Shown here: positions 1 to 39,017 of the stretch, piece after piece
How the letters are laid out: every line of letters begins with the position of its first letter
How positions within the stretch are numbered: the stretch's first letter is position 1
Made by a program: the position numbers and the translations under genes
Notes under the pieces: generated by a model
What the model was told of the DNA's origin: nothing
The model's input: the letters and a program-made list of their open reading frames with translations, nothing else
The model's database searches: none
Origin: a virus
IMG/VR virus record: IMGVR_UViG_3300022198_003143
Location: 1-39,017 of that record
Length of the DNA stretch: 39,017 nt
Direction: 5' to 3' (one strand)

Positions 1-2
1 AT

Positions 3-1571
3 CTTTCTTTTTCTGAGGCTATGTTTTTACTTCTCGGTGGGACGGGGGTGGGATATTCAGTCCAACGTCACCATATCGAACAATTACCAGAAATTCGTCA
101 TCCCAAAGCCGATAGGCAGCGTCGTCATCTTATTGCTGATTCTATTGAAGGTTGGGCTGATGCAGTAAAGGTTCTGATGGAATCTTATATTGGAACACGG
201 ACTTCAACTCCTGTGTTTGATTATTCTGATATTAGACCTAAGGGTTCTCTTTTGAAGACTTCTGGTGGAAAAGCGCCGGGGCCTCAACCTCTTCGTGAAT
301 GTCTTGTTAAGGTTGAAGGTATTCTTCAAAACATTACAGATGGCGAAAAGTTGAGTCCTATCCAAGCACACGATATTATGTGCCATATTGCTGATGCTGT
401 ATTAGCCGGTGGTATTCGTCGCGCTGCAATGATTAGCCTTTTCTCAGCAGATGATACATCTATGATTGCCTGCAAATCAGGCAATTGGTGGGAAAACAAT
501 CCTCAACGCGGTCGTGCAAACAACTCTGCGGTTATTATGCGACACCGAGTTACGAAGGAGTTTTTCATGGACCTTTGGAAGCGTATTCAAGCAAGTGGTT
601 CAGGAGAACCGGGAATTTATTTTAGTAACGACAAAGATTGGGGAACCAATCCTTGTTGTGAAATTGCTCTCAGGCCGTATCAATTCTGTAATCTAACAGA
701 AGTAAATGCTTCTGATGTTGAAGACCAAAGAGATTTAGAAGGTCGTGTAAAAGCCGCCGCTTTCCTCGGAACACTTCAGGCAGGATATACTGATTTCCAC
801 TACCTTCGTGAGATTTGGCGTAAGACAAGTGAGAAGGACGCTCTCTTAGGTGTTTCTATGACGGGTATTGCTTCTAACCGTGCCGAGCATTTGGACCTTG
901 AGATGGCCGCATTTGCCGCCAAATTAGAGAACAGTCGTGTAGCAAAACTCATCGGAATCAATGAGGCTGCGCGTGTAACTTGTGTTAAACCTGCGGGAAC
1001 AACTTCTCTTGTTCTTGGAACTTCTTCCGGTATTCACGCATGGCATGATGAATACTACATTCGTCGCATCCGTGTAGGAAAGAACGAAGCAATCTATGGT
1101 TATCTTCTTGAAAACCATCCTGAGTTGGTTGAAGATGAATTCTTTAACCCTACAGAACAGGCAGTAATTTCTGTGCCTCAGAAGGCCCCTGAAGGCGCAA
1201 TCACTCGTAGTGAGAATGTATTTCAACTTCTTGAGAGAATCAAGAACTTTAGCATTCGATGGGTTAGCAACGGGCATCGTGAAGGTTCTAACACTCACAA
1301 TGTTTCTGCTACTGTTTCCATTAAAGAAGATGAATGGGATAATGTAGGAGAATGGATGTGGATGAATAGACATTATTACAACGGTCTTTCTGTTCTTCCC
1401 TTTGATGGTGGGACATACACACAGGCTCCATTTGAAACGTGTGATAAGAAAACATACGAAGAATTGTCGAAGGCTCTCAAAGGTATTGACCTAACAAGAG
1501 TGATTGAATCAACAGATGAAACTAATCTGTCCGGTGAAATTGCTTGTGCCGGTGGTCTTTGCGAGATTTGA
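3..1571 (+). CDS. nrdJ: Class II (B12-dependent) ribonucleotide reductase, 3' part
   Basis: This is the C-terminal ~522 residues of an adenosylcobalamin-dependent ribonucleotide reductase, which makes deoxyribonucleotides from ribonucleotides. The frame is open to the left edge, so the true start lies outside; the ATG at 21 is internal. Visible signatures are the GGTGVGYSVQ loop near the left end, GGIRRAAM, the active-site NPCCEIAL at about residues 216-223 of the fragment, KPAGTTS, and a C-terminal Cys pair in CAGGLC just before the end. The closing CxxxxC and overall layout match the monomeric Lactobacillus-type RTPR (about 740 aa) better than NrdA or NrdD. Enzyme activity would depend on host or environmental B12. 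It is followed after 10 bases by the next gene and belongs with the dCMP-deaminase-like gene as a nucleotide-supply pair. The family is secure; monomeric type is inferred from the C-terminus. Confidence 0.95.
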   Translation, partial: LSFSEAMFLLLGGTGVGYSVQRHHIEQLPEIRHPKADRQRRHLIADSIEGWADAVKVLMESYIGTRTSTPVFDYSDIRPKGSLLKTSGGKAPGPQPLRECLVKVEGILQNITDGEKLSPIQAHDIMCHIADAVLAGGIRRAAMISLFSADDTSMIACKSGNWWENNPQRGRANNSAVIMRHRVTKEFFMDLWKRIQASGSGEPGIYFSNDKDWGTNPCCEIALRPYQFCNLTEVNASDVEDQRDLEGRVKAAAFLGTLQAGYTDFHYLREIWRKTSEKDALLGVSMTGIASNRAEHLDLEMAAFAAKLENSRVAKLIGINEAARVTCVKPAGTTSLVLGTSSGIHAWHDEYYIRRIRVGKNEAIYGYLLENHPELVEDEFFNPTEQAVISVPQKAPEGAITRSENVFQLLERIKNFSIRWVSNGHREGSNTHNVSATVSIKEDEWDNVGEWMWMNRHYYNGLSVLPFDGGTYTQAPFETCDKKTYEELSKALKGIDLTRVIESTDETNLSGEIACAGGLCEI

Positions 1572-1581
1572 GGTGATAATC

Positions 1582-1956
1582 ATGTTGTTCTCTTCTATGG
1601 AAGAGATGCAACTAGTTATTTTATCGTTAATCAAACAGGGCGAGTTGCCCTATTCAAAAAAGAAATTGTTGGTTGCATTTAATGCGAGTAAAGAATACTC
1701 TGATGAGAAAGACCAAATTTATAGAGTTTGGAAATCTCTTGAGCGTGAGTTGTGGAAAAATAAAACTGCTATTGATGAAGGCTTTCATACTTTCATTCGA
1801 CGTAAGATTGTCGAAATCAATGAAGCCTACAAGTATCATGATAAAAATTGCAAATCAAAATGTGAATTGTGCGAGGTTTTAGAATGTGTAAAAGAACTAG
1901 AATGTTTGGAGTCGCTCGAAAGAAAGCCAAAGATTGCGACTACATCTATAAGTTAG
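1582..1956 (+). CDS. Hypothetical protein, Cys-rich C-terminus
   Basis: A 124-residue protein that I do not recognise. The start at 1582 is chosen because AGGTGAT lies just upstream (1571-1577) and directly follows the reductase stop. The N-terminal two thirds are predicted helical and charged (Lys/Glu rich, around WKSLERELW). The last 35 residues contain several Cys (KCELCEVLEC and following), which could bind a metal. That Cys-rich tail overlaps the start of the deaminase gene by 73 bases in another frame, so its composition may partly reflect the constraint of the overlapping gene. No function is proposed. Confidence 0.6.
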   Translation: MLFSSMEEMQLVILSLIKQGELPYSKKKLLVAFNASKEYSDEKDQIYRVWKSLERELWKNKTAIDEGFHTFIRRKIVEINEAYKYHDKNCKSKCELCEVLECVKELECLESLERKPKIATTSIS

Positions 1957-2204
1957 GTGCAGTTATTGTTCATGGCGGAAAAATTCTTTCTATTGCGAGT
2001 AATACTCCAAATGGTCATGCTGAAGTCAATGCTATTAAACAGGCTTCTAAAACTGAAGGAGCAGATATTTACGTTGTTCGCCATACCCCCACAGGTTTGG
2101 CTATGTCGAAACCATGTAATGATTGCATGGTTGCAATACGTTCTGCGGGAATCCGTAGGATTTATTATACGTCCCGTAGTGGGCATCATAAGGTGATGGT
2201 ATGA
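1884..2204 (+). CDS. dCMP/cytidine deaminase-like protein
   Basis: A 106-residue zinc-dependent deaminase of the cytidine/deoxycytidylate deaminase superfamily. The zinc and proton-shuttle motif HAEVNAI is at residues 45-51 and PCNDC at 77-81, giving the usual His/Cys/Cys ligands and catalytic Glu47. The HAExNAI form points to dCMP deaminase, which would feed dUMP for thymidylate synthesis and fits its place after a ribonucleotide reductase. It is shorter than cellular dCMP deaminases (about 150-180 aa). The ATG at 1884 is preferred because GAGG sits 7 bases before it; a GTG at 1869 is an alternative. The substrate is inferred, and other small-base deaminations are possible. Confidence 0.85.
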   Translation: MCKRTRMFGVARKKAKDCDYIYKLGAVIVHGGKILSIASNTPNGHAEVNAIKQASKTEGADIYVVRHTPTGLAMSKPCNDCMVAIRSAGIRRIYYTSRSGHHKVMV

Positions 2205-2368
2205 CTGACTTTGACCCCGAATATACTAAAAACACAAGAGGCTACAAGAATAGAGTCGCTACACGTTGTCGTGTTTGCGGTGGACAACTTCTGATGGCAG
2301 AAGAAATTAAGATAGAAATGCACGAACATTGTGCAATGAAAGAAGATACAAATACATATTTGATGTGA
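2201..2368 (+). CDS. Small zinc-ribbon-like protein
   Basis: A 55-residue protein whose ATG overlaps the deaminase stop as ATGA. It has one CRVC pair near residues 23-26 and HEHC near 41-44, a possible C2/HC metal site. The preceding AAGGTGATGG serves as the ribosome-binding site. It is one of many very small Cys-containing proteins in this module. Function unknown; possibly a protein- or nucleic-acid-binding knuckle. Confidence 0.65.
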   Translation: MTDFDPEYTKNTRGYKNRVATRCRVCGGQLLMAEEIKIEMHEHCAMKEDTNTYLM

Positions 2369-2372
2369 TATT

Positions 2373-3458
2373 ATGACATATAAAATTGCAAAAGAACATG
2401 ATTTTAGCGACTATTATCAAACATACCTTCACCTTGAAGGGTGGGGTGAGATATCAAGTCGTATTCATTTTGATAGAAGTCACAAAGACCCTATTCATCA
2501 TGCTATTGTTTCAGATTTGAAGGAGACTCTTGGTTCTAGGAAATATAGTAAGTTGCGTGGCTCTTCTCAAGTAATGACTATTGGGGTATTACCTATAATT
2601 ATCGGTAAAAATGGGAATCGTTATTCTCTTAACGGTCAATATCTAAACTTGGCTCAAATCTGCAACGCGCTTGCTAGAGTTATCTATAAGAGTTGTTTTA
2701 CAGATAGCCAAATGGAACTCATGAAGGTTCTCATGAATTACATGAATATGCCTGAGAATGTAAGGTATGTTTTGGAAAATCGTTTCCCATACTTCTTTTA
2801 TGAAAACTTCACTAAAATTCAAGTGCGTTTGCAGGTCGCCCAAATTGGTGATGATTTACTTGCAATTGAGATTAGTGATGGAGTATGGGGTGAAATTTCC
2901 TTCAAGGACATGAATACATTCGCTAATTCTTACGTCAATGGTAAGAACCGTGGTTCTTGGAAAATGCTCTCACCGTATGATTTATATTCCCGTCTTCTGA
3001 GTAGGGAACCGTCGCCTTCCGACCTGAAGGTTATGACCGAGTTTTTGAAGCAGAATCGTCAGCAAGACATTGTTGAACAAAGAGCGCAAGAATTGATGAA
3101 TGACTTGGCTAGGCAATATCCAGACCAAATTAAATTGGGAATTGAAGATAAACTAATAGTTATGTATGTTCGTGGTCGTGGATATGATTGGAAACTAACG
3201 GAGCGAACATATAAGAATGAAATTCAAAATGTTAGCACCTTTGTTTATCAACCGAAATCAGGAGATGATACAGAAGCAAATTGGCGGGGTCCTATTTGTA
3301 TTGATAATATGGCTCGTGGCTCTTCCGTTGGCGACCAATTTGCAGCAAGAGCATTAGCCCTCATCAACGACACCATGACAACATCTAGAGTTAGCACAAT
3401 TGCAAGTTATTTGAATGCTAAACCAAATGAATATAGGATTGATTGGGATGAAGTGTGA
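2373..3458 (+). CDS. Conserved-looking hypothetical protein, 361 aa
   Basis: A 361-residue soluble protein with no family I can name. It is mixed alpha/beta, with no signal peptide, membrane segment, Cys cluster or P-loop. A mid-protein stretch (about residues 150-175) alternates hydrophobic residues like beta strands, and the C-terminal third contains RGRGYDWKLTERTY and a Gly/Ser-rich segment. It lies between nucleotide metabolism genes and TFB, and its end overlaps the TFB start by 11 bases, so it is expressed with the early genes. No function is proposed. Confidence 0.75.
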   Translation: MTYKIAKEHDFSDYYQTYLHLEGWGEISSRIHFDRSHKDPIHHAIVSDLKETLGSRKYSKLRGSSQVMTIGVLPIIIGKNGNRYSLNGQYLNLAQICNALARVIYKSCFTDSQMELMKVLMNYMNMPENVRYVLENRFPYFFYENFTKIQVRLQVAQIGDDLLAIEISDGVWGEISFKDMNTFANSYVNGKNRGSWKMLSPYDLYSRLLSREPSPSDLKVMTEFLKQNRQQDIVEQRAQELMNDLARQYPDQIKLGIEDKLIVMYVRGRGYDWKLTERTYKNEIQNVSTFVYQPKSGDDTEANWRGPICIDNMARGSSVGDQFAARALALINDTMTTSRVSTIASYLNAKPNEYRIDWDEV

Positions 3459-4287
3459 TGAATGTGGTTCAAGAGAGAATACCTTCGATGAGATTCTTGG
3501 CGAGCGAGTTTGTTCAGACTGTGGACTAGTTTTAGTCCAAGAAATGTTTGAAGAAACTGTATCAGCCAAGATGAGCGATGGGTCTTTCAGAACAAAGGAC
3601 CATTCTCTTGGTTCTGTAACTTCTTTTCGTTCTTCTGCTCAACGACATTCAACGACTTCCCATGAGAGAACACTTGAAAACGGATATCGTATGGTCCGTA
3701 TGGTGTTTAATTCTCTTGGGCTTGTCTTTGATTTGAATGAAAGAATGGAACAGGTATATCGTGATTTATATTCTAAAGGTATTTTTCGAGGTGCAACTTT
3801 AGAAACAAGAGCAACTGCAGTTGTTTATTTCTGTCTAAAGGAAAACAGAACACCTGTTCCTCTTGATATTGTTTGTGGCGAGTTTGATATTCAGTCTAAA
3901 CTAGTTAAAAAATTAGTCAGAAAGATATCTAAGATTTACCAAAACGTAGTCATTCGAAACGATGATGGTTCTTTTGAGATTCAAAGAATCTGCACTTTGT
4001 TGACAAATGACCCTGCTTTTTTGGGGCATTGTTTGCAGACATATGAATTCTTTGAGAAAGTAATGGTTCAATCTCTAGAAAATAAACGAAAAACACACAA
4101 CTCAGCGATTGTGTTTCTAACTGCCAAGATTCACAACTACCCATTTACTTCTAAGTCTATTGCTAATACTGATGGAGTAAATGTATCGTCTAATGGAATA
4201 TTAGTCACAGGCAGAAGGCTTCTTTCTTTGATTGGCCTTAAAAGAATCGAAGAAATAATTGGAAAAGATTTGGAGAAATTATTATGA
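3448..4287 (+). CDS. tfb: Transcription initiation factor B (TFB/TFIIB homologue)
   Basis: A 279-residue archaeal-type TFB, the factor that bridges TBP-bound promoters and RNA polymerase. An N-terminal zinc ribbon has Cys at residues 3, 6, 22 and 25 (CDEC...CSDC). A linker containing RTKDHSLGS would be the B-reader/linker region, and helical cyclin-fold segments follow (RATAVVYFCLKENRTPVPL is cyclin-like). The second cyclin repeat is divergent. The length is close to that of cellular TFBs (about 300 aa). The start at 3448 puts the zinc ribbon at the N-terminus, as in the family. The virus presumably uses it to redirect host RNA polymerase to its own promoters; that is inference. Confidence 0.9.
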   Translation: MKCDECGSRENTFDEILGERVCSDCGLVLVQEMFEETVSAKMSDGSFRTKDHSLGSVTSFRSSAQRHSTTSHERTLENGYRMVRMVFNSLGLVFDLNERMEQVYRDLYSKGIFRGATLETRATAVVYFCLKENRTPVPLDIVCGEFDIQSKLVKKLVRKISKIYQNVVIRNDDGSFEIQRICTLLTNDPAFLGHCLQTYEFFEKVMVQSLENKRKTHNSAIVFLTAKIHNYPFTSKSIANTDGVNVSSNGILVTGRRLLSLIGLKRIEEIIGKDLEKLL

Positions 4288-4451
4288 CAAATGAATGTGA
4301 ACATGAATGGAAATATGTGGATTCATATCCTGTTGAAGATTGGATAGGATATGGTATTGATGCCGTATTGATTGAATATGGAATAGCCGAGTATTATTGC
4401 CCAAAATGTCATGAAACAATGGAACTAGAAATTCAGGAGGAAGACGAATGA
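4284..4451 (+). CDS. Small zinc-binding protein
   Basis: A 55-residue acidic protein starting in an ATGA overlap with the TFB stop. It has CEHEW at residues 5-9 and CPKCHE at 39-44, arranged like a four-ligand Cys/His zinc site, a pattern common in small phage proteins of unknown role. The C-terminus EEDE is encoded by GAGGAAGACGAATGA, which also supplies the Shine-Dalgarno sequence of the next gene. Function unknown. Confidence 0.7.
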   Translation: MTNECEHEWKYVDSYPVEDWIGYGIDAVLIEYGIAEYYCPKCHETMELEIQEEDE

Positions 4452-4798
4452 AAGAAACTATTGAAATTAATATCCCATGTGGAAAACATGGATTGTTTAT
4501 TAATGTTAGCGAAGATACACACAAATACTGTGAAGAATGTATAGTTGAAAGAATCCAAAAAAATATCGAGGGGTATTCTTTGGACACAATCGCAAGATGG
4601 ATTTATAAGAATTCAACAATTACAAATAATTGGTGGACAGTTTATAGGTATGCTCAACTTTATCAAATAGAAGAGATGGATGGAGTTATCTTTAATCCGG
4701 AGTTTTATGCTCCTATTCTCGAGGATAAAAAGGAAAGACTAGAACGATTAGAAAAGGGAGAATATCTAACAAAAGAATATCATAAGGAGGAATTTTGA
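4448..4798 (+). CDS. Hypothetical zinc-binding protein
   Basis: A 116-residue protein beginning in an ATGA overlap. The N-terminal 35 residues carry PCGKHG and KYCEECI, a likely Cys/His metal site (Cys11, His14, Cys28, Cys31). The rest is helical and charged, ending KEYHKEEF, where AAGGAGG provides the ribosome-binding site for the E1-like gene that follows immediately. It may be an accessory factor of the neighbouring E1/JAMM genes, but nothing beyond position supports that. Confidence 0.65.
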   Translation: MKETIEINIPCGKHGLFINVSEDTHKYCEECIVERIQKNIEGYSLDTIARWIYKNSTITNNWWTVYRYAQLYQIEEMDGVIFNPEFYAPILEDKKERLERLEKGEYLTKEYHKEEF

Positions 4799-5353
4799 AT
4801 GAAGAAAATTTTAGTAATTGGAGCAGGCGGCATTGGAAGTTTTCTAATCCCGCTTTTAGACAGACTTGGAACGTATGCGATTACATCGGCTGACCCTGAT
4901 AAGGTAGAAGAAAAGAACCTACTTTATCAGAATTATCTTCCTTTGCACGTTGGATATAATAAGTCATTGTGTATGAGGGACCAACATAACAATGTTGAAG
5001 CAAGCCCCTACCCTATTCTAACTGAAAAACAAATGGAAGGCTATGACCTCGTTGTGTCTTGTGTTGATAATCTTGGAGTTAGGCGAACCCTTTACAACAC
5101 CTCCTTTAAATGGTTGGACCTTCGCGCACAGGGTAGGAATGCTGCACTTATCTCAAACAAAGCAGACCCAGCACTTTACGACACATTACTCGCAGGCCCA
5201 GAAGGTTCTTTTTCATGCCAAGCAGGAGATTGGGACGGTTCAGCAGCAGAAGTGAATCTAATGAACGTAATGATTGCAGGAGCGGGCGCACAATGGATTC
5301 AGAAGTATTTCAATGGTGAAGAAACCAAGTCGTTTATGACATTTAATATTTGA
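4799..5353 (+). CDS. E1/ThiF/MoeB-like adenylyltransferase
   Basis: A 184-residue Rossmann-fold protein of the ThiF/MoeB/E1 superfamily, which adenylates the C-terminus of ubiquitin-like or sulfur-carrier proteins. The nucleotide loop GAGGIGS is at residues 8-14, and DPDKVEEKNLLYQN matches the family's D-x-D-x-V-x-x-x-NLxRQ element, with Tyr in place of the usual Arg. GYNKS gives the conserved Lys, and SCVDNLGVRR matches the D-x-x-x-x-R helix. The sequence near FSCQAG holds a candidate catalytic Cys. It is shorter than MoeB (about 250 aa) and lacks the CxxC zinc pairs. A JAMM protease is encoded three genes downstream. The family is clear; the carrier protein is not identified. Confidence 0.88.
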   Translation: MKKILVIGAGGIGSFLIPLLDRLGTYAITSADPDKVEEKNLLYQNYLPLHVGYNKSLCMRDQHNNVEASPYPILTEKQMEGYDLVVSCVDNLGVRRTLYNTSFKWLDLRAQGRNAALISNKADPALYDTLLAGPEGSFSCQAGDWDGSAAEVNLMNVMIAGAGAQWIQKYFNGEETKSFMTFNI

Positions 5354-5362
5354 GGCGATAAT

Positions 5363-5476
5363 ATGAAAAACGAAAAAAGATTTTGCAGAAACTGTGGAAG
5401 AGGAATGTGCAGAAATAAGCCAGATTCTAGATGCACACATTGCAAACGTTTTGGAGGGAAACAAAATGAACAATGA
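5363..5476 (+). CDS. 37-aa zinc-ribbon mini-protein
   Basis: A very small basic protein with two knuckles, CRNC (residues 8-11) and CTHC (24-27), plus Cys16, ending RFGGKQNEQ. GAGGCGAT at 5352-5359 supplies its ribosome-binding site. Its 3' end holds the GGAGGG used by the next gene, whose ATG lies 11 bases before this stop. The Cys spacing is that of a rubredoxin-like or zinc-ribbon fold. Function unknown; it lies inside the E1/JAMM cluster. Confidence 0.65.
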   Translation: MKNEKRFCRNCGRGMCRNKPDSRCTHCKRFGGKQNEQ

Positions 5477-6218
5477 CATTTATCAGTATGTGAAAATTAG
5501 AAGAGACAATGGGATGCATTGGGGAGAAATTTCTCGATTGCTCTATTTAACCTTCAATGTAAGATACTCGGTAATGAATCTTAAAATGGATTACCAAAAC
5601 CACGGAAGTGAAACTATGAAGAGAAGATATGTAAAACTTGATGAATATAAGAATTTCATCTTAGAAAGTAAAAAAGAGGGAATGTCCTATAAAGATATTG
5701 CAGATGCAATTGAAGCAATTGAAGGACAACGCCCATCAGATAGTGGAATCAGAAGATTGGTAAAACTTGCAGCAACGACTGAAACTGTTCTTCTAGAAGA
5801 ACCCGTTGAAGCCAAAATCGTATTGTCTGATTTCAATGACTTAGAAGAAAGTGAAAAGGAATACGCAAACACACGTTGTCGTTGGTCCTATCAGGACGAA
5901 TTGATGGTGCTTGTTGACTTTTACAATCTTTCAGTTGATGAGGCGCGTGAGAAGTTTCAGCGTCCATATTACGCGATTGCTAAGAGACTTGAACAAATCA
6001 ACGACCTTACAGAACCCTATCATTCTGAACTGCTTATGGAGGCCGCTCGCATCATTGAAACACGGAAGGCATCAGTCGTCAATGAGGCCCCTATGACCCG
6101 TAGAGAACGCCGCAGAATGCGCCGAATCGCACGGAAGGCAGCAAGGGTCCAGAAGCGTTTAGACCGCCTCTCGACGCGCTATGGGGTGCGTTTTGAAGAA
6201 GTCAAGGATAGTGAATAA
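5466..6218 (+). CDS. SANT/Myb-like HTH DNA-binding protein
   Basis: A 250-residue protein with at least two helix-turn-helix-like segments. Residues about 60-95 (YKNFILESKKEGMSYKDIAD and on) look like a homeodomain-type HTH. Residues about 138-178 (RWSYQDELMVLVDFYNLSVD and on, then FQRPYYAIAKRL) fit the Myb/SANT pattern of W, acidic helix, turn and R-P-x-x-A-I-x-x-R-L. The C-terminal 45 residues are strongly basic (TRRERRRMRRIARKAAR), suiting nucleic-acid contact. The start at 5466 has GGAGGG seven bases upstream; an upstream start would lie inside the zinc mini-gene. It is probably a viral transcription or genome-organising factor. Its place between the E1-like and JAMM genes is notable but unexplained. 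Confidence 0.75.
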   Translation: MNNDIYQYVKIRRDNGMHWGEISRLLYLTFNVRYSVMNLKMDYQNHGSETMKRRYVKLDEYKNFILESKKEGMSYKDIADAIEAIEGQRPSDSGIRRLVKLAATTETVLLEEPVEAKIVLSDFNDLEESEKEYANTRCRWSYQDELMVLVDFYNLSVDEAREKFQRPYYAIAKRLEQINDLTEPYHSELLMEAARIIETRKASVVNEAPMTRRERRRMRRIARKAARVQKRLDRLSTRYGVRFEEVKDSE

Positions 6219-6219
6219 A

Positions 6220-6768
6220 ATGGGAAAGATTAAAGATTGGGCATTGAGCCGAGGACTGTTTGATATGATTAAAGATGATTCTCGTGATGACTCTCAAGTT
6301 TCTGCTTGGGAGGAAGAAATGGAGATTGCAGACTTTATTCTCCAATCAACGTTTAGGGAATGTTCAGAAGACGACACAGAATTTTTCTGTTCTGAACTAA
6401 ACGAAGCAATTTGGGAATTATCAACAGGACTATTCGGTGGAAACGAAGTCCAAGTGGTTATTGACGGAAACAACCAATTATTCTGGTCTGTCGGTAATCC
6501 GGGCTATGTGGATTTTCCTGCACCACCTATCGGTATGAAATTACCGATTAAGTGTTGGATTCACACACACCCGTTTGGCTCGGCATATTTTTCAGGAACA
6601 GATTGGGGAACAATCAACACTTGGCGTCCTTATCTCAATCGTGCTGAGGTTTTGGGTAATAATCAAATCGGTATTTGGGCCGGTGAAAAAGGTGAGGTTT
6701 ATACTCACGTCAGTCTAACTGAGGACTATAACTTAGTAAAGAAAGTAATTGGAGTTGAAGAAGAATGA
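6220..6768 (+). CDS. JAMM/MPN+ (JAB) family metalloprotease
   Basis: A 182-residue zinc isopeptidase-like protein. The JAMM motif is complete: H115-T-H117, seven residues, S125, two residues, D128 (HTHPFGSAYFSGTD). A conserved Glu is expected upstream; the EEEMEIADFI helix or the EAIWELSTG region could supply it. A Trp precedes the His pair, as in many JAB proteins. Members remove ubiquitin-like modifiers or mature their C-termini, and in phages some act in tail assembly. This one lies in the replication module near an E1-like gene, not in the tail cluster, which favours the first role. The ATG at 6220 is used because it follows the upstream stop by one base and AAGGAT precedes it. Confidence 0.88.
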   Translation: MGKIKDWALSRGLFDMIKDDSRDDSQVSAWEEEMEIADFILQSTFRECSEDDTEFFCSELNEAIWELSTGLFGGNEVQVVIDGNNQLFWSVGNPGYVDFPAPPIGMKLPIKCWIHTHPFGSAYFSGTDWGTINTWRPYLNRAEVLGNNQIGIWAGEKGEVYTHVSLTEDYNLVKKVIGVEEE

Positions 6769-7148
6769 AGAAATTTGAAAGAAAGCAACAGGAAAGTAAG
6801 TTTGGTTTTAACATTGATTATAGTAAACCTGCCGGTCCTCCTGTAACAAGGAGAAACTGTGCGGTTCAAACTGTAATCCACAAAGACGGAACACAAGAAC
6901 TTGTGCCGGTGATGCCGATTCTTGTTCGTGAACGTCTTGCTGAACATCAAAGGAACCACCCAAACGATATTCCTAAGAAGTCCACAGGAAAAATGCGTAT
7001 TCACGGTAATGCTCGTAATGATGCTAAGTCTGGAAAGCGCGACCGTAAGTTGGCGGAGTTTTATAAGACTCACGTTTATACTTGGGTTACTCCAACAAAG
7101 CGGGCTTGGGTAAAGGCTGCAACAAATGATGTGGAGGAAGAAGAGTGA
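6765..7148 (+). CDS. Hypothetical basic protein
   Basis: A 127-residue protein, start in an ATGA overlap with the JAMM gene. It is Lys/Arg/His-rich in the middle (KKSTGKMRIHGNARNDAKSG and on) and ends in VEEEE. No membrane segment or known motif was found. The GTG start of the GroES-like gene overlaps its stop. A nucleic-acid-binding role is possible from the charge, nothing more. Confidence 0.65.
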   Translation: MKKFERKQQESKFGFNIDYSKPAGPPVTRRNCAVQTVIHKDGTQELVPVMPILVRERLAEHQRNHPNDIPKKSTGKMRIHGNARNDAKSGKRDRKLAEFYKTHVYTWVTPTKRAWVKAATNDVEEEE

Positions 7149-7375
7149 GGCCATTTGGCAAGTATGTAGTAATTCGCTTATTGAAGAGTCAATCTTCATC
7201 AGGCATCGTCGCTAATCATGCTAATATCGGAAAAATCCTCGCGGCAACAGAGTTCAATAATTCTGTTGGTGAAACTGTTTTATTCTCTTCTCGTAAGGAA
7301 TATGAACAGCGTGGTGATATTGTGTTTGTTCCGTCTGAAGATATTCTCTGTGTATTGGATGAAGGTGATTACTGA
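7145..7375 (+). CDS. groES: GroES-like co-chaperonin (Cpn10)
   Basis: A 76-residue Cpn10-type protein that would cap a GroEL ring. It starts with the family's MRPFGKYVVIRL (compare RPL-x-DRVIVKR), then SSSGIV for the mobile loop, GKILAAT, VGETVLF, and the closing VPSEDILCVLDE that matches GroES S-E-x-DILA-x-VE. It is about 20 residues shorter than E. coli GroES and the mobile loop is short, as in phage cochaperonins such as T4 gp31. The start is GTG in a GTGA overlap; GGAGGAAGAAGA precedes it. GroEL lies 460 bases downstream behind three mini-genes. Confidence 0.82.
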   Translation: MRPFGKYVVIRLLKSQSSSGIVANHANIGKILAATEFNNSVGETVLFSSRKEYEQRGDIVFVPSEDILCVLDEGDY

Positions 7376-7458
7376 TGTGTGGAGCAATCCCTGTTCAATG
7401 TTCATCCTGCGGCCAATGGTGGAGAATTGTGCCATGTAACTGTGAGGGAAAACAATGA
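7375..7458 (+). CDS. 27-aa CxxC mini-protein
   Basis: A 27-residue open frame beginning in a TGATG overlap with the GroES stop and ending in ATGA overlap with the next gene. It contains CSSC and CNC, so four Cys in 15 residues (residues 9, 12, 21, 23) could hold one zinc. The tight overlaps at both ends are the main evidence that it is translated. Function unknown. Confidence 0.5.
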   Translation: MCGAIPVQCSSCGQWWRIVPCNCEGKQ

Positions 7459-7613
7459 AGACTATTTGTGCTTGTTGCGATATTGTTGCTAAGTTTGTAT
7501 ATGAAGACTTAGCAACAGGTCCACAATCGTTCTGTTCTGAGCGTTGTTTTTGTATCTATACGGCTCTTCCGTATAAGGGTGAAGGATATTACACAGGAGA
7601 GTGTGAAGTTTGA
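7455..7613 (+). CDS. 52-aa Cys-rich mini-protein
   Basis: A 52-residue protein with CACC at residues 5-8 and CSERCFC at 27-33, a treble-clef or MYM/FCS-like zinc pattern (compare FCS-x-x-C). It is preceded by TGTGAGGG and overlaps the preceding stop by ATGA. The following gene begins with TTG across its stop. Function unknown; it lies between GroES and GroEL. Confidence 0.6.
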   Translation: MKTICACCDIVAKFVYEDLATGPQSFCSERCFCIYTALPYKGEGYYTGECEV

Positions 7614-7837
7614 AATTTATTTTTAGGTTAAAAAAAGCAATTGCTAGAATTTTGATTGGATATTTTATTATCGTTAATAGTCAATTTTCTGTAGAAGCAT
7701 ATTCGGACTTTTCCGCTACTGAGCATATCACTTTAAATACTGTTAGGCTTGGTTGGGTAATTATAGGTGTTGCTATTTTTGATTTTATACTTACCCCTAT
7801 TTTAGAATCCCTTGTTTTTAAGGAGGAAGAAGAATGA
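7610..7837 (+). CDS. Small membrane protein
   Basis: A 75-residue protein with two hydrophobic segments: about residues 10-24 (IARILIGYFIIVN) and about 49-66 (LGWVIIGVAIFDFILTPI). A short basic N-terminus suggests the N-end inside. The start is TTG, supported by AGGAGAG seven bases upstream and a TTGA overlap with the previous stop. It ends FKEEEE, where AAGGAGG forms the GroEL ribosome-binding site. It could be a holin-like or membrane-anchoring protein, but its position in the early module argues against a simple lysis role. Confidence 0.65.
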   Translation: MKFIFRLKKAIARILIGYFIIVNSQFSVEAYSDFSATEHITLNTVRLGWVIIGVAIFDFILTPILESLVFKEEEE

Positions 7838-9339
7838 TTACTTATGAAACTGAAGTGAAAGAGAAACTAATGAAAGGTATTAACATCGTTGCTGATGCAG
7901 TATCGCCTACACTTGGCCCACAAGCCAAAACAGCGATTTTGCAAGGAAACCCGCCCGTCATTATCAATGATGGTGTTACTATCACAAAGTATGTTTCTCA
8001 CGAAGACCCGTATGTTCAAATGGGTATTCAAATGGTTCAAAATCTTGCGGCTCAGGCTCAAGATAAATCAGGTGATGGAACGACAACTGCGTGTATTCTA
8101 GCAAGAGAAATCTGTAAAGGTATCTTTGAAGTTTATGATGAGATTCGAAACATTCGTGAATTTCAAAAGAAGTTAGACGAAGTGCAAACCTATGTCCTAA
8201 CTCAAATTCTTGAGAAGTCAAATCCGATTGAAGAAGATGAAGTTTATGAAGTTGCTTTCATTTCCTCTAACAATGACGCTCATGTTGCTGAATTGATTAC
8301 TGAAGCGGTGAAGAAAGTAGGAAAAGATGGCGTGATTACAGTTGAAGAAGGACGAACACACGAAACACGTCTTCTTCTCCGTGAAGGTGTTAGACTCTAT
8401 GAAGGTTATATGAGTCATCTTATGGCTAACAACGAAAACGGAACTTGTGAGTTTGAGAATCCTCTAATCTTTATGTCTAACTTGGCCTTTAGGAACTTCC
8501 AAGACCTCATGCCTATGCTTGAAATTGCTGCTAATCAATCTCGACCTCTCCTTATCATGTGTAAGGGAATAGAAGGTTCAGCAATGAACAACTTGATTAT
8601 GAATATCCTTCAAAAGACTGTTCAGGTAGCCGCCATTCTTTCACCAAACTTCGGTGATGCTCAACTTGACGAATTGGCTGACCTTCAATCATTGGTTGGT
8701 GGTCGAATCTTTAATTCCGAAAGCAAAGACGACGCATCCTTAGTTTCTATTGATGAGTTTGGTTCATGTGAACGGTTGATTGTCGGCAAGGAATACACAA
8801 CTATCATTGGTGGTGAAGGAGATGTTGAAGACAGAATCGCTATTCTTCGAGCATTGGCTGAAGATATGAAGGGCTACGATAAGAACAGGATTAAATCGCG
8901 TATTGCTCGCCTGAAGGGTGGTGTCGCTACAATTCAAGTCGGTGCTTCCTCAACTATGGAAATGCGTGAAACAAAAGAAAGGCTTGATGATGCTCTAAAC
9001 GCAACACGCGCCGCTCTTGCTGAAGGAATTGTTCTCGGTGGCGGTATGACCTATGCAGAAATTGGCTTTTCTTTGGATGCCTCTAACGTAGTCGAGCGAA
9101 TTATTCGGTCTGCTTTGCTCACGCCTCTTTTGGTGCTTATGCAAAACTCGCTTGTTACTGATGTATCGCCAATGAACGCCTTCGATGATGGCGGCTTTAA
9201 CGCTCTTACAGGTGAGTTTGGGACATTGGAGAATGTTTATGACCCTGCTCGCGTTGCGCGTGAATCTTTCTTGGCTGCTATGTCCATTGGTAGGTTATTC
9301 CTTACTACTTCTGTGGCGGTGTTGGTTGATGGTGAGTAA
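7834..9339 (+). CDS. groEL: GroEL-type group I chaperonin (Hsp60)
   Basis: A 501-residue bacterial-type chaperonin, an ATP-driven folding ring, not the archaeal thermosome type. GDGTTTA is at residues 80-86, followed by KVGKDGVITVEEG, the apical GYMSHLMANN segment, RIARLKGGVATIQVG, DDALNATRAALAEG and GGGMTY, each matching GroEL in order. It lacks the GGM-rich tail and is about 45 residues shorter than E. coli GroEL. A strong AAGGAGG lies seven bases before the ATG. With the GroES-like gene it forms a complete virus-coded folding pair, probably for capsid, tail or polymerase proteins. The group I identity is seen in the sequence; the clients are inferred. Confidence 0.96.
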   Translation: MITYETEVKEKLMKGINIVADAVSPTLGPQAKTAILQGNPPVIINDGVTITKYVSHEDPYVQMGIQMVQNLAAQAQDKSGDGTTTACILAREICKGIFEVYDEIRNIREFQKKLDEVQTYVLTQILEKSNPIEEDEVYEVAFISSNNDAHVAELITEAVKKVGKDGVITVEEGRTHETRLLLREGVRLYEGYMSHLMANNENGTCEFENPLIFMSNLAFRNFQDLMPMLEIAANQSRPLLIMCKGIEGSAMNNLIMNILQKTVQVAAILSPNFGDAQLDELADLQSLVGGRIFNSESKDDASLVSIDEFGSCERLIVGKEYTTIIGGEGDVEDRIAILRALAEDMKGYDKNRIKSRIARLKGGVATIQVGASSTMEMRETKERLDDALNATRAALAEGIVLGGGMTYAEIGFSLDASNVVERIIRSALLTPLLVLMQNSLVTDVSPMNAFDDGGFNALTGEFGTLENVYDPARVARESFLAAMSIGRLFLTTSVAVLVDGE

Positions 9340-9724
9340 TAGAGCAATAACAGTAAACTTGCCTGCACCACATGATGCAGAAATAATTTGTCCTATTTGC
9401 GAAGGAAATCGCTGTAAGGTTTGCAATAAAACAGGAAAGATTACCTTTACTCTAAGCCCAAAGATTCCAATTCAAAGAGCCCACATTATCAAATATGTTC
9501 ACGATAATTTGAATGATGTGGCTTTTGAATTAACTCGAATGTATGGACTTGTTCCAGATATTGAGACAAAGGAAGTAGTTCAAGTAGGAGATGGGCAGTT
9601 TGAAATTGTTCAAGTATCTTCTATTGGTGGTTCTTGTTGGATTGCTAACAGGTTAGACGAATTGGAAGCACCACGCTATTTTAGGACATGGAAAGACCTT
9701 GAGAAATTCAAGGAGGAAATTTGA
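9329..9724 (+). CDS. DnaJ-type zinc-finger-containing small protein
   Basis: A 131-residue protein overlapping the GroEL end by 11 bases. Near residues 22-36 it has CPICEGNRCKVCNKTG, a CxxC pair and a second CxxC pair of the type found in the DnaJ zinc domain (CxxCxGxG). The rest is alpha/beta, with ITFTLSPKIPI after the zinc motif and a C-terminal helix rich in Glu/Lys. No J-domain HPD is present, so this is not a full DnaJ. It may help the chaperonin or simply be a zinc protein. The ATG at 9329 is chosen for minimal overlap. Confidence 0.7.
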   Translation: MVSNRAITVNLPAPHDAEIICPICEGNRCKVCNKTGKITFTLSPKIPIQRAHIIKYVHDNLNDVAFELTRMYGLVPDIETKEVVQVGDGQFEIVQVSSIGGSCWIANRLDELEAPRYFRTWKDLEKFKEEI

Positions 9725-9930
9725 TGACAAGCGATGATTTTGAAATGATTGGGAGTATTCCCAGAAACTCCACCGATGTAGTAAAGGTCCGAAAGGGAAA
9801 TTACTATAATATTGATGTAATTGATATTCGGTGGTTTAAAGACGATAAGATTTCCCGTAAAGGTATTCGTCTTAACCGGACAGAAGCCCGTATGCTTCTA
9901 AACCTTCTAAGGAGGGAACTAGATGATTAA
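9724..9930 (+). CDS. Hypothetical protein, 68 aa
   Basis: A small charged protein starting at an ATG that shares its A with the previous stop (TGATG), with AAGGAGG at 9711-9717. The sequence has beta-strand-like stretches (YYNIDVIDIRWF) and a C-terminal amphipathic helix (EARMLLNLLRRELDD), a layout seen in small phage single-domain proteins with a strand-strand-helix form. The end encodes AAGGAGGG for the next gene. Function unknown. Confidence 0.65.
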   Translation: MTSDDFEMIGSIPRNSTDVVKVRKGNYYNIDVIDIRWFKDDKISRKGIRLNRTEARMLLNLLRRELDD

Positions 9931-10195
9931 GCAAAGAATTAGTGAAATTCAGGCTAAAAAGGCTGTAAGAAATGCAAATAAAAATAGGCAGTATGGACAC
10001 GGAGCAATCCCAAGATTTGTTAAACGAGCATCAGAAATCGTAGATTTATTTGCTAAGATTGTTGAAAAGAATATGGAAGTCCCTGCCGGTCAGGGTCTTC
10101 GTGGCTCACGGGTTCAACCATATAATGTTGATATTGCATATGTGCAAGCATATGACGCACTACGCCGTGTATTAGAAGGAGAGGAAGAAGAATGA
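9923..10195 (+). CDS. Hypothetical protein, 90 aa
   Basis: A 90-residue protein, basic N-terminus and helical throughout, ending GEEEE. AAGGAGGG is just upstream, and the first bases overlap the previous gene by 8. It contains QYGHGAIPRFVKRASEI, which I cannot place in a family. The 3' end GAGGAAGAAGAATGA serves the next gene. Function unknown. Confidence 0.65.
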   Translation: MIKQRISEIQAKKAVRNANKNRQYGHGAIPRFVKRASEIVDLFAKIVEKNMEVPAGQGLRGSRVQPYNVDIAYVQAYDALRRVLEGEEEE

Positions 10196-10560
10196 ACACT
10201 AACAAACTTTATTTGGTGACTAAGAACGATAAGCAATATGCTTCTTGGGCAAAGCAAATGGGAAACAAACTAGGAAAGAATACTCTTTTGTTTGACCATT
10301 TTCAATCCCAAGTTGGTGAAATGAGATATGCAAATGAATTGGCTAAGGCTAGTTTCATTTGTTATTGGGAAATCCAAACGAGTAATAGCCTTGCGCGTCT
10401 TGCTCCTGCAATAACTCAAGCAACTCTCATTCAAATGACCCATCGTTTCTTAGAACAAGAAAAGTTTGAAGAAGTGGAAGTTACTTCCCAACTCATTTCT
10501 AACTTTTTGCGACTACTTGGGAGGCTTGATGATGAAGTATCAGAAGATGAAGAAGAGTGA
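10192..10560 (+). CDS. Hypothetical protein, 122 aa
   Basis: A 122-residue acidic protein in ATGA overlap with its predecessor. It has an alpha/beta N-terminus (KLYLVTKNDKQYASWAKQMG) and a helical C-terminal half ending in an acidic tail. No motif was recognised. It sits directly upstream of the ligase region. Function unknown. Confidence 0.65.
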   Translation: MNTNKLYLVTKNDKQYASWAKQMGNKLGKNTLLFDHFQSQVGEMRYANELAKASFICYWEIQTSNSLARLAPAITQATLIQMTHRFLEQEKFEEVEVTSQLISNFLRLLGRLDDEVSEDEEE

Positions 10561-10780
10561 ATGGTTAATTTTGGCTAAAATCTTACACTATGAATACGTG
10601 GCTAAATCTATTACAGGCCGAGATACAATGTGTGAAATGATTAGAAACTTAATTTATACAGTAAATACAGAGGTGAATTTTAATGACATGGAAAATGATG
10701 TGCAATCTGCTGGAAGCGACGGACAATCTGCTACCAAGCAAACAAATCTCAATGATTTCAAGAGAAATGGGGAATTTTGA
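10532..10780 (+). CDS. Hypothetical protein overlapping the ligase start
   Basis: An 82-residue frame. GGGAGG lies seven bases before this ATG; an ATG at 10547 is an alternative. The first 50 residues (KKSEWLILAKILHYEYVAKS and on) look like normal protein. The last 32 are Asn/Asp/Gln/Ser rich and overlap the ligase N-terminus by 98 bases in another frame. Either both are translated or the ligase begins later. Function unknown. Confidence 0.5.
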   Translation: MKYQKMKKSEWLILAKILHYEYVAKSITGRDTMCEMIRNLIYTVNTEVNFNDMENDVQSAGSDGQSATKQTNLNDFKRNGEF

Positions 10781-12209
10781 AAACAAGAGTAGTCTTTTGG
10801 CTATTCTTGCTATGGAATACCCGTCAAACAACATAGGACTTGCGAGGGCAAAGAAGTGGGTAGCAAATGTATTTGATATCCACGATGAAGAGATTGAAGG
10901 AGATTATGTTGTCTATGAAGACATGGGCGACGTGGTTTATTTCTTAGATTCTTCAGCAGAATCAAACGGAGAAACTTCAATCAATACTATTCTTCGTATT
11001 CTTGGCTCTGATTGCTCAGGTGTAGGTTCAGATTCTTACAGGGTATTTGAAGGTTTAATGAATTCCCTTTCTTCTCTTGAGCGGAAGTGGTTCATGCGTT
11101 ATTGGCTACGAACCCCTCGTAATGGTATTAACAAGGGAAATGTAGTTAAGATGCTAGCAAAGCATTTTAATAAGAAGGTAACTGATGTGAAGAAGCACGT
11201 TTCTTTTAACACTATTGAGAATGTTTGTCAATACTATATGGGTAATATGGAACCCCCTATGGTTCTGAATCACGGAACATTTGTTGCTCCTATGTTAGCA
11301 AAATCTGTTCCTCTTAACAAGTGGCCTAAGAATAAAATTGTGGATTACAAGTATGACGGTAATCGTTACCAAATTCATAAGAAAGGAGACAATGTAATTA
11401 TCTTCAACCGCAAGGGTTCAATTACTACACAACAATATCCTGATGTTGTTGAGATTATTCGTGCTTATGATTGTGATAACGCTATCTTTGACGGTGAAAT
11501 CTATCCGGTGAACACAGATGGTTCACCTGCGCCACATCAGAACTTAGGAACCCGCGTTCATTCTAAGGACCATGCAGAAGCGGTTAGAAGATGCCCTGTG
11601 GCTTGGGTAATCTTCGATTGCTTGAAGATGAACGGTGAAGTCGTAATGGACCGCACATACACGCATAGGCTTCAGGTTATGCAAGGCTTAGGCAACCAAG
11701 CCCACCGACAACTTGAGGGAGATGCAATCGCTTTCTATCATCAGGCAATTAATGACGGTTTCGAGGGCATTATCGTAAAAGATGCGAATGCCAAATATCA
11801 GCCCGGAAAACGTTCTGTTTCTTGGGTTAAACATAAACCACCACGAATAGAGTTAGATGTTGTAATTGTTGCAGGTGCATATGGTGAAGGAAAACGCTCA
11901 GGTGTGTTTGGAACCTATGAGATTGCAGTTAAGTCAGGTGGTTTATATATTGTGGTCGGTTCGGTTGGAACCGGCTTCTCAGATGCAGATTTGATTAGAT
12001 TAACTAATGATTTGCGTAAGAACATCGAATCAGTAAAGAATGGAAAGTATCAATTCCTTCCGAGAATCGTTCTCGAAGTTAGTGCTGATTTGATTACTCG
12101 TGATGCTAAAGGAAACATTGGTCTTCGATTTCCTAGAGTAACGAGAATCCGTGATGATAAGTTTCCTCAGGACATTAATACAATTGAAGACGTTATGGAG
12201 ATGATGTGA
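10683..12209 (+). CDS. lig: ATP-dependent DNA ligase (archaeal/eukaryal Lig1 type)
   Basis: A 508-residue nick-sealing ligase. An N-terminal DNA-binding helical domain (about 1-190) is followed by the adenylation domain with motif I KYDGNR, adenylated Lys223. FDGEI is motif III, EGIIVKD motif IV and SWVKHKP motif V. A C-terminal OB domain with a RxxRxRxDK-like motif VI (RVTRIRDDK) ends near residue 493. The length is close to archaeal Lig1 (about 560 aa). GAGGTG seven bases before the ATG supports this start. It would join Okazaki fragments made by the neighbouring primase, polymerase and clamp genes. Confidence 0.95.
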   Translation: MTWKMMCNLLEATDNLLPSKQISMISREMGNFENKSSLLAILAMEYPSNNIGLARAKKWVANVFDIHDEEIEGDYVVYEDMGDVVYFLDSSAESNGETSINTILRILGSDCSGVGSDSYRVFEGLMNSLSSLERKWFMRYWLRTPRNGINKGNVVKMLAKHFNKKVTDVKKHVSFNTIENVCQYYMGNMEPPMVLNHGTFVAPMLAKSVPLNKWPKNKIVDYKYDGNRYQIHKKGDNVIIFNRKGSITTQQYPDVVEIIRAYDCDNAIFDGEIYPVNTDGSPAPHQNLGTRVHSKDHAEAVRRCPVAWVIFDCLKMNGEVVMDRTYTHRLQVMQGLGNQAHRQLEGDAIAFYHQAINDGFEGIIVKDANAKYQPGKRSVSWVKHKPPRIELDVVIVAGAYGEGKRSGVFGTYEIAVKSGGLYIVVGSVGTGFSDADLIRLTNDLRKNIESVKNGKYQFLPRIVLEVSADLITRDAKGNIGLRFPRVTRIRDDKFPQDINTIEDVMEMM

Positions 12210-12538
12210 TGACTAGAACATATAAATACTTTTTAGATAACCAAAGTGCAGCAATGGAAATTGAAAAGATGAAGAAGGATGAAGTAGGTAAGGCTATCAA
12301 AATTACCTATGATAGAATTCGTTCTCAATTCTATATTCTCCGTAATCTTCATTCTCGCTTGGGTGATATCAGGAATGCACCTCCTACAGATTCAAAGAGG
12401 AAAATTGCAAAACTCTTGAAAATCAAGTCAACCAATAACCGTGAAGAGAGATTGATGGCTATTATTGACGCGGCAAGGACTTTCATTGAAACAGACAATT
12501 TTGATGCAGCAAAAGCGATTTTGAAACAGGAGGTTTAA
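12209..12538 (+). CDS. Hypothetical helical protein
   Basis: A 109-residue, basic, mostly helical protein. The ATG at 12209 shares a base with the ligase stop (TGATG) and has GGAG upstream; a GTG at 12206 is less likely. Visible segments are VGKAIKITYDRIRSQFYILR and a C-terminal helix (FDAAKAILKQEV). No motif was recognised. It lies between the ligase and the histone-fold gene and could bind nucleic acid, by charge only. Confidence 0.65.
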   Translation: MTRTYKYFLDNQSAAMEIEKMKKDEVGKAIKITYDRIRSQFYILRNLHSRLGDIRNAPPTDSKRKIAKLLKIKSTNNREERLMAIIDAARTFIETDNFDAAKAILKQEV

Positions 12539-12540
12539 AC

Positions 12541-12996
12541 ATGATTAAAGAAGGACAGTTTACTATTATTGAAGGAAAAACCTTTCAAGTCGTTAGAATT
12601 GAAGATGAATTTGCCTATCTTCACAACGTCGAAACCTATATGGGTCGCCCAAGAAAGATGCTTCTGAGCCGAGTCCCATACTTCGATGAGAGCGGGCAAC
12701 TGATTGTTCCAGAAATCAAGAAAACGCAGATTCCTAGGAGGAAACTAATTTCAAAAATAAATATTAGAGAGATTGCTAAAGAGAAAACAGATAAACAGGT
12801 TTCAAAGAAAGCAATAATGTTTATTGAAGAGCAGGTCCGTTTCTTGTGTGAATATCTTATTATCAATGCCGATGAAACTGCTGATAAACATAATCATACA
12901 AGAATTGGACCTGAACACGTTAGTCACGTCCAATTTCCTGAACTCAATACTGAAGTATGCATTGACCACAAAAAATATATTGAGGATGGTCTTTGA
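12541..12996 (+). CDS. Histone-fold protein with N-terminal extension
   Basis: A 151-residue protein. The first ~70 residues are a small beta-rich domain. Residues about 76-130 align without gaps to archaeal histones such as HMfB. Helix 1 is IREIAKEKTDKQ, the loop VSKKA matches the V-S-x-x-A of histones, a long helix 2 follows (FIEEQVRFLCEYLIINADET), and then TRIGPEHV for the second loop and helix 3 start, matching KTIKAEDI. About 20 residues follow. Histone folds dimerise and wrap DNA; some instead serve in transcription complexes. AGGAGG upstream supports the ATG. The fold call rests on the pattern; DNA wrapping is inferred. Confidence 0.8.
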   Translation: MIKEGQFTIIEGKTFQVVRIEDEFAYLHNVETYMGRPRKMLLSRVPYFDESGQLIVPEIKKTQIPRRKLISKINIREIAKEKTDKQVSKKAIMFIEEQVRFLCEYLIINADETADKHNHTRIGPEHVSHVQFPELNTEVCIDHKKYIEDGL

Positions 12997-13353
12997 ATGT
13001 ATCAAGATAGCCTCATCCAAGAATGGTTAACCCGCTTTGATGATTTAACATCGTTTAGTTTTATGGTTTATTTTGAATTAGATGAACCAACTTTACAGTT
13101 TTTAGCAAAGGGTTTAGTGGCGAGGTTGAATTTTATTGGTGATGAAGGTCTTTTTGCTGTTGTTCATGACACAGTTGATGAAGAACTAGCAAAGGCATTA
13201 GGGACATATAGAGGAACATCCTTTACTATTATTTTTCCGGGAATGTGTGAAGATTTAGAACCATTGATTGAAGACACTATTTTGGAAGGACTCAAATTTA
13301 TTAGAGTTAAGGCTGAGTATTTAGGTATTACAAAGGTGAATGATTATGTATAA
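12997..13353 (+). CDS. Hypothetical protein, 118 aa
   Basis: A 118-residue acidic alpha/beta protein that starts directly after the histone-fold stop. It contains SFSFMVYFELDEPTLQFLAK, GLFAVVHDT and TSFTIIFPGMCEDLEPL, alternating strands and helices, with no catalytic motif that I can identify. It overlaps the LAGLIDADG-like gene by 8 bases. Function unknown. Confidence 0.65.
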   Translation: MYQDSLIQEWLTRFDDLTSFSFMVYFELDEPTLQFLAKGLVARLNFIGDEGLFAVVHDTVDEELAKALGTYRGTSFTIIFPGMCEDLEPLIEDTILEGLKFIRVKAEYLGITKVNDYV

Positions 13354-13741
13354 TAGAGATATGCTTACAGGTATCTATCTTGCTCATTCTAAGATTGATT
13401 TTCACATTGAGCATTCTAACACAGTTAGCATTGGCTACACAGTTAGAATCCGTGTAAATCTTAGAGCCGAGTTAGATTTCTTGGAAGGAGTAAAGCGAAG
13501 CCTTTTTCAACATGGAATTGAAAGTGTTCTAAAAGAAAAGGAAAACAAGACACGTCCCAAGCCAATTCTAAAAATTGGTGGGATTAAGAATCTGTATCTT
13601 CTTACAGAGATGGTATCAGATTTACCTGATTCTAAAAATGAATGGTCAAACTTTAGAAAGGCCGTTGAAATTATCAGTAACAAAGAGCATTTAGAATTGG
13701 AAGGAATTGAAAAATTAATGGAACTCAAAGGTGTGCTATAA
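13346..13741 (+). CDS. LAGLIDADG homing-endonuclease-like protein, degenerate
   Basis: A 131-residue single-domain protein resembling LAGLIDADG endonucleases. The N-terminal helix LTGIYLAHSK sits where LAGLIDADGS is expected and is followed by strands (FHIEH, YTVRIRVNL) and DFLEGVKRSLFQHGI. The C-terminal part has the typical LKIGGIKNLYLLTEM, FRKAVEIISNKEHLELEGIE and LMELKG. The acidic catalytic residue at the end of the LAGLIDADG helix is replaced by His, so cleavage is probably lost. GGTGA six bases upstream supports the ATG at 13346. It is free-standing with no intron or intein, so it may be a domesticated DNA-binding protein. Confidence 0.7.
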   Translation: MYNRDMLTGIYLAHSKIDFHIEHSNTVSIGYTVRIRVNLRAELDFLEGVKRSLFQHGIESVLKEKENKTRPKPILKIGGIKNLYLLTEMVSDLPDSKNEWSNFRKAVEIISNKEHLELEGIEKLMELKGVL

Positions 13742-14586
13742 TGGGATTAACTAATTTGAATAAAAAGAGAGCAATTCTAATTACCGGAAAACCCGGAACA
13801 GGAAAATCAACAAAGGCTCTCACGTTTTGTGAAGACCCCTTGATTTTGTTTGCTAACGAAGCAGATACGACTGACTTGGGTTCATTCCCAACAGATAGAG
13901 GTATTGTGATTGAAGATGTTCACCATAAGCCGAACAAGGAAGACATTCTGTATATCTTGAGGAATTACAAGGGCCAAGTAGTTTTGACTTCTATTAACGA
14001 GAAGTCGGTTCCTCAAGAAATCAAGAATATGTGTGAAATTAAGAGAGCAGGTAGTGTGAATTACCTTCGTGATTCAATCATGGGAATTGCACCTCGTAGT
14101 GATGCTCCTTCAATGACTGAGTTAGATACGTTCTCTCTTGTTCAAATGTATCTAAAAGAAACTAATAGAGATAGGGTTGCTGATGCTCTTATCTTTAACA
14201 AGCCATCAGATACTCAAATTGTTTCTTGGCTTGTTGAAAATATGCACCCTAACAGATTAATTTTTGTTGATGGTGTAGTGAAGAGAAGGTGGTCTTCTGA
14301 TTATTTTTATCAGATGCTCGCTTATGCTCATCAAGGTAATTCATTCGGGAGAGTATCAATGCCTAAGAGTAATACTTACTCGAAGGTTCCACCAATTTGT
14401 CGTAAACTCGGAGTTAAGAATGAAAGACTTCTTCGACAACTTCTTAAAGATGAAGAGTTTGTTAATATGGCAAAGAAGAAATTAAACAACGCTGAATGTC
14501 GAATTTTAGGCATCGGTGAAAAGAAACGAAGAAAGAAAACGGACCCCGTTGTTTATGACGTGGGTTCATTAGAATTATTTATGTGA
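13741..14586 (+). CDS. AAA+ ATPase, probable clamp-loader large-like subunit
   Basis: A 281-residue AAA+ protein with Walker A GKPGTGKST at residues 16-24. A sensor-1-like strand VVLTSINEKSVPQEI resembles RFC large subunits, and a helical collar region follows. There is no clear DExx Walker B; a VIEDVHH segment stands in its place. The C-terminus VGSLELFM could be a weak clamp-binding peptide. It lies one small gene upstream of the RFC small subunit, as expected for an archaeal RFC-L/RFC-S pair, but is much shorter than RFC-L (about 480 aa). The assignment rests on context and AAA+ features. Confidence 0.72.
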   Translation: MGLTNLNKKRAILITGKPGTGKSTKALTFCEDPLILFANEADTTDLGSFPTDRGIVIEDVHHKPNKEDILYILRNYKGQVVLTSINEKSVPQEIKNMCEIKRAGSVNYLRDSIMGIAPRSDAPSMTELDTFSLVQMYLKETNRDRVADALIFNKPSDTQIVSWLVENMHPNRLIFVDGVVKRRWSSDYFYQMLAYAHQGNSFGRVSMPKSNTYSKVPPICRKLGVKNERLLRQLLKDEEFVNMAKKKLNNAECRILGIGEKKRRKKTDPVVYDVGSLELFM

Positions 14587-14591
14587 TTATT

Positions 14592-14891
14592 ATGGGAACT
14601 AAAGTAAGTAAATTTAAAAAACGCAAAACACTTAACAAAGCATTTGATATTGTTAATGCTAGCGAAAGCCCTCTACTATGTAGAGAAATAGTAGAGAAAA
14701 TTGAAGATGATTCTATTACGGTAGGAAGATTGTCGCAATGGCTTAAAGCAGATAAAAGATTCAAAAAAACAATGACTAGAATTTATGTTCCTGCTGATAC
14801 ACTTAACCAATATTATAGTGGAGGACATATATATGAATACACAATTTTCAATGAAGGAGAAGATTTAAATGTTGTGGACAGAAAAGTATAG
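14592..14891 (+). CDS. Putative winged-helix protein
   Basis: A 99-residue basic protein. A helix-turn-helix-like stretch (LLCREIVEKI...ITVGRLSQWLKADKRF) followed by TRIYVP suggests a winged helix. No strong ribosome-binding site is seen; a GTG at 14583 overlapping the previous stop is an alternative start. It lies between the two clamp-loader genes and overlaps the RFC start by 23 bases. It might be a loader accessory or regulator; the function is not established. Confidence 0.55.
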   Translation: MGTKVSKFKKRKTLNKAFDIVNASESPLLCREIVEKIEDDSITVGRLSQWLKADKRFKKTMTRIYVPADTLNQYYSGGHIYEYTIFNEGEDLNVVDRKV

Positions 14892-15777
14892 ACCAAAAAG
14901 AATCGGAGATGTAATCGGGCAAGAACACTTCACAATGGACGCTATGTCTTGGCTTGAAGAAAAGAATATGCCTAACGTATTAGCATACGGAAATCCCGGT
15001 AATGGAAAAACGGCTGCAATGATTGCTCTTGGGCGTTCTATTCTAGGAGATGAATTTGATGAAAACTTCTTTGAAATCAATGCGTCTGATGACCGAAGAT
15101 TGGAAACTGTTAGAACAACCATCAAAAACATTGCTCAAAGTGGAGTTATTGGTAATGCTCCTTTCCGTATCATTTTACTTGATGAAATGGATGGTATGAC
15201 TTCAGATGCACAAAATGCTTTGAAGCGTATCATGGAAAGATATGCTAACAACGTAAGGTTTATGATTACTTGCAACGATAAGAGCAAGATTATTTTTGCT
15301 CTTCAGAGTCGGTGTGCTAATTACCATTTTAAGCCTCTGAGCAATGAAGTAATCTTGGAAGTAATCCAAGGAATCCTTCAAGAAGAAGGAGTAGAGCGTT
15401 TTTCTAACGATGAACTCATCGCCTTTATAGCCTCCGCGTCCCTCGACTTAAGGAGGGTCATTACTGAAGTCCAAGCGGCTAAGTCAAGTAATACCACGTT
15501 GAAGAAGCAAATTGAAATGAGCCTTGAAGAGTATTCAAAAGGGCTAGATATTCTAATCAACAATAAAAATAACGCAATTGCTTACTTTCAGAAATTGCTT
15601 ATTGATGGGAGGACTATAAAGGAAATCTGTATCGGGTTACACGATGCAGTAATCAACTCGAATGGACTTGATGCCAATATCAAGTTCAAATTCTTAAGAA
15701 CAATTGGCGAAACAGAATGGCGGTCCACAACCATGACACCGAAAGTATTACTTTCATGGATGGTTGGACAACTTTAA
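14869..15777 (+). CDS. rfcS: Replication factor C small subunit (clamp loader)
   Basis: A 302-residue RFC small subunit that loads PCNA onto primed DNA. It opens with WTEKYRPKRIGDVIGQE, the RFC box. Walker A GNPGNGKT is at 41-48, NASDDR follows, Walker B LLDEMD is at 103-108, then sensor 1 ITCNDKSKI and the arginine-finger SRC motif (LQSRCANYHF). The C-terminal collar helices end at VLLSWMVGQL. The size matches archaeal RfcS (about 320 aa). GGAG precedes the ATG. Its partners here are the AAA+ protein upstream and the PCNA downstream. Confidence 0.96.
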   Translation: MLWTEKYRPKRIGDVIGQEHFTMDAMSWLEEKNMPNVLAYGNPGNGKTAAMIALGRSILGDEFDENFFEINASDDRRLETVRTTIKNIAQSGVIGNAPFRIILLDEMDGMTSDAQNALKRIMERYANNVRFMITCNDKSKIIFALQSRCANYHFKPLSNEVILEVIQGILQEEGVERFSNDELIAFIASASLDLRRVITEVQAAKSSNTTLKKQIEMSLEEYSKGLDILINNKNNAIAYFQKLLIDGRTIKEICIGLHDAVINSNGLDANIKFKFLRTIGETEWRSTTMTPKVLLSWMVGQL

Positions 15778-15799
15778 AAACACAAAGGAAGTGAATAAA

Positions 15800-17008
15800 A
15801 TGAATGAAGAAATGAAGACTGAAATTGAGAAGTCCCTTCAATATATTGGGATGACTCAGGAAGAAGCAGAACAGAAATACGAAGAAATCTGTTCTGAAAA
15901 CGGTATTGAAGCAGGCAACCAAATTGGAAAGGCCCTTTGGCGTTCCTATGTTGCCCAACACCGCCGTTCTCAGAACAAGCCAACAACCAATGATGGAGGA
16001 AGCCTCGCAAAGAAGGCTTTTGGTTTCTTTATTGCTCTTGACGCACCACGCGATATGATGGCTTGGCGACGTAGTAAGGCAATTGAAGAGTTTAAGCGAG
16101 ATGCAGACAATGCTCTAGAAAAGGGTATTGTCGCAATCGCTTCTCAGAATGCACTTGGAAAGTGGGTTGTTTCCCGTTATAACCGTAATGAATATCAGGA
16201 GAAGACAGTTGCAAACTTGCCGAATGGTGCTGAAGAAGGTGAAGATGGACAATACTTCATCCCTCTTGATGATACCGAGCGATACATGAATGGTGGTGAA
16301 AACAAGGGATATGGGAAGCCTCTTCCTGTGGAACAATACCGCCGACAAGGGCTGTTCTATGGTTCATCTGATGGAGGCGAAATGAAGATTTGGCCGTTCT
16401 CTTACAAGAACCAACCCTCAGTTGAGTTTGAACCTAATACTTTTGAATGGGTTCATTTCCTTGCTATCCCCAACGAAAACGGAAACCTGTATGGTATGAC
16501 CGATGTTACGAAGAATTCGCTTATTCTGAACGCATCACTTGACCCAGAAAACACAGATTACCGCGATATGTCGAGTTTTAACTTTGAGGATTTCTTCGTT
16601 TCAAATCTTGAAAGCCACCTCGTTCCTCTCATTGAGTTGGATGATGTTCACATTAAGCGTCAAACACTTGCATACAACGACCGTTTCATCGTTACTGATG
16701 GTGTAGTGTGCAACATGAACATGACCCCAACATCAAACGGAAACCGCATTCTGAACATTACTGACCTGAATGCTGAGTTTGACTATGATGAAGGAAACGG
16801 TGTTGTAACCTGTTGGATTCCGTCGCATATCGAGATTGATTTCGGTATCGGTTCATCTGTAATCGTTATCGGAAACACTTCTCAGCGAACAGTTGATGGC
16901 GAAACGGAACCTGCAACAATCAACGTAACGGGACTTTATGTCCTTGACCGTAAGGGTTCGGCAGTTGAGGTGACTCAAGCAGTTGAAGAAGACTACGATT
17001 GGTTCTGA
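15800..17008 (+). CDS. Single-stranded DNA-binding protein, RPA/OB-fold-like
   Basis: A 402-residue protein, probably the viral ssDNA-binding protein. The N-terminal 75 residues are helical and carry IGMTQEEAEQKYEEICSENG. A central region with FFIALDAPRDMMAWRR and WVHFLAIPN, then a C-terminal OB-fold-like part (RFIVTDGVVCNMNMT, GVVTCWIP, SVIVIGNT, INVTGLYVLDRKGS) follows. It ends EEDYDWF, an acidic tail closed by an aromatic residue like those SSBs use to bind partners. The ATG at 15800 has AAGGAAGTG upstream. The family is inferred from fold pattern and from its place among the clamp-loader, PCNA and polymerase genes. No four-Cys zinc motif of classical RPA is seen. Confidence 0.72.
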   Translation: MNEEMKTEIEKSLQYIGMTQEEAEQKYEEICSENGIEAGNQIGKALWRSYVAQHRRSQNKPTTNDGGSLAKKAFGFFIALDAPRDMMAWRRSKAIEEFKRDADNALEKGIVAIASQNALGKWVVSRYNRNEYQEKTVANLPNGAEEGEDGQYFIPLDDTERYMNGGENKGYGKPLPVEQYRRQGLFYGSSDGGEMKIWPFSYKNQPSVEFEPNTFEWVHFLAIPNENGNLYGMTDVTKNSLILNASLDPENTDYRDMSSFNFEDFFVSNLESHLVPLIELDDVHIKRQTLAYNDRFIVTDGVVCNMNMTPTSNGNRILNITDLNAEFDYDEGNGVVTCWIPSHIEIDFGIGSSVIVIGNTSQRTVDGETEPATINVTGLYVLDRKGSAVEVTQAVEEDYDWF

Positions 17009-17045
17009 GAATCAATCGTTGTGTAGTCGTTGGCGTTAATGACGG

Positions 17046-17074
17046 CCAAAAGGGTGCGAAGCCTTTCCCTTTGG
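17046..17074 (+). promoter_or_regulatory. Hairpin overlapping the ribosome-binding site of the next gene
   Basis: CCAAAAGGG (17046-17054) can pair with CCCTTTGG (17067-17074) as eight base pairs with one bulged A. The last two pairs include the first two bases of GGAGGG (17073-17078), the Shine-Dalgarno sequence for the ATG at 17086. An alternative stem, AAAGG (17049-17053) with CCTTT (17062-17066), excludes the first. It lies in the 77-base spacer after the SSB gene, which is unusual in this tightly packed operon. Translational control is possible but unproven. Confidence 0.45.
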
Positions 17075-17085
17075 AGGGAGTTTAT

Positions 17086-17346
17086 ATGTTACTAGAAAAT
17101 AGATACGTTATGTTAAAGAATAATTACATTGTGGATTTAATCACAGTTGATTTTATCACTTTTAAGGAAAACGAAAAAGTGGAGAATGAATTTTGGATTA
17201 AGTTTCACATTGGAACGAAAGAATGCCGATATAGGACAACTACCAGAAATGAAGTTGCCGATATCATTAATACATGGTCCACCGTGCATGGTAAAAATAT
17301 TTCAATAGATGAATCAGAATTAGGCGGTGCTAATGAATGGGATTGA
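17086..17346 (+). CDS. Hypothetical protein, 86 aa
   Basis: A small beta-rich protein: strands NRYVMLKNNYIVDLITVDF, EFWIKFHIGT and CRYRTTT, then an amphipathic helix (EVADIINTWSTVHG) and an acidic tail ending LGGANEWD. The strand-then-helix layout recalls small PH-like phage proteins. GGAGGG seven bases before the ATG supports this start; a longer frame reaching into the SSB gene has no better signal. Function unknown. Confidence 0.65.
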   Translation: MLLENRYVMLKNNYIVDLITVDFITFKENEKVENEFWIKFHIGTKECRYRTTTRNEVADIINTWSTVHGKNISIDESELGGANEWD

Positions 17347-18125
17347 CTGATAGAAAAACAACAGATGCTTCTGTTTCCTTCAAAGAACGTCTTGAAGCAC
17401 ATAAGGCAAAAGCAAGAGAAACCCGACAATCAAGGTTATGTTTAGGTATTTGGGGAGAACCCAAAACAGGAAAAACGGGTCTTGCATTGGATTTTCCAGA
17501 CCGAGATATTTATGTCTTGGATTGGGATATGGGTGTTGAGTCAACTTGGATTGAACATCACAACGCTACTGATAGAATTACTGTTTATTGCCCTATCGAG
17601 ATGAACAAAGACAATGTAGTGGATATTACTGCTTCTGAAAATAATTCACATGATTTTGTGAAGTATGTTCGTGAAGAAATGGAAGCCGGTAAAAATCCAA
17701 TTTTTGTTATTGACGGTGTTGATTCTTGGTTTGAGTCGTGTATTTTAAAGGTAAATCCAAACCCTACTGTTGTTACGAAAATTATGCCTTTTCAATATGG
17801 TGCTAGAAATAAAACATTTGAGCATTTGATGATGGCTATTTATCGTCTGCCTTGCGATGTAATTTATATTACCCACGAAACTGAAAAGTATGTGGATAAT
17901 TCTCCGGTAGGAGTTGTCGCAAATTGGCGTGATTGGGGCGGCAAACTTGAGCAAGAAATTCATTGCTATCGAAAGAAGTTTAAGAATGAATTGCAGTATG
18001 TTGCTGAATTGGTTGGAAGTAGGACCAACGGTAATCTTGTTGGAACAAAGTTTGTTATTAGGGAAGGCGAACCACCGAACATTAAGTGGAACGGCATTCC
18101 TGAATTGCGTGAACGTAAGATTTGA
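17337..18125 (+). CDS. RecA/RadA-superfamily ATPase (Sak4-like)
   Basis: A 262-residue P-loop ATPase. Walker A GEPKTGKT is at residues 40-47, and Walker B FVIDGVDSW has its Asp at 126. The conserved strand CDVIYITHE would be the motif before the arginine region. No zinc finger or Lon part of Sms/RadA and no Rad51 N-terminal HhH domain are present. Size and order match phage Sak4-type single-strand annealing/recombination ATPases, often encoded beside SSB and polymerase genes, as here. Homologous recombination or replication restart is the likely role. Confidence 0.82.
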   Translation: MGLTDRKTTDASVSFKERLEAHKAKARETRQSRLCLGIWGEPKTGKTGLALDFPDRDIYVLDWDMGVESTWIEHHNATDRITVYCPIEMNKDNVVDITASENNSHDFVKYVREEMEAGKNPIFVIDGVDSWFESCILKVNPNPTVVTKIMPFQYGARNKTFEHLMMAIYRLPCDVIYITHETEKYVDNSPVGVVANWRDWGGKLEQEIHCYRKKFKNELQYVAELVGSRTNGNLVGTKFVIREGEPPNIKWNGIPELRERKI

Positions 18126-18133
18126 GGGATATT

Positions 18134-18901
18134 ATGAAAGTAAATGTAAATTCAAATACACTTAAGAATGCTTTGGAGAAGATTCAAGTAAAGGGGAAGT
18201 ATGTAAATAAGGGTGGACTCTCTTCAGGAAAACTAGATGATGTTTTCTATATGAAGGCAGAGAATGATACTCTTACCCTCTTTTCTGGAAATCCAACAAT
18301 GGTTGTCAATATTTCTATTGAAGCAGAAGTTTTAGAAGCAGGCGACTACATTGGACAGTCTGCCCCTATTATTGACTACCTGAAGAAATTTGGTGATATT
18401 GTTTCCCTAGAAAGAGGTGATTTCCTAAGTATTTCTTCGGGTTCTAAGAAGGCTTCCCTTCCTAGAGTAGTTGAATGGGCATCTTTACCTTCAATCATGA
18501 GAGCGAGTAAAGCCATAAATGAAGCATCTATTGAGTATGAAGCAGACAAACTACCAACAGTCGGTCTTGCTAAGTATGAAGGTTGCTTTATGGTTCAAGC
18601 ATCAGTATTTTCTGATGTGATTTCTTCTTGTGAATTAGTTGGTTCCGGTGTCTTTAAATTAGATTTTAAGGAAGAAAGTTTAGAGTTCTCAAGCACGTTT
18701 AACACAACGAACAATTACAAGGAAACAATCCAAACGGTGTTTCGTTGTGGTGAACCTGCGACTGTTGAGTTTTCAGGGCCAATCCATAACTTCTTTGAGA
18801 AAGACCAAATGCTTACCTTTTATGTCTTAGATGAGGCTCCTTTATTTGTCGTTGCTGACGATAGGAGAATCATTAAGGCTCCGTATGTAGCGGGTGTGTG
18901 A
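18134..18901 (+). CDS. pcn: Sliding clamp (PCNA-like)
   Basis: A 255-residue sliding clamp. The size is that of PCNA (about 245 aa), with two similar halves. Recognisable segments are NSNTLKNALEKIQVKG at the start, SAPIIDYLKKF, the interdomain region around DKLPTVGLAKY, VFSDVISSCEL, and the closing strand PLFVVADDRRIIKAPYV. Sequence identity to cellular PCNA is low, and the C-terminal AP matches the LAP end of PCNA. GAGGG precedes the ATG. It follows RFC and directly precedes the polymerase, whose second half ends in a PIP-box-like peptide. Confidence 0.85.
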   Translation: MKVNVNSNTLKNALEKIQVKGKYVNKGGLSSGKLDDVFYMKAENDTLTLFSGNPTMVVNISIEAEVLEAGDYIGQSAPIIDYLKKFGDIVSLERGDFLSISSGSKKASLPRVVEWASLPSIMRASKAINEASIEYEADKLPTVGLAKYEGCFMVQASVFSDVISSCELVGSGVFKLDFKEESLEFSSTFNTTNNYKETIQTVFRCGEPATVEFSGPIHNFFEKDQMLTFYVLDEAPLFVVADDRRIIKAPYVAGV

Positions 18902-18902
18902 A

Positions 18903-20567
18903 ATGATTATTAGCAAATTAAATACAGGTTTTCATATCTTTAAATCTTGGAGAGAAAACGGAGAGAAAAAGACAGAAGTTGTCGAATTTCGCCCGTATTT
19001 CTATATTCCTTCAGATGCAAAGAAGCCTAGTAAGTATAGACCAACTAAATACATCGAGCGAGAGTTCAAATATGAAGATGTTGAAGAAACAAATCTTCGA
19101 GGTATTTCTCTAACTAAGGTCTATGTTGAACAGGCTGATGATGTTAGTGAAGCAAGGAAGTTATTTCCCGAAACATATGAAGCCGATGTTCCTTTGCACT
19201 TTAGGTATTGCGTTGATGAGTTAGACTCTTTACCTGAATATGATATGCGTAAGTGGTATTGGGATATGGAATGGCAACAAGGTGGAGAATACCACGATTT
19301 TATTACTGCTATTTCTGTTTATGATAACTATGACAAGCGGTTCTATCTTTGGACTTGGTTTCCTGAAGAGTCTAAGTTTGTGCATCCTGCGATTGAAGGA
19401 TTTGATACAGAAGTCTTTATCTTTTCTTCCGAGAAAAATATGCTTGCTTCGTTTGTTAAGTCCGTTCAAGCAAAAGACCCTGATATGCTGATTGCTTGGT
19501 TTGGTCTAAAGTTCGACCTTCCTGTTTTGCTGAACCGTCTTTGTGTTAATGGATTGAACCCTAACGAGTTGAGTCCCGTTTATGCAGTTGATGGAATTAA
19601 GAAAACCCGTGATGGTTTTGAGTATTACAAGGGCGATAAAGGATTCGCTCCTATTTCTCAACCTATCAAGGGACGTATTACCTTGAATCTTGACCTTGCT
19701 TTTGAACGTCAATGGAATGATTCACAACGCGGAACCCTTCCGAGTCTTTCTCTTGACTATGTATCAAATACTCTTTTCGGACAAGGTAAGGTTTGGACTT
19801 CCAAGTTTACAGACCCTAACGAGTTTTATCGCCGTGGATGGTTAGAGGACACAGACGTTTATTTGCAATATGCTCTTGTTGACGTTGATATTCTGCGTAA
19901 GATTGACGAAACTAACTTCACAAGCGAAGCAATCATTTCACTTCAACGACTTCTTATTGCTCCTTTTGATGCTTGTTTCTTTGCGAGCCACATGGGTTCT
20001 ATTTACTTTATGCGTAATGCTTGGTGGAAGGCCCCAACAGGTTCTAAGGATGGAGAACGAGAAGAATATGAAGGTGCTATGATTTACGACCCAACATCAG
20101 AAGGGACGTTTGGATTGCATCTCAACGTAGCGGCGTTTGACTTCGCAGGTCTATATCCTTCAATGATGATTGCTCGGAACATTTCTTGGGAAACTAAGTC
20201 ATTTGAAGAAACAGAGTTTGGAGTAAATATTCTTACTCCTCGTGATTTCTCTGAAGAAAGGGTATTTGAAATGCGCTACTATAAAACAGATGAATTGGGT
20301 CTTCTTCCACGTTCTGTTCTTCATCTGAAGAATCTTCGTAATGATTATAAGCGGAGGATGAGAGAGTCCCGCGAAGCGGGTAATGAATTAGAATACCGTA
20401 AGTGGTATAACAATCAAATGGCAGTTAAGCGACTAATGGCGTCTTTTTACGGCATCGTTGCTTATCAAGGATTTGGTTGGGCTGATGTTGAATTAGCCGC
20501 TTCTATTACCGCATCTGCGAGAGAAGCAATCCGTGAAGCCGCCTTTGCAGCAAAGGAGATGGTATAA
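18903..20567 (+). CDS. polB1: Family-B DNA polymerase, N-terminal fragment (exonuclease, motifs A and B)
   Basis: The 554-residue larger part of a split replicative polymerase. The 3'-5' exonuclease is intact: Exo I DME (Asp121, Glu123), Exo II in WFGLKFDLPVL and Exo III YALVDVDIL. Motif A is DFAGLYPSMMI (Asp413) and motif B is KRLMASFYG (Lys509 to Gly517), with Ala replacing the usual Asn of KxxxNSxYG. The protein stops after EAAFAAKEMV, before the motif C strand. The last gene in the gap ends where motif C starts at 20982. It must pair with that second fragment to have activity. Confidence 0.95.
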   Translation: MIISKLNTGFHIFKSWRENGEKKTEVVEFRPYFYIPSDAKKPSKYRPTKYIEREFKYEDVEETNLRGISLTKVYVEQADDVSEARKLFPETYEADVPLHFRYCVDELDSLPEYDMRKWYWDMEWQQGGEYHDFITAISVYDNYDKRFYLWTWFPEESKFVHPAIEGFDTEVFIFSSEKNMLASFVKSVQAKDPDMLIAWFGLKFDLPVLLNRLCVNGLNPNELSPVYAVDGIKKTRDGFEYYKGDKGFAPISQPIKGRITLNLDLAFERQWNDSQRGTLPSLSLDYVSNTLFGQGKVWTSKFTDPNEFYRRGWLEDTDVYLQYALVDVDILRKIDETNFTSEAIISLQRLLIAPFDACFFASHMGSIYFMRNAWWKAPTGSKDGEREEYEGAMIYDPTSEGTFGLHLNVAAFDFAGLYPSMMIARNISWETKSFEETEFGVNILTPRDFSEERVFEMRYYKTDELGLLPRSVLHLKNLRNDYKRRMRESREAGNELEYRKWYNNQMAVKRLMASFYGIVAYQGFGWADVELAASITASAREAIREAAFAAKEMV

Positions 20568-20770
20568 TGATAACAATAAAAGAAAGAATGAATGATATCT
20601 TAGAAAGTGAATTTAAAGTAGGTGAGGAATTTTCATCTCATGTATTTATGGAAAGGTCCAAGCCTATAATGAAAAAGTTTGTGCAGAATCAAAGACAGGT
20701 ATCTTTTTTTCTTAGCAGACACCCGAATGTAGTTAAAACACAAAAAGCACTTTGGAGGCGAATTGAATGA
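20567..20770 (+). CDS. Small protein in the polymerase gap, 67 aa
   Basis: The first of two small genes separating the polymerase halves. Its ATG shares a base with the PolB stop (TAATG), and GGAG lies 8 bases upstream. It is basic and helical, containing SHVFMERSKPIMKKFVQNQR. There is no intein, HNH or LAGLIDADG signature. The end has GGAGG for the next gene. Function unknown; it could be a replisome accessory or an unrelated passenger. Confidence 0.65.
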   Translation: MITIKERMNDILESEFKVGEEFSSHVFMERSKPIMKKFVQNQRQVSFFLSRHPNVVKTQKALWRRIE

Positions 20771-20985
20771 AACTAGATAATGAAAGTAGAATAAATCTGT
20801 TGGAACAACGACTTGAAGAAGCGATTCATAGAATCAATGAATTGGAAGATGAGCGAGAAGATATTCTTAACGCCATCGAAGGATTCAAAACTATATGGGA
20901 AGCAATTCGAGAAATCCAAGAAATGCATGAAGCACCTGCTTCAAAATTCTTGCATTATAATGGAAATGGTAGTTGGTGGAAATGA
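20767..20985 (+). CDS. Coiled-coil protein in the polymerase gap, 72 aa
   Basis: The second gap gene, in ATGA overlap with the first and with the downstream polymerase half. Residues about 8-55 form a heptad-rich helix (LLEQRLEEAIHRINELEDER and on). The C-terminal SKFLHYNGNGSWWK is aromatic. A coiled coil could dimerise or tether a partner, and a bridging role between polymerase halves is conceivable but not shown. No catalytic motif. Confidence 0.68.
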   Translation: MKLDNESRINLLEQRLEEAIHRINELEDEREDILNAIEGFKTIWEAIREIQEMHEAPASKFLHYNGNGSWWK

Positions 20986-21869
20986 AAGTAGTTTATGGAC
21001 ACACAGATTCAATCTATGTTCAGATTGATTCTGTTGAAGAAGCACTTGAAAAAGTTGCTCTTATTCAAGAACGAGTTCGTAAGATTTTTCCAAACGTAAT
21101 GAATCTTGATGAACACCCCGTTGTCCTTGAGTTTGAGAAGTATTTTTCTGCTCTTGGTGTGGGTGTAACTAAGAATCGAAACGCGGGCATGATTACTTGG
21201 GAAGATGGTGTATTTTTAGACAAAGAAAAATTCACGATGACCGGCTACACCGCAAAAAGAGTTAGCGAAACAAAACTCTCGAAGGAAGTTCAGACAACTG
21301 TTCTGAAAATGTGGGCTGCTCAAAAATCTCAGGCAGAAATTACGTCTTATCTCTATGAGACTTATCAATCTGTTCTGAAAGGCGATGTTCCATTGGCTTC
21401 GATTATCAAGAGAAGTCGTCTAAAAGACAACAGGATGACAGTAAAATGCCCTGACTGTAAAAAACATCATGAATTGAGAAATATGCTCCATTCAAAATGG
21501 TGCGAAAAGTGCGGTAAAGATTCATCGAGTTTCGTTACCTTAGAATACAAAAAACCTTCAATCAAAGAAGGTATCGCAGGTGTTCTTTATGCTTGGGAAC
21601 ACACAGATACTGAGTTTGATGATTCTTACCTTTTCTTGAAGGTAAATGCACAGGGTAAAACTTACACCCATCCCTTAACAAAGGAAAAGAAGCCGGTGGA
21701 ATATGTTTCTGCTTCGACTTATGAAGAGTTTGATAAGTGGAATGCAGATTATGAGTATTATGCTGAGTCTGTAATTAAAAAAGCAGAACCTGTGTATAAG
21801 GCTATGGGGTGGGAAACTTCAAGCATCAGAACGAATAGAATACAATTAACACTAGATGAGTGGTGGTAA
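20982..21869 (+). CDS. polB2: Family-B DNA polymerase, C-terminal fragment (motif C, thumb)
   Basis: The 295-residue second half of the split polymerase. It begins MKVVYGHTDSIYV, motif C at residues 5-10, with His in place of the first Asp of YGDTDS; the second Asp (Asp9) is kept. FTMTGYTAKRVSETKLSKEVQ matches the KKxY/RR region. A four-Cys site (Cys156, 159, 174, 177) in CPDCKKHHELR...WCEKC looks like an inserted zinc ribbon in the thumb. The C-terminus QLTLDEWW is a good PIP box (QxxLxxWW), fitting use of the viral PCNA. The ATG at 20982 overlaps the preceding stop (ATGA). Confidence 0.93.
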   Translation: MKVVYGHTDSIYVQIDSVEEALEKVALIQERVRKIFPNVMNLDEHPVVLEFEKYFSALGVGVTKNRNAGMITWEDGVFLDKEKFTMTGYTAKRVSETKLSKEVQTTVLKMWAAQKSQAEITSYLYETYQSVLKGDVPLASIIKRSRLKDNRMTVKCPDCKKHHELRNMLHSKWCEKCGKDSSSFVTLEYKKPSIKEGIAGVLYAWEHTDTEFDDSYLFLKVNAQGKTYTHPLTKEKKPVEYVSASTYEEFDKWNADYEYYAESVIKKAEPVYKAMGWETSSIRTNRIQLTLDEWW

Positions 21870-21870
21870 A

Positions 21871-22776
21871 ATGAATAACGACGAAAAATACGAAGCGATT
21901 ATCAAATCAATGGATGAATACACTTATGATTGGAACCCTGATTGGTCGGAAGACCCATCTAAACCAATCTTGAAGATTACCAAGTCTTCTCTTGGTTCTC
22001 ACGATTGGTGTCCTAAAAAGTATGATTTTTCCTATATCCAAAGACTTCCGCAAGACCAAACAGAAGCCATGCTTAAGGGAACAATTGTTCACAATGCGCG
22101 TGAGGACTTCTTCAGGGACTTCGATATTGCTAAGGCAGAAACAATGAACAACACAGAGATTCTAGATTATTGTCAAAGCCTTTTCCCGATTGATGATTAC
22201 CTAGACATTTATCTAACTATTGCATCAACAGAAGCCGAGCGTTTCATTGAATGCAGGGATGAAAAGAAGTTGGATGAGTTTTTGCCGATAGTGAACGAAG
22301 GAAAGTTTGATGCTGAAATTACCTTCAAGAAAAATCAGAGCGCAAAATATCCTCTTCAGCGTGACTACAAAATTCACCTTCAAGGTATCATTGACCGTGT
22401 ATTCCGCGAAGGAAATTCGCTCATTCCTATGGAGTTGAAGACCGGACCGTGGAAGGATTACAAGACAACAACGATGAGAAAGGAAATGGCCTTCTATCAA
22501 TTGATGATTGAATCCGCGCCTGAGGAAGTCCTCATCAAAAACGGCTTGACTAAAGACATGAAGGTGACTCATTGGGGATGGTATTACCCCGTTTCTAACT
22601 ACCTCTATGTTGAGGAAGTCAAGAAACGCTCTATGACCTCAGTTGCCGACGGTATCGCCAAATTACTGTATGCTTATGAGCAGAAGACCTTTGCTCCTAA
22701 GTTTTACTATAAAACATGCACACATTGTTCTTTCTTCGGAATGTGTGATGCAGCACAAACGGATTCGTGGTTGTGA
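21871..22776 (+). CDS. Cas4-like PD-(D/E)XK nuclease, probable Fe-S protein
   Basis: A 301-residue RecB/Cas4-family exonuclease. Cys47 (WCPKKY) with Cys283, Cys286 and Cys292 (CTHCSFFGMC) forms the Cas4/AddB-type four-Cys set for a 4Fe-4S cluster. The nuclease core shows GTIVHNA, GIIDR with Asp175 and MELKTG with Glu188 and Lys190, then the QLMIE helix. It would trim DNA ends for recombination or replication. There is no CRISPR array nearby, so no link to adaptation is suggested. The ATG at 21871 follows the polymerase stop by one base. Confidence 0.9.
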   Translation: MNNDEKYEAIIKSMDEYTYDWNPDWSEDPSKPILKITKSSLGSHDWCPKKYDFSYIQRLPQDQTEAMLKGTIVHNAREDFFRDFDIAKAETMNNTEILDYCQSLFPIDDYLDIYLTIASTEAERFIECRDEKKLDEFLPIVNEGKFDAEITFKKNQSAKYPLQRDYKIHLQGIIDRVFREGNSLIPMELKTGPWKDYKTTTMRKEMAFYQLMIESAPEEVLIKNGLTKDMKVTHWGWYYPVSNYLYVEEVKKRSMTSVADGIAKLLYAYEQKTFAPKFYYKTCTHCSFFGMCDAAQTDSWL

Positions 22777-23147
22777 TGATTAGAGATTTGATAGAGTCAA
22801 AAGTGCTAGCAAGAAATTGGACATTCAATGAAATTTCTAACTTGAAATCAACAATAGAATCCCTTTCTAATAATCTATATTCCGAGATGAAACTATCTGA
22901 AAGATTTCAACTAATTAGAGATGTTAGAGTAAATGATGCTTTCGTTGGAAGCACATTTGAAGATGCTATGCGTGAAGCAATCATGGCTTCTTTACAGGCA
23001 GAAGTAGCCGGTATTATCCGTGAAATGTTAAATAGCGCAACAGTTAATTTTGGTGGTAATAATGAAATTTCCGAGACTAGTTTGGGCGGGGAGTCACATT
23101 CCAAACGCCCCTCAGATGAAGAGAAAGAAAGTTCTGACAAAAAGTGA
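22776..23147 (+). CDS. Hypothetical protein, 123 aa
   Basis: A helical protein whose ATG overlaps the nuclease stop (TGATG). It has a helix-rich N-terminal 85 residues (FEDAMREAIMASLQAEVAGI is strongly amphipathic) and a polar Ser/Glu/Lys tail that overlaps the primase start by 86 bases in another frame. The tail's composition suggests the primase frame is the constrained one. Function unknown. Confidence 0.58.
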   Translation: MIRDLIESKVLARNWTFNEISNLKSTIESLSNNLYSEMKLSERFQLIRDVRVNDAFVGSTFEDAMREAIMASLQAEVAGIIREMLNSATVNFGGNNEISETSLGGESHSKRPSDEEKESSDKK

Positions 23148-24105
23148 GTATTCCGAATTTGTGAATGCACACAACAACAGAACGAATGTATATACAACTG
23201 TGTATGATTTTGAAGAATTTTCAGAAACAACTGCTATCGAATCTTCTGTAATCCTTGACCGCATCTTTCTTGATTTTGATGCTCACGGAGAACGGTTACA
23301 GAAAGCATTGGATGATGTAAGAATCGTAATGCAGATGGTAAAGGATGAAGATTTAATACACACGTTGTTCTTTTCAGGGAGGGGATTTCATTTATTCATT
23401 GAAGGAAACCGCACAGACAATATTAGAGATATTCAGGCTTATTTCAAAGTGGTTAAGCAATATCTGTATGAGAATGGTGGAGGCTCTTCTCTCGATGATA
23501 GAGTAGGACAAGCCTCAAGATTGCGAAGGGTTCCAAATACCGTAAATATGGCATCTGATGATGGTTCAGGTAATGTTTTGTATTGCATCCCGCTTTTCTA
23601 TGAGGACGTGTTTTCGATGAACCTTGAAGACATTCTTCTAATGGCGCGAAGTCCAAGACTTATTCCGTTCCAAAAGTCGGGTAGTCAGCGGGTCGTCTTC
23701 CCCGAACAACCCCCTATCGAGATGGTGGAGGGTGAAGTTTCTGTGCCTAAACACAACGGTAAACTCCCCATCCTTCCCTGTTTGCACAACGCCACTATGG
23801 TTGAGAATCCCGGGCATTTTGCACGAGTTTATTTGGTTCAATGGTATAGAGATATCCTCACAGGTTCTTCAGGTATTAGGTTAAATGGAGAACAAATAAA
23901 GGAAGTGTCTGAAAGAATAATGGAAGAATTACATGATGTGTTCGGTTCTTCTGAAGAAATATGGCTAGATTGGAATGAAAGAGAATCTTTTAAGCACGTT
24001 AGTTATATTGTTAGAAATAACAGATATTCTCCTAAGTGCGAAACACTCATATCCAATGGTTATTGTGTAGGAAAATGCTGGAGGTTCCCAAATGGAAAGA
24101 AATGA
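23062..24105 (+). CDS. priS: Archaeo-eukaryotic primase (AEP) small-subunit-like protein
   Basis: A 347-residue primase. The catalytic metal motif FLDFDAHGE (DxD) is near residues 69-77, and SGRGFHLFIE (the sxGxH motif) is near residues 106-115. RVGQASRLRRVPNTVN follows, matching the third motif region and the R-x-P-x-S/N pattern. The C-terminal segment CETLISNGYCVGKC resembles the Cys-rich end of PriL-type C-terminal domains, suggesting a fused single-gene primase. GGTGG five bases upstream supports the ATG at 23062. Neighbours are the polymerase, XPF-like nuclease and helicase. Confidence 0.88.
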   Translation: MKFPRLVWAGSHIPNAPQMKRKKVLTKSEYSEFVNAHNNRTNVYTTVYDFEEFSETTAIESSVILDRIFLDFDAHGERLQKALDDVRIVMQMVKDEDLIHTLFFSGRGFHLFIEGNRTDNIRDIQAYFKVVKQYLYENGGGSSLDDRVGQASRLRRVPNTVNMASDDGSGNVLYCIPLFYEDVFSMNLEDILLMARSPRLIPFQKSGSQRVVFPEQPPIEMVEGEVSVPKHNGKLPILPCLHNATMVENPGHFARVYLVQWYRDILTGSSGIRLNGEQIKEVSERIMEELHDVFGSSEEIWLDWNERESFKHVSYIVRNNRYSPKCETLISNGYCVGKCWRFPNGKK

Positions 24106-24193
24106 TTTACTTTTTTATTCAAGATTCGCTTTTTACACAATAGGTAGCATTGCCTTTTTATTTAATGTATTAGGAGGAATATCACAATGCTGA
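24092..24193 (+). CDS. 33-aa membrane mini-protein
   Basis: A tiny frame supported by GGAGG seven bases upstream and overlapping both neighbours, by 14 bases at its start and 7 at its end. A hydrophobic helix (FAFYTIGSIAFLFNVLGGI) fills most of it. The AGGAGG at its end serves the ERCC4-nuclease start. It could be a real membrane peptide or a leader needed only for translational coupling. Function unknown. Confidence 0.5.
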   Translation: MERNDLLFYSRFAFYTIGSIAFLFNVLGGISQC

Positions 24194-24882
24194 TTATAGA
24201 TTCTAGAGAAAAAGAAGGTTCAAAACTAGTTAGACTAGTTGAGCAAAAGGCCAGAATGCTTAACATCAAAACTGAAAAGAAGTGGCTTGAAATTGGAGAC
24301 TATGTTTTCAATGATGTTTGCTTTGAAGCCAAATCAACTACAGACTTTTTAGGTTCTGTTCTATCTAAGAGAATGTGGACTCAGATTGATAATATGGATA
24401 GGGCATACTCAGTAAACATTGTTTTGATTTACGGAACGATTGAAGAAGCAATCAATAATGTAATTGATAATGCTCCTAACAATATGCCAAGACACACAAG
24501 AGCAATCTTACTAAGAAACAAATTCTTAGGAGCATACGGCAGAATTGTTTTAGATATGGATGCAAAACCCATGTGGGTATCTTCTGAAGAAGAAGCATCT
24601 GAAATTATTGCAGCAGTTTGCAAAATGCAACCGTTAGATAGACCAACTATCAAGCCAAGAATTCATAAAAGGCTAAGTAGTGATGATATGAGAATTGATG
24701 TCCTCTCAACAATAAAGGGCATTTCAGAATCAAAGGCAACAAAATTGATTGAAGAATTTGGTTCTATTATGGAAATTGGAGAGCAAAGGCCCTCTGAAAT
24801 TTCTAAGATTGAAGGTATTGGACCGACAATCGCTGAACGGGTAGTTAATACCCTCAACTCTGAAGAGAAGGTGAAAATATGA
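24187..24882 (+). CDS. XPF/ERCC4-family nuclease with HhH domain
   Basis: A 231-residue structure-specific endonuclease of the XPF/MUS81 type. The ERCC4 core shows IDSREKEG at the N-terminus (Asp5, Arg7, Glu8), GDY at 37-39, ExK at 47-49 (EAKS) and the conserved S-x-x-x-x-R...Q-x-x-N stretch. The C-terminal 60 residues are a double helix-hairpin-helix (TIKGISESKATKLIEEFGSI; KIEGIGPTIAERV). This is the short, helicase-less form found in crenarchaea. It would cut flaps or forks during replication or recombination. AGGAGG lies before the ATG. Confidence 0.94.
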   Translation: MLIIDSREKEGSKLVRLVEQKARMLNIKTEKKWLEIGDYVFNDVCFEAKSTTDFLGSVLSKRMWTQIDNMDRAYSVNIVLIYGTIEEAINNVIDNAPNNMPRHTRAILLRNKFLGAYGRIVLDMDAKPMWVSSEEEASEIIAAVCKMQPLDRPTIKPRIHKRLSSDDMRIDVLSTIKGISESKATKLIEEFGSIMEIGEQRPSEISKIEGIGPTIAERVVNTLNSEEKVKI

Positions 24883-26324
24883 CTGATGAAGATTACGTTG
24901 AAATTTATGAAGAACGCGCCGCAGCATTTTCTGAATCACTTCCCGCCGTTGTGCGAGAGTTTCAGAAATCTGCTCTTGAAGTATCGCACATGAACGATGT
25001 TCCTGCGGCGGTATCTTTTTTTGTTTTGTTAGGGCAAATCTCAAAGGATTTTGTTCGTATTCCTGCGGGACGAAACATTGAAGATAGCCGAATCCATTTT
25101 TGTTGGATTCAGAGTTCAGGAACAGGAAAATCAACACTTTGGAATTTTGTTGGTCCTGTAGCAAAGGGAGTTTTTAAGAAAATTAATGAGAAGGGTCAAC
25201 ACCCAAATATGGTTTGGAATGAAGAAACACGCCCGCAAAACTTTGACATTTTCTCACTTACAGATTACTCGGATGCAACCCTTATCGGTGGTTTTAACAA
25301 GAAAATCAACGATGATGGAGAAACTGAATTAGAACACGTTCCCGGCCATTTAGAAGGTGCGGGTCTTGCTCATTGGGACGAGTTTGAGTATTCAGGTGTG
25401 TTTAAACCAACACAACACAATGAATCTTCTATTGTGTATCTTAACACACTAATGAACACTCTTGCTGGTGAGTCTTGGGTAATTAGTAAAGCACTTCGTC
25501 AATTCGATAATGAAGTTAAGTATTGTTTTAGTCAGCGTTCTGTTATGGCTATGACGTATCCTCCTGAAAACCTAAGTGATGTTATTGCGAATAAAGGTGT
25601 TCTTCAGCGTATGCTTTTGTATGTTTGGGACACGCCTGAACACATCCAACAAAACATGAGAAGGAAGCAGATTGAATTAGCGGGAACATACGAAGAAGTT
25701 AACCAACCCGTTGATAAATATGTAAATGCTCTTTTTAAGATTTATGAAGCATTATACGATAGGTTCAATGATGCGGGAAGAAATTCTCTTGAAACAATTC
25801 GGTTCTCCGAGGCTTTTCAGGATGCCTTGATGCTTGAATACGAAAACATGGAGTCTTACATTAACAACACAAACGCCGAAGTTCGTAAAGTAGCGCAAAA
25901 CTTTACTACCAGATTGATGAAAATCCTCATGAAGATGAGTGTTCTGTGTTCGATTGCAGAAGCCCCATCAATTAAGGATAAAAGCCAAAGGTTCATTGTA
26001 AATCCAAGAAACGTCCGTCAAGCAGGTAGCGTTGTCCGACAATGTTATAGCACATTGGTTGATTGGTTGGAACAGGGCCTACGGGTCAAGCGTCAGTCAC
26101 TTTCTGAAAAGTCAATGTTCCCCTTATTCGTTAAATGCTATACGGACATGGAAAAGGACGAAGACGGCTTCGTTTCAAAGAAAGACTTGCTTTCTGAAGT
26201 TATGACAAAAGGAAAGAAATCACAACCTTCTGTATATAATTATTTTAGAAAGATTCAGCATAAATTCAAAGAAGATAAAAAAGGCCGAGCGGTCTATATT
26301 AAACTACTAGGTGATGAAGAATGA
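24879..26324 (+). CDS. AAA+/P-loop replicative helicase-like protein
   Basis: A 481-residue P-loop ATPase. Walker A QSSGTGKST ends at residue 86, and Walker B LAHWDEFE has Asp167 and Glu168. A sensor-like AMTYPPENL and an arginine-rich RMLLYVWD follow. The C-terminal ~70 residues look like a winged helix (GFVSKKDLLSEV...SVYNYFRKI), as in MCM. There is no N-terminal zinc or OB region of MCM, so it is a minimal or DUF3987-like helicase. It is the only helicase candidate in this module, so it probably drives the fork. ATGA overlap with the ERCC4 gene. Confidence 0.72.
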   Translation: MTDEDYVEIYEERAAAFSESLPAVVREFQKSALEVSHMNDVPAAVSFFVLLGQISKDFVRIPAGRNIEDSRIHFCWIQSSGTGKSTLWNFVGPVAKGVFKKINEKGQHPNMVWNEETRPQNFDIFSLTDYSDATLIGGFNKKINDDGETELEHVPGHLEGAGLAHWDEFEYSGVFKPTQHNESSIVYLNTLMNTLAGESWVISKALRQFDNEVKYCFSQRSVMAMTYPPENLSDVIANKGVLQRMLLYVWDTPEHIQQNMRRKQIELAGTYEEVNQPVDKYVNALFKIYEALYDRFNDAGRNSLETIRFSEAFQDALMLEYENMESYINNTNAEVRKVAQNFTTRLMKILMKMSVLCSIAEAPSIKDKSQRFIVNPRNVRQAGSVVRQCYSTLVDWLEQGLRVKRQSLSEKSMFPLFVKCYTDMEKDEDGFVSKKDLLSEVMTKGKKSQPSVYNYFRKIQHKFKEDKKGRAVYIKLLGDEE

Positions 26325-26539
26325 AGTGGGAAAACACATATAAAGTTTTTGAAGTATCAAAAGGACCCAAAGTAATTATTGAAGCCCTTGATACTTACGG
26401 TGCTGATGGTTGGGAATGTTCATCAATGGTAACTGTTGCAGGACAGAACATTGTTGTGTTTCTTAAGCGTCGTATCGAAGAAGAACAAACAAAAGACAAA
26501 TCAGAAGAAAAGTTGAGCAAACTGTGGTCTGGTGAGTGA
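26321..26539 (+). CDS. DUF4177-like small protein
   Basis: A 72-residue protein whose YKVFEVSKGP...LDTYGADGWECSSM...VVFLKRR follows the pattern of DUF4177 (YKVVE...LNELGxEGWELVSV...FKR), a small beta-alpha-beta fold of unknown function common in phages and bacteria. ATGA overlap with the helicase-like gene. The C-terminal 25 residues are charged and probably disordered. Confidence 0.7.
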   Translation: MKWENTYKVFEVSKGPKVIIEALDTYGADGWECSSMVTVAGQNIVVFLKRRIEEEQTKDKSEEKLSKLWSGE

Positions 26540-26540
26540 A

Positions 26541-27134
26541 ATGAACGTAATGGCTATTGACTTAGAGACTAAGAATATGTCTCACGAAATCGGTGGCTTT
26601 GGTAATACCCATATGTTTCAAGTTTCAACCGTAACCACTTGGGATGGCTCAACAGGAACGGCGTATGTTGATGAGGCCGTGAATACCTTTGCTAAGGGCG
26701 GTCACATCGTCAAAAGTCTGCGCGACCTGAAATATGACCTTGACGATTTTCAGAAGGCAGGTGGCCTGCTATTAGGCCACAATATCGCGGCGTTTGACCT
26801 ACCTATCCTGCGTGATTCTATGGACATATACTGCATTCGTAAGTTCTTAGAAGAAGAACAGTATATTGATACTAGCAAGATTCTTCTGAAAGGTCACGGT
26901 GAACGCTTTAGACTTCAAAACTTAGTCGAGTGTTCTTTAGATGCGTCTAAGATGATGGATTCAGCCGATGCTCCCGCCTTATGGAAGGCAGGGGACTATG
27001 ATACGGTCGTGGATTACTGCCTAAAGGATAGCCAATTAGTCTATGAACTTTGGAAGTATGGGCAAGAAAATGGTATAGTGAAGGCTTTCTCTATTGAAAA
27101 AGAAGAGTTTGTTGATTTAGGAGTTGATTGGTGA
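26541..27134 (+). CDS. DEDD-family 3'-5' exonuclease
   Basis: A 197-residue RNase-H-fold exonuclease like DnaQ or the polymerase exonuclease domain. Exo I is AIDLET with Asp7 and Glu9, Exo II is GHNIAAFDLPIL, and Exo III is YCLKDSQLVYEL. The polymerase in this window already has its own exonuclease, so this one probably serves repair, primer removal or RNA/DNA end trimming. GGTG precedes the ATG at 26541. No polymerase or helicase domain is attached. Confidence 0.88.
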   Translation: MNVMAIDLETKNMSHEIGGFGNTHMFQVSTVTTWDGSTGTAYVDEAVNTFAKGGHIVKSLRDLKYDLDDFQKAGGLLLGHNIAAFDLPILRDSMDIYCIRKFLEEEQYIDTSKILLKGHGERFRLQNLVECSLDASKMMDSADAPALWKAGDYDTVVDYCLKDSQLVYELWKYGQENGIVKAFSIEKEEFVDLGVDW

Positions 27135-27286
27135 TGACAGGTTGGGAAATTTTCTTTCTGATTTTATTTATGCTAGTTGTTTTATTGCTGTTCTTTGCAG
27201 CATTTGGTGGTTCTAATATCACCGATGAATCTGTTGAGCAGTATATGGCTAGGTTAGTAAATCAGCGTGAGAAAGATGGCTCTTAA
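27134..27286 (+). CDS. Small single-pass membrane protein
   Basis: A 50-residue protein with one hydrophobic helix (FFLILFMLVVLLLFFAAFGG, residues 7-26) followed by a charged tail. The ATG overlaps the exonuclease stop as TGATG. Its topology is likely N-end out with a cytoplasmic tail. It could be a holin-like or membrane-tether peptide; no further evidence. Confidence 0.62.
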   Translation: MTGWEIFFLILFMLVVLLLFFAAFGGSNITDESVEQYMARLVNQREKDGS

Positions 27287-27434
27287 GCAGCAATGTCCGT
27301 TTTGCACAGAACAGACATTAGCGAAGCGGCTAATCGCCTTTTATGTAGGTTCGCCCGGACAGGTGAAACTATGGGAATGCCGTGATTGCTTGGGTATTTG
27401 GTCTAATCAGACACTAAGGGGGGTCGAGGGGTAA
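27276..27434 (+). CDS. Zinc-ribbon mini-protein, last gene of the + strand operon
   Basis: A 52-residue protein with CPFC (residues 7-10) and CRDC (36-39), separated by about 25 residues as in a zinc ribbon, with WECRDCLGIW like transcription-factor ribbons. It overlaps the preceding gene by 11 bases, and its stop lies inside the loop of the terminator hairpin. Function unknown. Confidence 0.62.
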   Translation: MALKQQCPFCTEQTLAKRLIAFYVGSPGQVKLWECRDCLGIWSNQTLRGVEG

Positions 27435-27458
27435 AACCCTCGGCCTCCCATTTTTTTT
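27418..27458 (+). terminator. Intrinsic-type terminator at the convergent junction
   Basis: Bases 27418-27430 pair with 27437-27449 in an unbroken 13-base-pair stem with two G-T pairs and a 6-base loop, followed after one A by T8 (27451-27458). The T-tract is on the + strand only, so it ends the + strand operon and would not work the same way for the - strand tail genes, whose last stop is at 27503. Archaeal RNA polymerase stops at oligo-T alone; the stem is an addition resembling bacterial terminators. The 68-base gap 27435-27502 holds only this and AT-rich sequence. Confidence 0.88.
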
Positions 27459-27502
27459 ACGCATTTTGAATTTGGGTCCGAAATTTAATCGTATTAGTTT
27501 AT

Positions 27503-28396
27503 TTATGAGAATAAAAGAACATTTCCATTTCCAGCAGGATGCGCTCCGACAATAACTACCTTATCACCTGTTGCGTTCCAATCAAACCCTGTAATAAATG
27601 TAATCCAACCGACATAAGGAGAAGATGGGTAAGTTCCGATAGAAATATCCATTTTAAGATTTTTAGAGTATGTTCCTGTTGTTACATCAAATGCTGTTGA
27701 CAATTCATATTGGGCAATTGCAGGATAATGTAAAGGAGATGTTCCATCTCCAAAACTATCTCTATATGAGACAAACATTTTTGTCCCATCCGCCGAAAAT
27801 CTAATACAAGTTAGATTGTTAATTGAACCTCCATCTGAATCTGTATCTGTTGATGTGGTTAATGAAGTAAATGAACCACGAGTTTGAATGTTCCAAGGTG
27901 TTGATAAAGTAGCCTGACTTACTGTTCCTGCACGGCAATAAAATACTTTAGTTCCTGTATCATTGAAGGCCACACCCTGAAGGTCGCCAAGTCCGGGCGA
28001 ATTCGTGGAAGCAGAACCAATACCCGTAAGTGTATATGCTGAAGATGTTCTTTGGTATGCAGTTCCATTACTTCCGCTGTATACTAATTTAGTTCCAAAA
28101 TTACCCCAAGTTGCACCACGGATTGCCGTTACACCCGTATTTAAAGTAGAAATAGTATTTGTCGTATCATATCTAGGAACAGGCAATGTTTCTGAAGAAA
28201 AATCATATTGTCTGATATAACCATCAGTCATAGCAAATGAAATTGTCCCGCCACCAATAAATAAATCAGTTGCTTCTTTACCACTTACTACTATGTTCGC
28301 TGAAGAAGAAGCGGGAAGTGAGAATAAAGATAAATCGTATTCAGATACGCTATTTGCTTTATCCTCAGCACAAGACCCTGCTACGGCCAAATACAT
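27503..28396 (-). CDS. Beta-propeller-like tail protein, probable receptor-binding tip
   Basis: A 297-residue protein built from repeats that look like propeller blades: GTKLVYSGS, VAFNDTGTKVFYCR, IRFSADGTKMFVSY and FDWNATGDKVVIVG, each followed by a strand such as ATLSTPWNI or AIAQYELSTAFDV. Such WD40/YVTN-like repeats occur at tips of phage tail fibres. It is the last gene of the tail operon, four bases after the fibre gene, with AGGTG before the ATG. No signal peptide. Binding of a host surface glycan or protein is inferred. Confidence 0.68.
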   Translation of the reverse strand: MYLAVAGSCAEDKANSVSEYDLSLFSLPASSSANIVVSGKEATDLFIGGGTISFAMTDGYIRQYDFSSETLPVPRYDTTNTISTLNTGVTAIRGATWGNFGTKLVYSGSNGTAYQRTSSAYTLTGIGSASTNSPGLGDLQGVAFNDTGTKVFYCRAGTVSQATLSTPWNIQTRGSFTSLTTSTDTDSDGGSINNLTCIRFSADGTKMFVSYRDSFGDGTSPLHYPAIAQYELSTAFDVTTGTYSKNLKMDISIGTYPSSPYVGWITFITGFDWNATGDKVVIVGAHPAGNGNVLLFS

Positions 28397-28400
28397 TTAA

Positions 28401-29999
28401 TCACGCACCTAATACTATCCAATTCGTTCCATCAGAAATACAGGTTACACCATTATATGCCGTAATTGTGATTGATGATGCTGAACCATTCATATTGTTT
28501 CCATTACCGTCTAAGGTTACATCATTACCGTTTGCCAAAATGCTGTATTGTTCGCCTGCTGAATGACTAGCGGGTAAGGTAATTGTTTGGCTAGCAGCAG
28601 TAACGAAAAGATATTTACCGGCATCTGCACTTGTTAATGTTGATGTGGTTTTAGTATCAGTTGCTAATTTAGTAGCAGTAAGAGTAACGCAATTAATATC
28701 GCCTGTAATATTAATATTGCCTGTTCCTGTAATATCTTGAGAGTTTAAATCTAAATTACCACCAAGTTGCGGTGTAGTATCTTCAACTATATCTGTAATA
28801 CCTGTGTCTGTATCTGTATCAACATCAGTATCAAGAATATACCAACCGGGCGTAACAGTAGCAACGTCATTAACATATTGTAGTGTAATTCCTTCCATTG
28901 ATTCTAACGTAATTTGTGTAGCACCTGTTCTTCTTTGGTCGCTAGCCGCTCCTGCCCCATCAACGTTACTAGTTGTATTAATGGTTACTTGAGTAGCGGC
29001 TACGTTTTTAATTTGAATAACTTGTCCAGACATTCCATCCGCTAAAGTTAAACTAGCGGTAATATAATAAATAGAATTAGCATAATTTATCGCTGCTAAT
29101 TCCGTAGTGGAAGTAATTGGGTCTACCGAAGGAACTACAGTTTTTCCATTATTAACCAATCCGTCAATAGTAATATCCCAAGTAGTAGTTCGTCCTCTAT
29201 CAGTTATACTTTGCAATGTATCGCTTTCAGTAGTAAGATATACATTTGAATCAACAGAACCATCTGCTTTCAAAAACTCAGAAGAGGTTCCGCCTGTCTT
29301 AACAAAACTATTTGCGGTAATGCTGTTAGTTGTAGTTGCTCCCGAATCCGTTACTGTCTGTAATGTTTCCGAAGTAGTGGGTGCTAAATCTCTAATTTGT
29401 TGAGGAGTTACTGTTTTTAACGTATTATTAGTCGCATCTTTAATGTAAACCCTATCGTTTGCTCCGTCTAAAGTAACATCTGATGTTCCTGTAATTAAAA
29501 CGCCATTAGCATTTCCGGTAATTGTTCCTGCTTCAGTATATCCTGAAGAATCATAACCGATGCTTAATGAGTTTGCTGTCTTATCAATAGAAAGATATTG
29601 AATACTCATAGGATTAGTCCCTGTGTGAGCAAAAATACCGATAACTACATCACCGGAAGCATATTCAGGAACTTTATCAACAGCAGTAGGATTAATCAAA
29701 ACAATACCGGAAGCGCGGGCAACCAATAAATGATAACCCGTTGTGTATGTGGTGCTTAAGGTAATTCCTCCGCCTGTAATTGATACTTTAGAACCATCTC
29801 TAAAAATTACACCATTAGCAATCGTCGCCGTTGTTGCAGTAACAGAAGTAGCATCAAATCCACTAATGGGATAATTGCCTCCCATGCCTAAACTCAATGC
29901 CTTGATTAAGCCTGTGTGTGGATTATCCACACCATCTTCAACTTGCGTTAAGGCTCCACCTGAAGCCATTTGACTAAAATATCCGGGATTGCTAACCAT
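28401..29999 (-). CDS. Tail fibre protein with repeats
   Basis: A 532-residue Thr/Ser/Asn-rich protein, typical of trimeric fibres. It contains two copies of a TLQ-[TS]-[VI]-TD-x-G-x-TTT motif (near TLQTVTDSGATTTNSIT and TLQSITDRGRTTTWDIT), as in long-tail-fibre shafts, and EFLKADGSVDSN. The C-terminal ADAGKYLFVTAASQTITLPA and DGTNWIVLG resemble fibre domains found in many phages. The N-terminal region DGVDNPHTGLIKALSLGMG may attach to the virion. AGGTGGAG precedes the ATG. It is followed by the propeller-like gene. Confidence 0.85.
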   Translation of the reverse strand: MVSNPGYFSQMASGGALTQVEDGVDNPHTGLIKALSLGMGGNYPISGFDATSVTATTATIANGVIFRDGSKVSITGGGITLSTTYTTGYHLLVARASGIVLINPTAVDKVPEYASGDVVIGIFAHTGTNPMSIQYLSIDKTANSLSIGYDSSGYTEAGTITGNANGVLITGTSDVTLDGANDRVYIKDATNNTLKTVTPQQIRDLAPTTSETLQTVTDSGATTTNSITANSFVKTGGTSSEFLKADGSVDSNVYLTTESDTLQSITDRGRTTTWDITIDGLVNNGKTVVPSVDPITSTTELAAINYANSIYYITASLTLADGMSGQVIQIKNVAATQVTINTTSNVDGAGAASDQRRTGATQITLESMEGITLQYVNDVATVTPGWYILDTDVDTDTDTGITDIVEDTTPQLGGNLDLNSQDITGTGNINITGDINCVTLTATKLATDTKTTSTLTSADAGKYLFVTAASQTITLPASHSAGEQYSILANGNDVTLDGNGNNMNGSASSITITAYNGVTCISDGTNWIVLGA

Positions 30000-30000
30000 A

Positions 30001-30336
30001 TCACTCCACCTCTAAAATAAAGATAATTTCAAGCGTTTCTGTTGAAGAAAAAGGCCCTACACCTTCAAATGCTTCTCTTGCCCACATATCAGTTCCATCA
30101 AAGAAACCTGCTTCTCTTATGACTTTTCCTGAAATAGAAGAGCCGGGGATTGACAATTTAACTTCAACTACGTTAGCCGTTGAAATATCAGTAGTTACTG
30201 TTGGTGTAACTGAAACTTCAACATCTAAGTCTGTTGCCGCAGGACTTGTTGAATTACCACCAAGACCTACTTTACCACCATCAACATTATTTTTAATATA
30301 CGTTGCTAACGTATTTCTTAATGTATCTGTAATCAA
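30001..30336 (-). CDS. Small tail/fibre-associated protein
   Basis: A 111-residue beta-rich protein with GKVIREAGFFDGTDMWAREAF, a pattern shared by short phage tail-fibre/baseplate adaptor proteins (x-REIGLFD...R). TTG start in a TTGA overlap with the hub gene, with AGGATGTGG upstream; no ATG alternative exists nearby. It probably links hub and fibre. The assignment is by pattern and position. Confidence 0.68.
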   Translation of the reverse strand: MITDTLRNTLATYIKNNVDGGKVGLGGNSTSPAATDLDVEVSVTPTVTTDISTANVVEVKLSIPGSSISGKVIREAGFFDGTDMWAREAFEGVGPFSSTETLEIIFILEVE

Positions 30337-33300
30337 TATTCCACATCCTCTAACTCAGTTTCTGTAATTGTTCCTAATCCTGTAAAGGTTGAACCAAAAC
30401 CTAAGGTAATACCGAAACCCAAAGTGCCTCCTGATGAAGACCGCTTCCTAATCAGCAGACGAAGGGGCTTGACCTTAAGGTTTTCCAAGAAGTCGTAATT
30501 TACTACATTTTCGTTAAATGCGGTTTCCCTGATTGCTGAATTAACTCTTTGAGCATTGAGTAATAACTCAGAGAATTGGTCTTCTAGCCTCTTGGAGTAT
30601 CTTCCAAGTTGGAGAACGAGATTGCCTGTAAGTTTGTGCGTGACTTGAATAACCTTGTATTGGCTTCTTGGGATGTTTTCTCTTCTGATTTCAACTTCAA
30701 TAATATCGCCGGGTTGAATCTGAGAAATGCCTTGGTGTCCAATTTCAACAACAATCTTTTCGTTCAATCTGTTATGAAGTAAGAATAATTCTGTTGCTCT
30801 TTGGTCAACGTCTTGTTGTGAGTTTAATTCTCTTTGGAAGGATTCTAATGTTTTTCTTCCAGACTTTTGAATGGAACGTAAGTCCTTTCTTACGGCTTTG
30901 TGGCTTCTTCCATAAACGACAATTTCGTTGTATCTATCAAATGTTGACTTCTCTTTTCTGAAGTCGAAGATTTGATATTCACCGTAATCTGAAATCAGAA
31001 CACCTGAATATAGAAGAGAGTCAGTTCCTTCTCTAATCTTGAATACACCAGAATCTTCAACGAGAGAGTAATCTTTCTTGGTTAGAATATAATTGATTGC
31101 CGAGAACAAATCAATACCTTGGAAGTTAGGTGCAAGGTAATGAGAGTATGCAATATCAGGAATTTCAAATTGAATTCCGTTATCTTCGAGTAAATCATTG
31201 ATGATATTAGTTGCTTCATTTGCTACTGATACGCCCGCGCCAATCATAGCGCGTGAGTAATCACCTGAAATATCCTTAGGAACAATCATTTCAAATGGTT
31301 GTGTAATTGAAACAATACCTAATAATTTTGTCTTTTCACCGAACTGAAGTTTTTTAGTTGTAGTGCTTGAATTTACAAAATGTTCGGATATTGTTAATTC
31401 TGTTTTTTTATTAGTTTCTCCATCTGACATATAAATGATATTTGAACTATCGGGTAAAAGGTCATCTAAATTAGCAGCATTTCTATAAACGATATGTGAT
31501 TCACTAGAAGATTTGTTATTCAAATCAACTGCCACATACATAGACATTGCTGCTTCTGCTCCACCACTATTGTATAATTGCTGACTTGCAGTAAATGTGG
31601 AGGTTGAAGAAGAAATGTATCTATCTTGTCCACTACTTGCTACATTGAAACCCTTGATATTTGAATAGGTTTTTTCTTCTCCGTTTACCTTGGTATATTT
31701 AGAACTCATTTCATTTAGTTTAATCTCAGGAGTAAATTCATACATACAGGTATGGTTTGGTTGCATAACCCTAAAGTAATCATCAGTTAATTGCTTATCA
31801 GTAATGATAACATGTTTTAGAGTGGTATCATTCGTTTTAACTTCATGAGAAACGACATAAGCAATAGTTTCTGGAATTGAATCATTTAAAGATACATTAT
31901 CTAATGCCTTATAGGCAGGTGTTTCTTGTCCTGCTCCAGACCATTCCTCTAAAGTATATTGGGCCTTCTCGGAAACTAAATAACATCCATCTAATGAATT
32001 TATAAATTGTAAGATATAATTACTGTAATCAAATCCTCCACTCCATCTTGATACCTCTAATTCATATTTCCAGAAACTTCTGTTTCCTACTTTGTTTGTT
32101 ATTTCAGTTTCTGTTTGGGAAGATAGTGAAGTGTCAATTCTAATTCTAGGCTTAAACCCTAAATATGTCCCATCGAGTTCAACTTCAGAATTAGCATTAT
32201 AGCCTTTGTCTGTATATGCAAATAATCCCGGATTTTTACCCAAAGAATAATTATATCCAATAGATATGATGTTTAATTTTTTAGTCCCTGTTAGTATATC
32301 TTGTTCTATTTTCTTAATAGGAGGCAAAACCATTCCCTTAGTGATATTACCTGTCCCATCATCAACATCAAATTTTTCTAACAAAATTGGAAGTAATTGA
32401 TAATCAAATGAATAAATATCATATGCAGAAGAGTTACTTAAAATTTGATAAAAATCAAGAACCTTAGACGGAATAGAATATGTTCCGTCTAAATATATAC
32501 CCAAATCAATCGGATAAACTGTTGCTTTGTAGTTACCAATTAAACCATACAAAGTTGAGCCATATGCTTGATTAAATTGACTAGAAGCACCTCCCCAACC
32601 ATCCTGATAAACAAATGATTTTAACATATGAATAGGTTCATCCCAAAGAATAGAATTTTTAGGTCCATGCCCTGTTAATGTAGTGTATTGTGTATTTTGA
32701 ACAACCCAAATTCTTCCATTATAATATGTTGATTTTCCCGGCTGTTTTTTGGCATCTAAAATCAAAGTAACTGTTGTTCCTGAAGGAGTTCCGCTAACAG
32801 TTCCAATAAAGTTTCCTTCATCATCACAAACAAAATCACCATTAGATATTGTTCCTGTTGTAGTAGCAGTTAATGTAATAGTGTTACCTGAAATGCTAGA
32901 AATATCGTCACCGCTATCAACAAAATCATGAACTAACAAAGGAGTTTTTGGCATTATTCTTTTAGTGGAGGGTAGGTTTTCTGGGTCAATTTGATTAAAA
33001 TGCCAATCATATACTACTTCAGTTAATCTCATAAGGCCAAATTGAATGTCATCGGGTATTGTCGTGTTTTCTAAAATTGGCAAACTTACATAATCATTAT
33101 CAATATTAGATAGTGAAGTGGTTTTAGATGCATTAATATCAGAGTTAGAAGTGTATTCTGTAAGTCTTTCTTTCTTTTTGAGAATCAAACTATAGTTTGT
33201 CAAGTCTCTTCCAAAGATATTATCTTTTCTTGTTCCGCTATATGGCTCTAAATCAGTATTAGCAAATAAGAACATCCTTGATACCTTTGTGTCAAACTGT

Positions 33301-36300
33301 TCAAGTAAGTCTTTTGTTCGATAAGGGGAATATACACCATTCATATCTGATTTAAAGATAATATCTTGTGTTCCATTCTGCTCTAAGAAAATTTCATCAA
33401 AGAATCTAGAACCCGAAGCAGGTAAAATACCTTTAGTTTCAAATAACCATTGATAATTATACGTCGAAGTCCCTGTTTTTCCTACCCCTGTTGTAGCAAC
33501 AACTGAAGACGTAAAGCCCGGATTTAAACGATAGGCTTCACCATAATACTTAATAGAACTAGGATTTTCTGAATAATAATCTAAATCGTAATCGTCAGAC
33601 CAATCAGCAATTGTGCTAGAATATTTTTCAACTCTACCAAACTCTAAATTCATAATTCTATAATATGGAGAACCAAATTTGACATTATAATTCTCTTCAT
33701 ATGAAGAACCAGAAAAAAAGGTTACAGGGTTAAAAGTAGTCAAATGATTATTAGTTGCACTATCAATAGTAAATGGATGTAATAAACTAATTGCTTTTCC
33801 ACCATGCAAATGTGCTCCATTAACTAAAGACATAGAATATATTGGATGTTCTTTTTCAGCGTATGTTGCTTGTTTATCTTCTAAAACTTGCAGTTGCCCA
33901 GAAGAAAATGTAGCCTTTCTATCAATATAGACAACAGAAACATTTGAAGAATTAGTCACCTGATAAACAAATTTTCCAATAAATACACCATCAACATATA
34001 ATGGTTCATTATAAATTAATGCTGTTGTTGTAGAACAGGTAAAATACTTAGAGTTAGTAGTTGCTGAAACGGAACCTCTATTGCTGAAAGAAGAATCTGT
34101 GGTATTACTATATTGATAATCAACTCGGCCTAAAGTCAAAGGTAAATATGGAGCCAACTCAATAATAGAATATGTCTCTTCATTTTTAATACCCAATACC
34201 TCAAAATCAATAAGAGTATTTACAGTATCAAATGTTTCAGCCGATGTGCTAGTTCCTTTAAGTTTTGTTTGGAATTCTAAATCCGAAAGAATCTCATCCG
34301 GTTCAAAGATAGGATAGCCTAAAGCATTAGCATTATCATCAGAAGAAGAACCAATTAGAGATTCACCATCAGAACCATTAGACTGTAATTTAGTCCCACC
34401 TTCAAAATAAATACCTTTACCTGCTGCTCCGTTAAGGGAAGAAACAGTTTGGGATAGATTTGCGTTTGAAGAGAGAGCCTTGTTCAAAATATAATTTTTA
34501 TCTCTAGCAACATAAAGTCCAACAGATGATGCTCCTTCAACTAACGACTTAGGGTAATCTTCAAGAGTTACTGTCGGGTATGTGTAGGAATCAACAATGC
34601 CTACATAAGCGATGGAATTATTTGCAAACTTAACAAAAACAATATCGCCAGAAACAAAAGAAAAACCGCTAGAAGAAACATCGAAGGTTTTAGAATTTCC
34701 AACTATTGAATTGGTAGTATCAACAGTTTTTGTAGTATCTGTTAGTTTATTATAGAAAGACCTAGAACTGTAAATAATGTCTCTAGAGAATAATTTGTTA
34801 GTATTAACAATTGGGGAAAGTAACTTTCTAAAATTGTTTCTGCCCTTAACAGTAGCCATTGTTTGTCCATTTTCTTTAAAACTCTCAAAGGATTCCACCA
34901 CCCCATCAAACCTTTCAATGAAAATGATATACTTCCCTGAAACATATTTTAGCATTTCGCCGTGGTATGAATCACCTGAAAAAGATAGCGTTAAAGTCTG
35001 TTGAACTTTATTTGAATCACTAACGTTAGCGTAAATAAATCCGAAGTTGTTAGACATAAATCTAATGAATATTTTGCTATCTCGACTTTCAATGATAGGG
35101 AAAGTAGTGAGTAATGTTCCTTTACTTTGACTGTAAGCACGACGATATAAACTACCTGTCAATAAAGAAAAATTAGTAAAGGTATTGGTAAATTCACTTT
35201 CTGTTTCTAATCTACTGTAATTTGAAACATCAATGCTACCAGCACTTGTTGATGTAACGATTAGTAACCTACCATTTAATTTAACAACGTCATTAGTTGC
35301 AATCAAATCGTTAATAGGGTAATCAGAAGTAAAAATATATCTCCTAAAGGCAGAAATATAATTAGATACTTCCGCCTGTAATTCAAACCATTCATCAATT
35401 GTTCCTGTGTGAACCATGTGGCGGATTCGGTATGGTTCATCTTCACTAATCTTCTTTGGATAAATCCTTTTATTATCAATTGCAGTTGATTCTGCAAAAC
35501 CGGACCTGCTTTCAACCGAGTCTTCAATTTCAGTCTCAAAAACACCTTGCATTAGATTACAATAGTCTGGAGAATAATCATAATGAACGTATCGAGTCGG
35601 ACCTCTTAATGTCGTAACAGTAGCATTATCTGAGGTTTCTCTTCTGGCGTTGTAAAAAACATCTTCATAGTCAGTATAATCTGCCGAGGGAAGAACGTAG
35701 GTTTCCTGTGCAACCGGAGTTGCCGCGATATCTCCCTCTCTGTTTAAATCAGTTAGGGTCACGTTAAGTGAATACAGACTATAATCTACGATTTTATTTG
35801 AATAATCTTGCTCTGTTAAGAATGTGGTAGTTAAGGTGTTTGGTGTAATGCTAGCACCACTTGAAGTATATCCAACTGCCGCGTAATATTTCGTGTTATG
35901 GTTTAATTCACCACTCTTATCTAAGCCATTAAGGAAATAGAAAAGAGGACGAGCACAAACTAAATTATCTCGTAATCCTTCTTTAAGACCACAAGATACA
36001 GCAATCGCCGTGTTCATATTTGTTCCTTTAAATAGCATAAATTTTACATTTTTATTTACTTGGTTTCCCAATTTTGGAGTAAATTCAAATGCATCACCAT
36101 CAACATCTTCTGTTAAAAACTCAGTAATCCTAGCAAAATGGTGCATGTTTTCATTATCAGAATGAATAAGAACAAAGTAATAATCGTTAGCATCTAAACC
36201 ATTCAATTGAATACCTACATCATCTGCACTATCATAGCAACGGATTTTGAAGCCTTCTGTATTGGCTTGATTTGAATACTCAGTAAGCAATCCGGTGCTT

Positions 36301-36470
36301 GCCTTAATTTCACTAAAGGTAGCATTTTGAGAATCATCGGAATGAATAACAGTAAAGAATCGTCCTGTTCCTGTTGATTGAGTAGTGAGTTTTGCATTGG
36401 TGGGACAGTTTGTATTAAATACAGAAGAAACGCTAGTTTCTCCTTTGTTAAAAACTCTAAGAGTTGACAT
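30333..36470 (-). CDS. Large tail hub / tail-tip protein, 2045 aa
   Basis: The longest gene in the window. The C-terminal ~250 residues resemble the tail-hub (gp27/Tal-like) fold: FDRYNEIVVYGR, then a helix QDVDQRATELFLLHNRLNEK and QPGDIIEVEI followed by YKVIQVTHKL. The N-terminal ~300 residues have FTVIHSDDSQ...FVLIHSDNEN repeats of beta-sandwich type. The middle ~1400 residues are Ser/Thr/Tyr/Asn-rich strands without clear domains, probably a host-contact or distal tail part. It lies between the LamG-like protein and the small fibre adaptor. Virion tail location is confident; the exact hub role is inferred. Confidence 0.8.
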   Translation of the reverse strand: MSTLRVFNKGETSVSSVFNTNCPTNAKLTTQSTGTGRFFTVIHSDDSQNATFSEIKASTGLLTEYSNQANTEGFKIRCYDSADDVGIQLNGLDANDYYFVLIHSDNENMHHFARITEFLTEDVDGDAFEFTPKLGNQVNKNVKFMLFKGTNMNTAIAVSCGLKEGLRDNLVCARPLFYFLNGLDKSGELNHNTKYYAAVGYTSSGASITPNTLTTTFLTEQDYSNKIVDYSLYSLNVTLTDLNREGDIAATPVAQETYVLPSADYTDYEDVFYNARRETSDNATVTTLRGPTRYVHYDYSPDYCNLMQGVFETEIEDSVESRSGFAESTAIDNKRIYPKKISEDEPYRIRHMVHTGTIDEWFELQAEVSNYISAFRRYIFTSDYPINDLIATNDVVKLNGRLLIVTSTSAGSIDVSNYSRLETESEFTNTFTNFSLLTGSLYRRAYSQSKGTLLTTFPIIESRDSKIFIRFMSNNFGFIYANVSDSNKVQQTLTLSFSGDSYHGEMLKYVSGKYIIFIERFDGVVESFESFKENGQTMATVKGRNNFRKLLSPIVNTNKLFSRDIIYSSRSFYNKLTDTTKTVDTTNSIVGNSKTFDVSSSGFSFVSGDIVFVKFANNSIAYVGIVDSYTYPTVTLEDYPKSLVEGASSVGLYVARDKNYILNKALSSNANLSQTVSSLNGAAGKGIYFEGGTKLQSNGSDGESLIGSSSDDNANALGYPIFEPDEILSDLEFQTKLKGTSTSAETFDTVNTLIDFEVLGIKNEETYSIIELAPYLPLTLGRVDYQYSNTTDSSFSNRGSVSATTNSKYFTCSTTTALIYNEPLYVDGVFIGKFVYQVTNSSNVSVVYIDRKATFSSGQLQVLEDKQATYAEKEHPIYSMSLVNGAHLHGGKAISLLHPFTIDSATNNHLTTFNPVTFFSGSSYEENYNVKFGSPYYRIMNLEFGRVEKYSSTIADWSDDYDLDYYSENPSSIKYYGEAYRLNPGFTSSVVATTGVGKTGTSTYNYQWLFETKGILPASGSRFFDEIFLEQNGTQDIIFKSDMNGVYSPYRTKDLLEQFDTKVSRMFLFANTDLEPYSGTRKDNIFGRDLTNYSLILKKKERLTEYTSNSDINASKTTSLSNIDNDYVSLPILENTTIPDDIQFGLMRLTEVVYDWHFNQIDPENLPSTKRIMPKTPLLVHDFVDSGDDISSISGNTITLTATTTGTISNGDFVCDDEGNFIGTVSGTPSGTTVTLILDAKKQPGKSTYYNGRIWVVQNTQYTTLTGHGPKNSILWDEPIHMLKSFVYQDGWGGASSQFNQAYGSTLYGLIGNYKATVYPIDLGIYLDGTYSIPSKVLDFYQILSNSSAYDIYSFDYQLLPILLEKFDVDDGTGNITKGMVLPPIKKIEQDILTGTKKLNIISIGYNYSLGKNPGLFAYTDKGYNANSEVELDGTYLGFKPRIRIDTSLSSQTETEITNKVGNRSFWKYELEVSRWSGGFDYSNYILQFINSLDGCYLVSEKAQYTLEEWSGAGQETPAYKALDNVSLNDSIPETIAYVVSHEVKTNDTTLKHVIITDKQLTDDYFRVMQPNHTCMYEFTPEIKLNEMSSKYTKVNGEEKTYSNIKGFNVASSGQDRYISSSTSTFTASQQLYNSGGAEAAMSMYVAVDLNNKSSSESHIVYRNAANLDDLLPDSSNIIYMSDGETNKKTELTISEHFVNSSTTTKKLQFGEKTKLLGIVSITQPFEMIVPKDISGDYSRAMIGAGVSVANEATNIINDLLEDNGIQFEIPDIAYSHYLAPNFQGIDLFSAINYILTKKDYSLVEDSGVFKIREGTDSLLYSGVLISDYGEYQIFDFRKEKSTFDRYNEIVVYGRSHKAVRKDLRSIQKSGRKTLESFQRELNSQQDVDQRATELFLLHNRLNEKIVVEIGHQGISQIQPGDIIEVEIRRENIPRSQYKVIQVTHKLTGNLVLQLGRYSKRLEDQFSELLLNAQRVNSAIRETAFNENVVNYDFLENLKVKPLRLLIRKRSSSGGTLGFGITLGFGSTFTGLGTITETELEDVEY

Positions 36471-37564
36471 TAGTTATCCACCTCCTCAAATCTCAAATAA
36501 AGAAGAGCATTGTTTAAATTAGGCATCAAGTTAGAATAACTTTGAAAGGTATCCTTTTTAACATTTGAAATAGACAATTCATGTAATTCTCCCATGAATT
36601 GTTCATTTGCTAATGCTGAATTGTCTCCCCTTGAGCCGGTATTATTGGCCCCGATATAAAAGTCTTCTTGGTCAAACGCAAAAGTTCCTGAATTAGAATG
36701 TGTATCTTGCAATACTTGAAGACCATTTAGGTATAAAGTGATAGTATTGAGAGTTTTTGAATATGTTACTGCAATGTGATAAAAGGAGTTGATATACGAA
36801 GGTTCGCGGTAAGCCTCAAGAAACAGGTCGGTATTGTTGCTTAAGCCTTCCGAATATGGCGTCGTTAGACTAACCGTGAGGCCCGATAATCCTGAGATGG
36901 TCCCAACAGGCACGAAGTTGAATCCGTCGCGTATATACACGGTCTGAGCGTTAGCATGGAGGCGAGAAGCGGAGTCCACATCAAACGACGACACCGGAGC
37001 GGTAAAGTCACCGTTCACTTGAGTAATTTTATCATATTGGAGTTTTCCTAATTTATTGAACCCTGAAAGGTCTGAACCAGAATAGTCAAACTGTTGGTCT
37101 AAGTTAGAAGTAATGACAGCACCGCTAGTAAAGGTTTCAGTTGTTCCACCAATGGTCATTTCAACTTGAATTTTATATTCAGCAGGTTTATTCTCATTGT
37201 GTAGTGTGCTGTTCACTAAATAGATTTTTAAAGAAGTGCTATAAAACAAACACATTTTATGAACAAGGCGATTTCCAATATTTAGATATTTGTTGCTTTG
37301 ATAATTCCCTGCAATTCTTGAATCAAATCCCGGCATAATTTTCTTTGAATCTCTAATAACGGGAAGTGAACCACCTGTTGATAATCGGCAATATCCATTT
37401 ACATCATAAGGTGTAACAATTGCTTCAAAAGTAAAAGAACCTTCATGGTCCCAAATACCGTAATCTGTTGTTGCTACGTTGCTACCGTAGTCAATTTTGA
37501 CGTATGCGTTACACATAACAGGAAAAACAAGAGAACGCTGTTTTCCTACCAAAACGTCATACAT
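36470..37564 (-). CDS. LamG/concanavalin-like domain tail protein
   Basis: A 364-residue protein. The C-terminal ~140 residues read as a LamG-like jelly roll: SFYHIAVTYSKTLNTITLYL, NGLQVLQDTHS, DFYIGANN and a closing GELHELSISNV. The N-terminal region has GSFTFEAIVTPYD, also of the same fold type, so the domain may span most of the protein with an insertion. Such domains bind sugars in many tail proteins. GAGGTG precedes the ATG; its stop overlaps the next ATG by one base (TAATG). Confidence 0.82.
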   Translation of the reverse strand: MYDVLVGKQRSLVFPVMCNAYVKIDYGSNVATTDYGIWDHEGSFTFEAIVTPYDVNGYCRLSTGGSLPVIRDSKKIMPGFDSRIAGNYQSNKYLNIGNRLVHKMCLFYSTSLKIYLVNSTLHNENKPAEYKIQVEMTIGGTTETFTSGAVITSNLDQQFDYSGSDLSGFNKLGKLQYDKITQVNGDFTAPVSSFDVDSASRLHANAQTVYIRDGFNFVPVGTISGLSGLTVSLTTPYSEGLSNNTDLFLEAYREPSYINSFYHIAVTYSKTLNTITLYLNGLQVLQDTHSNSGTFAFDQEDFYIGANNTGSRGDNSALANEQFMGELHELSISNVKKDTFQSYSNLMPNLNNALLYLRFEEVDN

Positions 37565-37573
37565 TCAATCACC

Positions 37574-38188
37574 TCAAGGTGCTAATGATGCAACTTCAAA
37601 CTCTAGGCTAAATTCAATTTCAACAGTTTCTCCTGCAAGCGTTGTTGAGAATGACCTAACAAAACCCTCTAAACCCGGACTACTTTCTGATGTTGGGAAA
37701 TTGTTAGAAGCCGGAACACCTTCGTTATCATAAGTGTCTGGGTTGCCTCTTGCGCGAAAAGTCCAAGGAATCAACCTTTCAGTAACTTCAGTATATGACT
37801 CATTCACTTTAGATGGAATTAGAATAACTAGTTCCTTAATTGCTTGATTTACTGCCAGACCTGTCGAATCAACAGAAGAATGGATTAATTGAGCAATTTC
37901 CTGTGGGGTCATAGTTACGTTTAAATTATTTCCCAAGTGGTCTTCTCTTTGAATGCTAGTTTCAACAATGAATCCGCTAAGTGAAATGTTCTTTGTAGCC
38001 ATACCCAAATCGAGAGCGGCGGTCAATGATTCACCTGTTGCTAATCCTGAAAGAGGGATTGGAAAAGATGGAATAGTCTTAGATGTGGAAATGCTTACAC
38101 TATTTACTCTTAGGGGAATAGTGTTAATGGTAGCACCATCGCCTTCATCATGTTTTCCTGTTTTAAGATAAACGTAATAGTCAGGCAT
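37574..38188 (-). CDS. Tail protein, distal-tail or baseplate candidate
   Basis: A 204-residue beta-rich protein following the tape measure gene, the place of distal tail or baseplate proteins in siphoviruses and myoviruses. Segments include MPDYYVYLKTGKHDE, TIPLRVNSVSISTSK, KNISLSGFIVETS and a C-terminal SFSTTLAGETVEIEFSLEFE. No catalytic motif. GAGGTGAT precedes the ATG. The assignment rests on gene order and composition, not on a recognised family. Confidence 0.68.
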   Translation of the reverse strand: MPDYYVYLKTGKHDEGDGATINTIPLRVNSVSISTSKTIPSFPIPLSGLATGESLTAALDLGMATKNISLSGFIVETSIQREDHLGNNLNVTMTPQEIAQLIHSSVDSTGLAVNQAIKELVILIPSKVNESYTEVTERLIPWTFRARGNPDTYDNEGVPASNNFPTSESSPGLEGFVRSFSTTLAGETVEIEFSLEFEVASLAP

Positions 38189-38192
38189 AAAA

Positions 38193-39017
38193 TCACCTCA
38201 TAGTGCTTGAAGAATTTCTTCTGTTAATTTTGCTGCTAATCATGCCGCCAAGTTTTTCAGCAATTCTTCGCAGTTCAGCATCAGATGTGTCCTTGGCGTG
38301 GATTGTGATGTTGAAGTTATTAGTTACACCACCTGTCATTTTGCTAGTTTGGTTGTTGGTATATACCTTTGAACCTGTTGGTAGCGAAACCAACTCAGGG
38401 CCTCTTTCTCCAACTAAGGTCATTGATTCGTTTCCTCGAACAATACCTCCGGTTTCCCTTTTTCCAAATACCCTCTTAAATACTCCTACCAATCCAGCAA
38501 CTATAACGATTCCGAGCATAACAGGTAGTGCGTATAATGCAGCAACCTGTAATAGTGCAACAGCAACCATTTTAACACCAATTATTACTGAATATGCTAC
38601 CAATGCTCTCCAAAGTATATCATAAAGAGCGTCAGTATATATTGGATTTGAAAGTAGTTCTGGTATTGATTTAATAGTTGCCACAAGCAATTCAAAGCCA
38701 ACCAATAAAGCAATTTTAAGAGTTTCTATTAATATGTCATTTACCGATTCTAAAATGCTACGCAAATAGTCCATAGCCGCTTCCAAATCTCCGCTCATCA
38801 ATGCGCTAAATAATCCAACTATGTCACCAATGCCTGAAGCAATTAATGCAATAATTCCTCCTATTCTTTCCATTATATCACTAAAATCTAATTGTTCACT
38901 CATTTGTTTAATTACCCCAATAGCAGCAATAATACCAATAGCAACAAACATACCCATAATGATATACTTTTGAAGTAATTGGAAGACGCCTTTAGTGAAA
39001 TTAGCAAATCCTAGCAT
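38193..39017 (-). CDS. Tail tape measure protein, C-terminal part
   Basis: The window shows the last ~274 residues of a tape measure protein, which sets tail length and helps DNA entry. There are several hydrophobic helices (IIMGMFVAIGIIAAIGVI, IIALIASGIGDIVGLF, VAYSVIIGVKMVAVALLQVA, VMLGIVIVAGLVGVF). Then follows the diagnostic C-terminal motif GGIVRGNESMTLVGERGPEL with LPTGSKVY, and a final coiled polar tail. The ATG at the right edge is probably internal, so the gene continues outside. Confidence 0.9.
   Translation of the reverse strand: MLGFANFTKGVFQLLQKYIIMGMFVAIGIIAAIGVIKQMSEQLDFSDIMERIGGIIALIASGIGDIVGLFSALMSGDLEAAMDYLRSILESVNDILIETLKIALLVGFELLVATIKSIPELLSNPIYTDALYDILWRALVAYSVIIGVKMVAVALLQVAALYALPVMLGIVIVAGLVGVFKRVFGKRETGGIVRGNESMTLVGERGPELVSLPTGSKVYTNNQTSKMTGGVTNNFNITIHAKDTSDAELRRIAEKLGGMISSKINRRNSSSTMR

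Follow-up and report, generated by a model that had tools for sequence, protein, structure and literature searches.

A probable ubiquitin-like conjugation and deconjugation pathway encoded by magroviruses, with related gene sets in Poseidoniales

The genes described here, carried by viruses that infect one of the most abundant archaeal groups of the ocean, probably constitute a complete virus-encoded pathway of ubiquitin-like conjugation and deconjugation, a reading for which there are as yet no activity data. They lie within and immediately beside the window, by which we mean the whole stretch of DNA analysed, a 39,017-base virus record (IMGVR_UViG_3300022198_003143) with a gene layout of the magrovirus type. 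An initial annotation had proposed a ubiquitin-like pathway from the proximity of an E1-like gene and a JAMM protease gene, an idea which would have been abandoned had related genomes carried the two genes independently or had the E1-like protein been incapable of binding ATP. Neither proved to be the case, and both a carrier and an E2-like candidate have been found. On balance we incline to the broader view that Poseidoniales possess an undescribed ubiquitin-like protein (Ubl) system comprising poly-Ubl precursors, a new E2-like family, an E1 and a JAMM protease, that magroviruses carry among their core genes a complete and dedicated copy of it which tags proteins during infection, and that parts have been exchanged between the two. 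If this is true, an archaeal virus would count among its core genes a whole ubiquitin-like cascade of carrier, E1, probable E2 and protease, conserved in all magroviruses examined with enough flanking sequence, while the matching host system has poly-Ubl genes whose head-to-tail repeats recall eukaryotic polyubiquitin. The viral use of such tags would then be open to direct test, with a bearing on the origin of ubiquitin signalling.

Genes of the window and their surroundings

The features of the window needed for the argument are listed below; gene names in the window other than those of Pfam-scanned genes were assigned by inspection.

21-1571, plus strand: ribonucleotide reductase (RNR), 3' part, truncated by the start of the window; the Ubl gene lies just upstream
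2373-3458, plus strand: probable E2-like protein of 361 aa; the candidate catalytic residue is Cys309 (codon 3297-3299), within GPICIDN
3415-4287, plus strand: transcription factor B (TFB), located between the E2-like and E1 genes; Pfam TFIIB zinc ribbon 1.7e-7, position conserved
4799-5353, plus strand: E1-like adenylyltransferase of 184 aa with the ThiF fold, NLxRQ being replaced by NLxYQ; Pfam ThiF 2.2e-13
5363-5476, plus strand: Cys-rich ORF, 37 aa; weak Pfam matches only
5466-6218, plus strand: HTH/SANT-like protein, between E1 and JAMM; variable presence
6214-6768, plus strand: JAMM/MPN+ metalloprotease, 184 aa from the ATG at 6214; E78, H117, H119, S127, D130

The plus strand of the window carries the genes for RNR, TFB, chaperonin and GroES, ligase, RFC, PCNA and PolB and the minus strand those for tail proteins, a layout which bears out the earlier placing of the E1-like and JAMM genes in a replication module, distant from the tail genes. 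The TFB gene is a neighbour outside the pathway. Two further proteins had been singled out between E1 and JAMM. The 37-aa 'zinc protein' is a real ORF, but it is conserved nowhere beyond a near-identical contig, and is either accessory or unrelated; for the same reason we ruled it out as a RING/E3 component. The SANT-like protein does lie between the two genes, but only in some relatives and without a Pfam match above cut-off.

Elsewhere in the window a short GroES-like ORF (7145-7375) is found shortly upstream of a Cpn60/GroEL-type chaperonin gene (7834-9339), and PolB is seemingly split into two ORFs (18894-20567 and 20973-21869), as reported for the PolB-NTD and PolB-CTD of Aoguangviridae. 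Many plus-strand ORFs encode proteins ending in EEE, with a GAGGAAGAATGA-like ribosome-binding sequence overlapping the next start codon. We do not regard these ends as carrier tails, since they are more simply attributed to a Shine-Dalgarno-like GGAGGA or GAAGAAGAATGA placed over the start of the following gene, itself an inference from sequence.

Components of the putative cascade

The initial annotation, finding no carrier, had allowed that one might be encoded outside the window or supplied by a host SAMP-like protein. The former is the case, and the carrier is not a host SAMP but is virus-encoded on a near-identical contig (L001, IMGVR_UViG_3300007960_000175), which shares 99.98% identity with the window over positions 1-15350. 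Gene clustering of seven long related records yielded a conserved protein of 66-69 aa adjoining RNR; the window begins within RNR, and the Ubl gene therefore falls just outside it, at window coordinates -986 to -783 (L001:4216-4419, plus strand), 783 bp to the left of base 1. On L001 this ORF, which precedes RNR, encodes 68 aa ending in TPAIVGGAF (MIRLRILNDTGHTEVMLSAEEIIEQIDTHPTHWLFINGEMVSREDVATINWDTIENVDLTPAIVGGAF). All 77 distinct copies have a C-terminal GG followed by no residue (11 copies), one (9), two (55) or three (2), of variable identity, and to judge from these sequences they are like unprocessed ubiquitin-like precursors. The AF2 model (pLDDT 85) has the order E-E-H-E-E-H-E of the beta-grasp, and the best folds retrieved by Foldseek from the PDB are mostly ubiquitin, SUMO-like proteins, ThiS, MoaD and TtuB (probability 0.97 for TtuB), with nothing below an E value of 1e-3, as the protein is small. 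Searches with the sequence gave no credible match in the PDB, and among Pfam matches only a weak one to ThiS in 3 of 37 members, Prok_Ub not being among them. The criteria of a ubiquitin-like modifier, a beta-grasp fold and a processable C-terminal GG, are thus met by the predicted structure and the sequence, while conjugation itself is inferred. Because 2-5 of the approximately 57-76 small ORFs in each genome end in GG, this feature was counted only together with conservation and fold, and small ORFs were not accepted as carriers on GG alone. Directly after the Ubl gene (L001:4420-4560) there are two strong hairpins rich in GC, and a T-run follows one of them; the arrangement has the appearance of a terminator, so that Ubl may be transcribed separately from the downstream genes.

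The identification of an E1/ThiF-like protein stands, its Pfam ThiF match being above the curated cut-off. The family profile matches ThiF, UBA1, UBA5, MccB and NAE in the PDB, and the best PDB match of the single sequence is Cap2. The set of ATP-site elements expected on a ThiF fold (GxGGxG, DxD, N..Q, K and D-N), which defines the superfamily, is present, and GAGGIGS, D32-x-D34, N40, Q44, K55, D90-N91 and R95 vary little or not at all among 54 relatives, as well as in alignment A1; C140 is near-invariant among the aligned relatives. This conservation speaks against an E1-like protein unable to bind ATP. The initial annotation had overlooked that the NLxRQ motif is changed in the window to NLLYQ. 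At the Arg position of the alignment 49 of 54 sequences have Tyr, three have Asn and only two distant phage rows retain Arg, and the E1s of Poseidoniales hosts read NLGHQ or NLxHQ. Since this Arg is common but not universal in the E1/ThiF superfamily, where membership is decided by fold, the viral Tyr and the host His do not exclude these proteins from it, but catalysis may differ.

The JAMM protease had been called complete, and its motif HTHPFGSAYFSGTD (HxH-x7-S-x2-D) is indeed intact and occurs only once among 165 six-frame ORFs of at least 60 aa; E78, H117, H119, S127 and D130 are invariant in 37 relatives. An alternative in-frame ATG at 6181 would give a protein of 195 aa. The single sequence reaches Pfam Prok-JAB only below threshold (0.017), and the family profile matches the deubiquitinases AMSH-LP, AMSH and Sst2 as well as Caldiarchaeum Rpn11 (6e-5 to 1.5e-3). 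Armadillo matches of the single sequence in the PDB search were dismissed as a repeat artefact.

The earlier statement that the window lacks an E2 is probably wrong. The E2-like profile finds matches in 156 loci, one in each, and Cys309 in GPICIDN is invariant among 98 distinct sequences (56 of 56 in alignment A4). The AF2 model (pLDDT 90) shows a helix (230-248) followed by four strands, a short strand with Cys309 at its end, and then helices, a predicted order of elements that fits the UBC-like fold around this residue. Foldseek matches to this model, which include UbcH5c, the bacterial E2 BubB and tandem-RWD kinetochore proteins, are weak (all E > 0.04), and an hhalign comparison with PRTRC-B, which is Prok-E2_D by Pfam, aligned only ten columns, exactly at the PRTRC-B Cys motif. 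Viral and host profiles are related over the Cys domain (96.5% probability, 7.7e-10), and the host homologues lie beside Ubl, E1 and JAMM. Since no sequence match to a known E2 was obtained in Pfam (including UBC) or the PDB, the assignment remains tentative; the protein is probably E2-like, but its role as an E2 is inferred, and it is the weakest link of the pathway.

Linkage in viruses and in host chromosomes

Searches of IMG/VR gave 13 E1 loci and 63 JAMM loci. Wherever a JAMM locus had enough flank, E1 and JAMM were both found, arranged on the same strand as TFB-E1-JAMM; E1 is missing from four JAMM loci (L016, L061, L072 and L076), all of which are cut by a contig end, and the distant E1 loci L012 and L013 are not magrovirus-like. 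Nearly every long related record has one JAMM copy, the exception being a 184-kb record with two. Likewise, Ubl is found in 54 of 54 E1 loci having at least 7.5 kb upstream, and E1 together with JAMM in 73 of 73 Ubl loci having at least 8.5 kb downstream. In the survey of related viral genomes E1 and JAMM were never found apart. No E3 was identified, nor any RING partner.

Taken on its own this co-occurrence is weak evidence, because the core genes of one virus order co-occur in any case. The genes could on these grounds be unrelated members of a replication module, with JAMM a maturation protease and E1 some other adenylyltransferase, the more so as in viruses Ubl and the E2-like gene do not adjoin E1 and JAMM. 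That this is very improbable follows from host chromosomes, where these families are organised in tight operons, occur in fusions of several kinds, and are gained or lost together across genomes. When 84,980 species genomes were scanned once for matches to the E1 profile, E1s approximately 30-35% identical to the viral one were found in MAGs of Poseidoniales, the group linked to magroviruses in the literature (PMC10768690, PMC12999244). One operon (L211), beside genes for enolase, an aminotransferase and host RNR, has the order E2-like-Ubl-E1-JAMM, which is repeated in L212, L213 and L300; fusions comprise Ubl-Ubl-E1 (L281, L285), E1-JAMM (L283, L292, L298) and Ubl with an E2-like domain (L279; E 0.0016 against the host E2-like profile). 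Of 146 Poseidoniales genomes 66 have Ubl and 71 have JAMM, with 61 having the two together (p 3e-24); related Ubl and/or JAMM are thus present in about half. The E2-like protein was found in 20 genomes, every one of them among the 76 that carry Ubl or JAMM (p 5e-7). These p-values are inflated by MAG incompleteness and shared ancestry. Host operons, fusions and phyletic profiles therefore provide independent support for a shared pathway.

Hosts also possess stand-alone genes of 2-4 tandem Ubls, and 68 of 74 host Ubl repeats (some loci overlap) end in GG. In L265, L284, L288 and L290 three to four repeats follow each other with GG before the next, as in polyubiquitin, and two Poseidoniales loci (L263, L291) have QAG or LAG instead. 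Related E1s occur in Methanosarcinales/Methanoperedens contigs as well (L208, L215), with no JAMM, Ubl or E2-like match nearby.

One question then is whether the Ubl is transferred to proteins or serves sulfur chemistry, with E1 producing a Ubl thiocarboxylate in the manner of ThiS, MoaD, TtuB or CysO to supply tRNA thiolation or cysteine synthesis, while JAMM trims the carrier. The MoaD/ThiS-like C-terminus, the presence of TtuB and ThiS among the best fold matches, the occasional Pfam ThiS match and the precedent of bacterial JAB-E1-ThiS sulfur clusters (PMC1779556) would all suit such a role. The viral E1, however, has no rhodanese domain, genes for rhodanese and for ATP_bind_3 (the TtuA/NcsA-type ATPase) were found in none of 15 viral records, with controls positive, and conjugation accounts better for the repeated Ubls of hosts and for an E2-like partner that is fused to Ubl or encoded next to it. 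We consequently disfavour the sulfur-carrier role as unlikely and infer protein transfer.

In the conjugation pathway so inferred, which would be made from the replication gene cluster, JAMM would cut off the 0-3 residues that follow GG in the viral Ubl (66-69 aa), and the Gly so exposed would be adenylated by the E1-like enzyme with ATP. The E2-like protein would then pass Ubl on, probably as a thioester on its Cys309, to lysines in proteins of the virus or of the host, from which JAMM could remove it again. The whole of this chemistry is inferred, as are the substrates.

Parts of the system appear to move between virus and host. In a host chromosome (L299 10276-12756) with host-type flanking genes, an operon of Ubl, JAMM, an ICLD protein and E1 contains a JAMM which groups within the clade of viral JAMMs (100/100; closest relative 96/78), from which we deduce such movement. 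The Ubl of this operon ends in MPRIVFG, with a single G. In the E1 tree, which is poorly rooted and has long branches on crAss-like rows, the host E1s form one clade (99/96) with the viral E1s outside, so that there is no sign of recent capture and a recent host origin of the viral E1 is unsupported. Two contigs of a 'Maricaulis' MAG (L202, L203), which encode a magrovirus-like E1 (about 1e-81), JAMM and the E2-like protein, are likely mis-binned.

Bacterial Ubl systems can act against phages. The viral set might accordingly be directed chiefly at the host system, JAMM stripping host tags while viral Ubl and E1 compete, as counter-defence or hijack; the prevalence of related genes in Poseidoniales and the virus-type JAMM in a host operon are compatible with this. 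We nevertheless hold it to be improbable, because all viruses keep a full set with intact catalytic residues and not just JAMM, viral and host E1s occupy separate clades, many hosts were seen without any such system, and PADLOC gave no match for JAMM, Ubl or the E2-like protein.

Relation to known systems

The ICTV profiles of the magrovirus families do not mention a ubiquitin-like pathway, and for the terms searched none was found in PMC10160649. No relevant paper joining Poseidoniales and ubiquitin was found in a limited open-access literature without preprints; the UCH and RING genes that a 2014 survey described from one single-cell genome of MGII make up a different set (PMC4327156).

Several known systems share features with the proposed viral pathway. 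The haloarchaeal SAMP/UbaA/HvJAMM1 system has an archaeal Ubl with a MoaD-like GG end, an E1 and a JAMM protease. It operates without an E2, whereas magroviruses have an E2-like partner and GG tails that need trimming, and their E1 matches UbaA only weakly (3e-5). Reversible modification involving the JAMM protease is described for haloarchaea in PMC4443979. CBASS Cap2/Cap3 and Bil combine E1, E2 and JAB, but the magrovirus set does not fit CBASS type II: its E1 is a separate short protein of 184 aa without an E2 domain, E1-E2 matches in PADLOC are weak only, and JAMM is unmatched there. No cGAS-like enzyme was seen beside the magrovirus set. The eukaryote-like operons of Caldiarchaeum and Asgard archaea are archaeal Ub-E2-E1-JAMM sets, and the magrovirus JAMM profile touches Caldiarchaeum Rpn11; they differ in that the magrovirus E2-like protein is unmatched by Pfam UBC, no RING partner was found and the Ubl is of MoaD style.

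Among phages, crAss-like phages and Salmonella phage Arash have adjacent JAB and ThiF genes (L079 4256-6654 in crAss001, L082 1519-4539 in Arash), in crAss-like phages beside genes for DNA primase and uracil-DNA glycosylase. Only the E1 is related (25-30% identity), no convincing homologue of the magrovirus Ubl or E2-like protein being recognisable in INPHARED phages. In Arash a weak Prok-E2_D-like protein is encoded upstream of the pair.

Bacterial Ubl-JAB-E1-E2 operons on mobile elements were described by Iyer et al. 2006 (PMC1779556), whose row 6d resembles, by our own equation, the PRTRC plasmid cassette (ParB, E, C = Prok_Ub, F, B = Prok-E2_D, A = JAB, and ThiF). The kinship with PRTRC suggested by the initial annotation is real for E1 but does not extend to strict membership. 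The magrovirus E1 is closest to TIGR03736 (PRTRC_ThiF; 4.4e-11, and hhalign 97.5% to PRTRC ThiF) yet fails its cut-off (42.6 against 144.75 bits), JAMM has no match to TIGR03735 (PRTRC protein A), and PRTRC-C, which unlike the magrovirus Ubl does not end in GG, was rejected as a carrier homologue for want of a profile match. The magrovirus genes are, moreover, dispersed. The ICI motif of the E2-like protein resembles GRICIG of PRTRC-B, and in bringing together a Ubl, an E1, an E2-like protein and a JAB protease on a mobile replicon PRTRC is the nearest known relative of the magrovirus set.
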